A stretch of 59,866 nucleotides of DNA from Bacteroidota bacterium (GTDB lineage: Bacteria; Bacteroidota; Bacteroidia; Chitinophagales; Chitinophagaceae). Made by a program: the position numbers and the translations under genes. Of this stretch, positions 1 to 59,866 are shown piece after piece; positions within the stretch are counted from its first letter, which is position 1; each line of letters starts with the position of its first letter. The DNA lies in the NCBI GenBank assembly GCA_003175695.1, contig PSRA01000113.1:1-59866 (forward strand), read 5' to 3'. The notes under the pieces were generated by a model. It was not told where the DNA came from. It saw only the letters and a list, made by a program, of their open reading frames with translations, and searched no databases.

Positions 1-40
1 AAAAAAAAACTGCCCCCAGACTCTCACGAGAATGGGGGCA
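1..40 (-). terminator. Rho-independent terminator of the late arm
   Basis: Read on the minus strand, TGCCCCC (34-40) pairs with GGGGGCA (11-17), a 7-bp GC-rich stem. A run of nine T follows (positions 9 to 1). It sits 6 bases after the last late gene (stop at 47), so it is the natural end of the leftward late transcript. Confidence 0.92.
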
Positions 41-46
41 TTGTCT

Positions 47-1906
47 TTAGAATTCGAGCACATTGGCCCAAATCATTCCGTTGTAAGTACCGCTCAGAGT
101 TCCACTCACCAAGACCTTCAGGCTATCTCCGTTGGATACAGGTATCATGGAAGTAACACTACCAATCGTGTTGAGTGCTGCTACGACTGCTGGTGTATTT
201 CCTACCAGAGAATTAGAGAACACCGGGAGTCCAGAAGAAACCGAAACTGTGCCAGCATGTGTCTCGCTGACCCCGCCAGAATTCGTGACCACCAGAGTCG
301 TAGGAGTCGAAATGACGACTGGGAATGTTCCGTTATTACCGGAATTCGAAAAACCGGAAATGGTCACACTCTGACCATTTAAAGGTTCTACATTCGCCAT
401 CGCAACCTGACCAGCCTGAGATACACCGCTAGCATTGTTGACTGTGATGGTGGTGGTTGAGGATGCGGAGATTGTAAATGTGCCGTTATTCGCGGCATTA
501 GCAAATCCACTTATAGTAACTGCAAGACCTGCCAGACCATTACTTCCGCCCTGCCCGAAGGTGCCTGTATACACGGTAGACCCAGCAGAGGCGTTAGCCG
601 CCGCAGTCACAGAATACGCAGAAGGATTGCCGCCAAAAGGAATTGATCCAGTGTACAAAGTCAGTCCACCCACAGCTGCGGAAGCCGCAGTCAACGCCCC
701 AGAGGTATTGCCAGCAGGACAGTAGAATGTATAAAACGACTGTCCGGTAGACGAGCCGTTTGTAGCTGCCACACAGAAGACATTGGCACTTGATGCAAGC
801 TGTGGACCAGCCCCTAGAGTGCCGATGAAGTTGCTGGAGACTAGTACCCCGTTCTTCGACCCAGAGGGAGTGTACAGAGTCGATAAACCACCAGCCGGAT
901 TCAAAAGCTTCGCTGTCTTCAGTCCAGCCGTGGCGTCAAACTCAAGAATCTGAGCGATTGCGCTGAGATTGTACTGGACAACCGCAGCACCAGTCTGAGT
1001 CGTCGCCAAGGTGGCAGCAGCGTTAGCCAGAATCAAGCTTGTGCTAGTGCTGGCAAGGCACAGGAACGTGCCGTTGTTGTTGGAATCAACGCATCCAGTA
1101 ATCACGATATTGAGGCCGACATACGCATTCGTCAAGTTTGACATGGTGGTGTTGGTCACCGTGTATGTAGAGAATGACTGCGTAGTCGCGGTCCCGGCAT
1201 GAGTCTCCGACACAGAAGAGAGATTGACGAGAGTAAGGGTTGTGGTCGTAGAAGCTACGCACAGAAACGTACCGTTGTTGGCTGAATTCGTGAAACCAGT
1301 CACAACGAAGCTGTAGCCAGCGAAAGCGTTATTTCCACCGCCAGTGATGGTTCCTGTATAAGTCGCCAATCCACTGACAGGCGCGGCAACCGCAGACAAA
1401 GTCAGAGCCGTAGTCGTAGCCGCTGCAACAGCAGTGATGGTTCCAGAAGGATGTCCGGATACCGCCTCTGGGGCAAAAGAGAAAGATTCCCCAGCCTCGG
1501 CAATGTAAGTTCCGGTGGTCAGGTTCGTATTGATCGGCGCGGTGATGGTCGGTGCAGAGCCAAGGCTGAGGGTGTAATACGTGCCAGAAACTTTGACAAA
1601 AGGCCTCAGAGTGTATACGTTACCCTGCGGCTGTCCCGGCACCGTGTTCATGAATAACGAAGCTACAATGGCTCTACGGTTCGCGGGCACCGTGTACACG
1701 TCGGCTGTGGCGGAAGTGTTCAAAGTCCTGACTGCCGCGTTTACGATCTTTAGGTTAGGCAGTCCTGCGAACATGGAGAACTGTGGCTGATTGATGACGT
1801 CCGCTGCCGTGAGAGAGAAGTTCGATCCGGCGCGCGCAATAGGAAGCTGATCTGTTGACTGTGCAGGCGAGCCTGAGGGTAAAGCTGAAATCTTAGTATT
1901 CGACAT
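47..1906 (-). CDS. Tail fibre / adhesin with repeated Ig-like beta modules
   Basis: 619 residues. The N-terminus (MSNTKISALPSGSPAQSTDQ, then LPIARAG, SLTAADV) is a motif common at the start of phage tail-fibre and tail-spike proteins. The rest is Gly/Thr/Ser/Asn-rich and built from about five copies of a beta module with the recurring signature GF-NSANNGTF followed by a Thr-rich strand. It is the last gene of the late operon; the start overlaps the preceding stop (TAATG) and has a GGAGA site. It probably forms part of the adsorption apparatus. The fold class is inferred from repeats and composition, not from a recognised catalytic motif. Confidence 0.8.
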   Translation of the reverse strand: MSNTKISALPSGSPAQSTDQLPIARAGSNFSLTAADVINQPQFSMFAGLPNLKIVNAAVRTLNTSATADVYTVPANRRAIVASLFMNTVPGQPQGNVYTLRPFVKVSGTYYTLSLGSAPTITAPINTNLTTGTYIAEAGESFSFAPEAVSGHPSGTITAVAAATTTALTLSAVAAPVSGLATYTGTITGGGNNAFAGYSFVVTGFTNSANNGTFLCVASTTTTLTLVNLSSVSETHAGTATTQSFSTYTVTNTTMSNLTNAYVGLNIVITGCVDSNNNGTFLCLASTSTSLILANAAATLATTQTGAAVVQYNLSAIAQILEFDATAGLKTAKLLNPAGGLSTLYTPSGSKNGVLVSSNFIGTLGAGPQLASSANVFCVAATNGSSTGQSFYTFYCPAGNTSGALTAASAAVGGLTLYTGSIPFGGNPSAYSVTAAANASAGSTVYTGTFGQGGSNGLAGLAVTISGFANAANNGTFTISASSTTTITVNNASGVSQAGQVAMANVEPLNGQSVTISGFSNSGNNGTFPVVISTPTTLVVTNSGGVSETHAGTVSVSSGLPVFSNSLVGNTPAVVAALNTIGSVTSMIPVSNGDSLKVLVSGTLSGTYNGMIWANVLEF

Positions 1907-2190
1907 TATGTCTCCAAGAGAATGATGCCTGAGTTATTCTCAAGCTCGAAAAAGTCTACACCATTTTCCATGAGCAGACCGTTGCTTATGATGGGCGCGA
2001 AGTTGTTTCCGAAATTATGCGGCAGGGTGACAGGATTTGTCTCAGTTCCGGATGTAGGTATAGGATTCCCGAAAGAGTGTGGCAAGGTGACAGAATCACC
2101 GAAATTGTGAGGGATCGTGACAGGGGTGCCCTCGTTATAAGTTGTCCCTGTCTTGTTAAGGTCCGTGCGATTTATACCGAGTGGTGACAT
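1906..2190 (-). CDS. Small repeat protein between two fibre genes
   Basis: 94 residues, no family recognised. It contains three or four copies of a short repeat of the type PVTLPHNFGN, spaced by about 13 to 20 residues, then a more acidic C-terminus (ENGVDFFELENNSG). The start has a good GGAGAG site, and the gene overlaps the next one by its stop codon. Position between two fibre genes suggests a structural or fibre-assembly role; that is inference. Confidence 0.7.
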   Translation of the reverse strand: MSPLGINRTDLNKTGTTYNEGTPVTIPHNFGDSVTLPHSFGNPIPTSGTETNPVTLPHNFGNNFAPIISNGLLMENGVDFFELENNSGIILLET

Positions 2191-2197
2191 GTCTCTC

Positions 2198-3901
2198 CTA
2201 CTGCTGCTCTGTCCATCCGCCGCCAGACAGGGTCCAAGCTCCGCTAACGACTACTGCTTCGTAGAAATTGCCCGGAAGAACAATTCCAGACAAGCTGCCG
2301 ATGACACCTGTTCCGGATATCTGCTGCGCTGACAACCCTGAAGTCGGAGGGTTAGAAGAGTCTGTCTTGAACACGATGATGTTCGCGCCAGAACTGTTCG
2401 TTATCGGGATGATCCAAACATAGAGCGGCTTACCAGTCGTGTTCTGAAAAACAGTGCCTATAGACCTACTACCTGTCACGACACTCTGCTGATTGGGACC
2501 GCCGCCGTCCGTGCCCTGCAGGAGAGCAACTCCACTGTTAGAGAAGTTGGTTCCGACGACCATTGCGTTGACGTTGTTGGCACTGTTGTTGGTGCCGTGG
2601 TCGCACTCGCCTCCAATAAGCTGCACCTGTGTCGTTCCGTGGGTTCCCCAATCAATTGATGGGTTTGCACCTTCGATACTGAAATTAACGAATCGAACAC
2701 GTATGATGTCAGAAGCTGCAGTCGGCGCTGCAAAGACCAGTCCAGAACTGTTCATCTTGATATTCGTGAAGGTCGTGGTGTCTGCCTGTTGAATCGTGAC
2801 GCCAGTGTTCGTCCCACTCATCTCGATATCGCTGAAGTGCATGTCTCCACCGGGGATAGGAGTGTTGTAAAGTATTCCAGACCCTCCAACGAAAGAGACC
2901 ATGTACAAGTCTCGGAACCAGCAAGATATGACCCCGGTACCAGTCTTAACCCCGCCCCAGAGATTGTTCATATGGATGTTTTCTATATGAAGTCCTGTGA
3001 CGTAGTGCCCCGCGCCGGACGCACTGGCGACGTTAAAGGCGTATCCGCTGATAGGGGTGATGCCAGAGGCCTGTGAAATTTCAAAATTACGAATGACCGC
3101 ACCATGACCTGTCGTGGTCGTCGCCCCACCCGTGATCTGATAGTTGACTGTGAAAATATCCGCAGTCGTAGAGCGATTCCAGATGATCGTTGCTCCGGGT
3201 CCGGAACCTTCAAACTTGATTGGGTTCGAGATGGTGAATCCGCTCGTGATGTTGAAATTCCCAATTGGCAGAATGACAGGGAATCCTGATGCGATTGCTG
3301 AAGCGATAGCGGCGGTGTCGTCATGATTTACGACAGCGCTCACGACCGTTGTCGAAGCGGCTGCGGTCAAAGTGAAAGTAGTGCCGACGATATTCGTGAC
3401 CGATGTTACTAACTCAGCGCCTGCGGCCCCTGCTCCAGCGACAGCGATGCCCATACCGATAGACCAACCCGCAGCGCTAGCGACAGTCAGGGTATGAGAG
3501 CCGTTGGTGATGGAGCCTGTAGTAGTCGTGTTTGAACCTGAGGCATTGTAACTCAGTGTAGGATCGACTGCGCCGCCCGGATTTGTACCTGCCGAACCGT
3601 TGCTGGCTGCGGTGATTCTGCCCTTGGCATCAACAGTCAAATTAGTGTTAGTGTAACTGCCCGGAGTCACAGCAGTATTTGCGAGTGTTGTCGCAAGAGC
3701 CCCGGAAGTCGTGACATCTCCAGACAGGTCTCCATTCGTGATGGATGTTGACCCAGAGAACTTGGTGAGGTTACCGCTGGATGGTGATCCCGTAGTCGTC
3801 ACGGTACCGCCGCCTCCACCACCGCCAGCCGTGGTCTGCAGAGTGCCGTCTTGAAATCTAATTCCAGCCGGGGTTAATCCGGGGGTCTTTGATGTCGTCA
3901 T
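2198..3901 (-). CDS. Tail fibre/spike with pectate-lyase-like beta-helix
   Basis: 567 residues. The N-terminal part (PAGIRFQDGTLQTTA, Gly run, NLTVDAKGRITAASNG) is the usual phage fibre shaft signature. From about residue 190 the pattern DDTAAIASAIASG, FPVILPIGNFNIT and KFEGSGPGATII is typical of the pectate-lyase/right-handed beta-helix superfamily found in tail spikes. Such proteins bind or cleave surface polysaccharide; no catalytic residues can be assigned here. The C-terminal 100 residues are a small beta domain ending in WTLSGGGWTEQQ. The start overlaps the upstream stop (TAATG). Confidence 0.82.
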   Translation of the reverse strand: MTTSKTPGLTPAGIRFQDGTLQTTAGGGGGGGTVTTTGSPSSGNLTKFSGSTSITNGDLSGDVTTSGALATTLANTAVTPGSYTNTNLTVDAKGRITAASNGSAGTNPGGAVDPTLSYNASGSNTTTTGSITNGSHTLTVASAAGWSIGMGIAVAGAGAAGAELVTSVTNIVGTTFTLTAAASTTVVSAVVNHDDTAAIASAIASGFPVILPIGNFNITSGFTISNPIKFEGSGPGATIIWNRSTTADIFTVNYQITGGATTTTGHGAVIRNFEISQASGITPISGYAFNVASASGAGHYVTGLHIENIHMNNLWGGVKTGTGVISCWFRDLYMVSFVGGSGILYNTPIPGGDMHFSDIEMSGTNTGVTIQQADTTTFTNIKMNSSGLVFAAPTAASDIIRVRFVNFSIEGANPSIDWGTHGTTQVQLIGGECDHGTNNSANNVNAMVVGTNFSNSGVALLQGTDGGGPNQQSVVTGSRSIGTVFQNTTGKPLYVWIIPITNSSGANIIVFKTDSSNPPTSGLSAQQISGTGVIGSLSGIVLPGNFYEAVVVSGAWTLSGGGWTEQQ

Positions 3902-4572
3902 TACGTTCCTACTCCCATCATCATGAGGCTATTTGATACTGAGCCGACCAATTCTACCGCCACACCAACCCACGTTGCAGAGCTGCTCAGAGTTCCGGAG
4001 AGTTGCACAGTTCCTGCTCCAAGAGAGGTCAAAGACGAGACATCGCCAGCAGTCTGCCTATCGCTGCCAGTGTTGAGTTGCTTTCTTTGCGTTACGGTTC
4101 CACCAGTACCCGTAAAAGTTCCTAGAGTGACAGATGCGCTGGCGAAAATCATGGTGCCGACGAAATAGCTGCCTGTATCACGCAAAGCTGCAGAATTGGA
4201 TACAGACGGAGCTGTGCTAGTTCCAGTTCCTCCGGTCTGGCCGACTGCCCGAGTAGCTCCCGTATAATTCAAGACTACCATGCTGGAAGCGCGGGCGGTA
4301 GTCCAGTTAGCTGTGAAACCTGTAGCGCCTGTAGATGGTACTTGATAAACATAAGCGAAGCCGCTGACAGAGGGCTGCTGAGCAGACAGCGCAGTCAAAG
4401 GGTTGGAGTTATTATCTACAATAGTCTGTGAAGAAATGGTATTGTTGGTGCCGAGAAAAACCACAACCCAGCTACCAGCAGGACAAGTCAATCCAGATAC
4501 GGACAGAGTCGTGACTGTCGATGCCCCTGAGGATGCTGTTCCGCTTCCGCCGCTATTGAATGAAATTCCCAT
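3901..4572 (-). CDS. Beta-rich virion-associated protein (fibre region)
   Basis: 223 residues, Ser/Thr/Gly/Val-rich with alternating beta-strand character, no Cys-based or catalytic motif. Short C-terminal tail ends MMMGVG. AGGAG site 6 bases before ATG. It lies inside the fibre cluster with very short spacers on both sides (stop overlaps next start), so it is probably a fibre or receptor-binding accessory protein. No specific family recognised. Confidence 0.7.
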   Translation of the reverse strand: MGISFNSGGSGTASSGASTVTTLSVSGLTCPAGSWVVVFLGTNNTISSQTIVDNNSNPLTALSAQQPSVSGFAYVYQVPSTGATGFTANWTTARASSMVVLNYTGATRAVGQTGGTGTSTAPSVSNSAALRDTGSYFVGTMIFASASVTLGTFTGTGGTVTQRKQLNTGSDRQTAGDVSSLTSLGAGTVQLSGTLSSSATWVGVAVELVGSVSNSLMMMGVGT

Positions 4573-4578
4573 AAACTC

Positions 4579-6162
4579 CTAGAAGTTTGCTGACTGCTTA
4601 ATGAATTGTGCAACGTACCGAATCGTAGCGTCCGCAGCACTAATAACAATCGTCCACGCCGTGTTGGAGTTCGAGGCCGGGATAGGAACATCCCAGTTGA
4701 TCGCGATGGGCCAAGAGCCAGCCCCCGCAGTGCCAATGGCCTGCGAGGCGTAGCCGAACACGTATGAGTTCGTGCCGTCAGAGATTGTGACCGTGATATA
4801 TGCCGCCACGCTCTCCGCGCTCAGCGTCAGGACCAAAGATTTTAGGTCCGTAAAAAATCCAGACTGAGCTGCTAGCAGTGTCGCCGGGGTTGCTGATGCT
4901 ATACTTCCTGTAGCCATCAAGACCTGACTACGTCTATAAGACTGTGTCAAAAGATTTCCACTAGGAGAAATCTGCAGCGGGGATGCGCTCCCATTCGACG
5001 GTGTCGGAGCTGTTGTGTTGTAACTTCCAACCACGCCAGCTGTTAAAAGATTAGCTGGAGGGGCGGTCTGAGATTGTAGTGCAATAGCTACCGAACCTGT
5101 TCCGACCACAACGCTAGTCAATACGGCTTGGAAAAAGTTGAAACCAGAAACGTTGAACGTTATGACGTTGCTTCCTGCAGTCAAGGTCCACTGTGCAATA
5201 GGCTGGAAACTCGCCGGAATTGTACCGTATACCGGGAAGTAAGTCGTGCCATCGACAGATGCCTGAAAGCTAAGAACGCCGCCTGTGATGGTGCCAGAAT
5301 TAACCATAGGAACAATGACGGTAGACTGCCCAGCTGTGGGAAGAGACAAGGTCGTGTTGACGGTCGTGGAACTGGTCCAAGAGGTAGAGATGTTACCAGT
5401 TGCTGTTCCTGCGCCGTAAGTAAGTGTGATGGCGCAAGTCCAGACACCAAAAGTAAAGACGTTGCCGTAGGTGTCAGTGACCTGTGCTCCGGGGGCTTTC
5501 ATTGCCTCGCTGAAATTCAGCGTCAGGTTGCCGCCAGAGATAGCGACGGTAGCAGTCGGAGCATCATAGCCCACGACAACGTTATTCGGACCTTGTCCAG
5601 TCCAAACTACCGTGCCGTCAGTCAGAGTAGCATTCAGGGTTGAAGTGAAATTAGGCCATTGACCGAGACATTGCCACGTCACGCCGCCGTCATGTGTTAC
5701 CGTACCCGAAGCGACGTTGAGTCCGAAGTTGACCGGAATCGCCCCACCAGAAATTCCTGCCCCTGTGACCTGATGCCCGTTACCAAAAGAGTCAAGTATA
5801 ATCTGGTTCAAAGTGAAAGCATTTGTCGGCAACCAAGAAGTGTTGAGCGAGGTGCCGGGAGTAGTTACTTTCTGCAAAGTACCGTTGGGTGCGGCAATAA
5901 TCGTATTCAGAGTATAGGCTTTGTTTTTGGCCCAGACTCCGGGCAAGCCTGAGTTTTGCTGCTTGGTGATTACCGCCGTGCCAGAAGTCGGAGCGCCGAA
6001 TCCCTGACTGATGAGTCCGAGGGATGCTAGACTCTGGGTGAACGATGTGGCAGACCCGTCCCCGGTCAGCGTTAGTATGATCTGACTCTGCGCGGTGACA
6101 GACGATCCCCCCTGCGCATTAGGCTGGGAGGAAGAATTAGAGTACGTCGCTGTGATTGCCAT
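4579..6162 (-). CDS. Virion protein with W-x-x-DG-type beta module and C-terminal domain shared with its neighbour
   Basis: 527 residues. Around residues 75-195 it carries the phage module that reads roughly VTTPGTS, P-W, DGGVTWQCLG and DGTVVWTGQGP, also seen in the 24350-28480 and 32425-33504 products. The last ~120 residues (SGFFTDLKSLVLTLSAES to TIRYVAQFIKQS) resemble the end of the next gene product (DIISLVITNSSATPVVVTVS to SLYVVAQYVKN), so the two share a C-terminal domain. Probably a tail/fibre structural protein. Confidence 0.72.
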   Translation of the reverse strand: MAITATYSNSSSQPNAQGGSSVTAQSQIILTLTGDGSATSFTQSLASLGLISQGFGAPTSGTAVITKQQNSGLPGVWAKNKAYTLNTIIAAPNGTLQKVTTPGTSLNTSWLPTNAFTLNQIILDSFGNGHQVTGAGISGGAIPVNFGLNVASGTVTHDGGVTWQCLGQWPNFTSTLNATLTDGTVVWTGQGPNNVVVGYDAPTATVAISGGNLTLNFSEAMKAPGAQVTDTYGNVFTFGVWTCAITLTYGAGTATGNISTSWTSSTTVNTTLSLPTAGQSTVIVPMVNSGTITGGVLSFQASVDGTTYFPVYGTIPASFQPIAQWTLTAGSNVITFNVSGFNFFQAVLTSVVVGTGSVAIALQSQTAPPANLLTAGVVGSYNTTAPTPSNGSASPLQISPSGNLLTQSYRRSQVLMATGSIASATPATLLAAQSGFFTDLKSLVLTLSAESVAAYITVTISDGTNSYVFGYASQAIGTAGAGSWPIAINWDVPIPASNSNTAWTIVISAADATIRYVAQFIKQSANF

Positions 6163-6164
6163 GC

Positions 6165-6998
6165 TTACCTATTCTTGACATATTGCGCTACGACATAGAG
6201 TGAAGAAACGCTGGCACTCGATGTGGCTGTCCATGCCGTGTTTACTGTAGTAGCAGGGAGAGGCGCTGGTAGAGGGACCACCATACCGCCATTAGCCGCT
6301 ATTGAGTAAAGATAACTAGCCGTGCCGTCACTGACTGTTACAACGACCGGGGTGGCGGAAGAGTTGGTGATGACCAGACTGATGATGTCCGTGAATACGC
6401 TCGCTATAGCCGCCACAATGGTGTTTGCAGTGTTGTTGGTAATGGTGGTCGCCTGTGCAGCAATGAGGTCTCTCGGTGCTTGTGGCAGAACCACGAGACG
6501 TCCAAACTTGTCAAGCATGAACGGGGCTAGGTCTGTAGCGGTAAATGCGGACGGAAGTGCCGTTGATGCCACACCGCCGACCTGAATTGCGTTAGCCGGA
6601 GGGGCGGCGTTCGTCGCCGCATCAAACGCAGCACCAGCATTTCCTACGACTCCAACTTTCTGTACACCAGAAGCTGCCGTTGCAACAGAAGCTCCAGCAA
6701 TTTGCGAAATATTATTAACCCAAGGTGAGGTTCCCTGAGTCGCGGAGACTGTGCCGCTGACAGGCTGGGTGACAGCCGAGCCGTCTACCTTAACCGCCGT
6801 GGCGTTCGCAGCAGTGTTGGCGAGAGAAACCTGCAGCGGATGCGCTGCTGTTCCTAAGATGTTCGTGCCATCCGTGACTTCGACAGGCCAAGAGTTAGCC
6901 GCAGTATTAGCGGTGCCCTGATTTGCCGTAACGGTTCCGGATGCAGTTGCGTTGACGTTGAGCTTGCCAGAAGTAAGAGAAGCACGAGAGGCTGTCAC
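6165..6998 (-). CDS. Virion protein, shorter paralogue of the preceding fibre protein
   Basis: 277 residues from a GTG start; no clear ribosome-binding site is visible, so the start is less certain. The Ala/Thr/Val-rich N-terminal half contains VTANQGTANTAANSWPVEVT, a phrase common in phage virion proteins. The C-terminal ~100 residues match the domain ending the 4579-6162 product. It is the first gene after a 277-base gap holding the tRNA, so minus-strand transcription must read through that gap or restart there. Confidence 0.7.
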   Translation of the reverse strand: MTASRASLTSGKLNVNATASGTVTANQGTANTAANSWPVEVTDGTNILGTAAHPLQVSLANTAANATAVKVDGSAVTQPVSGTVSATQGTSPWVNNISQIAGASVATAASGVQKVGVVGNAGAAFDAATNAAPPANAIQVGGVASTALPSAFTATDLAPFMLDKFGRLVVLPQAPRDLIAAQATTITNNTANTIVAAIASVFTDIISLVITNSSATPVVVTVSDGTASYLYSIAANGGMVVPLPAPLPATTVNTAWTATSSASVSSLYVVAQYVKNR

Positions 6999-7052
6999 GA
7001 TCTACAACGGCAACGCAATCTGCCTCTATCATCTGTCACATAATACTTTTTG

Positions 7053-7080
7053 TTGACTTTGGCGCGTTTGTGCGTACTCT
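7053..7080 (+). promoter_or_regulatory. Candidate plus-strand sigma-70-like promoter for the tRNA
   Basis: TTGACT (7053-7058) and TACTCT (7075-7080) are separated by 16 bases, on the strand opposite the late genes and 75 bases before the tRNA. A hairpin follows at 7112-7148, with inner stem AGGGTTC/GAACCCT and outer AGAGC/GCTCT; it may be a 5' leader processing structure. The -10 box is weak, so this is tentative. Confidence 0.4.
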
Positions 7081-7155
7081 GTGTGCGCCGATTTTAAGAC
7101 GCCTGACGGTGATGAGAGCAGCCGATAGGGTTCACCGAACCCTGCTCTTGCCTGC

Positions 7156-7231
7156 ATTCCGTTGGTCTAGCGGCTACGATGCTCGTCTCCAAAACGATGC
7201 GACGGAGGTTCGAGTCCTCCACGGTCTGCCA
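7156..7231 (+). tRNA. tRNA-Trp (anticodon CCA)
   Basis: Exactly 76 nt with an encoded CCA end and G73. T-arm is GGAGG-TTCGAGT-CCTCC, anticodon loop CTCCAAA with CCA at 7189-7191, D-arm GTC/GAT with GG at positions 18-19. The anticodon loop, T-loop and GCCA end match bacterial tRNA-Trp. Two oddities: acceptor pairs 2-71 (T,C) and 3-70 (T,T) are mismatched and 27-43 does not pair, so the acceptor stem has only five of seven pairs. It is the only standard tRNA seen and is antisense to the late operon. It may be functional or decaying. Confidence 0.8.
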
Positions 7232-7275
7232 AACTCCAGTAATAGCATTTTATGCCGAGACTAAAGAGCGGCGTC

Positions 7276-7980
7276 TTAGATACCGACATAGGCATGCACC
7301 AGAGCGCGCGCTAGTCCGCCGATGACCGTTCCAGCAATGAACCAGTTGCGCTTTGACTTTCTAGACTCAGCCTTGACCTGCGCTATTTGCGCCTTACATG
7401 CGGCGTCGTCAGCCTTGACTTGTGCATTCAAAGCACTGATAGAAGTGTTGGCAGCATCGAGCTGGGTCTGCTTAGAATTCGCAATCTTTGTTTCGTCATC
7501 TAGATTGCTCTTTACTACCGGGAGTTCCAGAAGATTTGAAACAGTACGACGAGCCCCAGAATCAGACACGCTAAGGCCGACTCCTGTATTAGTGATGTCA
7601 CCTTCCCCTCCAATCTGCTGCTGCCATTGTTTAGCAACATCAGTCAACGGGGCGGTCTTGATCTGCGCCTGCTGCTGAATGAGTGCGGAGTTTCTCTGAT
7701 TAATCTCCGCAATCAGTACGGAGATTTTAGCTTGCTGCTGTTGGATCGTTTGCTGATAGACCTGCGCGGCTTGCTGAGCGGCGGTCTGGGCTGCTTGAGC
7801 CTGCTGCGCTGCGACGTTCGCTATTCGCGAATCACGATCAGCGACGTAGTCAATGTACTTGTTACCGACAAAAAGCGTAGCTGCCAGCACCAGCGTTGTC
7901 AGAACTATTCTTTCATGCTGCTTGAGCCAGCTCTCGGCCTTGCTGATTTCCGTTTGGGCTGGCGGCGTTGTCACTGTCAC
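7276..7980 (-). CDS. Membrane-anchored coiled-coil protein (spanin-like candidate)
   Basis: 234 residues from GTG with a GGAGGAG site. A hydrophobic segment near residues 26-40 (IVLTTLVLAATLFVG) is followed by a long Gln/Ala-rich coiled coil (residues 50-115), a globular middle, a second Ala/Lys-rich helix, and a C-terminal hydrophobic segment (WFIAGTVIGGLARALVHAYV). An N-terminal anchor plus periplasmic coiled coil is the layout of inner-membrane spanins (Rz), but Rz has no second membrane segment, so other envelope roles remain possible. Confidence 0.7.
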   Translation of the reverse strand: MTVTTPPAQTEISKAESWLKQHERIVLTTLVLAATLFVGNKYIDYVADRDSRIANVAAQQAQAAQTAAQQAAQVYQQTIQQQQAKISVLIAEINQRNSALIQQQAQIKTAPLTDVAKQWQQQIGGEGDITNTGVGLSVSDSGARRTVSNLLELPVVKSNLDDETKIANSKQTQLDAANTSISALNAQVKADDAACKAQIAQVKAESRKSKRNWFIAGTVIGGLARALVHAYVGI

Positions 7981-7988
7981 ATCTCCTC

Positions 7989-8300
7989 CTACTTTACATG
8001 CTTGGGAAGTTTCTTTCCCTTCGTCGCTGCATCGAACTCTGCCAGCTTTTTCTTTCCAAGAACTTCTGGATGAGCGTGCATGTATCCAGCCTGCGCTAGA
8101 CTTGCGAACGGGTTAGCCGGGACCAGCCCTCCACCGACTGGGCCGAACTGAATCTCGTGCTTTCGACCAGTCGTGCGAGACATGATCGTTTCGTGCTCAG
8201 AGGTATGTTTTGGGGCTTTCTGTTTCACCTCTGCGCCGAACTTGTCTTTCGGCATTTCGTTCTGCTTGAGATAAGCTTTCTTGTCACAATCTTTGTTCAT
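7989..8300 (-). CDS. Hypothetical Lys-rich protein
   Basis: 103 residues, strongly basic and hydrophilic (many Lys and His), without recognisable motifs or membrane segments. The Gly/Pro stretch FGPVGGGLVPANPF in the middle looks unstructured. It is tightly spaced between two other small late genes. Function unknown; composition would suit a DNA- or virion-associated protein, which is a guess. Confidence 0.62.
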   Translation of the reverse strand: MNKDCDKKAYLKQNEMPKDKFGAEVKQKAPKHTSEHETIMSRTTGRKHEIQFGPVGGGLVPANPFASLAQAGYMHAHPEVLGKKKLAEFDAATKGKKLPKHVK

Positions 8301-8301
8301 T

Positions 8302-8508
8302 TTAGTCCTGCCAAAGTTTCTCGATCATGTGCGCGGGCGAGTCTCCAAACGCTCCGTGCTTGTTGAATCGTACAGGCGGCGCTGGACGGTTGGCCTCAGC
8401 AGTTGCCTGCTCTGCTACGTTCTCTGCTTCCTTGATGTTCACAGTCGGGCGCTGAAGAGCGACATTCGTCTTCATTGCACGACCGATTGGGGCGGTCGGT
8501 TGTCTCAT
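8302..8508 (-). CDS. Small hypothetical late protein
   Basis: 68 residues, no recognised family. It has a basic N-terminus (MRQPTAPIGRAMKTNVALQR) and an Ala/Glu-rich centre. The start has an AAGGAA site, and the gene stops one base before the next starts. It is first after the hairpin at 8554-8582. Confidence 0.58.
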   Translation of the reverse strand: MRQPTAPIGRAMKTNVALQRPTVNIKEAENVAEQATAEANRPAPPVRFNKHGAFGDSPAHMIEKLWQD

Positions 8509-8545
8509 GATTCCTTCATCAAATGAGTTTGCTTCTTTCTCATAA

Positions 8546-8582
8546 AAGTATAAGCCTCACCAGTCCTAGACTATGGTGAGGC
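8546..8582 (-). terminator. Hairpin with U-rich tail between late genes
   Basis: On the minus strand GCCTCACCA and TGGTGAGGC form a 9-bp stem with an 11-nt loop, followed by TTATACTTTTATG. It lies in the 107-base gap after the pyrophosphohydrolase gene. The U tract is interrupted, so it may be a partial terminator that tunes expression of the small downstream genes. Confidence 0.55.
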
Positions 8583-8615
8583 AATGGAGCGGTGCTAACA
8601 ATAAGGTCACTTGCT

Positions 8616-8969
8616 CTAGGCGCTCTTCTTTTCACCCGTTGTAGTAACTCTGGAACCCCTTGACACAGGTGCTCCGGCTGCTTCTAACTCTTCCTGAAGC
8701 AACGCCAGCGCACGCCATGCCATCTTAGCTGAATGCCTGATTCCATCAGTATCAACAGTGCCTCGTTCTACAAAATGTCGAAGCATGGTGTCCGAGTGGT
8801 CAGTAGATTTTCCCCGTGCCCAATGAAGCGGTTGGCCGGGATTGTGTTGGTCATTTCCTGCTTTGGATACCTTCGCAATTTCAATCAGCGCGGCTGTAAA
8901 ATAATCCAGCACTCCTGAGGCTAGCGGTATCGCTTTGCGCTCTTTTGCATCAACAGGCAGTTCACTCAC
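8616..8969 (-). CDS. dATP/dGTP pyrophosphohydrolase (MazZ / DUF5664-like)
   Basis: 117 residues. The pattern ERKAIPLASGVLDYFTAALI, VSKAGNDQHNPGQPLHWARG, KSTDHSDTMLRHF and DGIRHSAKMAWRALALLQEE is the signature of the phage dATP/dGTP diphosphohydrolase family. The family hydrolyses purine dNTPs to monophosphates and includes MazZ of the 2-aminoadenine pathway. Here there is no PurZ or DatZ in the window, so a simple role in nucleotide-pool management is more likely. GTG start inside the previous gene's stop (GTGA). Confidence 0.85.
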   Translation of the reverse strand: MSELPVDAKERKAIPLASGVLDYFTAALIEIAKVSKAGNDQHNPGQPLHWARGKSTDHSDTMLRHFVERGTVDTDGIRHSAKMAWRALALLQEELEAAGAPVSRGSRVTTTGEKKSA

Positions 8970-9808
8970 TTCTCCTCCATTTTTATAATACCTTCATTAC
9001 GAACTACGTGATAGGCGCGGTCGTCGTATAAAGCCTTGCACCAGTAATCCTTTTTGTTGGTTATCGGTAAAACTTGACCGAACACCCTAAGGCACCAATC
9101 TTCAACAGGTTTTTTAACCTGCTCTTCAGTCAAGTCAGAAAAAAGCGGATGATAGCAGTCCATTCTGGCAGTGAAGATTCTGACATCCTCACCCTCTTGC
9201 AGCCATCTCTTGACCTGTTCCACCATAGCAGGTATGGGCTCACCAACCTGCGTATAATCTGCGGGCCAGTCGCAGTCAAAATTAGCCAATGTTCCGTCGA
9301 AATCGACCGCTATCCATCTCTGTTTTTTAGAAACATCCCAAGCAACTTTGTGCTGAGTGTAACCAAATTTTCTCTGTACAAAATCCAACTGATTACACAC
9401 CTTGCACAGAACGTTGAAATACTCTTTTGCAGATTCACCCAGTGTCAAAACATAATTCCACAGCTTTATGCCGGACTCTTTTCTTACCGAGCCCCCGCCG
9501 TTCAGGTGATTTACTTCTAAAATGGGAAGAGCATCACAGCCGCATCTGTGACATCTTGGGTGGCCGCCGCACAAAAATGTTAGGGCTTTTAAACGCACTT
9601 CTTTATGGTACTGCTTGTACCGGAAATCCCTCTGCTCTTTAAATCTATAATGGATTGATATAGCAGCAACTTCCGGTCTCAGGCGGCGGCATAAATTACT
9701 ACAAAACCTTCCAACATTGTGGTTCCGGCGCAAATAGCATGTCCGCACTTGGAAGGGTTTTTTACATCCCTCACAAACGCGGTCAACCCACTTGTCCGGA
9801 TTTTTCAT
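8966..9808 (-). CDS. Fusion: N-terminal HNH/zinc-finger domain + C-terminal HAD-family phosphatase
   Basis: 280 residues. Residues 1-150 hold a Cys-rich zinc region (C13, C16, C24, C36, C40) and an HNH-like centre (CGCD..LEVNHLNGG around 89-105, C135-x-x-C138-N). Residues 163-280 form a HAD-type domain: WIAVDFDGTLANFD with the DxD nucleophile pair at D169/D171, and IFTARMD for motif II. Phage HAD genes of this type are normally about 115 residues and free-standing, so an endonuclease module seems to have fused onto the 5' end. ATGA overlap with the upstream gene; good GAGGAG site. Confidence 0.82.
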   Translation of the reverse strand: MKNPDKWVDRVCEGCKKPFQVRTCYLRRNHNVGRFCSNLCRRLRPEVAAISIHYRFKEQRDFRYKQYHKEVRLKALTFLCGGHPRCHRCGCDALPILEVNHLNGGGSVRKESGIKLWNYVLTLGESAKEYFNVLCKVCNQLDFVQRKFGYTQHKVAWDVSKKQRWIAVDFDGTLANFDCDWPADYTQVGEPIPAMVEQVKRWLQEGEDVRIFTARMDCYHPLFSDLTEEQVKKPVEDWCLRVFGQVLPITNKKDYWCKALYDDRAYHVVRNEGIIKMEEK

Positions 9809-10083
9809 TGACTCTCCTCGCCACGGTCAAGCTCTACGCCCTCATTGCTCACGACAACGATTGGAGTCTTTGAGTCGATAATCTTCTCGACGCTGTAGCC
9901 AAGGATGTAGAGCAGGTCTACATACTTCTGCAGCACGTCTGTTTTGATAAGCGTATAGGGGAGCTTGTAAGTCGTTTCTTTCTTCCCCATGACCTTATCA
10001 GCCGTGATGATTGTCAGGTATGCCTCAATTCCCATACCAATCGAGCCATCCAGCCTGACTACTTCTTTCTTTTCTTCTCCCAT
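9805..10083 (-). CDS. Hypothetical small acidic protein
   Basis: 92 residues, mixed alpha/beta character, no recognised family. Start has a strong GGAGGAG site; the stop overlaps the start of the HNH-HAD gene (ATGA), so the two are translationally coupled. It sits with nucleotide-metabolism-like genes, but no function can be assigned. Confidence 0.65.
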   Translation of the reverse strand: MGEEKKEVVRLDGSIGMGIEAYLTIITADKVMGKKETTYKLPYTLIKTDVLQKYVDLLYILGYSVEKIIDSKTPIVVVSNEGVELDRGEESQ

Positions 10084-10145
10084 ATTCTCCTCCAGAATTT
10101 GGCCCCCGCGCCGGACTCATCAGTCAACTCGACGCAGGGATAAAT

Positions 10146-11768
10146 CTAAGCTTTCCACTTTCCACCCTTCATGGTCACGATTGCACGCTGACCATTCGGA
10201 TAAAGAACCACATGACTATGCGACCAACTTGAAGGGCCGACAGTGTAGTCCCAATCGCGCGTCAACTTTGAAGACGTGCCAGCCACATACAGCCCGTGAT
10301 AAATGCCGCACGAATGTGTATGCGCTGTCGTTGCTTTCTTGCCAATCTTAGCCAGATTTGATGGACTACCAAAAGCACCGTCAGGACCAAGATGCCCGTG
10401 CATTCCACACTCAACCTCACGAATCTCAAAAGACTCGTCTGGCAATAGAAATTTAATTGCTCCCGGCTTAATCCCGGCCTCAACTTCCATAACTCGTTGA
10501 ATGAGGTTGACGTTTTTAGGAACCGAACCCGCGCGAATTTGCTCATACATGTAAGTCTGTAGGCGTAGGAACAATTCGGCATTGGCAGGGTCATAACGAT
10601 AGTCGTACTTGTTCAACCAACTTTCCAGCCAATATCCATCATGATTCGAATCCGCCACAACTGTCTTACACCAAGGACGAAGATATCGTTCCACTACTTC
10701 TTTAGAGCGACTAAGTTCCTCTTCTACTCGATGCAGTCCACGCAGCCAGCGATGAAAGTACAAATGTGGCAGCGGGGCATGTTTGACATAGTGGCGATTG
10801 ATGGACACGCCTTCTAGAATGTCGTGAAGGAACTGGTACTTCGGTCTCAGTTCATCCAACATATTGAGAGATGCTTCAACAACCTCAGGCTGAACATTGG
10901 TCGAATGTAAATCACCCCAAGTGACTGCCTCAATCGCCGCATCTGTAGAGATGATCTTTCCACCTTCAGCGACGACGTTCAAATCCTGAATATTGTGCCC
11001 GTTCTTGCGCGCGGCGACCTGACGAACCCACCAATTGCCTTGAGAATCTACCTCGACAAGCAGGAACGCATACCGATGATGGTGCTCAGCCTTGATGCCC
11101 AGTTTCTTCTGCAGGTAATTCATCTGGGTCACAGTACCTGTCGTGTAAATCATCTTGACAGGCATGTCAGGCGTGGTCGCGATGGACCGCATCTCAATCT
11201 TCGTATGCGGAAAGACAACGCTGGTCGAACCGCCGTAGGTCTCCAGTCCGGAGATTGGATTATCTTCGGTCGGTAGAATGTTCATGTTCCCGGCCCAGAG
11301 CAGTCCCGGTGCTAGTTCGATTCGTTCATCACTGATGTATTGCGCGAAAGCTGGGTCAAACCACAGAGTGTTCTCATATGGTTTCTTCGTACCCTTCTTG
11401 ACAGCGAGCTTGCCGTAATTGTTCTGGTTGTATGAGAACGTCCCGACAAGAATCTTGGCGTGATAGTGTTCTGCCATCGCCTGCAGGTTCTCCCAAAACT
11501 CTTTGTGAACGTGCGTGTTGTTCTGCGCTGATGTCAGGATGTAGCGTTTAATTTCTCCTGCCTCTGGCAGTGAGTGACGTTGCGCTTTAGCTTTCTTCTT
11601 ACCGCCCGCGAGCGGCTTCTTTCCGATACCGACTTTCGCGATGTTACGACGGACGGAGCTTCTGCTGCATCCAATCTCACGCGAGACTGCTGAGACGTTG
11701 CCGGAGTGACGATTAAAGCTGGCAATGATCTTCTCACGTAAACTGACATCTGTGCTAGTCTTAGCCAT
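10146..11768 (-). CDS. HTH plus metallophosphoesterase protein (T5 A1-like architecture)
   Basis: 540 residues. Residues 9-45 form a helix-turn-helix (NVSAVSREIGCSRSSVRRNI). The C-terminal two thirds carry the calcineurin-like phosphoesterase set in order: WGDLHST (D286, H288), VADSNHDG (around 371-378), MHGHLGPDG (about 460) and a late AHTHSCGIYHG. This combination resembles the A1 protein of phage T5, needed for host DNA degradation and second-step DNA transfer. The resemblance is architectural and I could not align it. Expected activity: metal-dependent phosphodiesterase or nuclease on DNA. Confidence 0.72.
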   Translation of the reverse strand: MAKTSTDVSLREKIIASFNRHSGNVSAVSREIGCSRSSVRRNIAKVGIGKKPLAGGKKKAKAQRHSLPEAGEIKRYILTSAQNNTHVHKEFWENLQAMAEHYHAKILVGTFSYNQNNYGKLAVKKGTKKPYENTLWFDPAFAQYISDERIELAPGLLWAGNMNILPTEDNPISGLETYGGSTSVVFPHTKIEMRSIATTPDMPVKMIYTTGTVTQMNYLQKKLGIKAEHHHRYAFLLVEVDSQGNWWVRQVAARKNGHNIQDLNVVAEGGKIISTDAAIEAVTWGDLHSTNVQPEVVEASLNMLDELRPKYQFLHDILEGVSINRHYVKHAPLPHLYFHRWLRGLHRVEEELSRSKEVVERYLRPWCKTVVADSNHDGYWLESWLNKYDYRYDPANAELFLRLQTYMYEQIRAGSVPKNVNLIQRVMEVEAGIKPGAIKFLLPDESFEIREVECGMHGHLGPDGAFGSPSNLAKIGKKATTAHTHSCGIYHGLYVAGTSSKLTRDWDYTVGPSSWSHSHVVLYPNGQRAIVTMKGGKWKA

Positions 11769-11797
11769 TTCTCTCCACTTTCTCCCCCAGATAGGAG

Positions 11798-12133
11798 CTA
11801 TTTACGTTTTCTATTTGCAGGTTGACGAGTCACGGTCTGACGCTTCCGAATTACGGGTTGCGTCGAAAACTGAACCTGATTTCTCACCAACGTCTTAAGG
11901 CTTCTGTCTACAGAGCCTAGAACTTTGTCTTGTTTCTGCAGACTGAGCGTCATGGTCGGGAAATGATCTGTGACCATCTTGTCAATCTGACCTACTGCCC
12001 TATCAGCAGTCTTGGATGCTGCCTGATACCAAGCTGAGAACTTCCAGACGATTGCAATCAAGGCCGGAGTTGTGAAAAGACCGCTGTGTGCATACAGCCA
12101 TTCAAAAGTGTTAAGGGAGTTACTGTCCAGCAC
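11798..12133 (-). CDS. Small membrane protein with basic tail (lysis-region)
   Basis: 111 residues from a GTG at 12133. I prefer this to the ATG at 12157 because AGGAGG lies five bases before it. One N-terminal membrane segment (LFTTPALIAIVWKFSAW), a helical stretch (ASKTADRAVGQIDKMV), then a very basic C-terminus (RKRQTVTRQPANRKRK). It overlaps the two-TM protein upstream by 14 bases. Single TM plus helix beside a holin candidate suggests a lysis accessory role. Confidence 0.65.
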   Translation of the reverse strand: MLDSNSLNTFEWLYAHSGLFTTPALIAIVWKFSAWYQAASKTADRAVGQIDKMVTDHFPTMTLSLQKQDKVLGSVDRSLKTLVRNQVQFSTQPVIRKRQTVTRQPANRKRK

Positions 12134-12341
12134 TACTGCCTCCTGTATCTCCCCCATTCTTTTTTTCGAACCAGTCTTCCTTAATGGAATGACCTAAAAC
12201 CATGCCTTGAATCGTGCCGACTAAAGCGACGTAGCTCATGTCAAGGCGATGAAACCACGCTAGAGCTGTGCCGAGAGCAAGCTCCAAGAACGCAAAGAAA
12301 GTATGCCTTCCTTGCATCCAGATCAAAATCTTTTTGAACAT
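12120..12341 (-). CDS. Holin candidate (two membrane helices)
   Basis: 73 residues: short basic N-terminus (MFKKILIWMQGRH), two hydrophobic helices (FFAFLELALGTALAWF and YVALVGTIQGMVLG) joined by a short turn, and a charged Gly/Ser-rich C-terminus. Size and topology suit a class II/III-type holin that permeabilises the inner membrane. It has a GAGGTAGG site and sits next to a cell-wall-hydrolase-like gene. No sequence family recognised. Confidence 0.65.
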   Translation of the reverse strand: MFKKILIWMQGRHTFFAFLELALGTALAWFHRLDMSYVALVGTIQGMVLGHSIKEDWFEKKNGGDTGGSSAGQ

Positions 12342-12348
12342 ACCTACC

Positions 12349-12777
12349 TCATGCGAAGAACGTCAGACCATTCAAATTGGCGACCTGTGGATGCTGCCGC
12401 AACCCTGTGGCGGGGTTCTCTGCGACAATCATTGCCTTGAACCAATCTCGGCCAATATGGCTCAATTCTCCCCAGTATAGAGCGCCATTTGTCATGTCTG
12501 GTACGGAGCCATCGTAGATGCCGTCAACAGCCTGTAGCATCTTCATGAATGAAGGCTCCCAGATAGCGGGATGTTCTAGGGGCGGAAGCTCGTTCTCTGC
12601 CATGAACTTAGGGATAGTGTCGATGACGACGAGACATGTGCCCCATCCGCATCGAACCCTGTTCATGATCGCGTGCATGACAAGCTGCCCTGCCATATGC
12701 CCGCCAGCGTAGGTCTTAGACCAGCGCCAGCCCATCTCTACGAGTTTGGCTTTGCAGTAATCATCTTGTCTTAGCAC
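12349..12777 (-). CDS. Putative cell wall hydrolase (SleB-like), endolysin candidate
   Basis: 142 residues from GTG. The segment GGHMAGQLVMHAIMNRVRCG resembles the AVAAVVLNRV core of the SleB/CwlJ hydrolase family, and WEPSFMKMLQAVDGI fits the downstream helix of that fold. The upstream conserved Glu of the family is not obvious. Location directly before the two-TM holin candidate supports a peptidoglycan-degrading lysis role. Without an alignment the family call is moderate. Confidence 0.55.
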   Translation of the reverse strand: MLRQDDYCKAKLVEMGWRWSKTYAGGHMAGQLVMHAIMNRVRCGWGTCLVVIDTIPKFMAENELPPLEHPAIWEPSFMKMLQAVDGIYDGSVPDMTNGALYWGELSHIGRDWFKAMIVAENPATGLRQHPQVANLNGLTFFA

Positions 12778-12825
12778 ATTTCCCCCTATTGCTATATTAA
12801 CTGATTCCTACAAAAACGTCAACAC

Positions 12826-13095
12826 CTATTTTTCAGTCATGAAGACTTTCCCATTAAAATGTCTGGGATGATTTTTTGAGGGTTTGCCTGTAGCTTTAGT
12901 AGATGCCGACTCCGCTTTCGGCTCAGGCAACTCCTCGTGTGTCACAACCGGATACTGGAAGCGGTTCGGCAGTTCCGCTTCCTCTTCCGGTGTGACTTTT
13001 GCTTTACTTCCGAGACTGTTAAATCTCAGATACTCATCTCGGGTCAGCGGTGCGCCGACTTCCTTCATTAGTGCAAGTACAGGACTGAATGTCAT
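12826..13095 (-). CDS. Hypothetical late protein
   Basis: 89 residues from ATG 13095 (MTFSPVLALMKEVGAPLTRD), chosen because it overlaps the stop of the 1696-residue gene as ATGA and has a GGAG site; upstream in-frame codons would overlap that gene by more. The C-terminal half is Pro/Glu/Lys-rich and probably disordered. Coupled to the large virion protein, so perhaps a small partner or chaperone of it. No family recognised. Confidence 0.65.
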   Translation of the reverse strand: MTFSPVLALMKEVGAPLTRDEYLRFNSLGSKAKVTPEEEAELPNRFQYPVVTHEELPEPKAESASTKATGKPSKNHPRHFNGKVFMTEK

Positions 13096-16000
13096 TGATT
13101 TGCTCCAAATGCAAAGTCGGTCTGTCCGGGCTCTGATTGCCCGCCGGACTGCTCCCACTGCTCATCGGTTATCCAGTTCGGCTTAGAGAATCCACCTGAT
13201 GCCTTCAGAATCTCTTCGCGGGCTTGGTCCAGAGTGATCTGCCCATCCTCGTGCGCCGCCCAAATGTCATTGATTGCTCGCCGCAGCTCTGGAGTCTTCT
13301 TGACATCACCCATGAGGGAACGAATTCCTTCCCAAGTGATAGATTGAAGTTCGCGGGGCTGAACCCCGAGTTCCTTTGCTGCGCGACGAACAGCCTCTTC
13401 ATAGACCGGATAAGAGCCTCGCAACCCTGTTCCAGCGTGTTTAGCCGGAGAAGGCGTGCCTGCTCTGTTACCAGAACCGAAGTTGTGCATGACCTCGATA
13501 TCGTCACCGCTAAACGGTTTCAACATTGAGGCACCGACCTGATGAGTGTCAACCGTGACGTGACCGCGTTCTGACCACGGGTTGACAATGTTGTTGTAGA
13601 AGTTGCGAATCTTGTGGCCGTTACCCATGACACGATTGATGTTGTCAACCGAGCCGTCTTCCAGAATTGAAAGAGACTTTGCCATCGGGTCGATGGAGTT
13701 CCACGCCAGCGTCTGACTCCCCTGTACGCTTCCGTCAGGAGCGTAGATCGGGGTGTCCGGCGCGCTGTGCGCTTCATCTAGGACGCGAATCCACATTGCC
13801 TTTTTTGCAAGCAATGCATCCGGGTCTTTCGCGGTCAGCTGGTTGTATCGCTTACCACGTATCGTATCCATCATACGACGCATCGGCTCACTGACCTGAC
13901 CACCGTTTCGAATATCCGAAAATGAATTATCCATCTTCGAAGTCCACGCGTGATTCTGGTCATTGCGCCAGTGCTCAATGATTCGCTGCGCCTGTCCAAC
14001 GTTGTTGTTCCAGTCATTCTGCGGAGAGAGTGCCGCTGTCACCGCTGCTGACTGTTCGTGACTGATTCCGTTGTCTTGCGCCAACTTCTTTGTTGATTCG
14101 TGCGCCGTCTCATACCATTGGCGCGCGGTGTTTCTGATGACCTCAGGAGTAGCTCCGTAGAGCCACTTGAGATTGCTCTTTGCGTGCTCGACAAACTTCT
14201 CGATTGCCGCGTCCGGGTTCGCCGCATCAAGCAGGCCGCTGATACCATTGTTTTTGTAATCAGCGAGCGCCGCAACAAGCTTTTGCTTGATACCAAGAAC
14301 AGGCTTTCCTGCCTGAGTCATGCGGGACGGGCTTTGACGATCTGCTTCATCGAGAGCATCAATTCCGGCTAGAGCAGAAGGGTCATTCTCCATCGAAGCA
14401 GAGGCTGAGAACGGCTGTCTTGTGCCGATTTCTTTTGCCGCTAATCCTTTCCGATAAGCAGCTTCCGCCGCGACTTCAGGACGAGCTAGACCTTCTGTTC
14501 CAATGAGAGATTTAATCTGCTCAGATTTTGGAAGCGGGCGCGCATTGTTCGAGCTGATTTCCTGAGTGATGTTTCCGTCAGGATCGACTTCTACAATAGC
14601 GTGTCCGGGGGAGGCAACGCGGTCAGCAGTGTCTACACCAAAGACTGGAGTCCATCCAGACTTAGCGCCAGCCTTGCGGGTGTCTACGTCATAGACGCGG
14701 AGTTTCTGCGCCTGACGAGAAGTCTCACGGCTGATGGCCTCAGCAGAGCCAGCGCCTTCAGCGCCGGGAGATGAAAGATTTGGGCTGGTCGGCTCAACAT
14801 CAGACTTCGGGGCTTCTTTGTCCCAGTCCAACTGAACCGCGAACGGATGACCGTTGACAACCGAGTGGTACGGCTCTTTAAGAGCCTCTGCGCCTTTCAC
14901 AAAACCTTTGACCGGAACCAGAGTGTTCTTTGAGAGGATATGCAGTCCGTCGTTTGTCAGTACACTGTCCTGTCCGTACTTTTTACCGAGTTCGAGCGCG
15001 TCTTCGGGGGTGATGTTCGGGACAAAGAAAGAGTGCTCCTTCTGTCCTTCGACATTCTCCATGACGCCTTCAACCGTAACCGGACGATAGCCTTTCTGAC
15101 GAAGGTCACTCATCAACTCCTGATTGCGCGCCGCGTTCTCCGCGTCAGAAAGTCGGGCGTTGCCCGGATTCTCTGCGGTGAAAGCGGCATAGGGGTGACC
15201 GTTTTCGATGTGCGAAATAACAGTCTCCGCGTTGCCTGCGTGGAACTCAGAAGGCAGTATGCCAGCTTTGTTCTCTGCGTAAGCGCGTTCAGCGGGCGGG
15301 ACATATCCCTTCTCGCCCTTCTTGATTATGTTGCCAGCTTCGTCGCGAACCTGTTTGCCAAAGTTGACCCAGTTGTTCTGACCACGGGTTTCAGTCGTCA
15401 GTGCAGGTACAGCTTCAGAGTCAAACATCTGAGCATGGGTCTTGTAAGCGCCCTCTTCTCCCTTCGGGCCAAACTCGAAACCAGTCGCAGCATGACCGTA
15501 GAGGTCGTGAACTGCGCGCAGCTTTTCGTTATAGGTCAGACCAGTTTCCGGGTCAACCTCAGCCAGAGGATGGTCAGCAGATACTTCACCGCCGCGAAAG
15601 AAAAACAGATGCTTGTTTTCATCCACATCTTTCATCATCTCTTTGGAGTTTTTATAGGGCTGGCCTTCTTTTTCCCAAGGTTCAAATTTGAATCCCTGAG
15701 ACGTGGCGTGATCCCATTGCTCATCAATGCCCTTCTTAAGAGAATCATAAGACGCTCTCACAGCCGGACGGTTAGGCTCATGTTTCATTGCCTCATATGC
15801 GTCAGCGATTGCTTTGCCCTGAGGGTGCGCCTCTGCTGCAACAGGCTGAATGGGCTCTTTGCCTTTGGAGGCATTGAACTCATCTGCGCTGGCCGCCGCG
15901 CTGTTCTTTGAAGATGGCGGCTCTTCACCTTTTATTGGAGCGATGTCCCTGATTGCGTTCTCAAGGTCGCTAGAAGCTTTTCCATAATCTACGACACGAG

Positions 16001-18182
16001 ATGCACCACCGGGGGTCTCGATGTATACTCTTCCGCTTCCCATCTGCGGAGTCCACTTCTTGATTCGAGCGAGCTGTTCAGGGGTAATTCCTTCTTTTGG
16101 TATAGAAAGAGAAAACTCTCTCTGACCCATAGAGCCGCGTGAACGAATGCGAATTCCACCCTGCTCATTGATAAAGCGCTCGCGTGGGGCTGGGACATCA
16201 GTTGCCTTACCGCCAAGCATCTGGTCATGAATACTGCCCGGACCCATTGCGACAGGTCTTCCATCAGCAAGTATGAACGCAGCCTGACCGGGGTCATCTG
16301 CTGTGCCATACTTTTTTACCAATTCATCACCAGTAGGAAGTTTGCGGGTAGCGGCGTTCTTTGTACCTTTGCCCACCGAGCCGGGAAGTCCAGCTTCACC
16401 AGTCTCACTCTCCCACATGTCACGGGCAGCGTCTTTAATTCTGTCAACCCAAGACTGATTTTTAGACATAGCTTCAGCCACAGGTTGCATGTTACCAGAC
16501 TTCAAACCCTCGGTCAAGGCTTTAGCTGCTTCTTGATTGCTGATTGCTTCTTGGAGAATTCCGCCAGCAAGGGAGTTTCCTGCATGCTCTGCTAAAGACG
16601 CACCAGTAGCCGCCTCAATCAAAGAGCCGAAACCTCCATGAATTCCAGCCGCAATCATAGAAAGCTTAAACAGGTTCTTCAACCACGGTCCAGCTTTCGC
16701 CATCTGCTGCTGGTCATCAAGAACCTTGGACAATTCCTTAAGCTCAGAGACATGTTCTTGAGAAAGTCCCATCCGCTCAAACAATGTCGTGCCGTTCCTG
16801 TCAATCTGGTCGGCCTTGTCGATAACGTTCCGAAGAACTCTGCCCTTTACCGTCCAGTCAGCTCCCTCGATATCAGACACACCTGTAGCTTTCTTCAGCG
16901 CCTTTGCGAAGTCAGTTGCCGCCGCACCTTTGCGCCAGTTAGCCTCAGCCGTATCGACGTCCAGACCTTCACCCTTGAGCTGTTCGCGATACTGGTCATA
17001 GAAGGCTTTCTTGTCAGCGCGACCCTCGTCAATCAAAGACTGGTCGTTGGTTGCGAATCCTTTCTGAATTTTGTTCTGTGCCTGAGAAAATTTATCATCA
17101 GTCAGCTTATCCAAACGCTGAAACACAGGCTGAGCCTGCCGTTGCAGGTCTTCACCATGTGCGTTGAATCCGAAGCGGTCCTGAGGAGTCAAAGCCGACT
17201 CAGCCTCAGAGCCCATTGCCTCACCAGCTGTACCGCTGATCGCACGAGACACTTCGGGCGCGGTCTTGGTTTGGGTAAACTTTTCCGCCACTTCCGGAGC
17301 ACCAGCTGCCGTTATCCTACCTGTGCGCGTCTCCGCAAGCGTAGGAATCTGCGCTCCACGAGTCGTCTCAGTCACAGTCGGAGTAGCGTTCTCAAGGATA
17401 GCTGCCTTAGCCGCGCCTGCACCTTTAGCAACACCACGAGTCAGTGAAGGAACAAATGCAGGAATAGCGTTAGCAATGACCTCTTTCAAATTATCACGGG
17501 TCGGGTTGGCACGAAAACGTTCCATTGCTGCGTCAACGTCATTCGCGAGCGGGACCATACCAGCCGCGTGCTGCGCGGTCGCAGCCCAGTCACCCTTCTT
17601 CGCCGCTTCCATCATTCTTTCTTTTGCGACTTTACTAGACTGGAACTGCTCATCAATCATCTGATAGAGCGGGTCATTCGGGTCTTGCGGAGCGTCTGTG
17701 AACAGGTGCGTCAGAGAAGCAAGTGCGTCTCCATAATGACCTTTTCGGAATTTATCCTTGAAGTCAGCATAGACACGATGCTTTAATGCTTCAGACTCAT
17801 CCTCCATCTGCTTCTCGACATCCTCATTGGGCTGTCCGGCGAGTTGGTAGGCAATCGCTTTGCCGGGGAGTTCAATCGCTCCCTTAGCGAGACGGCCAAT
17901 ACCCGTCACACCGCCAATCGCTGCAGCCTGTGCAGTACCAAGGTCCAGACCTGCCTTCGGGCTAGGAGTCTGTGCCTCTTCTACCTTAGGAGGAATAGTT
18001 GGAGCCGGAGCAATAACTTCTTTCTTATCTCCAAGCCCCACAGATGGGACAGTGAATGAAGGCGCAATAGAAGGCTGAGAAACAGCCTGTGTTCCGTCTG
18101 GTGCCGGAGGAATGCTTCCTTGAGATTGGGGAACAATAGAGCTTCCATCAGGCGGGGCTGGAATATTATTCATGTCGCTCAT
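13092..18182 (-). CDS. Giant multidomain internal virion / polyvalent protein
   Basis: 1696 residues. Order of regions: disordered Pro/Ser-rich N-terminus; helical region with possible membrane helix (GLDLGTAQAAAIGGVTGIGR); long coiled-coil segments to about residue 650; a beta domain (FSLSIPKEGITPEQLARIKK); a segment around 870-960 (KLRAVHDLYGHAATGFEFGP, TETRGQNNWVNF) that recurs in large phage polyvalent proteins; and a C-terminal helical domain with SHEQSAAVTAALSPQNDW. Size and position among tail/internal genes match the ejected internal virion proteins of podoviruses (gp16-like). No transglycosylase motif was recognised. Confidence 0.78.
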   Translation of the reverse strand: MSDMNNIPAPPDGSSIVPQSQGSIPPAPDGTQAVSQPSIAPSFTVPSVGLGDKKEVIAPAPTIPPKVEEAQTPSPKAGLDLGTAQAAAIGGVTGIGRLAKGAIELPGKAIAYQLAGQPNEDVEKQMEDESEALKHRVYADFKDKFRKGHYGDALASLTHLFTDAPQDPNDPLYQMIDEQFQSSKVAKERMMEAAKKGDWAATAQHAAGMVPLANDVDAAMERFRANPTRDNLKEVIANAIPAFVPSLTRGVAKGAGAAKAAILENATPTVTETTRGAQIPTLAETRTGRITAAGAPEVAEKFTQTKTAPEVSRAISGTAGEAMGSEAESALTPQDRFGFNAHGEDLQRQAQPVFQRLDKLTDDKFSQAQNKIQKGFATNDQSLIDEGRADKKAFYDQYREQLKGEGLDVDTAEANWRKGAAATDFAKALKKATGVSDIEGADWTVKGRVLRNVIDKADQIDRNGTTLFERMGLSQEHVSELKELSKVLDDQQQMAKAGPWLKNLFKLSMIAAGIHGGFGSLIEAATGASLAEHAGNSLAGGILQEAISNQEAAKALTEGLKSGNMQPVAEAMSKNQSWVDRIKDAARDMWESETGEAGLPGSVGKGTKNAATRKLPTGDELVKKYGTADDPGQAAFILADGRPVAMGPGSIHDQMLGGKATDVPAPRERFINEQGGIRIRSRGSMGQREFSLSIPKEGITPEQLARIKKWTPQMGSGRVYIETPGGASRVVDYGKASSDLENAIRDIAPIKGEEPPSSKNSAAASADEFNASKGKEPIQPVAAEAHPQGKAIADAYEAMKHEPNRPAVRASYDSLKKGIDEQWDHATSQGFKFEPWEKEGQPYKNSKEMMKDVDENKHLFFFRGGEVSADHPLAEVDPETGLTYNEKLRAVHDLYGHAATGFEFGPKGEEGAYKTHAQMFDSEAVPALTTETRGQNNWVNFGKQVRDEAGNIIKKGEKGYVPPAERAYAENKAGILPSEFHAGNAETVISHIENGHPYAAFTAENPGNARLSDAENAARNQELMSDLRQKGYRPVTVEGVMENVEGQKEHSFFVPNITPEDALELGKKYGQDSVLTNDGLHILSKNTLVPVKGFVKGAEALKEPYHSVVNGHPFAVQLDWDKEAPKSDVEPTSPNLSSPGAEGAGSAEAISRETSRQAQKLRVYDVDTRKAGAKSGWTPVFGVDTADRVASPGHAIVEVDPDGNITQEISSNNARPLPKSEQIKSLIGTEGLARPEVAAEAAYRKGLAAKEIGTRQPFSASASMENDPSALAGIDALDEADRQSPSRMTQAGKPVLGIKQKLVAALADYKNNGISGLLDAANPDAAIEKFVEHAKSNLKWLYGATPEVIRNTARQWYETAHESTKKLAQDNGISHEQSAAVTAALSPQNDWNNNVGQAQRIIEHWRNDQNHAWTSKMDNSFSDIRNGGQVSEPMRRMMDTIRGKRYNQLTAKDPDALLAKKAMWIRVLDEAHSAPDTPIYAPDGSVQGSQTLAWNSIDPMAKSLSILEDGSVDNINRVMGNGHKIRNFYNNIVNPWSERGHVTVDTHQVGASMLKPFSGDDIEVMHNFGSGNRAGTPSPAKHAGTGLRGSYPVYEEAVRRAAKELGVQPRELQSITWEGIRSLMGDVKKTPELRRAINDIWAAHEDGQITLDQAREEILKASGGFSKPNWITDEQWEQSGGQSEPGQTDFAFGANQ

Positions 18183-18598
18183 AAGGATATCAAACCTTCC
18201 TCAACCTCTCTATGACAGTTTGAACAAAGCAGCACGCACTTCTTTGCCTCTTCCACAATCTCAGCCCAAGGCGCTTTGCCTCCTGAAATAGTGAATAACT
18301 TTGTTTTAGGATCAAGATGATGAAATTCCAGAGCAGACATGCACTTCATGTAGCCACAGACCTTGCATTTTCCTCCAAAGTCTTCCTTTAACTGCTTCAA
18401 CTTGTTTTGTCGAGCAATCTTGGTGTTCAACATGTGCTGTTTATATTTTTCTGGATTTCTAATCTTCCAACCTGCCAAACGTACAGTGGCCTCTTTGCGG
18501 TGAAGTTTGGCCCAATTTCTATCTGGATTTCTCTCATTCCAGCGTTTATTAGACAAATACTTTCTGACCGAACGAGTCATCAAATTTATTCGAATCAT
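18179..18598 (-). CDS. Free-standing HNH endonuclease
   Basis: 139 residues from ATG 18598 (MIRINLMTRSVRKYLS), chosen for the AGGGG site that also takes part in the pseudoknot leader. Basic helical N-terminus, then an HNH core: GKCKVCG, ALEFHHLDPKTK, VLLCSNCHREVEEG, with both zinc CxxC pairs and the HH catalytic centre intact. Such genes spread as homing-type parasites. Its stop overlaps the start of the 1696-residue gene (ATGA), so downstream translation may be coupled to it. Confidence 0.88.
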   Translation of the reverse strand: MIRINLMTRSVRKYLSNKRWNERNPDRNWAKLHRKEATVRLAGWKIRNPEKYKQHMLNTKIARQNKLKQLKEDFGGKCKVCGYMKCMSALEFHHLDPKTKLFTISGGKAPWAEIVEEAKKCVLLCSNCHREVEEGLISL

Positions 18599-18602
18599 TT
18601 TT

Positions 18603-18668
18603 CCCCTAGTAAGAAGGTGGGGCGACGTACTAGGCATCGCCCCATCATCGGGTAATTAAGCCGATGAT
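18603..18668 (-). promoter_or_regulatory. HNH leader RNA: two hairpins, loop pairs with the ribosome-binding site
   Basis: Minus-strand order: hairpin A, ATCATCGG / CCGATGAT (18661-18668 with 18644-18651) with 9-nt loop CTTAATTAC; hairpin B, GGGGCGATG / CGTCGCCCC (18635-18643 with 18619-18627) with loop CCTAGTA. Then TACTAGG (18605-18611), a perfect 7-nt complement of loop B that includes the Shine-Dalgarno of the endonuclease gene. The one non-Watson-Crick pair in stem B is a U-G only on the minus-strand RNA. Same design at 32339, 36690 and 44699. Confidence 0.8.
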
Positions 18669-20891
18669 TTATTTTCCGGGTATAGGAACCCAGCGCGTTC
18701 CATCCCAACCAAATTTACCACTTGCACTAACAGCACTGAACTTTTGCTGTGAAGGTTGCAACGGTTGTGTCGGTCTTTTAGCTCTAGCCTCATTTTCAGG
18801 GACATTGAACCCGTACATCTGCTGCAGAATCGGATTGTGCCCGATGCGTTCAGAGACCTGAGATTTCAGACCACCGCGCGCGCCTTGCATAACCGCTGCC
18901 CACTGTGCTGGATTGTGGGAGTTCGCCATGCTGTGCAAAATCTGGATACGGGCAGTGTCGGTTCCGACAGACCCGCCCATGACTTTCGCATAGTCATCAG
19001 CTACAGCGAGAGCAGTCTGGGCAAACCCAGCCATCGCCGTTCCAGCGTTCTTTTCCCCAGCTTCATAAGCAAGATAGTCTTCCCACTTATTCAGGACCGG
19101 GAATTGTACGTTCTGCAACTTTCCATACCAATCAGTCAGCTGGTCCAGCGTGCCTCCCTTAGAAAGCAGGGAGTTCGCGTTACCAAAGAATTGTTGGTTA
19201 GATTTGTCCTGCGCCTGTTTGAATTGCGCTTCCTGAACCTGCGGAGTCCAGTTCGGGTCGCCGCCAGAGCGCGCCATCTGCTGCGCGTCGGACGTGACCT
19301 CAGCAATGAACTTTGCATCAGAGCTGCGGGCCTTGAGCTGGCTCAGTGTCAAAGTGCCTTCATAAAGAAGTCTAGCCGCAATCTTCGGGTCACCGACCTT
19401 CATAGAGCGGTCGATTTCCTGCTTGTTGCGCTCAGTTTCTTCTTTCCACTTAGTATCAATGGTTCGCCAAGCTTCCGCTCGCGCACGGTCAACCGGAGCT
19501 GAACTCGGGTCAGACAGAATAGACTCTGCCATCTTCGAATCCATCGGCTTCATGCGCGTTCTGATTTCAGCAACTTTGATAGCGCCCGCCGATTTCGCCT
19601 TAGCCTGTTCCTCAAGAGCGTCAGCTTTCTTTTCGTTGACGAAATCCTGAAGCTCATCCGGGGTTTTTCCGAAGAACGGCATGAGCTTTGAACCCTTGCC
19701 ACCCTGCATAAACTCTTCAAGCGCTGAGGCTGTTGAATGCGTTCCAAGCGAGCCCAATGTATTCATCAGGCTGTCTACCTGCCCACGGAGAACCGGATCG
19801 TTCTTGTAGGCGGAATTGAATCCCTGAACATCTTCGAGACCCAATCCGTGGCGAATGTTGTTGATAAAAGACTCAGCGACCTGTCCCTGATGGGCGTTCT
19901 TCTCCAGTGAGAGAAGCATGGTCGGTGAGAATTGAAGTGTCGGGCTACTATTCTTTGAAAGAACATTCTCCAATCGAGAATCATATTGAGCCAGACTTGT
20001 CAGAGCTTCACGATTTGTGTTGACCGTTCCACTAGTTCTAACCAGCGAGTACGTCGGGACATGGAAAGTCTTACCGTCAGGACTGGTCTGGGTCGTCCAC
20101 CCGTCTTGAATCGGCTGGAGATTTCCCTGCTGACCCTGCATCTTCTGCATAGCTTCGTCATGACTCAGTCCACGGAAAGCAAAAAGCGGCTGTTCTCCGG
20201 GGGCCAGAGCCTTGTCACTCGCCTCAAAAGAATCTAGGACAGGTTGATAAAGGTCTTGCGACTTCTGGTAATAAGCCTCTTTGTTTTCCCAGTTCTCGTC
20301 ATGAAGCTTGTCGATAGCAATCTGATTCTGCAGCTCCGACAATGTATTCTTCATTGCGGCTGCTTTACGAACCTGCTGCTCATCAATTCTTGCCTGAGGT
20401 CTATTCTTGATGTCTTCTCTAGTCTGTGCTCCTGCTTGAAGGCCGGAAGCTGCGGCAGCTAGATTAGCCGGACCCATAGTACCAGCGGGACCAGCCGGAG
20501 CTTGTGCGCCAGCGGCTGCGCCTGCCTTAGCACCGTTAATGATGCTTGTGATTGCGCCTGCGAGAATACCGCGAGCGACAGAGCCTTTAGTGGACATGAC
20601 TGGTTGACGGTTTCCCTGATTGTCATAGACAAATTTTGGATTCGGGTCAAGAGAATGAAAAATCATGTCAAACATGCTGTGCAGCTTGTTCGGTGGTTGC
20701 TTAGAAACGTCCGGAGTCGTCTGCGGCATTGGACGAGAGTTAGCGGTCGGCTGGCTGACATCAGCAGACTGAATCGGCGTAGTCGGAGTCGGAGAGGTTT
20801 CGTTTGGATCGCGCGCCTCAATCTGACCATCCACTTGCGAGGGAGCTGTCTGCGGTCCCATTTCTGTCATAGGTTTCACTTCGTCAGTCAT
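18669..20891 (-). CDS. Internal virion protein candidate
   Basis: 740 residues. Acidic Thr/Pro/Gln-rich N-terminal tail (about 75 residues), a Gly/Ala-rich segment (ARGILAGAITSIINGAKAGA) that could insert in a membrane, then long Gln/Lys/Glu-rich helices with coiled-coil character. No enzyme motif. It sits between the 260-residue Ala/Ser-rich protein and the 1696-residue protein, the order seen for ejection proteins in podoviruses (gp14-gp15-gp16 type). Good GGAGGAAA site; start overlaps the upstream stop by one base. Confidence 0.72.
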   Translation of the reverse strand: MTDEVKPMTEMGPQTAPSQVDGQIEARDPNETSPTPTTPIQSADVSQPTANSRPMPQTTPDVSKQPPNKLHSMFDMIFHSLDPNPKFVYDNQGNRQPVMSTKGSVARGILAGAITSIINGAKAGAAAGAQAPAGPAGTMGPANLAAAASGLQAGAQTREDIKNRPQARIDEQQVRKAAAMKNTLSELQNQIAIDKLHDENWENKEAYYQKSQDLYQPVLDSFEASDKALAPGEQPLFAFRGLSHDEAMQKMQGQQGNLQPIQDGWTTQTSPDGKTFHVPTYSLVRTSGTVNTNREALTSLAQYDSRLENVLSKNSSPTLQFSPTMLLSLEKNAHQGQVAESFINNIRHGLGLEDVQGFNSAYKNDPVLRGQVDSLMNTLGSLGTHSTASALEEFMQGGKGSKLMPFFGKTPDELQDFVNEKKADALEEQAKAKSAGAIKVAEIRTRMKPMDSKMAESILSDPSSAPVDRARAEAWRTIDTKWKEETERNKQEIDRSMKVGDPKIAARLLYEGTLTLSQLKARSSDAKFIAEVTSDAQQMARSGGDPNWTPQVQEAQFKQAQDKSNQQFFGNANSLLSKGGTLDQLTDWYGKLQNVQFPVLNKWEDYLAYEAGEKNAGTAMAGFAQTALAVADDYAKVMGGSVGTDTARIQILHSMANSHNPAQWAAVMQGARGGLKSQVSERIGHNPILQQMYGFNVPENEARAKRPTQPLQPSQQKFSAVSASGKFGWDGTRWVPIPGK

Positions 20892-21673
20892 TACTTTCCT
20901 CCAACGTTGTTAATGCCGCCAGAGAAGAAGTCCTTGACGCCTTCGCCAAAACTTTCTCCTGAACCAAGATTGGATAGTCCACCAGTCACAAAACTGGCAG
21001 CTCCACCAAGGGCTCCTGTGACGAGCGGTTGCCACCAATTGCTTGCCGCGTCTACTGACTGTTGGGACTTCAACGCTTGGTCAAACCCGCTCTGCGCGGT
21101 CTTATTAGCCTCAACAGATGTGCTGAACATGCTGGGTAGTTTTGATTCTTCATTGACCGCGTTGAAGTAATTCTGCCGACCAGTCTCATAATTTTGAATT
21201 GTCGCAGCGCTCAGTTCCTTAGACTTCTCAGCCTCAGTTCCGAGGGCAGCGGAAGTTTCCAGTGTCTGAGCTAGACCGGAAGGCGTGACAGTGTTACCGC
21301 CGCCAATCGCAGCGACAGAGCTTCCAACAGCAGCTCTGACATTGCGCGCGTTCGCAGCCGCGTTCTCAATGATCTGAGAGTTGACGGCGTTTGTTTCAGC
21401 CGCTCCCCAGCCCTGCTGTGTCGGCCCGCCTGTGATGATGGAGCCTAGTGAGGATTTCAATTCATTGAAAATCCCACTGGCGTCTCCGAAAATTTGCTGT
21501 GCCTCTCCAGCGACGGTACCTGCAAAATTCTGTATCGTCTTGTTGAGGTTCTTCATTGCTGAACTAGGGCCACAAGCCAACATCACAGGTCCAGAATATT
21601 CGTAGCCCTCTTCATAGACTAGAATGTACTTGCCGTTTCGATATTCATATTCTAGCTTTGTATGAACTCTCAT
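20891..21673 (-). CDS. Internal virion / ejection protein candidate
   Basis: 260 residues. A Tyr/Glu-rich 30-residue N-terminal segment (MRVHTKLEYEYRNGKYILVY) precedes an Ala/Asn/Gln-rich helical body and a C-terminal hydrophobic, Gly-rich patch (PLVTGALGGAASFVTGGLSN). This layout (helical with late membrane-active region) matches small ejection proteins encoded just before the two large ones. The ATG overlaps the endonuclease stop (ATGA) and lacks a strong site of its own, so its translation is probably coupled to that gene. Confidence 0.7.
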   Translation of the reverse strand: MRVHTKLEYEYRNGKYILVYEEGYEYSGPVMLACGPSSAMKNLNKTIQNFAGTVAGEAQQIFGDASGIFNELKSSLGSIITGGPTQQGWGAAETNAVNSQIIENAAANARNVRAAVGSSVAAIGGGNTVTPSGLAQTLETSAALGTEAEKSKELSAATIQNYETGRQNYFNAVNEESKLPSMFSTSVEANKTAQSGFDQALKSQQSVDAASNWWQPLVTGALGGAASFVTGGLSNLGSGESFGEGVKDFFSGGINNVGGK

Positions 21674-22083
21674 GACTGTTTTCCGTACTTTCTAAGATAC
21701 TCTGCCGCGTATTCAAGCAATGCTGGGCTGTCTTTGAACATCCCTAAACCTGAATTACAAGTGCTGCACAACAAACCGCGTGGTGTCTTTTTTATATGAT
21801 CGTGATCTGCAAAAGGACTTTTAGGAAACTTAGAGAAGGCCTCTTTGCAAATGGCGCACGCATTATTCTGCACTATCAGTGCTGCGTTATAACGTTCTAA
21901 AGTCCAGAAAACTTCTCTCAAATCTCTGGATTTTGATGCTGATTTTCCATTCTCATTTTTCCTATAACGAGAATGGCTCTGCCTTTGGCATTCTTTGCAG
22001 GCCTTTGCTCCATTGGGAGCGGTGTACAAATTGTCTCCAGAACGCTCGTGCCCTCTTTTACAATGCGTTTGTGTTGGCCTCAT
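21670..22083 (-). CDS. HNH endonuclease, recombination endonuclease VII family
   Basis: 137 residues from ATG 22083 with AAAGGAAAG before it. The N-terminus carries THCKRGHERSGDNLY and KACKECQRQ, a zinc knuckle common in these proteins. The C-terminal domain has CAICKEAF, ADHDHIKKTPRGLLC and CNSGLGMFKDSP: all four zinc cysteines and the DHDH catalytic centre are present. It starts within the last 26 bases of the upstream acetyltransferase-like gene, so it has no room for the pseudoknot leader seen at four other endonuclease genes. Confidence 0.88.
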   Translation of the reverse strand: MRPTQTHCKRGHERSGDNLYTAPNGAKACKECQRQSHSRYRKNENGKSASKSRDLREVFWTLERYNAALIVQNNACAICKEAFSKFPKSPFADHDHIKKTPRGLLCSTCNSGLGMFKDSPALLEYAAEYLRKYGKQS

Positions 22084-22486
22084 CTTTCCTTTCCAAAGGA
22101 AGAACGTACTCATCATTCTCTATAGGAACGAAGTTCAAAATTCGCGTGCAAAACTTAGCCAGCGGAGGATGAGTAGTTTTGAAAATAAGTTCTTCGAAGC
22201 CAGCAGACCGTGCTCTCTCTGCCGCCAGCTTGACAAGAAAAACAATGCATCGACCATTGCGGTGACTCTCGTCAGGCGTTACCCACATGGTAGAGATACG
22301 AAGTCTCTTGACTTCCGCACCTTCTGGACCGTAGACAACGAAGACCACAGGTCCGTGTGTGTCCTCAAAGACCTCGCTGAACCCTCGGAAGTCTTCTACC
22401 TTCCATTCACCGGGATGAAATTTATCAGCTTCAATCGCAGCCTGAAGGACAGGAATGTCGCTGTTATAAATTGGTCGATTCTTCAT
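22058..22486 (-). CDS. GNAT-like acetyltransferase candidate
   Basis: 142 residues. The alternating beta/alpha pattern with VVFVVYGPEG, RISTMWVTPDESHRNGRCIV, a helix (KLAAERARSAGF) and ELIFKTTHPPLAKFCTRILN resembles a GNAT fold, in particular the phage proteins found next to tail genes. The canonical R/Q-x-x-G-x-G/A acetyl-CoA loop is replaced by ESHRNGRC, so activity is uncertain. Strong GGAGGTAGG site. Confidence 0.6.
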   Translation of the reverse strand: MKNRPIYNSDIPVLQAAIEADKFHPGEWKVEDFRGFSEVFEDTHGPVVFVVYGPEGAEVKRLRISTMWVTPDESHRNGRCIVFLVKLAAERARSAGFEELIFKTTHPPLAKFCTRILNFVPIENDEYVLPLERKDEANTNAL

Positions 22487-22494
22487 CCTACCTC

Positions 22495-22974
22495 CTAAGT
22501 CAACGATTCTACTCTGATATGGAGAGCGTATTGCATCGGGGTTGCTCCAGAACTTGCGTACCCTGTCGTTGAATATTGGATAGCAGCTGTCGAAGAGCTG
22601 ACCGTGACGCGCGCAGTAGCGAACGTCGTCAGTGCGTTTCCACCGCTTGTAGCGGTCGCAGTGATCGTTTGACTAGTGGTATTGTCTTTGTCGGTCCAAG
22701 TTATGACGACTGAGGGCAGCGTCGATGACGTAGTCGCGACCTGTGTCACGATGATGTAGATTATGATTTCATACATCCCTGCTGTCGGGGAGGCGACAAG
22801 GTTGGTAGCTGCGATGTTAGCAGCCTGAGCTGTCAGATCAACCGAGTTCGCAGTCTGCAAGACCGGGGTGCTTGGCATATACCCGCTGATGTTGCCAGAG
22901 CCATCTGTCTGAAAGGTAACGTTTGTGTTACCAGCCGGGGCGGACGGTGTCGAGCTTGAGATGTTTGTGCTCAT
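22495..22974 (-). CDS. Beta-rich virion protein
   Basis: 159 residues from ATG 22974 (MSTNISSSTPSAPAGNTNVT), whose first base is the last base of the upstream gene. The body (YEIIIYIIVTQVATTSSTLP, VVITWTDKDNTTSQTIT, YALHIRVESL) follows a beta-sandwich pattern common in small phage head/tail proteins that decorate capsid or neck. No catalytic residues. Confidence 0.7.
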   Translation of the reverse strand: MSTNISSSTPSAPAGNTNVTFQTDGSGNISGYMPSTPVLQTANSVDLTAQAANIAATNLVASPTAGMYEIIIYIIVTQVATTSSTLPSVVITWTDKDNTTSQTITATATSGGNALTTFATARVTVSSSTAAIQYSTTGYASSGATPMQYALHIRVESLT

Positions 22975-23222
22975 TAGTTCCCAACCAAGGTGCCATTGCA
23001 TCTGACACCGAGAAACGCATCGCTACCGAAGTTTATGACAGGTGCGACATCGCACAGAATGAAGTAGTCTATACTGACCCCCACTCCGTCCAGCAGCAGT
23101 GCCGGGATGGTTCCGAACGGCGTGCCGTTTATGCCAACGACTGTGACTGTCGTCGCTCCCGCCTCTGCGCTAACATCTCCTCTCAGCGGAAAAAGAGAAG
23201 CTGGATAGGTCTCACGATTCAT
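22974..23222 (-). CDS. Small hypothetical virion-region protein
   Basis: 82 residues, Gly/Val/Ala-rich and mainly beta (AEAGATTVTVVGINGTPFG, DVAPVINFGSDAFLGV). The start is inside the last 11 bases of an endonuclease gene, with a GAGAAG site. Probably a small structural protein paired with the following 159-residue protein; no family recognised. Confidence 0.62.
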   Translation of the reverse strand: MNRETYPASLFPLRGDVSAEAGATTVTVVGINGTPFGTIPALLLDGVGVSIDYFILCDVAPVINFGSDAFLGVRCNGTLVGN

Positions 23223-23646
23223 TGGGACTTCTCTTTCTGAATTCCAAAAGAAGAGGCATTATGTACAACATCTCCTCATAAGAGACAATATCTTCATTTC
23301 GTATTCGATTACAAGGTACACAGCAAGGAACTACATTGTCTTTGGTATAACCGAGAGATGAATTTTTTCTATCTAAGCTGCTACCTTTAGAAGTAATCTC
23401 ATGACCGCAATAGTGGCACGGTGCTCCATTAACTATTGCAATCCATTCCTCATAGCTAAGTTCAAGGGCTATTCCCCTCTTCTTTGCCTTTGATTTAAAG
23501 AAGTTCCAACGACCACGAAGTGAATTTCTCACTTCCATGCAGTACTCTGGATGGCGTTGCCTAAATAACCGAGCAGCCTCTCGCCCCGCCGCTTTTGCAG
23601 CCTCCGGATTGTTTTTGCGCCAAAGGCGCATTGCCTCTTTGCTCAT
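23212..23646 (-). CDS. Free-standing HNH endonuclease
   Basis: 144 residues. Basic helical N-terminus (MRLWRKNNPEAAKAAGREAA), then CHYCGHEI, SSLDRKNSSLGYTKDNVVPC and CVPCNRIRNED: a complete zinc-binding HNH motif of the common phage homing type. It begins 3 bases after the upstream stop and ends 11 bases inside the downstream gene. No pseudoknot leader is present, and the ribosome-binding site is weak, so translation may depend on the upstream gene. Confidence 0.87.
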   Translation of the reverse strand: MSKEAMRLWRKNNPEAAKAAGREAARLFRQRHPEYCMEVRNSLRGRWNFFKSKAKKRGIALELSYEEWIAIVNGAPCHYCGHEITSKGSSLDRKNSSLGYTKDNVVPCCVPCNRIRNEDIVSYEEMLYIMPLLLEFRKRSPNES

Positions 23647-23649
23647 AAT

Positions 23650-24342
23650 CTATGATTCAAGTGGTAGGTATGTGATCGTAATCAGAATCTGAGCGGACGT
23701 CGAACCTGTGTTGATTGTTGTAATGAAGATATTCGTGTCCTGCGGATTGTCAGTGTTGACTCCGACTCTGTTCTGCCATTCCCAGATAAAAGGGGACGTG
23801 TCCAAAACGATGTTTGTAATCAGGTTGTTGAAAAGCTCAGCAGCCAGCGGCGCATCTGTCGCTCTAGAAGCGTCAATAGCTTGAGACAGTGCGCTGCCGT
23901 AAAGCCTCATTTCGCAGGGGACGTTGGCCACCATAGAAATCAGCTGGAAAGATTTTGACAGAGTCAAGACCTGCTGATCCATGCCTCCTGCTGCTAGAAT
24001 CGGAGAAGTATACGCGACTGTCTTTGCCGTCAAAGTAGTCGAAGAACTACTCGACCCACTGCTGGTACTGGTCGTAGTGTTTGTCACAACACTACCAGTG
24101 CCAACTGTAGTTTGAACGGGAAGAGGAATGACTCTTCGTTTCGGAGTGATGCCCTCAGACTGATCGAACTGACGGAGTGTGTCAGGTCCGATGTTGAACG
24201 GGGGTAGCGGGCATCTAATCGAAGGGTTTGCTCCGAAGTTGCCTATACCTTTTCCCGGCATGACTGACGGCAACGGTGGTTTTTCTGGTGCGGGGATATA
24301 ACCGGGAAGGCTTCCCCGCACCGAGTCTGTAAGGTTAGGCAT
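23650..24342 (-). CDS. Virion/tail-associated protein
   Basis: 230 residues from ATG 24342 (MPNLTDSVRGSLPGYIPAPE), preceded by TAGGAGAA. The N-terminus is Pro-rich and disordered; a Thr/Ser linker (TSTSSGSSSSSTT) separates it from a beta domain ending ITITYLPLES. It directly follows the 1376-residue nozzle-like gene, so it is likely a tail-tip or nozzle partner. No specific family. Confidence 0.68.
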   Translation of the reverse strand: MPNLTDSVRGSLPGYIPAPEKPPLPSVMPGKGIGNFGANPSIRCPLPPFNIGPDTLRQFDQSEGITPKRRVIPLPVQTTVGTGSVVTNTTTSTSSGSSSSSTTLTAKTVAYTSPILAAGGMDQQVLTLSKSFQLISMVANVPCEMRLYGSALSQAIDASRATDAPLAAELFNNLITNIVLDTSPFIWEWQNRVGVNTDNPQDTNIFITTINTGSTSAQILITITYLPLES

Positions 24343-24349
24343 CTTTCTC

Positions 24350-27300
24350 CTACTGTTCGACCTCGTAGGCTCCCCAGATTGAAAACGCCTGAAGCTCATT
24401 CATTGCTGCTTCAGCAGGCCAAATGACCTGCAGCTGCATGTCTGTGCAATAGGCCGCTTTGTCCGGGTCTTCCGAGAGGTAGAACCTCTGATTCCAGAAT
24501 GTCTTGCTTTCTGGGAGTTCAGGAGGATCATTGACCCAGCGTTTAATCACATCGAAACTACCTTGGTAATAAGGCAGAGCCTCATCAAGGAGCAGGCCGA
24601 TGACGAGCGGCGAACCGCCGTTGACTCGAACTGACTTCGTTGTGACAAAACCAATCTTAGCAACCTGACCGGGAAGTGCAAGGACATATGAACCGAATAC
24701 TGCGTTAGCAAAATATGTGGTTCCGTTTATGCCTGTCGTACCCGCGTCAGTCGTGGCAGTCAAATCTCGCGTGAGAATTGCGCCAGTCGTTAAGGGTCCG
24801 GGTCCAACCAAGAGCTTGTGGACGCCGGGGGAGACTTCAATCGCTCTGATGGCCTGAATTGTCTGGCCACCATTTATCGTTGCGAACGGACTCCAAGATG
24901 TGCCTGTCTCAGGTGCCGGGGTCTGGATGTATTTATACCATCCATTGACTCCGTCACCAAGGAACCAAGCCTGATCTTCGCCGTTAGTGTACCATGTGAC
25001 ATAGACCTTGCTTGAGTTCCACGTCTGTCCCGGTACACCGTTGTTCAGCCTGAGCTGGTCTCCGATTGGAAAGCCAGCGTAATCAAGCCCAGCGCTAGGA
25101 TTGAAGATGACGAACTGTTTATCGGTCGTGTAGAAGCCGATGAGTCCACCATTGATATCCAGCGCATTGTAATTCGCCAATCCAACTCCGGTCAGATACG
25201 GAATGGCCGGAAGTATTGGGTTCGTTGTTGTTCCGTTGCCAGCAATGATGTAGATGTCGCTGACTGTGAAAACTAGCATTCCGATTGCGGTCGGGACAAG
25301 ACGTTTGACCTGCGAGGGCAGAGTCGATACGTTTGTCGGAGTGGTTCCGTTCCCGTTTCCAGAGAGCGCCAAAGGCCCAGTCGTGTAGTAAACGCTGTTG
25401 CCTACGCTGTACCAGATTCGGTTCAGGTGGTAGGTCAGGTTTACTGTTCCTGTCGCGGGCGGTGTGTTCTCACCGTTCTGCGCGCCTTGTACCTGCTCAT
25501 CCAGATCGGTGTCAGGAGTCGTGTCAATGTAACCGTTCTGCAGGTACTGCGTCAGCGGTACTGTGTAGAACGAATTTCCTAGACCGTTGACGAGCAGAGG
25601 CGTTGAGCCTCCGTCAGTCGTACGGAAGACAGCGACATAATCAACCTGCGGGTCAAGCGTAGTCAGGTCGATTCCAGAACCAGCAGGAATTGCAATCTGA
25701 CCAGCAATGATCGGTCCAGTGCCTGCGCTAGCAGGATTAAGGTTAGAGACTGTTTGGTCCAGCGTGTTGACCAGCGCAATCCAGTAAATCCATCCTTGCG
25801 AAGTCGTAGCCGTGATCTGTCCCGTTCCGTTGTTAACAGGCGGGATAGAGCCAAGGTTAATCCACTGCAAAGGTGTCTGGTCAGCGGTCAAGCTGAACTT
25901 CGTTGTCTGCCAAGTCGGTTGTGTTGTGCCCGAAACACCTGTCTCGTAAGACGTCTGCTCATTACTGTTCTTGTCAATAATGATCGTAGACGGTAGCGTG
26001 ATAGGAGTGTTTGCTCGCCATGTGAAATCTGTCACAGGGCCGAGGTTGTACCACTTCAGCTGATTTCCGTTGATGGGCGGCGTCAATGAGTTGAAGGTGT
26101 CTGTCCAAGCAGGGTTAGGAGGATTGTTCTCCAGCGCACCGGGATAGGTATCCTGCGGAGCACTGAGAAGATTCCAACCCGTACCACCAAAACCGGGAGT
26201 AGACGCTCCACTCTCGAACCAAGGTTGCGCGGTTGCGCTCTCAGGTACGATGTGCGAACCGTTAGCCACAACCATGAAAAAGTTGTGTGTGTTGGCACTT
26301 CCGCCTGAGGCTTTACCGTAGGCAAACTCTATACCGAATACTCCAGCAACCGGGAAATTGATGACAATCGTCAACGTGTCCCCGTTGTTTCCGCCATTCC
26401 AGCCAGCGAGAATCGGATAACCGTTCCAAGGAGTACGCGTCCTCGTTCCCATGTGCCCGAGATTCGACAGGCCTCCCGTGCTTCCAGAAGAAGAGAACGA
26501 GACGAAAGTCGCGCCTGCGGTAGACTCGATTCCAAAAAAGCAGGCATCATTGACCGGAATCGTGAAGGTCACATTCATTCCAGAAACAGGAACTCTGATA
26601 CGTCCCCATTGCAAGAATTCAAAGACATCACTCGGCATACCAGCCCAAGGGGTTGTAGCCGTTCCGTCAGTGACTTCGCCTGCGGAGTTCATCGTCTGAA
26701 GTTTCATCGGATGAACATCGTAAGAGTGCCCACTGCTACCGTTCCGATAAATGTCCCAGATGATAGAGGTCAAGCCAGTCGCGTTCGCGGTCGGGGTCTG
26801 TGGAGTAGACGTTCCGTAAAGAACAGGGCTACCGACAGAACCTCCCCAATCAAGATCAATCAAACCGTTCGTGTGGTTCGAAGTGTTGTCCGCGTGATTG
26901 AAAAAAGCACATGTCCATCCCACTGCGGCTGTCGTATAGGGCGAAGAGACCTGATTGTAAGCGCCGCCGCCGAACACAGCTGAGATAGGAACGTTGACAT
27001 TATTGAGAGGAATGTTCTTCTGCAACATGAAGAGGCACGGCGTCCCTGAAGCTGTCGCAATGATGAACTTTCCAGATTTCCAGTCCGGAAGAAACGAACC
27101 ATCCGGAGGAGTTGTTACAACTGTCCACGGAGCGGAGCCCTGATAAACTCCCTCTTTGTAGCCAGTGTGCGCCGCCCACATGTTGTTTGAAGACACATTG
27201 GTCGAAACGCAGGTCCATGTAACAGTTCCATCAACCTGAGTTTGACCGACTGTCGGGTTAGCAGGGAAAGGATTACTTCCTCCCGTAGTTCCAGCAGTCG

Positions 27301-28480
27301 TGACTTGCCAAATATTGTTGTTTGAATCAATGACTACGCCGGGGGCAGAGTAGTAGGTGCTCGCCTTCCAGCCCACAGTCGAGGAGCCAGTCTCACTCGT
27401 CGTGATCGCGCTAGTCGGAGCCTGAATGCCCCAATTCTCGACCTGCCCGCCACGATTGAACCAAAGAATGTTTCCATCCAGCGTGACGTTCCCTGTAGGA
27501 GCAGTTGCTCCAGAGTTGTTGCTGGAGTTCAGGATCGCTGTGTGAAAAGTCGGTACTGAGTTTCCAGTCACAGCGATGACAGGGGTAGTTCCAATCTGCT
27601 GCGCCCAGCCAGTCTCGGCTGCGGACACGACATCATTATGAACGACCTTCGCAGAAAATGCCCAAGTTCCAGCGCCAGCTGTGTAGGAGTTTGTCGATGT
27701 GACGATGAGGCCGTTAAGCCAAGTCTGAGTGTTCACACCCCAGATCATGAAGCTGGTTCCGACCGAATAGTTGTGCGTGTCCGAATTAGGAGACGCCATA
27801 TTCAGAGTCAGAGTCAAGACATCGGACGTAACTGCGACGTTAGTAATAGTCGCAGCTGCGATTCCAATCAATTCCTCGATGTTCTTATTTGCGTCGATGA
27901 AATAAGTGCCGAACGGATAGGTTCCCGCGAGCCCGTTTGTTCCTTGCGGATTCGCGTTGTTGTTTCCAGAGTTTCTAACAAACAGAGACTGCAGCCATTT
28001 CTTGTTGTCAACACCGTTTGAGAAGTACAAACTGTTGCCGACTTCCTGCATGAAAGTCTGACCGTTGACAGCGCTGTTCGTGAACACAGTGCTCTTAACG
28101 AGACTGCTGTCGAGCGAGAACAAGGTTCCGGGCTCAGTCACCATCGTGTAAATGTTCTCCAGCGTCGTGCCGAAGACATCGCTTGCGGATTTGTTTACAC
28201 GGAACTCATCAAAGGAAAGAACGTTGTTCCAAGAGTTGGCGTCATAGTTCGGATTGCCCGGACGACGAATCAATGTCAGACGATTGGAGACTTCGACGTT
28301 TGCTCCAGCAATCATGACATCGCCGTAACTCACGCGATAGTACTGCTCATAAAGAGCCGGAGAAACACCACGGAGCGGGGAACGATTTGTATACAGACCG
28401 TTGAAGATTCGGCCCGTATAAATCGGAGCGTATTTGGGAGATTTTTGTGGTTGCCCACCCGCGCCTTGGATTTGCGACAT
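24350..28480 (-). CDS. Large tail nozzle-like protein (tail tubular B position)
   Basis: 1376 residues. The start (PKYAPIYTGRIFNGLYTNRS, PLRGVSPALYEQYY) and the late part with TATSQGWIYWIALVN, VDYVAVFRTTDGG, YHLNRIWYSVGNSVYYT, QVKRLVPTAIGMLVFTVSDI match the style of large podovirus stabilisation/nozzle proteins with beta-propeller-like repeats. Embedded are an Ig-like insert (about 210-300) and the module VIDSNNNIWQVTTAGTTGG followed by DGTVTWTCV. It sits between adaptor-like genes and ejection-protein genes, where T7-type phages encode gp12. Good AAAGGAAG site. Confidence 0.72.
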   Translation of the reverse strand: MSQIQGAGGQPQKSPKYAPIYTGRIFNGLYTNRSPLRGVSPALYEQYYRVSYGDVMIAGANVEVSNRLTLIRRPGNPNYDANSWNNVLSFDEFRVNKSASDVFGTTLENIYTMVTEPGTLFSLDSSLVKSTVFTNSAVNGQTFMQEVGNSLYFSNGVDNKKWLQSLFVRNSGNNNANPQGTNGLAGTYPFGTYFIDANKNIEELIGIAAATITNVAVTSDVLTLTLNMASPNSDTHNYSVGTSFMIWGVNTQTWLNGLIVTSTNSYTAGAGTWAFSAKVVHNDVVSAAETGWAQQIGTTPVIAVTGNSVPTFHTAILNSSNNSGATAPTGNVTLDGNILWFNRGGQVENWGIQAPTSAITTSETGSSTVGWKASTYYSAPGVVIDSNNNIWQVTTAGTTGGSNPFPANPTVGQTQVDGTVTWTCVSTNVSSNNMWAAHTGYKEGVYQGSAPWTVVTTPPDGSFLPDWKSGKFIIATASGTPCLFMLQKNIPLNNVNVPISAVFGGGAYNQVSSPYTTAAVGWTCAFFNHADNTSNHTNGLIDLDWGGSVGSPVLYGTSTPQTPTANATGLTSIIWDIYRNGSSGHSYDVHPMKLQTMNSAGEVTDGTATTPWAGMPSDVFEFLQWGRIRVPVSGMNVTFTIPVNDACFFGIESTAGATFVSFSSSGSTGGLSNLGHMGTRTRTPWNGYPILAGWNGGNNGDTLTIVINFPVAGVFGIEFAYGKASGGSANTHNFFMVVANGSHIVPESATAQPWFESGASTPGFGGTGWNLLSAPQDTYPGALENNPPNPAWTDTFNSLTPPINGNQLKWYNLGPVTDFTWRANTPITLPSTIIIDKNSNEQTSYETGVSGTTQPTWQTTKFSLTADQTPLQWINLGSIPPVNNGTGQITATTSQGWIYWIALVNTLDQTVSNLNPASAGTGPIIAGQIAIPAGSGIDLTTLDPQVDYVAVFRTTDGGSTPLLVNGLGNSFYTVPLTQYLQNGYIDTTPDTDLDEQVQGAQNGENTPPATGTVNLTYHLNRIWYSVGNSVYYTTGPLALSGNGNGTTPTNVSTLPSQVKRLVPTAIGMLVFTVSDIYIIAGNGTTTNPILPAIPYLTGVGLANYNALDINGGLIGFYTTDKQFVIFNPSAGLDYAGFPIGDQLRLNNGVPGQTWNSSKVYVTWYTNGEDQAWFLGDGVNGWYKYIQTPAPETGTSWSPFATINGGQTIQAIRAIEVSPGVHKLLVGPGPLTTGAILTRDLTATTDAGTTGINGTTYFANAVFGSYVLALPGQVAKIGFVTTKSVRVNGGSPLVIGLLLDEALPYYQGSFDVIKRWVNDPPELPESKTFWNQRFYLSEDPDKAAYCTDMQLQVIWPAEAAMNELQAFSIWGAYEVEQ

Positions 28481-28493
28481 GACTTCCTTTCAA

Positions 28494-29768
28494 CTATAAA
28501 TTGGCGTTTTGTCCGTAGAGATATTCTAGGTTCGTAGTAAAAGAACCAGAACCACCAGTTTGGGCACTAGACAGTGTCAGAGCTAAAGCAGTCGCCGGGA
28601 CGCTGCCCACACTCCCGAATGACGTGCCGTCAATAAAGAATGTCGCTGTTCCACCTGAAATGCTGATTTTAAAATCATGGAAAGTGCTGCCTATGACAAC
28701 TCCGGAGTTCACAGTTCCAATCAAAGAACTGCCGCTGTAAACTGCCCCGAGATATGTCGGGGAGCCTGTCGATCCGGAAGGGACAATGACAACAGCATTT
28801 GCAAACGCAGAAAAAGTGCTAAGGTCGCTGATGCCTACTCCGCAAAGAGGAGTACCGTTAGTGCTAGAAATGTAGCAAAAACGTGCCAAGATGGTTATAT
28901 CCCGACCTGCCCACAGCCACTTCTGTCCATAATAAAGCCCGTTGCCGCCAGCGAAGGAGCAATATGCACCGTTACTGCTGCCCGGAGCAGCGCAAAGATT
29001 ACTGAATCCGCCGCCCGTCAAAAAGCTAGTATTGTCATTTTGATAAAAGAAGCCGCTTGGGGCAGAACCACCTTGAAAAATAGCCTGAGCTGCCCACATA
29101 CCCCATCTCGCGGAACTTGGCAAGGGCGTTCCGGGTGTAGCAACACTGGCGATTGTTACACGACCAGAACCGTTGTCTGTCAGGGTAACATTCGATCCTG
29201 CGTGTAAATCTAGAAGGGATTGACTGCCGTTCGGAGTTTCATTAGTCTGCAAAGCTAACGCGGGCGCAGTAGTTGCGACTGTGACTCGACCAGAACCGTT
29301 GTCCGTCAGAGTAATATTCTGTCCAGCATGAAGGTCTAGGAGAAACTGACTACCGTTCTGAACTTCGTTGGTTTCAAGAATAAGAGGCTGAAGCGGTGGA
29401 GTCCAGTTGGTGATTTGATTTGGAACCCACGTACCAGTGTCAAACGTTCCGCCACCTGTGCCGCCCGAAGTGACCTGCTGGTTATTTGGACCCCATGCTG
29501 ATTGTCCGTTCTGCTTATATCCAGTGACCTTGTAAAAGCTATTGACCGGAGTCATGACATCATTTGCCCAGACAGACTGGGCGGGCGATGCATTGACATT
29601 CCCGCTCGAATCAAGGTTGATGGTGATTTCAATTCCGGCGCAGACCTGATTGTTCGTATTGACCAGTCCGTCCTGATTGAGGCGCATCTTCAGATAACCG
29701 TTTGCAAGTACATTGCCTTCGGAGTCTTGGAAAGCGCCGCCAGTCAATTGTGTCTTCGTTACAGGCAT
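28494..29768 (-). CDS. Tail fibre-like protein with jelly-roll C-terminus
   Basis: 424 residues. N-terminal 120 residues (TQLTGGAFQDSEGNVLANGY, ITINLDSSGNV, FYKVTGYKQNGQSAWG) are paralogous to the 29777-30103 product. Then two tandem copies of a ~40-residue unit (FLLDLHAGQNITLTDNGSGR / SLLDLHAGSNVTLTDNGSGR), and a C-terminal beta domain resembling a concanavalin-like fold (FHDFKISISGGTATFFIDGT). Probably binds glycans or mediates attachment to other tail parts. Confidence 0.75.
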   Translation of the reverse strand: MPVTKTQLTGGAFQDSEGNVLANGYLKMRLNQDGLVNTNNQVCAGIEITINLDSSGNVNASPAQSVWANDVMTPVNSFYKVTGYKQNGQSAWGPNNQQVTSGGTGGGTFDTGTWVPNQITNWTPPLQPLILETNEVQNGSQFLLDLHAGQNITLTDNGSGRVTVATTAPALALQTNETPNGSQSLLDLHAGSNVTLTDNGSGRVTIASVATPGTPLPSSARWGMWAAQAIFQGGSAPSGFFYQNDNTSFLTGGGFSNLCAAPGSSNGAYCSFAGGNGLYYGQKWLWAGRDITILARFCYISSTNGTPLCGVGISDLSTFSAFANAVVIVPSGSTGSPTYLGAVYSGSSLIGTVNSGVVIGSTFHDFKISISGGTATFFIDGTSFGSVGSVPATALALTLSSAQTGGSGSFTTNLEYLYGQNANL

Positions 29769-29776
29769 GTGTTCCT

Positions 29777-30103
29777 TTAGAAAAGCGGTGTCAATGTGCC
29801 GATATCAAAACTTCCGACACCTGAAGGTATGGAGTTCTCACTATACCAAGCGAGCAGTCCTTGTGCGTTGTAGACGCTAATTTTGTAAACAGTCGCTGGA
29901 GTCAGCTGGGGATTTGGCCAGATATTTACTGTACCGGAAATATTGCCATTTGAGTCAAGCGTTGCTTTTGTCAAGACCGGGGCCGAGACCTGTGAATCAG
30001 AGGCAACAGCGTCGGTGCTCAGGCGGAACGTTATAGAACCTCCTGCCAGCGCCTTTCCCGAAGCATCTTGAAACGCACCGCCCGTGATCTGTCTAATCGC
30101 CAT
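29777..30103 (-). CDS. Short tail protein, paralogue of the next gene's N-terminal domain
   Basis: 108 residues from ATG 30103 (MAIRQITGGAFQDASGKALA), with GCGGAG upstream. It contains only the domain that begins the 424-residue fibre protein (shared TGGAFQD, SNGNI/SGNV, VYKISVYNAQG / FYKVTGYKQNG). This suggests gene duplication followed by C-terminal extension of one copy; it may attach the fibre to the tail. Confidence 0.72.
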   Translation of the reverse strand: MAIRQITGGAFQDASGKALAGGSITFRLSTDAVASDSQVSAPVLTKATLDSNGNISGTVNIWPNPQLTPATVYKISVYNAQGLLAWYSENSIPSGVGSFDIGTLTPLF

Positions 30104-30104
30104 T

Positions 30105-31052
30105 CTAAACTCCGCGAGCCTGAATGCCTTGCTGCATCTTAATTCCAGCAGTCTGAACGGTGTCACCCCAAGCGTTTAGAAAAGTGTTTCGCTCTTCTTC
30201 CGTGATTCCCTCAGCGCGCGCGAGCAGTCCGGCAATGAACTTTTGATTTGCCGTAGCTGCGCGTACAGGTTCATCAGAGAAAGTCCACATCAATGACATG
30301 AATCCCCAGCTATAAATGTACTGCATATAGTCTGGGAGAGGAGCCCAAGTCTGGTTAACACTCGTGATCTGCGGGGCTGCTTTCATGATATGAATGTTTA
30401 TCGGGTAGGCCTTGTCCGGTGAGGGCATGACGCGCCATGTCATGTTGCCATTTCCATCTTCAGAATGGGGCGATATGAACCTCGGTCGATCTTGTGTAGA
30501 ATCCTGAGAAAGCACATTCTTGACTTCAATTTCCAGCCACTTGTTGGGGTTTGGATTGATATCAAGCAAAGCTACGTGGTCAATGTGCGAGAATTCTGGA
30601 GTGGGGGTCGTTGTATCCTGAGTTGTCGTGTTCGTCATCGTACCTGTATCAGCAGCAGGCCCATAGTCAGCAAACGGGACTGTAGCTGTAAACTGCGTCG
30701 AAGAGGAAGTCACGACAGTCAGGAGAAAGCCGTTGAGATTGGTGTACGTTCCTACGTTGGTGCTGATGACCTGATTTCCGGATGCAAAAGTATTATTGCA
30801 CGTCACGGTCAAAACGCCGCCGCTAATCGCGATGTTAGTAATCGTCGCTGTTTGCGGTGTAGGATTACACGTGAAGGAAATCTCCTCAGAATTCCACCAC
30901 CATTCGAACGGCGGTCCTAGAATAGTCTGAAGAATGATGTTGGCACTCGTTAGTGCTGGTTCAAGGCTGTTCCCGATGACCGGATTACGGTCGAACATGA
31001 AGCGCTTGCTCCATTCAATCGTGTCTGAGATTTTTACAGTGCTGAGTGCCAT
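30105..31052 (-). CDS. Head-tail adaptor / tail tubular A-like protein with inserted Ig-like domain
   Basis: 315 residues. Helical N- and C-terminal parts (TIEWSKRFMFDRNPVIGNSL, PDYMQYIYSWGFMSLMWTFS, RAATANQKFIAGLLARAEGI) surround an Ig-like beta insert at about 65-145 (ITNIAISGGVLTVTCNNTFA). The helical frame resembles that of the 32425-33504 product (NDVMTTMLMGTPEGEPFNWK, DYYVYFKQGFFAQCC), suggesting a duplicated adaptor. The gene precedes the fibre genes and nozzle-like gene. Confidence 0.68.
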   Translation of the reverse strand: MALSTVKISDTIEWSKRFMFDRNPVIGNSLEPALTSANIILQTILGPPFEWWWNSEEISFTCNPTPQTATITNIAISGGVLTVTCNNTFASGNQVISTNVGTYTNLNGFLLTVVTSSSTQFTATVPFADYGPAADTGTMTNTTTQDTTTPTPEFSHIDHVALLDINPNPNKWLEIEVKNVLSQDSTQDRPRFISPHSEDGNGNMTWRVMPSPDKAYPINIHIMKAAPQITSVNQTWAPLPDYMQYIYSWGFMSLMWTFSDEPVRAATANQKFIAGLLARAEGITEEERNTFLNAWGDTVQTAGIKMQQGIQARGV

Positions 31053-31058
31053 AGTTTC

Positions 31059-31712
31059 CTATTTTTTGAGCAAATCTGCTGGATCGAAAGTTCTAGCAGT
31101 CTTAATCTGCTCAGGAGTGAAATCGAGTGCGAATCCAGCCGAGTGCTTATTGACACTGTAAGTCAGGATCGAGACGATGTTCCCTTTTTGGTCATAGATT
31201 GCTGAGCCACTGTCGCCGGGGATGACAGGAAAATCAAAGTAGGTCAAGCCGTCGCGCTCATCACTGCCGCTGACATAACCGTCAATGACATGCCCGACGC
31301 GCTCCACGGGCTCGATGGCTCTTCCACCGTTACCGTACATGTAAACAGTGTCTCCGACTTTGGCCTTTTCTTCAATGACAGGCGAGTCTCCAATCAGAGC
31401 GGGACCGTCGAGCAGATAGATGACATGATCGCGACCGTCATGTGCCGCAGCAAGAATGTCATAATTCCGGAGTGCTAGGTCGAATTGAATGACTGTATCT
31501 ACGTCATTGTCATTGCAGTGACTGGCTGTCAAGACCGCGTGAGGACCGATGACAGTGCCCGTGCAGTAGCCTTCCGCTTCTCCATTTTTATCGACGAATG
31601 TCAAACGGTGGGTGGAATACTTTTTCTCTGGATGAGTGTTGAGTTTTTGTTTAGGGGCGCACGCAGACGTTATAAAGACTGCGAAGAGGGCAAGAGTTGC
31701 AAGAAACTTCAT
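31059..31712 (-). CDS. Secreted lipoprotein trypsin-like serine protease
   Basis: 217 residues. Lipoprotein signal peptide with lipobox ITSAC (acylated Cys at 18). A chymotrypsin-fold peptidase follows: CTGTVIGPHAVLTASHC with His65, an Asp in the GRDHVIYLLDG segment (D95 likely), and VIPGDSGSAIYD with Ser168; the family's last strand reads IVSILTYSVNKHSAGFALDF. It would be anchored in the cell envelope of the infected host, not in the virion core. Unusual among adaptor/fibre genes. GGAGAAG site; ATGA overlap with the frameshifted gene upstream. Confidence 0.85.
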   Translation of the reverse strand: MKFLATLALFAVFITSACAPKQKLNTHPEKKYSTHRLTFVDKNGEAEGYCTGTVIGPHAVLTASHCNDNDVDTVIQFDLALRNYDILAAAHDGRDHVIYLLDGPALIGDSPVIEEKAKVGDTVYMYGNGGRAIEPVERVGHVIDGYVSGSDERDGLTYFDFPVIPGDSGSAIYDQKGNIVSILTYSVNKHSAGFALDFTPEQIKTARTFDPADLLKK

Positions 31713-31952
31713 GGCTTCTCCAAGTTGTCCAGAGCATCATTAACGTCGCCCGCTGCGCGGCCCTCTGTTCGACGGTTTACCGAGGGGTCAGGAAAGGTAT
31801 GGCCCCCTGACCCTTCAGTCAGGGCTCGCCACTGTCTTTCAAGATAGTCGGCCTGTTCTACGCAGAATCCAAATGAAGCGTAGTACTCTAAAAACGTCCC
31901 AAGGATATTTTCCTAGGAGCAGTGCTTGACGGATGTCGTCAAATAATTCCAT
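31709..31952 (-). pseudogene. Small late gene interrupted by a frameshift at a T5 run
   Basis: From ATG 31952 the frame reads MELFDDIRQALLLGKYPWDV; a shift of +1 at five T (five A on the plus strand, 31890-31894) gives FLEYYASFGFCVEQADYLER, then QWRALTEG and a natural end DVNDALDNLEKP with a stop overlapping the protease start (ATGA). The unshifted frame ends 19 residues later as FRVLRFIWILRRTGRLS. The joined product would be about 80 residues. It may be a broken gene, a sequencing error, or a programmed shift. The start lies in the last 14 bases of an endonuclease gene. Family unknown. Confidence 0.6.
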
Positions 31953-32328
31953 ACCTTTCGAGGTACGCGAGGAAGTTGCCGAGATGCGGCTCAATATCGC
32001 CAAGCGCGAGGTTGCACTTTCCACACAAGATGCCGCGATGGGTGCCGGGAAGATTGTGGTCGTGGTCAACATGCGCTGCGGTTTTGAATCCTGTTTTTCC
32101 AAACTCAATCTCTTTCTCGCAGATAGCGCATTTACGACCTTGTGATTGTAGCAGTGCTTCACGTTTCTCAAAGCTTATACCATAAAGAGATTTTAACTTT
32201 CTCTCCATAGTGCAGCGAATGCATTGGCGACCATTTTTAGTTCCATCTCTGTTAATGATTTGTCTTACATTTTTACCAGACAATTCATGACCATGAATGC
32301 AATGCGTTTTCTGAACATACTCTCTCAT
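31939..32328 (-). CDS. HNH endonuclease, recombination endonuclease VII family
   Basis: 129 residues from ATG 32328 (MREYVQKTHCIHGHELSGKN), placed 9 bases after GAGGAG. N-terminal zinc knuckle (CIHGH, RQCIRC) then KCAICEKEI, AAHVDHDHNLPGTHRGILCG, KCNLALGDI: complete endonuclease VII/HNH core. It stands between the adaptor-like gene and a frameshifted gene, is preceded by the loop-pairing leader, and its insertion may be linked to damage of its neighbour. Confidence 0.9.
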   Translation of the reverse strand: MREYVQKTHCIHGHELSGKNVRQIINRDGTKNGRQCIRCTMERKLKSLYGISFEKREALLQSQGRKCAICEKEIEFGKTGFKTAAHVDHDHNLPGTHRGILCGKCNLALGDIEPHLGNFLAYLERYGII

Positions 32329-32338
32329 TTTCAATTCT

Positions 32339-32376
32339 CCTCTAAAGAATTGGGCGAGTGTTAGAGGCACCCGCCC
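32339..32376 (-). promoter_or_regulatory. HNH leader RNA: hairpin loop complementary to the ribosome-binding site
   Basis: Minus strand: stem GGGCGGGTG (32368-32376) with CACTCGCCC (32352-32360), containing one G-U; loop CCTCTAA (32361-32367). Downstream TTAGAGG (32339-32345), the exact 7-nt complement of the loop, overlaps the Shine-Dalgarno of the endonuclease gene. The hairpin is followed by AATTCTTT, so it could also act as a weak terminator. A second upstream hairpin is weak here (GCAGT/ACTGT). Confidence 0.78.
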
Positions 32377-32424
32377 ACCGCACAGTAGCGAACTGCACAG
32401 TATCTGTAAGTTGTTGATTCTAAA

Positions 32425-33504
32425 CTAGTAGTTCCAAGCGCCGTACGGATAGGCTGGGTTCACTGTGTTCCAACCGAACCCCGTATCCATAATCCGGGGG
32501 TCTCCGGGGTAGAATCCAAAATCATCCTGCTCTCTTGACCCCTGTTTCACAGCATTATCGAGCGATTTAATCCAGATCGCCCATTCATCTTTGAAGCGTG
32601 CTCTGACCTTCGGGTCAGGAGAACGGCGGCAGCACTGTGCAAAGAATCCCTGCTTGAAGTAAACATAGTAATCGTCAGGGATTGGGTCAAGGAACTGACT
32701 CAATGACGTGAACTGCGGAATCCTGTTCTGACCAATCGGCACAATGACCCAGAGCGGTCCAGTCTGCGCGGGCGGGGGATTAATTCTAAAGCCCTGTCCT
32801 TTTGGATTGACAGCGGTCCATACGACCGTACCGTCTGTCACAGTCGTGGCGACAGTGCTTGGTTTACTCAGTGTCGGGAATACGGGATTTAAATTAGTCA
32901 GGAACGGATTGGTGTTTCCGCACGTTCCGTATGTCGTCACAACCCAGAGATTTCCAAAGGCATCATCAATGCATGTGATCGGATTAGGCGGACAGGTCGT
33001 CAAACCGTTAGGATTAGTATAGACAACACCGGGGCCGGGATTTGGCGCGCCAGTCTGACTCGTGATCTGAGACTGTCCCCAACGACCACGCTGCATCGTG
33101 TCATTCTGCATCCAGCAAATTTTTGCGAAATTGCTGTACCCCATCTGTGAGCTTGTCTCAAGCAGGTCGCGTCGGACTTCTACCGGGGCGATGTTCTTGG
33201 GGAATGTGCTGATGTTTTGATAGACCGCATCGCAAGATTCGAGCCACCCGAGGTTGTTCAAGCCGGGGATGAAATAGTCCTGCTGAAAACTGTTGATGAA
33301 AAAGGTCGGGCAGCGAAACCGATTAAACTTCCAGTTGAACGGTTCTCCCTCAGGAGTGCCCATAAGCATCGTTGTCATGACGTCATTGACGATTGACAGT
33401 GCAATGGTATCAACGTATCCGCCTGTAGGAAGTGCTGGAGCAAAATCGGGAAACGCGCGCGCATCGTCTACCAGTTGCCGTATTTGAATTGAACTGTTTC
33501 CCAT
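32425..33504 (-). CDS. Tail adaptor / tubular A-like protein with inserted beta module
   Basis: 359 residues from ATG 33504 (MGNSSIQIRQLVDDARAFPD) with GGAGAG. Helical N-terminus (TIALSIVNDVMTTMLMGTPE), a C-terminal part with DDYYVYFKQGFFAQCCRRSP and RARFKDEWAIWIKSLDNAVK, and an insert at about 160-250 of the module type CIDDAFGNLWVVTTYGTCG then DGTVVWTAV. It follows the head genes and precedes tail genes, consistent with a head-to-tail adaptor. Similar frame to the 30105-31052 product. Confidence 0.7.
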   Translation of the reverse strand: MGNSSIQIRQLVDDARAFPDFAPALPTGGYVDTIALSIVNDVMTTMLMGTPEGEPFNWKFNRFRCPTFFINSFQQDYFIPGLNNLGWLESCDAVYQNISTFPKNIAPVEVRRDLLETSSQMGYSNFAKICWMQNDTMQRGRWGQSQITSQTGAPNPGPGVVYTNPNGLTTCPPNPITCIDDAFGNLWVVTTYGTCGNTNPFLTNLNPVFPTLSKPSTVATTVTDGTVVWTAVNPKGQGFRINPPPAQTGPLWVIVPIGQNRIPQFTSLSQFLDPIPDDYYVYFKQGFFAQCCRRSPDPKVRARFKDEWAIWIKSLDNAVKQGSREQDDFGFYPGDPRIMDTGFGWNTVNPAYPYGAWNY

Positions 33505-33580
33505 ATCTCTCCAATAAAAAAGCTGCATGCATTCCCACAGGTTTGTGGGCGAGCCCCGCGCATGCTACGGTTATATGAAA

Positions 33581-34270
33581 CTAACGAAGGTTAGAATCTT
33601 TGACGTTCTCGCGGTACTGAGCCGCGCCGTCAATTTCTTGACCTGCCTCATTGACTGTAAAGAATCGGCATTGCACCGAACCGGACATGACGTTACGCGT
33701 CGGGAACTGCACAGCTCGCTTGTACTCAGCTACAGCTGCGTCAAACTTTTCCTGACTGAAAACGCCGTCCTTGGGGGCAACAACTTTGCCGTCCCTGAAA
33801 TAGAAATTAGACTTGACCGGAGGGGTCCATGTCTTGCGGCACCGCAGGCACCGCACCCAGATGTCTCCATTAATCATCTGGTGTTTAATGACCGAGTACT
33901 GATCCTCATCGCCGCCGCGAGTCAGCGCGCGCATGTCACGCGGGCTAACGATCCCGCCCTTACGGTGCGAGCAGGCTGCAAAGTTGACGCGGTCAGTGGT
34001 CTCTTCCTGAGCGAAAGTACGCCCCTGAGCTTCACGCTTCTGCTGTGCCTGAACTTCCTTCAGCTGGCGGTCAGCGAGACGGCCCTTGAGGTCTTTCAGG
34101 TTGAACTGACGTTCCTGCTGCTCAAGCTCCTTGGCTTCCAGATCGGCTTCCAAAAGCTTCTTCTGCAGTCTGGCGCTTTCCAATTGAATACGCGCCAGCT
34201 CTTCGGTAGCGGTCTCGTTCTTTTCTACCTTCTCTGATACGTTCTTGACCAAATCTTCTGCTTTACTCAT
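33581..34270 (-). CDS. Coiled-coil protein with CxxC-type zinc motif
   Basis: 229 residues from ATG 34270 (an in-frame GTG lies one codon upstream). The first 90 residues are a long charged coiled coil (ESARLQKKLLEADLEAKELE). The second half has a zinc-like set CSHRKGG and VRCLRCRKTWTPP and a compact alpha/beta end. The start overlaps the upstream stop. Probably a minor head or neck protein or assembly factor; no family recognised. Confidence 0.68.
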   Translation of the reverse strand: MSKAEDLVKNVSEKVEKNETATEELARIQLESARLQKKLLEADLEAKELEQQERQFNLKDLKGRLADRQLKEVQAQQKREAQGRTFAQEETTDRVNFAACSHRKGGIVSPRDMRALTRGGDEDQYSVIKHQMINGDIWVRCLRCRKTWTPPVKSNFYFRDGKVVAPKDGVFSQEKFDAAVAEYKRAVQFPTRNVMSGSVQCRFFTVNEAGQEIDGAAQYRENVKDSNLR

Positions 34271-34926
34271 CACTCTCCTCCTAGTCTGTTTCCAGCATTG
34301 CGAAAACTTTGCAATGTAGAATTGTAACGATGGAACTGCTCCGTTTGCTTGGGGCGTCCAAAAACCTCATCCGCCTTTCTCTCAGATATAGCGGACTTCA
34401 AAATCAACTGCAAGAGGCACGTTCGCCATCCACGGAACTTCTCATCCAGCGGAACGTCGTGCTCGTCAAATCTCATGATGCTCAGTTCAGGCATAAAACC
34501 TAGCTGAACCCAGCAACCTACTTCCGGTTCAAAGTTCGCACGCTGAATCACCAATGTGATCTTGCCTGCCTGCAAGTGCGTCCTATACCAGCAACGAACT
34601 CCGGCTGCTTTCAACATCCGGATAAATTCAGATGAGTGAATTGGCCGACCTACGCGCGCGCCCTCATCCCTGTATTCCTCAGGGGTTACCCATTGGTATT
34701 CTTTTGCAACTGACTCATTCTCTTCTTTCCAACGAGCCAATTCTTCCTTGTTCTGATTACTGCTGTTTTCATGAGTGTGCTGCGCGTACTCATCAATCTG
34801 TCGCTGCAACTCCGGGGTAATGTCCGGATCGAAATCCATCTCAGCAGAATAAGTGTCCCACGGATTTACGTCCTGCCTAAGCCGTGTTCCCTGCGCTGCC
34901 TGAATCTCTTCAAACGTTGGCTGCAT
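34270..34926 (-). CDS. Hypothetical late protein
   Basis: 218 residues from ATG 34926 (MQPTFEEIQAAQGTRLRQDV), 8 bases after GGAGGAG. Acidic helical N-terminal half and a globular C-terminal half (SSEFIRMLKAAGVRCWYRTH, GCWVQLGFMPELSIMRFDEH). No recognised family. Its leader contains GGCTCC (on the minus strand) that can pair with either of two GGAGCC copies, one of which contains the ribosome-binding site. Confidence 0.68.
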   Translation of the reverse strand: MQPTFEEIQAAQGTRLRQDVNPWDTYSAEMDFDPDITPELQRQIDEYAQHTHENSSNQNKEELARWKEENESVAKEYQWVTPEEYRDEGARVGRPIHSSEFIRMLKAAGVRCWYRTHLQAGKITLVIQRANFEPEVGCWVQLGFMPELSIMRFDEHDVPLDEKFRGWRTCLLQLILKSAISERKADEVFGRPKQTEQFHRYNSTLQSFRNAGNRLGGE

Positions 34927-35034
34927 GCTCAAGGCTCCTCCAATTGTCGGCTCCAGTGAAGGAGCCTCTGCACGTCGATGCTGACCATCATTCCGTTTCA
35001 GCGGGGATCAACCGCTGTCGTGAAAGACGCTTCC

Positions 35035-35313
35035 TTACGGTTGTACACCCGCATCTCCACTACCATCCGCCTGAGGTAATCCACCTTCGGTCGGATGATA
35101 AGTCTGAGCATCAAACTCACCAGCACAAAATGCCTTGAAAATTTCGTCGTTCTCTTTCGCAGCTTCTAACTGCTTCATGAGGCTAGTCACCGACTCTCTC
35201 AGAGCCTTGACAACCGCTCTAAGAATTCTGTTGCTGTTGCGCAACCGCTTGACTTCCTCTACCAAAATATCGTTTGACTCTTTCAATGCCTCGATGATTA
35301 ATTCATCTGCCAT
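35035..35313 (-). CDS. Small coiled-coil protein
   Basis: 92 residues. Heptad pattern through residues 3-60 (ELIIEALKESNDILVEEVKR, LRNSNRILRAVVKALRESVT), followed by a Gly/Asp/Pro-rich tail. Strong GGAGGGGG site. Could be an assembly chaperone or minor head protein; no family recognised. Confidence 0.65.
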   Translation of the reverse strand: MADELIIEALKESNDILVEEVKRLRNSNRILRAVVKALRESVTSLMKQLEAAKENDEIFKAFCAGEFDAQTYHPTEGGLPQADGSGDAGVQP

Positions 35314-35322
35314 TGCCCCCTC

Positions 35323-35421
35323 CTACTTTTTGAAAAACGTCGCATAAGCCAACATCGAGAGACCGACCAGCGCGACGGTAGTTTGAATAACGGCGCAAAC
35401 CGTTCTGATTGTCTCTTTCAT
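35323..35421 (-). CDS. Tiny membrane protein (32 residues)
   Basis: MKETIRTVCAVIQTTVALVG continues as a single hydrophobic helix to LSMLAYATFFKK. GGAGGAG lies 5 bases before ATG, the best argument that it is translated. It begins right after the terminator-like hairpin at 35432-35464. Function unknown; could be an envelope-targeted peptide. Confidence 0.6.
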   Translation of the reverse strand: MKETIRTVCAVIQTTVALVGLSMLAYATFFKK

Positions 35422-35431
35422 CACTCCTCCG

Positions 35432-35464
35432 GAAAAATAAATGGGGGCTCTTCTACCCGCCCCC
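35432..35464 (-). terminator. Rho-independent terminator-like hairpin after a capsid-associated gene
   Basis: On the minus strand GGGGGC and GCCCCC (35459-35464 with 35443-35448) form a stem with a 10-nt loop, followed by ATTTATTTTTCC. It follows the 193-residue virion gene by 9 bases and would limit readthrough from the highly expressed capsid genes. Confidence 0.7.
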
Positions 35465-35473
35465 TTGGGGAGA

Positions 35474-36055
35474 CTACGCGATGACGTAAACAACAATCTG
35501 TGCGTAGATAAAGTTCTTCGGTTCGCCAGCCATACCAGCGTCACCAGAAGCGTTCGGGTCATTGCCCAGAGTGTTGTCAAAAGTCGGGAATGCAACTTCG
35601 ACAATCGTCTGACCAACGTGCCGCGAAGTGATGAGCCCGCTCGAACTCACAGACGCGACGTTGGGGTCGTATCCAGTAAAATTCGAAGGGTTGTACCACG
35701 CCGGGGCGGAAGCCGCTTTGTTAGCGGGATCGCCGTACGAGCGGTACACAGGCGTGCCGACAGGAGTGTATGTCGTGTTCGACACGTCTTTCAACACAGT
35801 CGTCAGCTGACAGGTGGCAGCATAAGCGACACCATTGACAGTTGCAGCCGAAAGGCTGAGCGTCAAAGCATACTGTGCAACGGGGTGATTGGAGCTAGGT
35901 GCAGCGCCAATGCCCTGTCCCAGAGGGAAGCCAGTAGTGCCCTGAGCCGAACCTGCGCCGCCCGAGTTATTGACAACGTTTGTACCAGTTACCTGTACAT
36001 ACGCCGCAACACCCAGACCGTCAGTCGGTGTGTGCTGAGGAGAGGGATTTGCCAT
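35474..36055 (-). CDS. Capsid decoration / Ig-like virion protein
   Basis: 193 residues, Ala/Gly/Thr/Val-rich beta protein. PNVASVSSSGLITSRHVGQT followed by IVEVAFPTF is the signature of a bacterial Ig-like (BIG2) domain, often found in capsid decoration proteins. It is encoded just after the major capsid gene (with an endonuclease in between) and is followed by a terminator, as expected for an abundant head protein. Start directly abuts the endonuclease stop. Confidence 0.75.
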   Translation of the reverse strand: MANPSPQHTPTDGLGVAAYVQVTGTNVVNNSGGAGSAQGTTGFPLGQGIGAAPSSNHPVAQYALTLSLSAATVNGVAYAATCQLTTVLKDVSNTTYTPVGTPVYRSYGDPANKAASAPAWYNPSNFTGYDPNVASVSSSGLITSRHVGQTIVEVAFPTFDNTLGNDPNASGDAGMAGEPKNFIYAQIVVYVIA

Positions 36056-36682
36056 TTAGTTTTGTCCTTTCTCTCCTAGCTCTTTAGCTAGTGAGAGTAT
36101 TTCAGCCATTCTCATGTCCACAAGAAGAGATGGAACTTCGTGTCCGTATGCCCGCATCAGCGCCATTTCAATCCAAGACCTCAATGAGAATTTAGATTTA
36201 CTCAACTGGCATGATAGCTTCGGATTTTCCGGATGTGAACTACAGCAGGGAACAAGGTTTCCGGGCTGATGACCGAGTGATGAATCAATTCGATCTAATC
36301 CCCAGACTTTACCAGCATCAGGTCTGCGTCCACAATAAATGCATGGTCGCGGATTCCCACTTTCATCAAGGTAGTAATGAATGGCTTGTGTGGGATTTGA
36401 GAACCCGAATGTTCTTCCTGCTTCTTTATCTGTCCAGCGCATTCCAAGATATCGTTTCCGAATAGTCTTGTAATAACCGTTGGACATTTGTTTGGCACGA
36501 TTTGTGAATTCCTGCCCCGCTCGCTTATAGCCTACGAGCGTTCCGTCTTTTCGCCACTCAACTGCCCAGTCTTCTATCGTTCTTGCAGGTACTTCCACTC
36601 GCTCCGATATTTCCTTTTGGCTTCGCTGTTGGCGCAATAGTTCTAAAACCTGTTTCCGAATTTCTTCAGAATGTGCTTTCAT
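36056..36682 (-). CDS. HNH endonuclease with N-terminal helix-turn-helix
   Basis: 208 residues. Residues 8-45 form an HTH of the resolvase/transposase type (RKQVLELLRQQRSQKEISER, VEVPARTIEDW). The centre has CIYCGRRPDAGKVWGLDRID, SSLGHQPGNLVPCCSS, and LSCQLSKSKF: an HNH core with zinc cysteines. The HTH may add DNA specificity for homing. It splits the capsid gene from the decoration gene and is preceded by the loop-pairing leader; site GAAGGAGAG. Confidence 0.88.
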   Translation of the reverse strand: MKAHSEEIRKQVLELLRQQRSQKEISERVEVPARTIEDWAVEWRKDGTLVGYKRAGQEFTNRAKQMSNGYYKTIRKRYLGMRWTDKEAGRTFGFSNPTQAIHYYLDESGNPRPCIYCGRRPDAGKVWGLDRIDSSLGHQPGNLVPCCSSHPENPKLSCQLSKSKFSLRSWIEMALMRAYGHEVPSLLVDMRMAEILSLAKELGEKGQN

Positions 36683-36689
36683 ATTCTCT

Positions 36690-36737
36690 CCTTCATAGAG
36701 AATGTGAAAACAGAGTGAGTGATGAAGGCACCCACTC
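36690..36737 (-). promoter_or_regulatory. HNH leader RNA: hairpin loop complementary to the ribosome-binding site
   Basis: Minus strand: GAGTGGGTG (36729-36737) pairs with CACTCACTC (36713-36721), with one G-U at the same position as in the 32339 copy; loop CCTTCAT (36722-36728). ATGAAGG (36690-36696) is the exact complement and contains the Shine-Dalgarno of the endonuclease gene. TGTTTTC follows the stem. Just upstream, the end of the capsid gene forms its own hairpin (GCTATCAGC / GCTGTTAGC). Confidence 0.78.
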
Positions 36738-36760
36738 TATTCTCATTCGTTGCTAACAGC

Positions 36761-37792
36761 CTAGCTGATAGCAGACGCCGCGTCGATTTGACGCTGACGA
36801 ATTGTAGTGTCTGGACCCAAAGACGTAGTAAAATGTACGCGATAAGATGTCCAGCCGGGGATCAAACCTTCCGGATCGGCAACAGTCGGCTCTGCGTTCT
36901 GCACGATGTTGCAGTTGATGTTGCGCCACTCGCCGTCACCGTAGGTCGTGTCGCCCTGTGCGCCAAGGTTAATGGCGAAGATGCCGTCACGCCCGAAGAT
37001 GTAGGTACGAAGAGCGGTGAGCCCAGTCACGCCTTGGAAGTTCGAATTCTTCGTGACAAGGTTCGTCTGGAAGAAATGAACGCCAGTGGACGGAAGCTCG
37101 ATAACTTCTGTCAGATCGACGCTGACAAGCTCTTCCATGCGGGCAAGGCCCACAGGGGTGTGCTTCAGGATGTCGATAGGAGCGTCGTTCGAGTTGTCCG
37201 CAATCACGTCGCCAAGGGCGAAGGGATGGATGACACCAGCGAATGCCTTCGATGCTTCGTCGAAAGGACGAATCGAACGGCCAGCCATAGACTGAACGCT
37301 GTTACGAATCTGCGACAGAGACAGAGCGGTGAAGCTCGATGTGCTCGTTGCAGCCAGCTGCGTCAGCACGCTGGAGTCGATGCTGTTCGCACCGTCTGCA
37401 GTCGCGCGAACCAGTGCGCTCAGAGACTCACCAAGGCGATACGACATTTCCTTCGCAACGTTCTCGACAGTAGCGTCAATCGCGGTCGCGAGAGACAGAG
37501 ACGAGAAGTTCGCGTAGTCGGCATATTCACCAATGGTCGCAGTCGTGGTCAGAACCGAAACGCTCAGGGACGAGCCCACAGTACCTTCAGTCGTCTGGGT
37601 GGTATTAGCAGCCAGCGGAACGTACATGAACATTTCGTATTGGTTACCACTCTTCCCCGGCAGATCAAGACGCTCTGCGCAAGCAACGAACGGGGTCTGT
37701 GCCTTCAGGTTCTCACGGAACCGTTTGTCGTAATACTTCACGGTGCTCTGAGGCAGGTTTGCAAGCTGGTTTCCAGCAGGAGAGAAACTCAT
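36761..37792 (-). CDS. Major capsid protein (N4-gp56-like)
   Basis: 343 residues, close to the family length. LKAQTPFVACAERLDLPGKS, FMYVPLAANTTQTTEGT, ATIGEYADYANFSSLSL and FQTNLVTKNSNFQGVTGLTA, IFGRDGIFAINLG follow the N4-gp56-type HK97-fold capsid pattern. It lies right after the scaffold gene and before the decoration protein. Assembles the icosahedral head on the scaffold. Confidence 0.88.
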   Translation of the reverse strand: MSFSPAGNQLANLPQSTVKYYDKRFRENLKAQTPFVACAERLDLPGKSGNQYEMFMYVPLAANTTQTTEGTVGSSLSVSVLTTTATIGEYADYANFSSLSLATAIDATVENVAKEMSYRLGESLSALVRATADGANSIDSSVLTQLAATSTSSFTALSLSQIRNSVQSMAGRSIRPFDEASKAFAGVIHPFALGDVIADNSNDAPIDILKHTPVGLARMEELVSVDLTEVIELPSTGVHFFQTNLVTKNSNFQGVTGLTALRTYIFGRDGIFAINLGAQGDTTYGDGEWRNINCNIVQNAEPTVADPEGLIPGWTSYRVHFTTSLGPDTTIRQRQIDAASAIS

Positions 37793-37809
37793 ATGAGTTT
37801 ATTTCCAAG

Positions 37810-38889
37810 TTAGATTTGAGATTGAACGGGCTTTCTTGTATAAAGATCGTTCACCTGCTTAGCGAAGACGGGGTCTTTCAACCGTTTCTTAACTTCGTCA
37901 GCAGGCATCTTCTCAAATTCTGCAACGGTCAGAGAATTAGCCTTCGCTGGTTGTCCAGAGACTGACGTAACATTGTTCGTTAGTCCAGAAGGTACTCTGA
38001 TTGGTTGACGTGTTGCTGCGGGCGTTGCTGGGGGAGTAATCCGACTCTCATTCGACGCTGGAACCACGGGTTTCGGTTCCGTACTCGCGGGCGCGGGCGC
38101 GGCGGGCGGGACTTCTGCTTCAAGAGCAGGAGCCGCAGGCGGCGCGGGCGGCGCGGGTGATACCTCACGCACTGTTGGTGCTTCAAGAATCAATCCAGAC
38201 TCTTTAAGCGTTGAAAGGGCAAATTCAAAATTCGCGACGGTAGGTGCCAGCCCTTTCTTTGACATCCAGTCCGTCAGTAATTGTTTGTTCTCAGCAGATG
38301 GAACGAAATCCGTGTGCTGTCTCTCAAAAATATCGTAGTTCGATTTTACGAGAAGTTGGAGAGTGAGCTGCTGTTGCTCATTATAACGCTTGCGGAATTC
38401 AGCAGGCGAAACTCCAAGAGCAGATTCAAGCAGCGCATCCCGCGCTTCAACGAATGTCGCGGGGTCATTAAGTTTCTGGGTCAGGTCGAAGACCTGCTCA
38501 GTACTGAGAGGCTTCTCTTCAAGATCGACCGCTGTGTCGAAAATCTGACCATCCGGTGGCTTCGGTGTATCGTCAATGCCTAACTTCTGCTTGCGGGTGA
38601 CCTCGCGCAATTTACGGACAAGCTGCGTATTCTGTTCAGACAACTTCGACGCCAGTTCATCCGGGGTCGTGTAAAGAATGACCTGCTTACCACCAAGGTT
38701 TCGTCCCTGCTCATCGGTGGGCTGGTATTCGTAGCGCAGCTGCACGGGAGCTACGGGAGGAGCTTCAACAATGGGTTCCTCAACGACCGGGGCTTCAACC
38801 ACGGGCTCTTCAACCACAGGCTGCGCGACTTCCTTGACTTCTTCTACGGGCGCGGCTTCGCGCTCGACTCTATCCCTCAATCCTGCCAT
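37810..38889 (-). CDS. Scaffolding protein
   Basis: 359 residues from ATG 38889 (MAGLRDRVEREAAPVEEVKE). N-terminal Val/Glu/Pro repeats (VVEEPVVEAPVVEEPIVEAP), a central helical/coiled-coil region (ELASKLSEQNTQLVRKLREV), a Pro/Ala-rich linker, and a basic C-terminus with KMPADEVKKRLKDPVFAKQV. Acidic, low-complexity and helical composition just upstream of the capsid gene is typical of podovirus scaffolds, which leave the procapsid during packaging. Confidence 0.8.
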   Translation of the reverse strand: MAGLRDRVEREAAPVEEVKEVAQPVVEEPVVEAPVVEEPIVEAPPVAPVQLRYEYQPTDEQGRNLGGKQVILYTTPDELASKLSEQNTQLVRKLREVTRKQKLGIDDTPKPPDGQIFDTAVDLEEKPLSTEQVFDLTQKLNDPATFVEARDALLESALGVSPAEFRKRYNEQQQLTLQLLVKSNYDIFERQHTDFVPSAENKQLLTDWMSKKGLAPTVANFEFALSTLKESGLILEAPTVREVSPAPPAPPAAPALEAEVPPAAPAPASTEPKPVVPASNESRITPPATPAATRQPIRVPSGLTNNVTSVSGQPAKANSLTVAEFEKMPADEVKKRLKDPVFAKQVNDLYTRKPVQSQI

Positions 38890-38899
38890 ATTCCCTCCT

Positions 38900-39253
38900 C
38901 TATTTAAAATCTTCAGAATTCGGATTCTCCGGATTCGACATCGTTCCGGTTCCGTCCTGTCTGTATTTCTCAATCTCAAACTCAGACTTCAGACGGGTGA
39001 CCAAATCAATATAGAATCTACCGACCGCATAAGCCACGAGTTGCCGCTGTGCAGCGACCTCCCGATGAAATGGGTCTGAAGGGTCAGTATTGATGAGAAT
39101 CCTGTTCTGCTTTCGGACTACGTCTTCCATGATCTTTTGCAAGATGTCAAATGACTCCTGCTGAAGTAATCCGGCCAAAATTGAGCGCTCACGATCATCA
39201 AGAATGATGTCGATGTCCGCGCTGTAAATATTTCCCTTTGTAGGGTCAGTCAT
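38900..39253 (-). CDS. Hypothetical head-region protein
   Basis: 117 residues from ATG 39253 (MTDPTKGNIYSADIDIILDD) with GGAGGA. Mostly helical (RSILAGLLQQESFDILQKIM; RQLVAYAVGRFYIDLVTRLK), with an acidic disordered tail. It is encoded between a phosphatase and the scaffold. No family recognised; perhaps a head-assembly or neck factor. Confidence 0.7.
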   Translation of the reverse strand: MTDPTKGNIYSADIDIILDDRERSILAGLLQQESFDILQKIMEDVVRKQNRILINTDPSDPFHREVAAQRQLVAYAVGRFYIDLVTRLKSEFEIEKYRQDGTGTMSNPENPNSEDFK

Positions 39254-39272
39254 TTTCTCCTCCAGAAAATGT

Positions 39273-40112
39273 CTAAGAGCCGTACATCGCCGCATTGTTA
39301 GAAGCGCGATGAACAGGCTCCGATTTCAAGCCCAAACTGCCTTGGTCAAGTATGACCATTACTCCTCCGGGCAGGACGTACTCTGAATCCTCAGGACGGC
39401 CTAACTCGTCTTTTCCTTCTGACAACTTGTCAAACTGAATGCAATTGCTGGAGTGTGCAACCAATAAAATCGGGCCGTCTTCTTTGGCAATCTTGAGATA
39501 TTTTTCGAAGGCTTTTTTCTGCCTATCAGAAAACTCTTTCAGAGACTCGCCGTCAGGTATGCTTTTTTCAGGGTGGTCAATGAACCAGTTCAGCGCCTCC
39601 TGATACTCGTCTTTAGATTTTCCAGAAAAGTACCCGACATCCCACGGACGGAGCGCACGGTCTTTGGTTGCCTTGATTTTAGGAAATGCAAGTTGTGCTG
39701 TTTTTACCGTACGGCCAAGATCAGAACAAAATACTTGCTTAATATTTTTGTCTTGCAAGTACTTTCTAGCATCTTTCGCCTGCTGCAGGCCGTTCTTGTC
39801 AAGGTCGAGATTTAGCCATCCACGGAACTTCTTTTCTGCGTTGGCTTCTGTTTCCCCGTGACGAAGAACGTAAATCGCAGCGTTGCCTTTGGATTGGAAG
39901 CCGTTCGAGCACCAAGTTGGCTGCACCTTTATTCTTCCATCTTCATCCTGCAACATGACGAGCTGCGGGTCAGACATAACGACCGGATTACTGCAATACC
40001 CGTGTCCGTGATGTCCTACGCTGTTCCAGATGCAATTAGAGCATTGTCTGGGCGGTTTATTAGACTCGTCCGTGACCAGCCCAGACTTTATTGTTCCGTC
40101 TTGATTCTGCAT
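39273..40112 (-). CDS. Histidine phosphatase (phosphoglycerate-mutase-like) with N-terminal zinc motif
   Basis: 279 residues. The N-terminal 70 residues carry four cysteines (C24, C27, C40, C68) in a CxxC...C...C pattern likely to bind zinc. Then the histidine phosphatase core: YVLRHGETEAN (His85 is the phospho-acceptor), CSDLGRTVKTA, and LLVAHSSN (His220). The family removes phosphate from small molecules or proteins. A phosphatase between portal and scaffold genes is uncommon; possible targets are nucleotides, sugars or host proteins. Good GGAGTAGG site. Confidence 0.85.
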   Translation of the reverse strand: MQNQDGTIKSGLVTDESNKPPRQCSNCIWNSVGHHGHGYCSNPVVMSDPQLVMLQDEDGRIKVQPTWCSNGFQSKGNAAIYVLRHGETEANAEKKFRGWLNLDLDKNGLQQAKDARKYLQDKNIKQVFCSDLGRTVKTAQLAFPKIKATKDRALRPWDVGYFSGKSKDEYQEALNWFIDHPEKSIPDGESLKEFSDRQKKAFEKYLKIAKEDGPILLVAHSSNCIQFDKLSEGKDELGRPEDSEYVLPGGVMVILDQGSLGLKSEPVHRASNNAAMYGS

Positions 40113-40114
40113 AC

Positions 40115-42286
40115 CTACTCCACGGTTGGTTGTTCACCCTCCAAACCTTGTGGAGAAGGAACGCCTTCAACTGCCTCGCTCATACCAGAAGCACGAGCTG
40201 CCTCACGGACGATGTCGCGTTTGATTCTGTTATCAGACGCCTGATCTTCCAATTGAGACTTCTGCTGGAACTTCTGCTGAGAATCAGCCTGCTTAGCCTG
40301 CACCTGTTGTGCCATGAGTGCGGCCTTAGTGTTGGCTGCGCGTTTCTTCTTCATCTCTTCCGTCATCGGTTTAATGATGTCGTTCTCGTTCTTCCATTCG
40401 GAAGCTTCGAGCCACATACGGACGATGGGCAGGTAATCAATATATTGCTCATTGATGTCTGCTAGACTGTCCTGAAGCTGCGGGTTCTGCAGAATCTGGG
40501 TCAGCATGACCAGCGATTGCGCCATCGTTCTCTTTGCAGAGAGCGAAGCTCCAGCCAAGACCTCGTAATTAATATGGGCGTTCCAAAATTTCTGCATGTC
40601 AATGGTCTTCAGAAATTCGTCGCCCTTGATTTTCCCAAGGATTGCCTGAATCGCGTGATCGGACATCACGTTAAAAATAAGCATGTCAATGACACCGAGA
40701 AACGGTTTAAAGACCTGCTCAATGAAGTTGTCGAGTGGACCGTCAAGGCGAGTTGCCGACGCTCCTGCTAAAAGGTTTGCGCCGCTAGCAGTACGACCCA
40801 TAGATGTTCTTGGTCCAGCTGTTGAGCCCTGAACCAATGTCTGATCTGCGCCGGAAGTAGACTCTGTGGCCTGCTCCGACTCTCTCAAAGCATTCCATAG
40901 ATCGGAAGGAACCTTCGGAGTTTCCAGAAGCTTGTAGCCACCGTCTTTCGTGTTCGCGACAGTGATGATCTTACCAAGATTGGTACGAATCATCTGTGTA
41001 GGAGCATTGTCATCCCGGTTACGCATATAGACGGGATTTGCGCCAAAAGAAAGAATCTTCAGGATAGCGTTGATGCTGCCCTGATCGACGCGCTGGTTCT
41101 GTCCAACGATGATTCCAAGTCCCATGCCGTAGAAAGCGCGCGGGCGATTCCACCAGTTTGCCGACAAGAAAGGAATCTGCTTGAACTCGTTTTCTCCGGA
41201 ATAGATCACAGTGTTGTTATTGAACACGATGATCTTTCTTCCTTCATCCCAATATTCCAGAATCTCTTTCTTACTTCTTAGTTGGTCAGGACTGACTTGG
41301 ACGTTTACCTTCTCGGAATGATGCACTACGCCTTGAATGTGCGCGGTGTTCTCCGTGCCTAAATTGATCTGCGCTTGGCTATTGTTAGCCCAGAATTTCA
41401 TCAGGTCTTCCTCACTGGGGAATTTCCACCCAGTGACGGAGTCGCCTGTTTCTTTGTTCTTAATCGCGCCTTCTATGGACTCTTTGAGAGCCTTCATCTG
41501 ATAGAAGTCCATGTACCGAACATCAATGACCCAACGGGCCTGTCTGATGTCCGCGACATTGAGCTGCGGGTCCACGAGGACTTTGTCTATCGGACGCCAT
41601 TCGAAGAACGGTAGAGGAACTACTTTATCTTCAACAACGATGTCAGGAGGAACCTCTGTAGGAATAGAGGCGGTCTCGACATTTTCTCCTTCACCGACTG
41701 TGAGCGGGATGCTGGTTGATTTGCGCTTCCGGGTCGTGATCGTCTTCCAATCATAGCCCCATTTCCAGATACCAGTACCGAGCAGAGACATCTGCTCAAG
41801 TCCCCACTTGGTCTGATTCTTGAAGTCACAAGAATCCAAGATGTATGACATCAAGGCTTTCTTGGAATCAACAATCTCCTGCGGGGTGCCCGGACGCGGG
41901 CGAAGCAGCATCGGTGGGTCATCATAAAACAGACCCTTGTAAAGCTGCGGAACGACCGCATTACAAACCTTGGCAACGGTGAAACGCTGGACGTTAGGTT
42001 CCAGAACGTATGTATTTTCGTACACCGTCATTGGGCGCGGAGATTGGAATAAAAGGTCTGCATCACGCCACAGCAAAGACCACTGCTTGCCGATAATAAA
42101 CTTGCGGGCCATTTCAGAAGACTGAACGACCAGAGCAAGCTCATCCTGCGTTGTTTTCAAAGAGCCGTCTGTGTTGTAATCATCTGCATGGAGCTGCCCT
42201 TTGTGGGCGACTACAGACGAGCTTTCCAGTTCGTCTAGCGTGATTGTGCCCACAGTTGGGGTGGAGTTCTCTGCCATGTCAGACAT
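40115..42286 (-). CDS. Portal protein
   Basis: 723 residues, usual size for podovirus portals. N-terminal wing/clip pattern (FIIGKQWSLLWRDADLLFQS), TKWGLEQMSLLGTGIWKWGY, PFLSANWWNRPRAFYGMGLG, IIVGQNQRVDQGSINAILKI and the C-terminal helical barrel (KKKRAANTKAALMAQQVQAK). It is immediately downstream of the terminase. Forms the dodecameric DNA entry ring. Confidence 0.9.
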   Translation of the reverse strand: MSDMAENSTPTVGTITLDELESSSVVAHKGQLHADDYNTDGSLKTTQDELALVVQSSEMARKFIIGKQWSLLWRDADLLFQSPRPMTVYENTYVLEPNVQRFTVAKVCNAVVPQLYKGLFYDDPPMLLRPRPGTPQEIVDSKKALMSYILDSCDFKNQTKWGLEQMSLLGTGIWKWGYDWKTITTRKRKSTSIPLTVGEGENVETASIPTEVPPDIVVEDKVVPLPFFEWRPIDKVLVDPQLNVADIRQARWVIDVRYMDFYQMKALKESIEGAIKNKETGDSVTGWKFPSEEDLMKFWANNSQAQINLGTENTAHIQGVVHHSEKVNVQVSPDQLRSKKEILEYWDEGRKIIVFNNNTVIYSGENEFKQIPFLSANWWNRPRAFYGMGLGIIVGQNQRVDQGSINAILKILSFGANPVYMRNRDDNAPTQMIRTNLGKIITVANTKDGGYKLLETPKVPSDLWNALRESEQATESTSGADQTLVQGSTAGPRTSMGRTASGANLLAGASATRLDGPLDNFIEQVFKPFLGVIDMLIFNVMSDHAIQAILGKIKGDEFLKTIDMQKFWNAHINYEVLAGASLSAKRTMAQSLVMLTQILQNPQLQDSLADINEQYIDYLPIVRMWLEASEWKNENDIIKPMTEEMKKKRAANTKAALMAQQVQAKQADSQQKFQQKSQLEDQASDNRIKRDIVREAARASGMSEAVEGVPSPQGLEGEQPTVE

Positions 42287-42295
42287 TCATTTCTC

Positions 42296-44299
42296 CTAGC
42301 CCATGAGGTCGGCAAACGGGTCAATGTTGACTGGTTCTGCCGCGTCCTGCATGGCTTGCTTCATTGCTTCCTGCGGTGACATCTGATGCTCAAGCATTAA
42401 GTCTTGAATATTCTGCTTAGCATACTTTCCGAGACAATACGTTTGGTCATAAAACGATTTCATCTTCGGGTCTGGAGTATAACTAGCCTGCTGAGCCGTC
42501 AGCTTGCCCTCCATGTCTGCGTAGCTTGAGAATTGTCCAATGAGTAACGAGAGTGCGTCAACGATGTCGTCGTGTGTCGAGGCCGCTGTGCCGAACTTTT
42601 CCAACTCATCATACATCTCTTCTTTTCCCGGCATCGTGTAAGAGAACAACAAACGCTCATCGCCAAGAAACCTGAGAACAGGTTTGGCTTTCGTCATTTT
42701 GTTGTTCGCCTTGTTGCCTTTTCCAAGAGAGACAAATTCTAGCGGCGAGCGGACTTTTAGCTTGTCCATCTCACGATAAATTTCTCGACCAATCCATTTC
42801 ACGCCAACAGATTCTTCAATACAGATTCTAGAAGGCTTCCACTTCGCGGCAGTCGCGGCGACAATCGCCGGAAGATCATACTCATTAAATCGACCGCGCT
42901 GCATGTCAATGACGTAAAACTTGCCACCGTAAATCAAGGCTGTGATGATGACTGTGTAGTCCGCCCAGCTTTGAGTGGAGTACGCGGTATCAACCGTACT
43001 GACTACCATACCTGTTCCGGGTATCAAGTTCGATTGTATCGTGCGGCGAATGAGAAGCTCGCGCGGGAACTTGACGATGTGCATCTGAGTCGGATCATTC
43101 AGATACTTAATCGCGAAATAAGGGTCAGTTTTTTTCTTTTTACGAAGAAAATCGTAGGTCAACCGTCCCGGCTCGTTGAACCAGAGACTGTAGTCCTGCT
43201 CAGACATTTCCTCTTCAATCTTACCCTGCTGCTGCGCGTTCTTGTTTGCCCACCACGCGGCACGGATATAAATCTTAGTCGGAAATTCTTCACCTTCTTC
43301 CAAGAACTTTTTCTCGTTCTTGATGATTTGCCCGTAAACATCTTCGGAGTCATACCACGTTCCGATGATGTCATAAAAACCATACGGGTGGAGCATCGCT
43401 TGGTTGATACTGACCTGTTTGTTGACTGCTTTCAGTCGGTCAATCGTCAAGCTGTTTTCGTTCGTGACTACGTCATCAAGCTTTAGGACGTCAAAGTGCC
43501 AACCAGTCAACGACTGCTCGATAGATGCGGCTGTGACAGAACTTTCTTTCTGAACTACTGCGCAGGCAGGAGTCTGATACTCGTAACCTTTTCCATCGTC
43601 TTTCGGAATGCAGTGTTCAGGGAACAAAACCTGAAATAGGATCGGAGTTCCGTCAACCCAAGAGCGAGCTTTGAAATTCTTCTTCGTCGCAAAAAGGTCA
43701 GCGTACGTGTCATCTGCATCCTCTAATGTGAAGTGGCCCTTGATTTCTCCGACGAAGTCTTTCGCCAAGTCAAGCACACCAGTCAAGACCAGAATAGTTA
43801 TCTCCGGCCAGCAAATGACATACTGAACGCAGTCCGCCATATCCATCGAGGACTTAAAACCGCCGCGAGGCACGAGCAGAAGGCGCTCTTTCTTTTCTAT
43901 GTAGCTGTTTGCAAAATCTTTGAAGGTAATTGTGGTCGGGTCTTTGCGAACAAAGAACTCGTTACAAATCTCCTCATGAGTGTTGTGGACTTTTCCGTCT
44001 CCCTTTTGCTCCTGATCCCAAACATATTCTTTGTCCGAGACATCCTGATATTTCTGAAGCAACTTGCAAAGGAAGAATAAATTTGTCTGCGCCATGAATC
44101 GAGCGCGCGCAATAAACTCGATGTCAGTAATGTCGTACTGTTTGCAGACTTTAATGACTTTGAGTTTTTGTTCTTTGGAGAGTCGGTTGAAGCTTACGTC
44201 AGCCCTTGCCTGAATTTCTTCCCAAGTAAAATTTCTAAACTGGTAATTAGGATCGTTTTTATGCTTCTCAACTAATGCCTGAAGTTCCCCCACCTTCAT
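42296..44299 (-). CDS. Terminase large subunit
   Basis: 667 residues from ATG 44299 (MKVGELQALVEKHKND), with TGGAGAAAAG before it; the start lies inside the last 32 bases of an endonuclease gene. ATPase: variant Walker A in LLLVPRGGFKSS (about 141-151), EITILVLTG, DVLKLDDVVTNENS (Walker B-like). Nuclease: VVSTVDTAYSTQSWADYTVI, CIEES, and HDDIVDALSLLIGQF supply the RNase H-type acidic residues. Packages DNA into the procapsid through the portal. Confidence 0.92.
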   Translation of the reverse strand: MKVGELQALVEKHKNDPNYQFRNFTWEEIQARADVSFNRLSKEQKLKVIKVCKQYDITDIEFIARARFMAQTNLFFLCKLLQKYQDVSDKEYVWDQEQKGDGKVHNTHEEICNEFFVRKDPTTITFKDFANSYIEKKERLLLVPRGGFKSSMDMADCVQYVICWPEITILVLTGVLDLAKDFVGEIKGHFTLEDADDTYADLFATKKNFKARSWVDGTPILFQVLFPEHCIPKDDGKGYEYQTPACAVVQKESSVTAASIEQSLTGWHFDVLKLDDVVTNENSLTIDRLKAVNKQVSINQAMLHPYGFYDIIGTWYDSEDVYGQIIKNEKKFLEEGEEFPTKIYIRAAWWANKNAQQQGKIEEEMSEQDYSLWFNEPGRLTYDFLRKKKKTDPYFAIKYLNDPTQMHIVKFPRELLIRRTIQSNLIPGTGMVVSTVDTAYSTQSWADYTVIITALIYGGKFYVIDMQRGRFNEYDLPAIVAATAAKWKPSRICIEESVGVKWIGREIYREMDKLKVRSPLEFVSLGKGNKANNKMTKAKPVLRFLGDERLLFSYTMPGKEEMYDELEKFGTAASTHDDIVDALSLLIGQFSSYADMEGKLTAQQASYTPDPKMKSFYDQTYCLGKYAKQNIQDLMLEHQMSPQEAMKQAMQDAAEPVNIDPFADLMG

Positions 44300-44690
44300 G
44301 ATCTTTTCTCCATTTATCAATGTAATCGGCAGCGGCCCTAAGCCACTCTGGATTTTCTTGGAAAAGACCTATAGCAATATTTATATCAGGGGCAAGTAGC
44401 TGTCTGCGCTTTCCGGATATGTGAGAATGATCCACCACCAATCTTCTCTTTGCTGGCGACTGTTTACTGATAGCGCAAACCCCGCCTTGATCCTTCAGCA
44501 TTTTCTTATAAATCTGAAGGTCAATGCCATAGTTTCTTTTTATCTTGGTGTTATAAACAGATTCAGGATTTTCTTTCTGCCAAATTTTTGAGGCGAGTCT
44601 ATGACAAATCCTACATCTGGAATCACCTTTTGGAGAACGATAGAGATTCTCCGCAACACGCGGGTGCCCTCTCTTACAATGTGTTTTCAT
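44268..44690 (-). CDS. Degenerate endonuclease VII-family protein next to terminase
   Basis: 140 residues from ATG 44690 (MKTHCKRGHPRVAENLYRSP). The N-terminal knuckle (HCKRGH, RCRICH) and the catalytic DHSH in RLVVDHSHISGKRR remain. However, the first zinc CxxC has become CAIS and the usual LLCxxCN has become LLAPDIN, so three of four core zinc cysteines are missing. It is either inactive or altered in fold. It overlaps the terminase start by 32 bases and has the full two-hairpin leader. Confidence 0.82.
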   Translation of the reverse strand: MKTHCKRGHPRVAENLYRSPKGDSRCRICHRLASKIWQKENPESVYNTKIKRNYGIDLQIYKKMLKDQGGVCAISKQSPAKRRLVVDHSHISGKRRQLLAPDINIAIGLFQENPEWLRAAADYIDKWRKDHEGGGTSGIS

Positions 44691-44698
44691 TTTTCTTT

Positions 44699-44761
44699 CC
44701 CTTAAAAAGAATAGGGCGATGTTAAGGGCATCGCCCATCTGTCAGGTAATTAGTCTGACAG
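44699..44761 (-). promoter_or_regulatory. HNH leader RNA: two hairpins, loop pairs with the ribosome-binding site
   Basis: Minus strand: hairpin A, CTGTCAG / CTGACAG (44755-44761 with 44739-44745), 9-nt loop ACTAATTAC; two bases later hairpin B, GGGCGATG / CATCGCCC (44729-44736 with 44714-44721), loop CCCTTAA. TTAAGGG (44699-44705) is the exact complement of loop B and forms the ribosome-binding region. TATTCTTTTT follows stem B, so it could also act as an attenuator. The two-hairpin form matches the 18603 copy. Confidence 0.8.
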
Positions 44762-44773
44762 CCTTTCACTCAC

Positions 44774-45337
44774 TCAATCCTGTGGCTCGAAGCCGAGAGC
44801 CTGTTCTTGCTGCTCCTGTCCGGGCGTTTCGCCGCTTTCTTCATCGAGCGGCATATGCGACTTTACATGGTCAGAGCTTGTGCTGACATGCTCTTCCATC
44901 TTGTGATGGGCGGGCTCAGTAAAGTGATGTTCATGGATATAATGCTTACCATCCGTGCTCTTGCGCGTGCGAATCTCATGCAGCTTCTTCGGCGGCTTCT
45001 TGTCTTCGTTTACCAGTTTGTACGGGTCCATTTTTCTCGCCTGATTCTCTTCTTTTGTCAAGACGGCCTCGTCTTCGTGAAGAATGTAGGGACCAGTTTT
45101 GGGAACACGGTCAGTGCCGTTCTTAAAGCTTCCGAGCGGTTTGACCATATCTTTGACGTCGATTCTCTTCTCGCCGGGACGGTCGCCGTACTGTGACTTT
45201 GGATGAATCTTGTCCGCTTCGACTGGTTTACTCACAGGGTCTGCAGGCTGTCTGGTCTTCAAAGCTTCAGACTGCTTGGCAAGATCGTCAAGCATTTTCT
45301 TTTTAACAACAATTCCGGCGTCAGGAGACTCTGGCAT
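44774..45337 (-). CDS. Hydrophilic packaging-region protein
   Basis: 187 residues from ATG 45337 (MPESPDAGIVVKKKMLDDLA). Charged and His/Glu/Lys-rich, with the phrase KTGPYILHEDEAVLTKEENQ, a signature seen in small phage head-region proteins of unknown role. Acidic Gln-rich tail. Lies between phosphatase and terminase genes. Confidence 0.7.
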   Translation of the reverse strand: MPESPDAGIVVKKKMLDDLAKQSEALKTRQPADPVSKPVEADKIHPKSQYGDRPGEKRIDVKDMVKPLGSFKNGTDRVPKTGPYILHEDEAVLTKEENQARKMDPYKLVNEDKKPPKKLHEIRTRKSTDGKHYIHEHHFTEPAHHKMEEHVSTSSDHVKSHMPLDEESGETPGQEQQEQALGFEPQD

Positions 45338-45338
45338 A

Positions 45339-45836
45339 CTAACCTTTCTTGAAAAATTCAGGGAGCGAATTCCAACGCTCACGGGCGTGTGCCCTCATTC
45401 CAACACCGGGGTCGTAAGGTGGATACAATGTTCTAAAAATCTTTTCCGCGCGGACAAAACTCTCCGGCATCTCGTTAGTAGCTCGTAGGTACATGAGTAC
45501 CGTGGTCGCACTTCGAGAATGCCCAGCATTGCAGTGTACGAGCAATTTGCGACCTCTTGACTGCATCTCTTTGATGAAATCCAGACCAAGGTCGATACAC
45601 TCGTCAGGAATCATCGTAGGATCATCAATGTCAAGGATGTTGACTGCCAGCACGTCGCCTTCGCGAACGCTGAGATAATTTTTACCCTTAGGCGCGCCGA
45701 GAGTTGTATAGCCGAGCATCTCTCGATGGCTGTCGGGACCGTCTTTGCACATGCAGAGCCGAGCGTAGCCTCGCTCCTTAGCCTTCTCGACGTCTTTATC
45801 AGAACCGACGTACAGGCCGCGAATTATTTCTTCCAC
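45339..45836 (-). CDS. Dual-specificity / tyrosine phosphatase
   Basis: 165 residues from GTG 45836 with AGGGAGG. Cys-dependent phosphatase signature HCNAGHSRSAT (His101, Cys102, Arg108) after strand RGRKLLV, plus a general-acid-type Asp in the ILDIDDP loop and an N-terminal EEIIRGLYVGSDKDVEKA typical of dual-specificity phosphatases. Dephosphorylates Tyr/Ser/Thr residues or other phosphoester substrates. Second phosphatase in this head/packaging cluster. Confidence 0.88.
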   Translation of the reverse strand: MEEIIRGLYVGSDKDVEKAKERGYARLCMCKDGPDSHREMLGYTTLGAPKGKNYLSVREGDVLAVNILDIDDPTMIPDECIDLGLDFIKEMQSRGRKLLVHCNAGHSRSATTVLMYLRATNEMPESFVRAEKIFRTLYPPYDPGVGMRAHARERWNSLPEFFKKG

Positions 45837-45845
45837 GCTGCCTCC

Positions 45846-46133
45846 CTAATCGGTCAATACGATGCCTGAAGGTTTTGGTGCTGGTACAGTTTGAGAAGAG
45901 ATAGCATTGGTTGGTGTAACCGAACTTCCCGCACCCTTCTGCTTCTCTTCTGCCGCTTTCTTTGCTGCAGCAGCTTGTATTTGCCCAACGATGAAGGACT
46001 TTAAGACGACGTTTGCAAAATCCATCGCAAACTGTATCGCCGTGTCATCCAGAATTATCGTCAAGCCTGCTGGATTTTTCCAGACCTTACTGAAATTAAT
46101 CGCTTCTTGCTTAGGAACCTGTGGAAATCCCAT
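45846..46133 (-). CDS. Small hypothetical packaging-region protein
   Basis: 95 residues. A hydrophobic/amphipathic middle (TAIQFAMDFANVVLKSFIVG) and an Ala/Lys helix (IQAAAAKKAAEEKQKG) precede a Pro/Thr-rich tail. Overlaps the upstream gene by 23 bases; GGGGGAGAG site. No family recognised. Confidence 0.62.
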   Translation of the reverse strand: MGFPQVPKQEAINFSKVWKNPAGLTIILDDTAIQFAMDFANVVLKSFIVGQIQAAAAKKAAEEKQKGAGSSVTPTNAISSQTVPAPKPSGIVLTD

Positions 46134-46425
46134 CTCTCCCCCTCGTCAGTCTTTTGTCGAGATACTCACTCAAGACTTTTTCTGCCTCAATGTCTTCTGG
46201 TTCTGCTGCAGGTTTTTCTTCGGGAGGAGCGGGTTCTGTTGGCGGTTTCGGAACTTTCGGCGGATTGACTGGGTCTAAAGAAGCTTCATAAACCTTGGCG
46301 ATGTGTGCCAAACGGTCTATGACTTTTAACCTGAGCCAAGGAGAAACTTCTTCGTCTCTAGCCAGTTTTCTTAATGCGCCGATGATAAAATTTCGGTCGT
46401 AGCGCGAGCTTAGTAATCTCGCCAT
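46111..46425 (-). CDS. Terminase small subunit candidate
   Basis: 104 residues. Basic helical N-terminus (RYDRNFIIGALRKLARDEEV, SPWLRLKVIDRLAHIAKVYE) followed by a Pro/Glu-rich linker and a short helix (EAEKVLSEYLDKRL). The size, helical DNA-binding-like domain and position a few genes before the large terminase are compatible with a small terminase subunit, but there is no decisive motif. Good GGAGGAAG site. Confidence 0.6.
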   Translation of the reverse strand: MARLLSSRYDRNFIIGALRKLARDEEVSPWLRLKVIDRLAHIAKVYEASLDPVNPPKVPKPPTEPAPPEEKPAAEPEDIEAEKVLSEYLDKRLTRGRDGISTGS

Positions 46426-46522
46426 ACTTCCTCCCCCGTGTTTTCAATTCTTGCGGTGCCAGTGCCGAATCTTTTGTGATGTGATACGGATCGAACAGAA
46501 CAGTGAAAGAGTCTGAAAGCAC
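46358..46522 (-). CDS. Possible small gene overlapping the terminase-small-like gene
   Basis: 54 residues from GTG 46522 with AGGAGG four bases before it. The first part reads VLSDSFTVLFDPYHITKDSA, then LAPQELKTRGRKYG, protein-like and outside any other gene; the last 22 codons overlap the next gene out of frame. It is the best candidate for the 197-base gap after the 115-residue gene. Not recognised. Confidence 0.45.
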   Translation of the reverse strand: MLSDSFTVLFDPYHITKDSALAPQELKTRGRKYGEITKLALRPKFYHRRIKKTG

Positions 46523-46595
46523 AAAGCCTCCTGACCTCCTCCACTTTAGAAGGTGAGTGTTCCCTGTTCGGGCTTAACCGCACTCAGCGGCCTTC

Positions 46596-46637
46596 ATGAA
46601 ATTTATTCACCAAGAATGAAATTTATTCACCAAGAAT
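46596..46637. repeat. 20-bp tandem duplication across a stop codon
   Basis: ATGAAATTTATTCACCAAGA occurs twice back to back (46596-46615 and 46616-46635), with two further matching bases. It covers the stop codon and last four codons of the 115-residue gene, so the copy lies just after the gene. It looks like a recent slippage or end-repair event. Confidence 0.85.
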
Positions 46638-46970
46638 ACTGTATCCAGCCGCGCGACCGCGATAAGTCGGGTCTTCCGCAACTCCGATGAAGTTGTTGTC
46701 CACCTGAGAAGTCGGCGTAGCAACACCCGATGTACCGACCGTAGCGGACTGCTGCGTTCCGTCCGTCAATTTAGCGGTCGTGAATGAAGTAGCAGGAACT
46801 CCTGCTCCGTTGATGATTTTTACTGTCAAGCTACCATTTCCAAAATTGGTACGCTTAATGTTCCCTGAATCATATGGGGTGACGCCGGATGCACCGACGT
46901 TGGTGCCTGTGCTGACTCCCGCGTTAACGCCTGCGGGTGCCTTCGTGTTTTTTACCAGTGTTGCGGCCAT
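46623..46970 (-). CDS. Small virion-like protein
   Basis: 115 residues, Gly/Thr/Ala/Val-rich with beta character (NGSLTVKIINGAGVPATSFT, VDNNFIGVAEDPTYRGRAAG), similar in style to small capsid decoration or head fibre proteins. Strong TTAGGAGA site. Encoded after the glycosyltransferases and before the packaging genes. No family recognised. Confidence 0.68.
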   Translation of the reverse strand: MAATLVKNTKAPAGVNAGVSTGTNVGASGVTPYDSGNIKRTNFGNGSLTVKIINGAGVPATSFTTAKLTDGTQQSATVGTSGVATPTSQVDNNFIGVAEDPTYRGRAAGYSILGE

Positions 46971-46981
46971 TTCAAAATCTC

Positions 46982-47656
46982 CTAATTGTAATCATTCCAG
47001 TCAATGGTCAAACCATCACTGGCGTAGCGGATCAGTCCTCCCCTAGACTTCCTCTTTGCCTCTGGAACTATCTCGAATTCCCCGTGATTGGCCTGTTCGT
47101 AAATAACAAGCGGACGCATGTCAGGGAAAGCTTGGTACCTAAAATTTTTCTTCAATGCCTCTACGACCTGTCCGTCTGCAGAGTAGTCGTTGTTTTCTGG
47201 GAAAATCGGCTGACAGACTCTCTTTGAAACGAACATGCAAGAGCCCGTCTTATGAATTCCCGGTGGATCATGAAAGCAGCGTTTGCCGCGAGACAAGACC
47301 GGGAATATCGCCCAATCTCCAGTCACTTTTTCCAAAGACTGAAGCACGTTGTCATCAGAAAAATAATCATCGTCATCTATGTAAAAGATGTATTCGCCCA
47401 CTGCCTGAGCGAAAGCAAAACGTCGCGCGCTATTGCCGCAATCGTTCTGATGAGGCTTTCCGATGTAGTGAAATTTCCTGCGCGCGTCCTTCTGGACCGC
47501 GTCTAAATTTTCCTGCCGCTCAGCGTTGAATTTTGGAGGCGGAACATCGACGACTACAATGTGCTCCCAATCGCCGTTTGTCTGTGCGTCTATAGAATCA
47601 CAAAGACGCTTGAGCGTTGGTCTGCAGAGTGTCGGTGTGATTATACTGTAGCGCAT
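46982..47656 (-). CDS. Glycosyltransferase, GT-A family 2-like
   Basis: 224 residues from ATG 47656 (the ATG directly before it is also possible). RYSIITPTLCRPTLKRLCDS, then IVVVDVPPPK and the metal-binding run YIFYIDDDDYFSDDNV (DxD) define a GT-A fold. C-terminal end LIRYASDGLTIDWNDYN closely resembles the end of the next upstream transferase. Probably transfers a nucleotide-activated sugar to DNA, virion protein or cell-surface polymer; the acceptor is unknown. Overlaps upstream gene by its start. Confidence 0.82.
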   Translation of the reverse strand: MRYSIITPTLCRPTLKRLCDSIDAQTNGDWEHIVVVDVPPPKFNAERQENLDAVQKDARRKFHYIGKPHQNDCGNSARRFAFAQAVGEYIFYIDDDDYFSDDNVLQSLEKVTGDWAIFPVLSRGKRCFHDPPGIHKTGSCMFVSKRVCQPIFPENNDYSADGQVVEALKKNFRYQAFPDMRPLVIYEQANHGEFEIVPEAKRKSRGGLIRYASDGLTIDWNDYN

Positions 47657-48612
47657 CATCCCCTCGCCCATTGATCGAACCAGTCGATTGTCAGTCCGTC
47701 TGCTGCATATTTTGTAGGACCAGTCATACGAATTGGTTTCGGGGCAGGCATGTAAGGCTCGTCTTCGACTTTTATAGTCGGTTGCCAATGCTCAGTGATT
47801 TTCGGTGCCCACGCGTTTCCGCGTTCGTATTGATGAACGATGCAGTACGGCTCACTCTGCCCGTGCGGATAGGCCACGCCATTTCTCAACTCAGGCGGAT
47901 TGTTTCTAAGTAGGGATCGCTGACCAATCGGCCTGTCAGGATTGCCGACGACATCACCAATCAACCACCAGCCTGCGGTGAGAATGAAGCCCTCGTCCCA
48001 TTTCGGTACCCGCGAAACATTTTTGAATTCCGGGTCCGTGCGAAGAAGCATATTCAAAATCGCTTGGTCGTCTCCGAAGCGGTCAATTGATTTCTGATAC
48101 ATCTTTCGAGTCAAACGCTTGACAGCATCAGCTTCGCCAGCCACAGTTCCGGCGCACAGAATTTCTTCATTAGCTAGAAGTTGTCTTCCAGAAACTCCGT
48201 AGACTTTTTCAACCCATTGCGGGTTGGCGAATTCGTCTCGATAGAGAATAAACTCTGACGCGCCCCAGACTTTGTCATCAGGATTCTGTTCCATCCATAC
48301 AGACGGATCACGCTGAATGACCACGTCCTTGACATCACAGTGAATCGCGTACCGAACAGCACTCTGTGCTTCCAGCCAATCAGAAAAAAGCTTGAATCGC
48401 TGAATGACTGTGTTCAGTTCTTTCTTTTCGTAGTCAATCAACTCAAAACCGAGCTTTGTCAATGTGCTTCTAGCGATTGAAGAGATGTTGTTGACGAACA
48501 AAACTTTTCTTCCGGAGAAGCCGGACTCACTCAGGGACACAGCGTAATTTTTGAACTGCGGCCAAGAATAGTTTGTCGCGGTACCTACAATTACATCGTT
48601 GGTCCTGTCCAT
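47656..48612 (-). CDS. Glycosyltransferase-like protein
   Basis: 318 residues from ATG 48612 (MDRTNDVIVGTATNYSWPQF) with GGAGGAAG. The sequence KNYAVSLSESGFSGRKVLFV, YAIHCDVKDVVIQRDP and FGDDQAILNMLL follows the GT-A nucleotide-diphospho-sugar transferase pattern (CDVKDVV in the DxD position). It ends TKYAADGLTIDWFDQW, almost the same as the next enzyme's end, so the two share a C-terminal tag. Second of three tandem transferase genes. Confidence 0.78.
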   Translation of the reverse strand: MDRTNDVIVGTATNYSWPQFKNYAVSLSESGFSGRKVLFVNNISSIARSTLTKLGFELIDYEKKELNTVIQRFKLFSDWLEAQSAVRYAIHCDVKDVVIQRDPSVWMEQNPDDKVWGASEFILYRDEFANPQWVEKVYGVSGRQLLANEEILCAGTVAGEADAVKRLTRKMYQKSIDRFGDDQAILNMLLRTDPEFKNVSRVPKWDEGFILTAGWWLIGDVVGNPDRPIGQRSLLRNNPPELRNGVAYPHGQSEPYCIVHQYERGNAWAPKITEHWQPTIKVEDEPYMPAPKPIRMTGPTKYAADGLTIDWFDQWARG

Positions 48613-49283
48613 TGCTTCCTCCGCTGCTCGAACACGCGCATCACTTCCGGAACACATGAGTGATAGGCTGAGCAAGCAGGAGAAACTTTTTCAGGATCGA
48701 CTTTATAGCCGTTGCCCCACTCGTTGTGAATGGACTCGATGTGGTTCATCGGTATTTTGTTGGTCTGCATCACGCTGCCAATCCAAACATCATCGGCCCA
48801 GTTCGTGATCTTTGCAGAAATTATCAACTGCATTGCCCGTCTGCTAAGAAACATGCAGCCACCGGGGTGAAAATCTTTTTCGGAAGAACCAGAGTAATCG
48901 TGCTCTCTCCAGTTTGTGGCCAAAAGTCTTTCGGGATAAATGAAGGTGTCATCGTCCGCGCGTAAGATGTAGTCGTAACCGTGCGCGCGAGCCCATTTAC
49001 AAATCTCAACCATCTTCTGCGGGTTGCTCGTGTAGTTATCGCCGCAAGGCAGAAAGACTTCATCAGGGAGTGGCGAGCGCTGTACTCGACCACCATTGCG
49101 AAGGGTTGAGCCGTAAAAAAACTTGTAATCAATACCGTTTAGGTGCTGCGCCCATGTCTCGCGGATAGTCTGAACTCTCTGCTTCTGGTCCAAACAGCGG
49201 CGCGGGGTGTTGAAATCAACTGTCAGATCGTCGATGTAGTAATCGAGGCGGTGACAGGTCATGACTGCGACTAAGAGCTTCAT
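48591..49283 (-). CDS. Glycosyltransferase, GT31-like (galactosyltransferase/fringe type)
   Basis: 230 residues. QKQRVQTIRETWAQHLNGID, YDYILRADDDTFIYPERLL (DDD metal site), GGCMFLSRRAMQLIISAKIT and ADDVWIGSVM follow the GT31 family order: RxxxRxTW, DDD, GG-Y/F-LS, EDVxxG. Such enzymes are more common in eukaryotes and large phages. Expected beta-1,3 transfer; acceptor unknown. First enzyme of the trio, with a hairpin-rich leader and GGAGGG site. Confidence 0.82.
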   Translation of the reverse strand: MKLLVAVMTCHRLDYYIDDLTVDFNTPRRCLDQKQRVQTIRETWAQHLNGIDYKFFYGSTLRNGGRVQRSPLPDEVFLPCGDNYTSNPQKMVEICKWARAHGYDYILRADDDTFIYPERLLATNWREHDYSGSSEKDFHPGGCMFLSRRAMQLIISAKITNWADDVWIGSVMQTNKIPMNHIESIHNEWGNGYKVDPEKVSPACSAYHSCVPEVMRVFEQRRKQWTGPTM

Positions 49284-49565
49284 TTTCCCTCCAGAAAGTA
49301 CTTAAGGCTGGTGGAGTCGGGAGACTCAACACCAGCCTTCGATATCGCAGCGGCGGCGGACTGGCGTCCACCGGGAGGAGGGGTCCGCTGCGGTTGTCAA
49401 TGTTACTAAATAAAATTGCCCGATTTCTGTATAATTCTTCAGCGTTTAGCGTGAAAAGGCATCGGGCGGGCCAAAAGATCAATTCTCCCCTCACTATCCT
49501 CCCAAAATCCTCCATTATTTCCACAACTTATCTCTAAATTATTGATTCGAAAGGAAAAAAATATT
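49284..49565 (-). other. Structured non-coding leader between the 66-residue gene and the glycosyltransferases
   Basis: No convincing gene. Three inverted repeats: AAGGCTGGTG/CACCAGCCTT with inner GAGTC/GACTC (49304-49339); CGCAGCGG/CCGCTGCG around 49346-49397; and GCCCGAT/ATCGGGC near 49417-49472, enclosing an AGCGTTTAGCG palindrome. The first hairpin's loop (TCCC on the minus strand) can pair with GGGA in the following ribosome-binding site. No T-run, so they are not classical terminators; they may serve antitermination or translation control. Confidence 0.5.
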
Positions 49566-49766
49566 TTAATCATCCGTGCCATTATTACCGTAATTAGGCT
49601 TTCCAGAGTATTGAGCGACAATCTCCAGCTCTGTCGATGAGCCGACATAACTTAACTTGGAAGTCGTGCCTCTTTTCATGGATAAATGCTCTTCCATCAA
49701 CAACTTTTCCCAATACTCCTTCGAATTGTAGTCCAGATGTTCCAGATTCTTTCGCTTCCTTGCCAT
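49566..49766 (-). CDS. Small protein first on the left arm (regulator candidate)
   Basis: 66 residues: basic N-terminus (MARKRKNLEHLDYNSKEYWE), helical EKLLMEEHLSMKRGTT, then a Tyr/Gly/Asn-rich tail ending NNGTDD. AGGGAG site; directly behind the leftward promoter at 49790-49816. A short basic protein encoded first on the late arm and followed by structured RNA would suit a transcription regulator or antiterminator, but no motif proves this. Confidence 0.6.
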   Translation of the reverse strand: MARKRKNLEHLDYNSKEYWEKLLMEEHLSMKRGTTSKLSYVGSSTELEIVAQYSGKPNYGNNGTDD

Positions 49767-49789
49767 CTATCGCTCCCTTCTGTTTACAT

Positions 49790-49816
49790 ATTATAGGTCA
49801 GCTTCTTATTTGTCAA
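49790..49816 (-). promoter_or_regulatory. Leftward sigma-70-type promoter
   Basis: On the minus strand TTGACA (49811-49816) and TATAAT (49790-49795) are both perfect consensus hexamers, separated by 15 bases (short of the optimal 17). It points at the 66-residue gene and the left arm. It lies back to back with the rightward promoter, their -35 boxes being 14 bases apart. Confidence 0.75.
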
Positions 49817-49830
49817 TCACGAAACTTCGA

Positions 49831-49859
49831 TTGACAAGGGCCATTTTCCCGTGTAATAT
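49831..49859 (+). promoter_or_regulatory. Rightward sigma-70-type promoter
   Basis: TTGACA (49831-49836), 17-base spacer, TAATAT (49854-49859). The start site would be near 49866, just before GGAGGG (49867-49872) and the GTG of the replication gene, so the leader is very short. Drives the replication arm. Confidence 0.82.
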
Positions 49860-49875
49860 TGTAATTGGAGGGCGT

Positions 49876-50478
49876 GTGTCTAAAGATCGTGACGATTTCG
49901 TGAAGATCAGGCGTGGTGTGTTTGAGCATCTTTCAAAGGGCTGGATGACCGCCGATATGTTGGTCATGTACATGTGCCTTCTTGATGGATGTGATTGGAA
50001 GACAGGGGTTTGGAAAGGTTCAGCTAAAAGATTGTCCAAACTTCTCGGATGGAAAGTCAGAAAAACTCAACGTGTATTTAGTAAACTAGACGACGCGCGT
50101 TACATCACTTCCAAGTACGTTGCTGATGGAAACAACCTTGAGTATGATGTCCTGATTAACAACTATACCCCTCCTAACTCTAAGACTACAGTGAGAATGC
50201 GACCGACCAAAGCAGGCCTTAACCGCGTCAAAAATGACGCACCCCCCTGCGTCAAAAATGACGCGGATCAGCGTCAAAAACGACGCACCCCTGCGTCAAA
50301 TTTGACGACTAAATACTCAGATTTAGAATCTACAGATTATATATCAGAAGGGGAAGCCCCTAAAAATTTGAAAACTTCAACACATTCATCACTCGGACAG
50401 GAGTCCGACCAAGAGTTGCGCGCGCGGCGGTTCGCGGCGGCAAGGGCTCAACAGAGACGGGAGAACGGCCTTGAGTAA
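49876..50478 (+). CDS. Replication initiator-like winged-helix protein containing the putative origin
   Basis: 200 residues from GTG 49876 (VSKDRDDFVKIRRGVFEHLS). I chose this because it follows GGAGGG and the promoter -10 box; upstream in-frame codons would lie before the transcript start. Residues ~20-90 form a winged helix (WMTADMLVMYMCLLDGCDWK, WKGSAKRLSKLLGWKVRKTQ, RVFSKLDDARYITSKYV) like phage replisome-organiser N-domains. The linker is encoded by four iterons; the C-terminus is basic (RARRFAAARAQQRREN). Precedes DNA polymerase, overlapping by 8 bases. No helicase-loader domain visible. Confidence 0.75.
   Translation: MSKDRDDFVKIRRGVFEHLSKGWMTADMLVMYMCLLDGCDWKTGVWKGSAKRLSKLLGWKVRKTQRVFSKLDDARYITSKYVADGNNLEYDVLINNYTPPNSKTTVRMRPTKAGLNRVKNDAPPCVKNDADQRQKRRTPASNLTTKYSDLESTDYISEGEAPKNLKTSTHSSLGQESDQELRARRFAAARAQQRRENGLE
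50225..50308 (+). repeat. Four dyad iterons, putative replication origin
   Basis: GCGTCAAAAATGACGC at 50225-50240 and 50249-50264, GCGTCAAAAACGACGC at 50271-50286, and GCGTCAAATTTGACGA at 50293-50308. Each is an inverted repeat of GCGTCA/TGACGC; spacing is 24, 22 and 22 bases, about two helical turns. An AT-rich stretch follows (to about 50350). Repeats plus AT-rich tract inside an initiator gene is the layout of lambda ori in gene O. Confidence 0.75.
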
Positions 50479-52951
50479 GCTTGATACAAAAACATTGAAC
50501 CCACCCCTGAGTGTCACGGTCGTTCGCGACCAAGCTGGGGTAGACGAGCTTGTCAACTGGCTTCTTGCCCATCCAGAAGTCGGGCTGGACTGCGAAACCA
50601 CCCCTGTCAAGTTCTTCCAGCCTCGCAAAATGCGCCTGCTCCAGTTTGGAGACCGAGACAGGCAGTTTGTCGTCGATCTGCTCGACTTCGTGGACAGAGA
50701 CCCTGACGCTCTGCGGGACGCTCAGGGATTTTTTGGTATCAATTTACACAAATACCCAAAGCTTGAAGCTTTCCTCAAGTCGGTTCGCCCGTTTCTGGAA
50801 TCCGGGCTCTGGCTCAAGGTCGGGGTCAACCTCTGGTTCGAATACATTTGCCTCTACTGGAGCTTCGGTATCCGCTCTTGGAATTTTTATGACTGCCAGC
50901 TCGCGGAACGCGTCATCTATGCCGGAGGGCACTCTCTGAAGGATTTTGAGTTCTTCGACATGGAGAACATGATGCTCCGCTACTTCAACGTGGAGATTGA
51001 CAAGACCTTTCAGACAAGCTTCGATGTCGATAATGAACTGAGTGAAGCGCAGTATGAGTACGCAGCGCTCGACGTTCGTTTTCCGTTTGCGATTCGAGTC
51101 AAGCAGCTGAAGACCGGAGAGAAGGCCGGATTAGTCCGAACATTTCGCACCGAGAATGAGGCCATCGGCAGTTTTGCTGATATGCATGCTCACGGTGAGA
51201 AACTTGATATCGCGAAATGGAACGCCAACACGCAGGACGCTGAGAATAAGCGAGCAGAGGCTCTCGGGAAACTTGACGGGTTCTTTCTACCCATCTGCGG
51301 TTCAAAGAACGACATCGTGACTGACGCGATGGTTGAAGAAGCGACCGCTGTCTGGAAAAAATTCAATGAGGTCACTGAGGAAGAGCTTTCAATCAAAGCT
51401 TCGATTAAAGAGGCAAAGAAATCCAAAGACCTGCCGCAATTCACGGCGCTGGAGATGCTGCTCACTCAGAAAGTCGAGAACCGTAAAGCCGAGAAAGACC
51501 ATTACAAGAAAATAGCGGGCGACCTCGGCAAGCGGCGCACGCAGCAGAAAAAGATTTTGGAGAAATGCCAAGGTCAGGCGCTGGTCAATTATGATTCGAA
51601 CGCGCAGGTCTACAAAATTTTGGTTGAAAATTTCCCGGCTCTGAAGGAACTTGAGAGCACGAATGACGAGGATTTAAAGATATTTGCCTCAGTTTTTGAG
51701 AGTGATGGTAAGACTATAAAAATTCCGGGCGACCCACTTATCGACGCTCTGCGCGACTATCGTGAATGGGATAAACGGGTCAAGACTTACGGATACCTGT
51801 GGACGACTGAATGGGTCAATCGCCCTTGTTCAGACGAAGGCTGGCTTTCGCCATACACGCACCGTCTACACTCAATGTACAACCAGCTCATGGCTGAGAC
51901 TGGTCGGACGTCAAGCGATAACCCAAACGGGCAAAATCTCCCGCGAGGCGCTGAGGTCCGGTCGTGCTTTATCGCTGACGAGGGATATGTCTACATCACG
52001 ATTGACATGTCAGGCGCTGAGCTTCGCATTCTCGCTGAGGAAGCGAAAGCGAAGATTTGGATTGATGCATTCAACGCAGACGAGGACGTTCACTCAATTT
52101 GTACGGAGATTATTTTCCCCGAAGAGTGGATGGCTGAAGCAGAAGAGGGCTGCGCCTATTACAAAATTGATCCGAAGACGGGTAAGGCCGCTCACAAAAA
52201 ATGCAAATGTAAAAAACACAAGGCGCGCCGCGAAGTCACGAAGACACTGAACTTCGGAATCGCATACGGCATGGAAGCTGCGACCCTGGCTGCTCGCGCT
52301 GGCATTCCGCAGGAAGAAGCTGAGCATGTCTTCGAGGTCTGGAAAATTAAGTTTGCGGAAATCTGGAATTACCTGCAGGAGTCTGGATTCAAGACAAAAC
52401 AGGACGGCGCGAGCTATACGATGTACGGTCGCCGCCGACTCTTCCCACCGCCGACGCAGGAGCGCGCGCGCAAGAAGTGCATCGAGGATTATCCGGAAAA
52501 GCTGGAGTTCTCCGAGATTCAACAAGAGCAGAACATCGCTGAGTTCATCGCGCAGAACGGACGCAAGCCGAACAAGGAAGAACGTTTTTGGTTGACTCAT
52601 AGAGAGCCCAATCAGAAGCAGCTGACACGGGCGTTCATCGCTATCTCGCGAGGAATTGAGAGGGCAGGCAAGAACCACCGCATCCAAGGAACAAACGCAG
52701 ACATCATCAAAATCGCAATGGGAAGCGGCAAGTCCCCGAAGGGTCGGCCCTACCTGTTTCACACATTGCGTTTACTCAAGGCGAAGCTGGTCAAGATGGT
52801 ACATGACGAGCTGGTCATTATGGCTCCGAAAGAAAATGCCGACAGAGTAGCAAAGCTCGTAGGCATCGCTTTCCGAACTGCCGCCGCAGAGCGTATGACC
52901 AAAGTAACGATGGAAAACGAGCACAAGGTCTCTCACTGCTGGGAGAAATAG
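50471..52951 (+). CDS. DNA polymerase, family A, with 3'-5' exonuclease domain
   Basis: 826 residues from TTG 50471 (GGGAG before it). Exonuclease: LDCETTPVKFF (D39, E41), VGVNLWFEYICLY in the second motif (Glu where Asp is usual) and YAALDVRFPF (YxxxD). Polymerase: DMSGAELRILAEEA (motif A, about 512), KTLNFGIAYGMEAA (motif B, about 591), MVHDELVI (motif C, about 778). A Lys/Cys-rich insert (AHKKCKCKKHKARR) sits just before motif B. No 5'-nuclease domain. Replicates the phage genome. Confidence 0.95.
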   Translation: MSKLDTKTLNPPLSVTVVRDQAGVDELVNWLLAHPEVGLDCETTPVKFFQPRKMRLLQFGDRDRQFVVDLLDFVDRDPDALRDAQGFFGINLHKYPKLEAFLKSVRPFLESGLWLKVGVNLWFEYICLYWSFGIRSWNFYDCQLAERVIYAGGHSLKDFEFFDMENMMLRYFNVEIDKTFQTSFDVDNELSEAQYEYAALDVRFPFAIRVKQLKTGEKAGLVRTFRTENEAIGSFADMHAHGEKLDIAKWNANTQDAENKRAEALGKLDGFFLPICGSKNDIVTDAMVEEATAVWKKFNEVTEEELSIKASIKEAKKSKDLPQFTALEMLLTQKVENRKAEKDHYKKIAGDLGKRRTQQKKILEKCQGQALVNYDSNAQVYKILVENFPALKELESTNDEDLKIFASVFESDGKTIKIPGDPLIDALRDYREWDKRVKTYGYLWTTEWVNRPCSDEGWLSPYTHRLHSMYNQLMAETGRTSSDNPNGQNLPRGAEVRSCFIADEGYVYITIDMSGAELRILAEEAKAKIWIDAFNADEDVHSICTEIIFPEEWMAEAEEGCAYYKIDPKTGKAAHKKCKCKKHKARREVTKTLNFGIAYGMEAATLAARAGIPQEEAEHVFEVWKIKFAEIWNYLQESGFKTKQDGASYTMYGRRRLFPPPTQERARKKCIEDYPEKLEFSEIQQEQNIAEFIAQNGRKPNKEERFWLTHREPNQKQLTRAFIAISRGIERAGKNHRIQGTNADIIKIAMGSGKSPKGRPYLFHTLRLLKAKLVKMVHDELVIMAPKENADRVAKLVGIAFRTAAAERMTKVTMENEHKVSHCWEK

Positions 52952-52952
52952 C

Positions 52953-52982
52953 TTGACAGGTGCTGGACTTTTCTGATATCCT
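52953..52982 (+). promoter_or_regulatory. Candidate promoter after the DNA polymerase
   Basis: TTGACA (52953-52958), 18-base spacer, TATCCT (52977-52982), immediately behind the polymerase stop. The start site would fall at or next to the ATG at 52989, giving a leaderless or very short-leader transcript, and it could also feed the secreted-protein gene at 53203. Confidence 0.6.
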
Positions 52983-52988
52983 GTAATC

Positions 52989-53186
52989 ATGATGAAGCAA
53001 GAACCATTCGGCCTTGTTGCGCTGGAGTGCCGCAATTCTCAAATCATGGACGAGGGATTCTTGAAAACGATCATGGACCTAGAGTCCGCAGAGATTGAAT
53101 ATATCAGCGGACATCGGAGGGACACGTTGAGGGACGAACAACCCTATGGTGGAGGGCGTTTGCCGTATGCGCCCCTGTTTTACTGA
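52989..53186 (+). CDS. Possible small leaderless protein
   Basis: 65 residues (MMKQEPFGLVALECRNSQIM ... GGGRLPYAPLFY), no recognised family. No ribosome-binding site, but the promoter 7 bases upstream would start transcription at the initiation codon, so leaderless translation is possible. Otherwise this stretch is the leader of the secreted protein gene. Confidence 0.42.
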   Translation: MMKQEPFGLVALECRNSQIMDEGFLKTIMDLESAEIEYISGHRRDTLRDEQPYGGGRLPYAPLFY

Positions 53187-53202
53187 CTCTGGAGGAGGGT
53201 CT

Positions 53203-53784
53203 ATGAAGAGCTTGTTTTTGGCAGTAATCATTTTCTGTAGCTGTCTTGCGTTTGCTGGCACGGATTGCGGCAACGGAAACGGCGGACAGAATCCGGGGAA
53301 CTCCAACGCGTGTTCCACGAGCACAACGACATCGACGCCGACGACGCTGACTGTCAACAACACAAACACGAATTCGAACACGAATACCAACACGAACTCA
53401 AACAGCAACGCCAACAGCAGTGCCAACAGCAACGTCAATGTTGCTAAGGGCGGGTTTGCCAGCTCCTCAGCGACTGGCGGCAGTGCGAGTGCGAACAACA
53501 GTCAATCCAATGTCCAGACCAGCACCTACAATCAGGTGCATCAGGCTCCGGGCGCTGTCGCTCCGAACGCTTACCCGTCTGCACCCTGCCGCATCTCTTC
53601 TTCGGCGGGCGCGTCTTGGCTGACTGGTGGGCTGAGTGTTGGAAGTTCCAAGCTTGACACCGAATGCGATGCGCGCGAAACTGCGCGGTCTTTCGCTGCT
53701 ATCGGTGACACGGAGAGCGCGCGAGAAATCCTGTGCTCGACTCGTGCAGCTAAGAAGGCAAAACTTCAGGCTTGCACGAAATAA
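53203..53784 (+). CDS. Secreted Asn/Ser/Thr-rich protein with Cys-containing C-terminal domain
   Basis: 193 residues from ATG 53203, eight bases after GGAGGAGG. Signal peptide MKSLFLAVIIFCSCLAFAG, then a low-complexity region with Asn-Thr/Asn-Ser dipeptides (TNTNSNTNTNTNSNSNANSS) and Gly/Ser repeats, then a compact domain ending DTECDARETARSFAAIGDTE, SAREILCST. The C-terminal pattern (C-x-R-E-T-A-R, ILC) recurs in unknown phage secreted proteins. Exported during early infection, perhaps to alter the envelope; that is inference. Confidence 0.8.
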   Translation: MKSLFLAVIIFCSCLAFAGTDCGNGNGGQNPGNSNACSTSTTTSTPTTLTVNNTNTNSNTNTNTNSNSNANSSANSNVNVAKGGFASSSATGGSASANNSQSNVQTSTYNQVHQAPGAVAPNAYPSAPCRISSSAGASWLTGGLSVGSSKLDTECDARETARSFAAIGDTESAREILCSTRAAKKAKLQACTK

Positions 53785-53785
53785 A

Positions 53786-53863
53786 GATTCGGGTGCGACT
53801 CCGGCCCTTGATGCAGCGGAAGATAAACCGTGTAGCATCGGGGCCGGGAAAGTCGGCCCGAAT
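53786..53863 (+). ncRNA. Long structured hairpin of unknown role
   Basis: A nearly continuous stem on one RNA: ATTCGGG/CCCGAAT (outer), CGACT/AGTCG, CCGGCCC/GGGCCGG, GATGC/GCATC, with a 20-nt loop containing CGG/CCG. It begins directly after the secreted-protein stop and ends 14 bases before the endonuclease start. No T-run follows, so it is not a standard terminator. Could be a translation leader, processing site or small RNA. Confidence 0.55.
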
Positions 53864-53877
53864 GATCTGGAAGAAAA

Positions 53878-54258
53878 TTGAGAAGCAAAGCTGAATACAA
53901 CGCTTATAAGCGTAAATATAGGTCTGAAAATCCTGAATACAGAGACAAAGAAAAGAAGAGACAGGCAAGAGCCAGCATTGAAAGAAAAGAAAGAGTCCTA
54001 ACGCACTACGGTGGTGGAAAAGTAAAATGTCGCTGGGAAGGGTGCGGAGTTTCAGACATAGATGTTCTATCCATAGATCATGTTTTTGATGATGGCGCTG
54101 AACATCGAGAAAAAATTTGTGGGAGCAAGCACACTAAGGTAGACATTTACCGATGGTTGGAGGCAAACGGCTTTCCTGAAGGTTATCAAACTCTTTGTTT
54201 AAACCATCAGTTTAAAAAAGAAATTCTTCGCAGAAAACGCGAAAGAAAATGGATGTAA
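53878..54258 (+). CDS. HNH endonuclease beside the tmRNA locus
   Basis: 126 residues from TTG 53878 (no in-frame ATG near it; GGAAG precedes). Very basic N-terminus (YNAYKRKYRSENPEYRDKEK) then KCRWEGCGVSDIDVLSIDHV, FDDGAEHREKICG and FPEGYQTLCLNHQFKKEILR: an HNH centre (DH...N) in which one zinc Cys is replaced (LCLNH rather than LCLNC). The stop is 6 bases before the tmRNA acceptor piece. The only endonuclease gene on the right arm. Confidence 0.82.
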   Translation: MRSKAEYNAYKRKYRSENPEYRDKEKKRQARASIERKERVLTHYGGGKVKCRWEGCGVSDIDVLSIDHVFDDGAEHREKICGSKHTKVDIYRWLEANGFPEGYQTLCLNHQFKKEILRRKRERKWM

Positions 54259-54264
54259 TGAAGT

Positions 54265-54690
54265 TTGCAATGTTAATTATCGGACGCGGCTTCGATGCCG
54301 CCACGTCCACCAAAGCGGTCACGAAAGAAGAGCCCAGATACTCCTAGCTAGTGATGGGACAATCAAGTACCGACCGCTTCGATGGGCGTGAACTTGGATT
54401 CGACGGTGATTAAACAATGCAATCTACATCTCGGAATGATGTGGCCTGCCGACAGTGCCTAGACACAGAAGGGCGTACGCTCGACTGTTGCGGTCAATTG
54501 GACACATAACCTAGAAATGCTGAGACTAAACCTCTCGCTTTCGCTGCTGCGGCCTAGTGCCAAAGCGGGGCTCAGGAGACGGCCTGCCAACAGAAAGTCT
54601 CCGTGATCTTTAAAGCGATGGGATACAAGAGCGCCAGACTGGCTGCGGTTGCAAGGCCCACGTAACGGCTAAGGACATGAAAGCCGTGTC
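54265..54690 (+). ncRNA. ssrA: Circularly permuted two-piece tmRNA
   Basis: Acceptor piece about 54265-54312: P2 strand, CGGACGCGG, T-arm GCGGC/GCCGC, CACGTCC, A, CCA. Spacer 54313-54383 closed by AAGCGGTC/GACCGCTT. Coding piece from 54384: GGGCGTG, TTGGATTCGACGG, P2 partner, tag frame, pseudoknot-like stems (GGAGAC/GTCTCC; ACGGCT/AGCCGT), end about 54690. GGGCGTG pairs with all 7 bases of CACGTCC, with G3-U70 (alanine identity) and A73. Tag frame 54519-54557: AETKPLAFAAAA, stop TAG. It would rescue stalled ribosomes and tag their products. The T-loop has only 6 nt. Confidence 0.88.
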
Positions 54691-54709
54691 TAAATTTTAG
54701 GAGGAAAAG

Positions 54710-54985
54710 ATGTCTCAAATTAATTTTTTGCAGTGCCCAATTTGTAATCCGGAAGCCGCTGATTTGAACGGAATCCGGCGCACGGTCGTTCCAACCAGTT
54801 CTGAGCTGGCAGAGTTCATCAAGCATGTCGTCGAAGAGCACACGCAGGCTGGTGAAGCTTTGAAGACCGCTCAGGTCGCTGAACTTGCAGCTGATGCTGC
54901 CGCTGCGACCGCTAACGAAGTCGCGCAGATTGTTCGGACGAGCCAGACCGTTCAGGCCGAAGGCGAGGACAGCGCGATTGGATAA
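54710..54985 (+). CDS. Small Cys-motif/helical early protein
   Basis: 91 residues (MSQINFLQCPICNPEAADLN). N-terminal CPIC may bind metal with a His pair (HVVEEH); the rest is an Ala/Glu/Gln-rich helix. Strong TAGGAGG site directly after the tmRNA coding piece, so the tmRNA 3' end and this leader are adjacent. No family recognised. Confidence 0.7.
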   Translation: MSQINFLQCPICNPEAADLNGIRRTVVPTSSELAEFIKHVVEEHTQAGEALKTAQVAELAADAAAATANEVAQIVRTSQTVQAEGEDSAIG

Positions 54986-55136
54986 GGCCCACATCTTTAT
55001 CAGAACTATGCCAGCACTCATGGCGGCAGAGTGTTTGATTGCTGCTGCCATTTGTGCGTACGATCACCAGTGGAAGCTGGTCTTTTACTGGCTCTCAGCA
55101 GCCAGCATCAACGCTTCGGTCGCGAGTCTATCATGA
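54978..55136 (+). CDS. Small two-helix membrane protein
   Basis: 52 residues from TTG 54978 (ATG 55008 is an alternative; GAGGAC supports the TTG). Two hydrophobic segments (PALMAAECLIAAAICAY and LVFYWLSAASINASVASL) around DHQWK. Overlaps genes on both sides by a few bases, as expected in this packed early operon. Function unknown; could act in the host envelope. Confidence 0.6.
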   Translation: MDKAHIFIRTMPALMAAECLIAAAICAYDHQWKLVFYWLSAASINASVASLS

Positions 55137-55732
55137 ATCTCTTCTTCACAGCCGACGAGCACTACGGGCACCGCAACATCATCACATATTGCAAGCGCCC
55201 GTTCTCTGACGTCATTGAGATGCGCGAGAAACTTATCGCGCTGCACAACTACACCGTCCCTAACGTTAAGGACTCAGTCACCGTTCATCTCGGTGACATG
55301 TTCTGGGACACAGTCAGTGCGGAGGAAGCAATCTCCATCGTCTCCCGGCTAAATGGAAAGCACACATTCATTCGCGGCAATCACGGGAACAAGCTGTTTG
55401 ACCGAGGGTTGCTCGACGAGTATTTCATCAGCATTGCGGACGTCAAGATGCTGCATGTCGGTGAGCGAAAGATTTGGATTTCGCATTACGCGCACCGAGT
55501 CTGGCCGGACTCACACAAGGGCGCTTATCATCTTTTCGGGCACTCGCACGGAGAGCTAAGTGTACAACACGGTCGCTCACTGGACGTTGGAGTTGACGTT
55601 CACAATTTCAAACCGTTGTCTTTTGACGAAATTGAAAAATTCATGCAAGCTATCCCGGTCCCAGTGCTTCCGCCAAAAGAGCAGGGGCTGAAGACTTGGC
55701 CGACCGACCACCTTGAGGAGGGAAGTCATTGA
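55133..55732 (+). CDS. Calcineurin-like metallophosphoesterase
   Basis: 199 residues from ATG 55133. MNLFFTADEHYGHRNII (D8, H10), VTVHLGDMFWDT (GD), HTFIRGNHGNKLFD (GNH), IWISHYAHR (H) and YHLFGHSHGEL (GHxH) give a complete two-metal phosphoesterase site. Resembles phage enzymes of nucleic-acid or cyclic-nucleotide metabolism; substrate unknown. Start overlaps the previous stop (ATGA). Confidence 0.88.
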   Translation: MNLFFTADEHYGHRNIITYCKRPFSDVIEMREKLIALHNYTVPNVKDSVTVHLGDMFWDTVSAEEAISIVSRLNGKHTFIRGNHGNKLFDRGLLDEYFISIADVKMLHVGERKIWISHYAHRVWPDSHKGAYHLFGHSHGELSVQHGRSLDVGVDVHNFKPLSFDEIEKFMQAIPVPVLPPKEQGLKTWPTDHLEEGSH

Positions 55733-55905
55733 TGAAAACTGTTCTTAAAGTTTTGGCACTCGGTCTGACCGCTGGGCTTATTTACCTCAGCGGCTTTCTT
55801 TTCATCTTCGCAATGTTCCTTCGCCAGTTCGATGGAATCTTTGCGTACGGTCTGGCGTTAATGATTTTCGGGCTCTTGCTCAGGGTTGAGCTGAAATATT
55901 TCTGA
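55732..55905 (+). CDS. Small membrane protein (57 residues)
   Basis: MKTVLKVLALGLTAGLIYLS is followed by GFLFIFAMF, a polar turn (LRQFDGIFA) and YGLALMIFGLLLRVELKYF: two transmembrane helices. GGAGGG lies 7 bases before ATG, and the ATG overlaps the phosphoesterase stop. Not recognised. Confidence 0.68.
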   Translation: MKTVLKVLALGLTAGLIYLSGFLFIFAMFLRQFDGIFAYGLALMIFGLLLRVELKYF

Positions 55906-55906
55906 C

Positions 55907-56275
55907 ATGGCGCAAGACTACAGCTTCGCGTTTGGGAAGTATCTGGAGATTGCCTCGAAGGGAAACGTCTTTATCGAGTTATCAGTCTCCATCAACAGGC
56001 GCAGGCTGGTCTGCAAAATTTGCCACGAGCACTTGGCGTTCGAGCAAGATTACGAGGTTGAAGCGCTGTACTGGAGATATGGCTCTCTCGACCAGAAGGT
56101 GCAGGACTTCGTTAAGGAACATCGGCATGAAAAAATTTCTGCTGACGCAGGCAAGATAATCACAGTTGATAGCCTTGATAAAATGAACAAAGTTCTAGAC
56201 ACCCTCGCTGTTGGAAACAAGACCGCGACGGGCACGCCGATTCCAAAGCCGCGTGAAGGACGGAGATTTCGATGA
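55907..56275 (+). CDS. Hypothetical early protein
   Basis: 122 residues. Alpha/beta N-terminal part with a possible metal pair (VCKICHEHLAFEQ) and a following His cluster (FVKEHRHEKIS); C-terminal tail basic (TPIPKPREGRRFR). One base after the upstream gene and overlapping the acetyltransferase start by 4. No family recognised. Confidence 0.68.
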   Translation: MAQDYSFAFGKYLEIASKGNVFIELSVSINRRRLVCKICHEHLAFEQDYEVEALYWRYGSLDQKVQDFVKEHRHEKISADAGKIITVDSLDKMNKVLDTLAVGNKTATGTPIPKPREGRRFR

Positions 56276-56706
56276 AGCTGACGCAAGAGCAGAAGCTGGA
56301 GATGACGGACAAAATCTGGTCTATCACCGTCCAGTGTTATCGTGGAGTCGAGCTTCCGACGCGGGAAAAGATAGAGCGCATCGTGCGGCAGGGAGATGTC
56401 TTCGTCGAAGAGTGGTATCGAGAGGTTGTATCTTACGTCATAGTCTCTCCGGACTACAATCCCCCATTGATCCGCAGCGTTGCTACCCTGCCGTCTGCGC
56501 GCGGTCAAGGTCTCGCCACTAGGCTCATGTGGGAGGTAGAGCGCTACTACCGCTCTGTCAACGCCCCGGCGCTGGTCCTGCATGTCAGGCCGGAGAACCC
56601 TGCGCAGAAAATGTACTTTGATTGCGGGTACAGGGTGACGAAGTATCTCAAGGGATATTACGCTCCAGAGGGCGACGGACTTGAGATGGAGCTGAAACTT
56701 TTGTGA
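56272..56706 (+). CDS. GNAT N-acetyltransferase
   Basis: 144 residues. RSVATLPSARGQGLATRLMW contains the acetyl-CoA loop (R-G-Q-G-L-A, residues 77-82), followed by the helix VERYYRSVNA, strand LVLHVRPENP and QKMYFDCGYRVTKYL, the standard GNAT end. Transfers acetyl groups to an unknown amine, possibly inactivating a host protein. ATGA overlap with neighbours. Confidence 0.85.
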   Translation: MKLTQEQKLEMTDKIWSITVQCYRGVELPTREKIERIVRQGDVFVEEWYREVVSYVIVSPDYNPPLIRSVATLPSARGQGLATRLMWEVERYYRSVNAPALVLHVRPENPAQKMYFDCGYRVTKYLKGYYAPEGDGLEMELKLL

Positions 56707-57293
56707 GGAAAATAGCGACATTTATAGTGCTGCTGCTCCTTTCAATCTCCGCGAGCGCTCGCAGACACTCGCAATTTTTTGAGAAGAAATTTTTTCCTGC
56801 GACGGCACTCAGTCTTTCACTGGAGAATGAACGGGCAGACAGACTCGGTCTAGGACGGGTCTCTGACATGCGGGATTTGCAGGCGCTGGTCGCGCGTAAT
56901 GTCTTCGCGCCGCTGGTTGGCGTCGAGGTCAGTCCGAGGCTCCCGAAAGACAGGCGTTATGCGTTGCCAGAGACAGTTCAGTACTTGGAGAAATTGAATG
57001 CAGACTTCAGAGAGCGGTTCGGACATGGAATCGTCATTGACTCAGTGGTTCGCCCCGCTAGTGTCCAAGAACGGCTTCGTCATTGGAACCATAATGCAGC
57101 ACCTGTCGGTGGAGAGCGTGCAAGCACACACGAGCGAGGTACGACTGCGGACATCTCCCGAAGGTTCCTCACTCGGAGAGAGTATCATTGGATGGTCCTG
57201 AGATTGATGTATGACAGAGCAGTTGGGCGAATCCTCGTCATCGAAGAGAGGGCGTGCCTGCACGTTTTCGTAGGAGGGGTCGATGGGCTGTGA
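56703..57293 (+). CDS. Periplasmic M15-like peptidase (DUF5715-type)
   Basis: 196 residues from GTG 56703 (GTGA overlap). Signal peptide MRKIATFIVLLLLSISASA, then a D-Ala-D-Ala peptidase-like core: IDSVVRPASVQERLRHWNHN, ERASTHERGTTADI with His143 and Asp150, and a third ligand His187 in ERACLHVFV. M15-type enzymes cut peptidoglycan cross-links. A signal-peptide peptidase in the early arm, apart from the lysis-like cassette, suggests secretion-dependent lysis or wall remodelling. Confidence 0.8.
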   Translation: MRKIATFIVLLLLSISASARRHSQFFEKKFFPATALSLSLENERADRLGLGRVSDMRDLQALVARNVFAPLVGVEVSPRLPKDRRYALPETVQYLEKLNADFRERFGHGIVIDSVVRPASVQERLRHWNHNAAPVGGERASTHERGTTADISRRFLTRREYHWMVLRLMYDRAVGRILVIEERACLHVFVGGVDGL

Positions 57294-57414
57294 AGATTAT
57301 TGTCCGGATTGCGGAGATTGCCTAGATTGCTACGCGGAAGACGTGTGCGTCATTTCCGGAATCCTTCATTGGGAATATCCAAGAGAGGAAGAAGATGAAA
57401 GACGAAAAGATTAA
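57283..57414 (+). CDS. Cysteine-rich mini-protein (43 residues)
   Basis: MGCEDYCPDCGDCLDCYAED then VCVISGILHWEYPREEEDE. Six cysteines in the first 22 residues (CxxxCxxCxxCxxC spacing) suggest a zinc- or iron-binding knuckle. GGAGGGG lies 3 bases before ATG. It overlaps the M15-like gene by 11 bases and the next gene by 20. Not recognised. Confidence 0.65.
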   Translation: MGCEDYCPDCGDCLDCYAEDVCVISGILHWEYPREEEDERRKD

Positions 57415-57667
57415 GCAAATATATTATCAGCAGGTCACCGAGGCAATTGATTACGGTGAAGCTGTCATGAACTGGCGTGAGCAAGACCTGCCAGCGCGCC
57501 GTTATCTCTTTCCCTCCAAGAATGAGTTAGCTCACTTTCTCATGAACCGTCTTCGTAAGACGCAGGCAGCGCTCCGCGCGGCGACGAAGCACGTCAAAGA
57601 GCATAACGCTGAGTATCATCACGTCACGCCTGAGCGCGTGATTAAGCTGTGGGAGAAGCTGGTCTAG
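57395..57667 (+). CDS. Hypothetical early protein
   Basis: 90 residues, helical and basic (DLPARRYLFPSKNELAHFLM, NRLRKTQAALRAATKHVKEH). GAGGAAG precedes ATG. No motif recognised; basic helices could contact nucleic acid. Confidence 0.65.
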   Translation: MKDEKIKQIYYQQVTEAIDYGEAVMNWREQDLPARRYLFPSKNELAHFLMNRLRKTQAALRAATKHVKEHNAEYHHVTPERVIKLWEKLV

Positions 57668-57674
57668 GAGGACT

Positions 57675-57896
57675 ATGTACAGAGTAGACGTAGAGCAGGT
57701 TTACAATATCGTGACGCGCTGGTGGGAGCCGAGTCTGAACAAGGGCTTTGGAGTCGAACCAGTCTTTGACTCTCTGACTGCGGCGCGGGTTGCGGCTAGG
57801 CTCTGGCACAAGGAACTTGGTCTGTCCTACCGCGTAGTCAACGAGAAGACTGGGCTGGTCGTTTATCGAATCAGCCGTGCGACGGAGAAAGCATGA
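57675..57896 (+). CDS. Hypothetical early protein
   Basis: 73 residues (MYRVDVEQVYNIVTRWWEPS), alpha/beta, with a helix DSLTAARVAARLWHKELGLS and a strand pair YRVVNEKTGLVVYRI. Resembles small phage proteins of unknown role in layout only. Strong AGGAGG site, ATGA overlap with the next gene. Confidence 0.65.
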   Translation: MYRVDVEQVYNIVTRWWEPSLNKGFGVEPVFDSLTAARVAARLWHKELGLSYRVVNEKTGLVVYRISRATEKA

Positions 57897-58087
57897 GCGT
57901 TGAAATCTCAGCGCCGTTCTTTGTCGCATACTCCAAGCTCCTCCGGATCGAAGGATACTTGACTCAGATGATTTTGGACCCGCGCGCGTCTATGAAAGAG
58001 TTTGTCGAGAACCACAACATCATCGAGGACGCGAAGCTCAGGATCGTGCAGGCGTATCTGCCGATTAATGTCAGGACAAATCAATGA
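57893..58087 (+). CDS. Hypothetical early protein
   Basis: 64 residues (MSVEISAPFFVAYSKLLRIE), helical throughout, no motif. GGAGAAAG site, four-base overlaps with both neighbours (ATGA type), so it is part of a coupled run of tiny genes. Confidence 0.62.
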   Translation: MSVEISAPFFVAYSKLLRIEGYLTQMILDPRASMKEFVENHNIIEDAKLRIVQAYLPINVRTNQ

Positions 58088-58269
58088 CCCCGGAGCAGGA
58101 AGAGTTCACGGACAGGATGGACCGCATTGCTGGTCTGTTTAACGGCGCAAGCAACAAGATGGACCACGCCGTCATGAAGCTCGATGACTCGAACGCGGCC
58201 TTCATTCAGTTCCTCGACTCGTGGATGACGCGGCTGGAATCGGTCGTCGCAAGACTGGAGAAGAAATGA
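58084..58269 (+). CDS. Small helical early protein
   Basis: 61 residues (MTPEQEEFTDRMDRIAGLFN), amphipathic helices ending FLDSWMTRLESVVARLEKK, coiled-coil-like. ATGA overlaps on both sides. Function unknown. Confidence 0.62.
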   Translation: MTPEQEEFTDRMDRIAGLFNGASNKMDHAVMKLDDSNAAFIQFLDSWMTRLESVVARLEKK

Positions 58270-58766
58270 GTGACGTTTTATACTTGAATAGCCAAATCAA
58301 CGAGACGTCCTTGACGCCGCTTCCGTCTGTGACAGGTATGGCCAACAACGCCGGGGTGAGCAAGACTCCGCTCTTTCACCCGCCCTCCCCCGAGAAGTGC
58401 GCTTGCACCGAGTTCATGGACGACTATCGTTTCGCGTACACATCAAAGACCTTCAAGTGTCAGGTCCACGGGCAGGCCACGATTGATCGTCGTCCGCTCG
58501 TCGCCCCTCCCCCACTCTTTACGAGCCCGAATGGAGGACTGTTCGGTGGCGCGTCTCCTAGTTTTCCAAACACTCCATTCGCCCCGTCAGGTCCGACATG
58601 GTACGCGACTACAAAAGGAGACCTCGTCTATAGCTCTGCTGGAGATAAAATCTTCATGCCTGCGCCGCCTGCTCCTGACTCAGCGGTAACTACGTGGCTG
58701 ACCAGTTCTGACCCTGTCGGAGTGCCGTATACTTACGTCTCAGACAAGGCTGACGAGCCGCTATGA
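58266..58766 (+). CDS. Pro-rich early protein with Cys/His motif
   Basis: 166 residues from ATG 58266 with GGAGAAG. An N-terminal part with CACTEFMDDYRFAYTSKTFK then CQVHG (C-x-C...C-x-x-H, possible metal site) precedes a Pro/Ser/Gly-rich, probably disordered region. ATGA overlaps with neighbours. No family recognised. Confidence 0.68.
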   Translation: MSDVLYLNSQINETSLTPLPSVTGMANNAGVSKTPLFHPPSPEKCACTEFMDDYRFAYTSKTFKCQVHGQATIDRRPLVAPPPLFTSPNGGLFGGASPSFPNTPFAPSGPTWYATTKGDLVYSSAGDKIFMPAPPAPDSAVTTWLTSSDPVGVPYTYVSDKADEPL

Positions 58767-58879
58767 AGTGCGGGAGTAGAAAGCCCTTGGCAGGCTCCTT
58801 CGACCCACCAAGGTTGTCACTGGGGCGTTATGTAGATGATGACATCTACGATAACGCAGTCAGACGTGACTCTGACTGA
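58763..58879 (+). CDS. Very small protein whose frame stays open past its TGA
   Basis: 38 residues (MKCGSRKPLAGSFDPPRLSL ... DNAVRRDSD), ATGA-coupled to the previous gene. After its TGA (58877-58879) the same frame has no further stop until TAA at 59186-59188, 102 sense codons including DKEVGLMKMARRAQKDCSGI. Either two small genes happen to share a frame or readthrough would give a 140-residue protein. Confidence 0.55.
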   Translation: MKCGSRKPLAGSFDPPRLSLGRYVDDDIYDNAVRRDSD

Positions 58880-59062
58880 GAAAGAGATAATCAAACAGCC
58901 TCCTTTCTCTCCTCCTACTCTGGAGGCTTTCTTCGCGAGAGGAAGCCTTCAGATTGCATTCAGGTTAACACCGTCCAAATAGTCGAGCAGGATCGCGAGA
59001 GCAATATTCCCCATCGGCCAGCGCCGATGGTCGTTCCCGATGCGGACAAGGAAGTAGGTCTT

Positions 59063-59188
59063 ATGAAGATGGCCCGCCGCGCGCAGAAGGACTGCTCCGG
59101 AATCCCTGTACGCGCCGCTGAGGTCTGGAAGGTGTCATGGCACAAGCCTGATACTATTCGCGTAATCCTCGATACACCCCCAGAATAA
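59063..59188 (+). CDS. Small hypothetical protein at the end of the early arm
   Basis: 41 residues from ATG 59063 (MKMARRAQKDCSGIPVRAAE), 8 bases after AAGGAAG; an in-frame ATG at 59027 lacks a site. The end reads VWKVSWHKPDTIRVILDTPP. Same frame as the 38-residue gene upstream. Not recognised. Confidence 0.5.
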   Translation: MKMARRAQKDCSGIPVRAAEVWKVSWHKPDTIRVILDTPPE

Positions 59189-59866
59189 TTCAGACCAATA
59201 CATATAAATGCCAGAGTGTCTCAATTTGAGAAGCAGACCTACGCGTGTGCTTGACCTGTGCCTGTCCGGGTGGGGGAGGTTGGGACTCCTAAGTCCGTGA
59301 CTGAGTGGGAGAAAAGGGTGGTAGAGGTGTCAGAGAAAAGTGGGAGAAAATTGCAGGAGGTACGCTGGTCTGGCAGGGCTGGCGCGCGTGGGCCGAGGGG
59401 TGGGGGACTCTGCCGGGGCCGACCGACCAGTCGGGAGGTAGACACCCTATCTTACTGATTCTATTACCCCTAACCCCTGACTGTTCCCCTGACTCGTGAT
59501 TGACCAGTGCCTGACCTGTGCCTGACTTTTCAACGACTTACCACTCGAATCTAAATCTAGTCCCAAACCTAGTGAAAGCAAAGGGTTTAGCCTGTTGTAA
59601 CAAAACGCTATTCTGTTACAAAGTCCCACTTCGACTGTGTCAGGATTGACACGCTCCCGGCGTAACACCGCTCACTCAGTTAACACTGTTAAGTGGTAGA
59701 ACTAGTCTATCCTGAGTACAAAAGTGGTCTTTCTCGTATCTCGTTGATAATCCACTTTCGCTTTCTATTTGATATATAGTTCTTACACAGGGAATAGACA
59801 GCAAAAGGTCCGGCACTGGTCACTCACTCAGTCACTCACTCAGTCACTCACTCAGTCACTCACTCA
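59189..59866. other. Non-coding, repeat-rich right end
   Basis: No convincing gene. It holds three copies of TGACCTGTGCC or TGACCAGTGCC (59252, 59501 and 59512; the last two are head to tail) and three dyads: TTGTAACA/TGTTACAA (59595-59602 and 59614-59621), GTGTCA/TGACAC (59637-59652) and TTAACA-C-TGTTAA (59680-59692). An AT-rich stretch lies near 59745-59790. These look like protein-binding sites for a regulator, partition or replication protein. Confidence 0.6.
59819..59866. repeat. 12-bp tandem repeat reaching the end of the window
   Basis: GTCACTCACTCA repeated exactly four times to the last base. The array is cut by the window edge, so its true length is unknown. It may mark a genome end, a packaging or replication feature, or the point where assembly stopped. 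Confidence 0.9.

Follow-up and report, generated by a model that had tools for sequence, protein, structure and literature searches.

The two-piece tmRNA of Caulobacter was described by Keiler et al. in 2000 (as told in PMC3985003), and the same source attributes the processing of two-piece tmRNAs probably to RNase P and tRNase Z. The gene described here shares its gene order and fits the same two-piece model of function, but the Caulobacter tmRNA is bacterial and its function has been shown experimentally, whereas the function of ours is predicted from sequence. It lies in a window (the whole stretch of DNA analysed, 59,866 nucleotides) that corresponds to an entire contig, C201 of bin G000.

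Permuted tmRNAs are already known from phages as a kind. OM43 phage Melnitz has a two-piece tmRNA, and among 18,146 phage genomes 402 had a tmRNA, with 133 unique structures and 53 predicted two-piece forms; a tree legend has phage tmRNAs sharing the cyanobacterial, gammaproteobacterial and alphaproteobacterial lineages (PMC9004378). Melnitz and other marine phages resemble the window in carrying a permuted ssrA on the phage genome, but Melnitz, a myophage of OM43, has an ssrA of alphaproteobacterial type and also a glutamine riboswitch (PMC9004378), whereas the one known host in the lineage of the window is an acidobacterium, from a phylum that usually has one-piece tmRNA. The permuted-tmRNA model RF04321 was built, and 79 phage tmRNA sequences were listed, in PMC11915505; ten phages with ssrA are listed, and an inhibitory role is suggested for that of DS6A, in PMC4131195; tmRNAs and SmpB are reported from huge phages (PMC7162821), and tmRNAs from Bradyrhizobium phages (PMC12656738).

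We also found permuted tmRNAs in Xanthomonas phage XacN1 (AP018399) and in four other Xanthomonas/Stenotrophomonas phages (OR797040, PQ569993, KU682439 and OQ427096) picked from 51 matching records. These are phage-borne permuted genes like that of the window, but the three of the five that exceed the cut-off of a clade model are of beta type, and all belong to different phages. Their Xanthomonas and Stenotrophomonas hosts presumably use one-piece tmRNA. The gene of OR797040 is annotated as ssrA; that of XacN1, at 37201–37621 (L002:1442-1862) with the tag ANANTFDYALAA, has no annotated feature, and its second blastn place in the same record is probably a long terminal repeat. ARAGORN also calls permuted tmRNAs with a common tag, DTENITANAPKAMAMAAAA, in two IMG/VR contigs of 41 and 456 kb (L034 and L035). 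The five named phages, together with the 53 predicted two-piece forms, run against the suggestion, made in an initial sequence-only reading of the window, that a permuted tmRNA might be new to phages. For the phage lineage of the window and its relative Tunturi_3 this seems to be the first report, none having been found in the literature searched.

The phage contig and its permuted tmRNA gene

The contig is that of a phage, since it encodes a terminase large subunit, a portal protein and a family A DNA polymerase (Table 1); no exact terminal repeat was found on it. Its best named relative is Tunturiibacter phage Tunturi_3 (terminase 45.6% and polymerase 38.1% identical; the polymerase is 35.3% identical to that of Tunturi_4), a podovirus of an acidobacterium from Finnish soil (PMC11924767), and from this kinship we infer that the window phage is a podovirus too. 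Elsewhere on the contig there are a tRNA-Trp(CCA) at 7156–7231, on the strand opposite to the adjoining large ORFs; a 1696-residue protein (13092–18182) whose C-terminal half matches DUF7178 and DUF3293 and, weakly and under the cut-off (25.9 bits), S-adenosylmethionine lyase; and three adjoining ORFs at 46982–49283 with glycosyltransferase matches (PF00535; phrog_1579, weak; PF01762) and relatives in L090 and L095. The last 60 bases are tandem CACTCACTCAGT-like repeats, perhaps an assembly break point.

Table 1. Features of the permuted tmRNA gene and of neighbouring phage genes in the window.
Feature	Position	Strand	Basis
Acceptor piece (P2 5′ strand, T-arm, acceptor 3′ strand, A73, CCA)	54251–54312	+	RF04321 match start at 54251; ARAGORN
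T-stem and loop, GCGGC-TTCGAT-GCCGC	54286–54301	+	Sequence; stem 5/5 pairs, loop 6 bases
Acceptor 3′ strand CACGTCC (54302–54308), discriminator A (54309), encoded CCA (54310–54312)	54302–54312	+	Sequence
Spacer (intervening sequence), 71 nt, closed by AAGCGGTC/GACCGCTT; removal predicted	54313–54383	+	Pairing test; precursor fold
Coding piece	54384–54605 (3′ end approximate)	+	RF01849 match to 54605; 3′ hairpin
Acceptor 5′ strand GGGCGTG	54384–54390	+	7/7 pairs with 54302–54308, including G3-U70
P2 3′ strand, opposite 54252–54281	54405–54430	+	Minimum-energy structure; cognate pairing test
Frame of the tag AETKPLAFAAAA, closed by a stop codon; resume codon GCT	54519–54557	+	ARAGORN; comparison of tag frames
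3′ hairpin GGAGAC/GTCTCC; AACAGAA at 54589–54595	54575–54580/54597–54602	+	Sequence
Family A DNA polymerase, upstream neighbour used as anchor	50471–52951	+	Pfam PF00476 7.1e-57; best-covered named relatives Tunturi_3 and Tunturi_4
ORF related to Tunturi_3 gene annotated phosphoesterase, downstream neighbour	55031–55732	+	tblastn to L087, L089 and L085; L085 annotation; no Pfam match
Terminase large subunit	42296–44320	-	phrog_38 7.7e-46; 45.6% identical to Tunturi_3
Portal protein	40115–42286	-	phrog_332 1.6e-14; phrog_1216 3.8e-11

The contig carries a permuted tmRNA gene, acceptor half first, at 54251–54605. There are several features of interest. First, the acceptor strands GGGCGTG and CACGTCC form all seven pairs, G3-U70 among them, and the second is followed by A73 and an encoded CCA; the coding piece opens with the first of these strands and continues with AACTTGGATTCGACGG. 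Second, the T-stem is fully paired (5/5), although the loop TTCGAT has six bases against the seven expected. Third, the P2 pairing described in the sequence-only reading is present but longer than had been stated, being extended by GATGTA (54252–54257) opposite TACATC (54425–54430). Fourth, the start of the acceptor piece overlaps the end of an ORF at 53878–54258. All of the tmRNA elements named in that reading were recovered at their positions, including the seven-pair acceptor stem with G3-U70 and A73, the closed spacer, whose helix reappears in the precursor fold, and the tag frame ending in a stop codon. Its outer limit of 54690 was probably too generous: the 3′ hairpin stops at 54602, and we therefore place the end of the RNA probably near 54605, with ARAGORN giving 54648.

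The sequence-only reading had proposed a covariance search as its check, and two models score above their gathering cut-offs: RF04321 (cmscan) at 54251–54557 with 66.4 bits (cut-off 47, E 1.3e-10), and the alphaproteobacterial model RF01849 (alpha_tmRNA, local cmscan) at 54190–54605 with 51.4 bits, just above its gathering score of 50. ARAGORN likewise calls a permuted tmRNA (tmRNA*), at 54221–54648, with the tag AETKPLAFAAAA. The gene has the acceptor, T-arm, P2 and coding-piece 5′ domain of both models, but departs from them in its six-base T-loop and in a resume codon as far along as nucleotide 136 of the coding piece. Its identification as a permuted tmRNA gene of a phage, as had been claimed, is thus upheld by RF04321, RF01849 and ARAGORN, as well as by the compensatory changes in nine sequences and the phage-gene neighbours in relatives described below.

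When the precursor (54251–54607) is folded without constraints, P2, the T-arm, the acceptor stem and the spacer helix are all recovered together (z -1.93; 4 of 100 shuffles equally good). The coding piece folded alone is no more stable than its shuffles (z 0.41, a value equalled by 125 of 200) with tools that do not predict pseudoknots, and promoter and terminator scans likewise gave scores no better than shuffles. The layout as a whole, taken as CCACCA plus a fully pairing 7-mer beginning GG plus a TTCGAC/T motif, occurs once in the window and in none of 200 dinucleotide-shuffled windows.

Conservation in related phages

A lineage of soil phages has conserved the permuted tmRNA gene. With the polymerases of the window, G060 and Tunturi_3 aligned as query, 16 IMG/VR records proved to have a full-length polymerase relative (40–54% identity), four weak local matches (L113–L116) being excluded; of these 16, 11 score above the RF04321 cut-off. 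G060 and G062 are among the 11; both had already been found from the terminase side, and G060 is in the query alignment. The five records with no match (G459, G460, G061, G461 and G059) carry little weight because they stop 0.25–1.8 kb past the polymerase. Ten of the 11 have the tmRNA on the same strand as the polymerase, 0.5–4 kb downstream; the exception is G467, with the two at opposite ends of the record. Searching from the terminase side gave an RF04321 match in 2 of 34 records, many of them short. Not all terminase relatives carry the tmRNA, since the long records G077 (58 kb), G065 (36 kb) and G084 (34 kb) have no RF04321 match; no polymerase relative was seen in the parts of these three that were compared. 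The polymerase as a single query found no confirmed relative among viral contigs or genome contigs, and when the phage collection was searched at the nucleotide level, neither the tmRNA nor the first 24 kb of the window brought up a relative, apart from a T-arm match that led to the tmRNA of XacN1.

Tunturi_3 itself (PP885686) has a permuted tmRNA at L085:38173-38397 on the minus strand (RF04321, 63.3 bits), 1.2 kb past the polymerase gene, where no gene is annotated. As in the window, it lies between the DNA polymerase and phosphoesterase genes, on the same strand, but the genome is 97.6 kb long and the tag frame has 29 codons, ending MLAA (by eye). The main text of the Tunturi_3 paper (PMC11924767) contains neither 'tmRNA' nor 'ssrA'. 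ARAGORN reports no tmRNA in Tunturi_3, G458 or G468, though RF04321 is above cut-off in each. Within L085:37751-38397 the permuted tmRNA is followed by two tRNA-like genes (RF00005, 54.6 and 34.8 bits), among which may be the tRNAs given in the paper on this phage.

The 13 sequences available reduce to nine distinct ones when identical copies are merged (G062 with G060; G462, G463 and G465 with G464), and these are 43–60% identical (mean 49.4%). The acceptor halves were positioned, and the starts of the tag frames chosen, by eye with the Rfam alignments as a partial guide, a procedure that favours pairing. In the acceptor stem all 63 of 63 pairs are formed, with both-sided changes at 4-69, 5-68 and 6-67; when acceptor halves are shuffled among phages the mean is 51.3 pairs and 0 of 20,000 shuffles reach 63, shared descent being ignored. 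G3-U70 and A73 are present in all nine, and CCA is encoded in eight, G060 having CTG instead. Cognate P2 halves pair at a mean of -24.5 kcal/mol against -20.3 when swapped (9 of 20,000 permutations as good, again ignoring shared descent), but in five of the nine rows and seven of the nine columns some swapped partner does at least as well as the cognate. Spacers range from 25 to 93 nt; the ends of the four that exceed 50 nt pair at -13.7 to -18.3 kcal/mol, values that have no shuffle control, and end pairing says little about the five under 50 nt because their 25-nt ends overlap. The T-loop of G458 reads TAGCATAT. Only the window (51.4 bits) and G458 (59.9) reach a clade-specific Rfam cut-off (alpha, 50), and the other seven fit beta best, at 38.8–69 bits, under its cut-off of 84.

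Tag frames of the nine sequences, with starts taken by eye, run from 12 to 36 codons, eight ending in Ala and five in -AA, and AACAGAA follows the tag in all nine. The resume codon of the window, at coding-piece nucleotide 136, compares with 86–97 in the other eight, and in G464 and Tunturi_3 this codon is apparently GTC. For G462–G465 ARAGORN gives a different tag, GKADEWIFMGSVGG. In G060 and G062, whose stretches (L083 and L084, 1501–1721) are identical though they come from different metagenomes, the tag ends AGR and is followed by two stops. The phage tags differ in sequence and length from the bacterial tags compared, ANNNLALAA in one Acidobacteria MAG and GNTQYAMAA, shared by two genomes from the genus to which the bin belongs.

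The tmRNA would depend on host SmpB, since no SmpB (PF01668) was found in eight relative phage records or on the window contig; the copy in bin G000 is on contig C116. Tunturi_3 has a gene (W01, PP885686, 82469–82807) whose annotation is a release factor with an RF-1 domain (PF00472, 36 bits, cut-off 35), possibly a second ribosome-rescue factor, and no such gene was found in seven IMG/VR relatives.

Host of the phage

The bin to which the contig was assigned was considered as the host and set aside. It contains 22 matches to the T9SS sorting domain PF18962, 18 of them above cut-off, and among 14 control genomes only Bacteroides matched this domain, which we take to be a mark of Bacteroidota. 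Six sampled contigs of the bin have a G+C content of 0.419 and a strong Shine-Dalgarno sequence before 3 of 78 genes, compared with 0.507 and 19 of 65 in the window; because of these differences misbinning is the likelier reading, and G000, which looks like Bacteroidota, is probably not the host of the phage. The values in Tunturi_3 are 0.513 and 43 of 134, and its cultured host, Tunturiibacter psychrotolerans X5P2, is the only known host in the phage lineage of the window. An acidobacterial host is therefore more likely than the organism of the bin, even though strong Shine-Dalgarno sequences precede just 3 of 34 genes at the one Acidobacteria MAG locus sampled, which argues against it. A terminase alignment gave one distant match among genome contigs, 27% identical, in an Acidobacteria MAG.

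One-piece tmRNA is the usual form both in the phylum of this kind of host and around the bin. RF00023, the one-piece model, is above cut-off in 104 of 119 genomes from the phylum of one Acidobacteria MAG (L134), leaving 15 of 119 with no such match, and in 32 of the 39 genomes surrounding the bin; G000 itself, whose completeness is 78.8%, gave no match. RF04321 is above cut-off solely in the window's own contig, whether among 58 genomes around the bin or among 396 genomes of its order (bin included in both), with matches under the cut-off in 9 of the 396; stricter filters were used for scans of more than 40 genomes (the sets of 58, 119 and 396). Some Acidobacteriota genomes may nonetheless have a permuted tmRNA gene.

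Possible roles of the phage tmRNA

The order of the gene, its pairing, identity elements and open tag frame, the compensatory changes and the conservation in relatives together show a complete permuted ssrA gene of a soil phage related to Tunturi_3. We think it very probable that the gene is functional, its product being most likely a working two-piece tmRNA that uses host SmpB and alanyl-tRNA synthetase. A precursor would be transcribed from the phage gene, and host RNase P and 3′-end processing enzymes would cut away the spacer and flanks, leaving two pieces that pairing in the acceptor stem and in the long P2 would keep together. The acceptor piece would be charged by host alanyl-tRNA synthetase, as G3-U70 and A73 predict, and brought by host SmpB into stalled ribosomes, which would resume on the tag frame and append AETKPLAFAAAA; the phage would thereby gain a ribosome-rescue supply of its own during infection. 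Several results weigh against this reading: the unusual T-loops of the window and G458, the AGR ending and unencoded CCA of G060/G062, the lack of an SmpB match in the phage records searched, the long terminase relatives with no RF04321 match, the mere 2 of 9 sequences that pass a clade model, the swapped P2 partners that do as well as cognate ones, and the coding-piece fold and promoter and terminator scans that do not exceed shuffles.

Other roles can be imagined. It is improbable, though there is a precedent in the tag-less tmRNA of mycobacteriophage DS6A (PMC4131195 and PMC11915505), that the phage RNA is a decoy whose tRNA-like domain would titrate SmpB or block stalled ribosomes and so inhibit host trans-translation, as has been argued for DS6A. 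The AGR ending of G060/G062, together with the CCA that is not encoded, could mean that tagging was lost in that branch, but a decoy needs no tag frame, and one of 12–36 codons is found in all nine distinct sequences, with Ala at the end of eight. Less improbable, if still unlikely, is that the RNA is functional and serves mainly to add a phage-specific tag with a fate unlike that of the host tag, be it slower, faster or no proteolysis; as a special case of a working tmRNA, this shares part of its probability. Both the dissimilarity of the phage tags to ANNNLALAA and GNTQYAMAA and the AGR ending common to two metagenomes would suit such a role, whereas the prevalence of Ala (8 of 9) and -AA (5 of 9) ends would not, these being endings that fit ordinary degradation signals.

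A captured host ssrA or an attachment-site relic of prophage excision, carried as a passenger with no function, might be expected given that ssrA is a frequent integration site of phages and islands (PMC12656738 and PMC4131195). This is extremely improbable here: the gene is complete, stays near the DNA polymerase across the lineage and shows both-sided changes at 49% identity, and one-piece tmRNA prevails in the phylum of the only host known. On these grounds we set the relic aside.

Returning to the working two-piece tmRNA, a broader proposal can be put forward tentatively, as possible but on balance doubtful: that these genes form a phage-borne permuted tmRNA lineage separate from the three described bacterial ones, kept vertically in phages of Acidobacteriota and working in hosts with one-piece tmRNA, with fast-changing tags of 12–36 residues, some of which (AGR in G060/G062) would perhaps no longer lead to proteolysis, so that the phage would control ribosome rescue and choose the fate of its tag.

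What is unusual in this lineage is that its gene form does not match the one usual in the phylum of its only known host, and that its tags evolve freely. The silence of ARAGORN on Tunturi_3, G458 and G468 is a warning that permuted tmRNA genes are missed in annotation. A phage tmRNA of a form foreign to its host would allow the purpose of phage tmRNAs to be tested cleanly, because the two RNAs are separable by size, number of pieces and tag, and the test is feasible because the cultured phage Tunturi_3 carries an unannotated permuted tmRNA.
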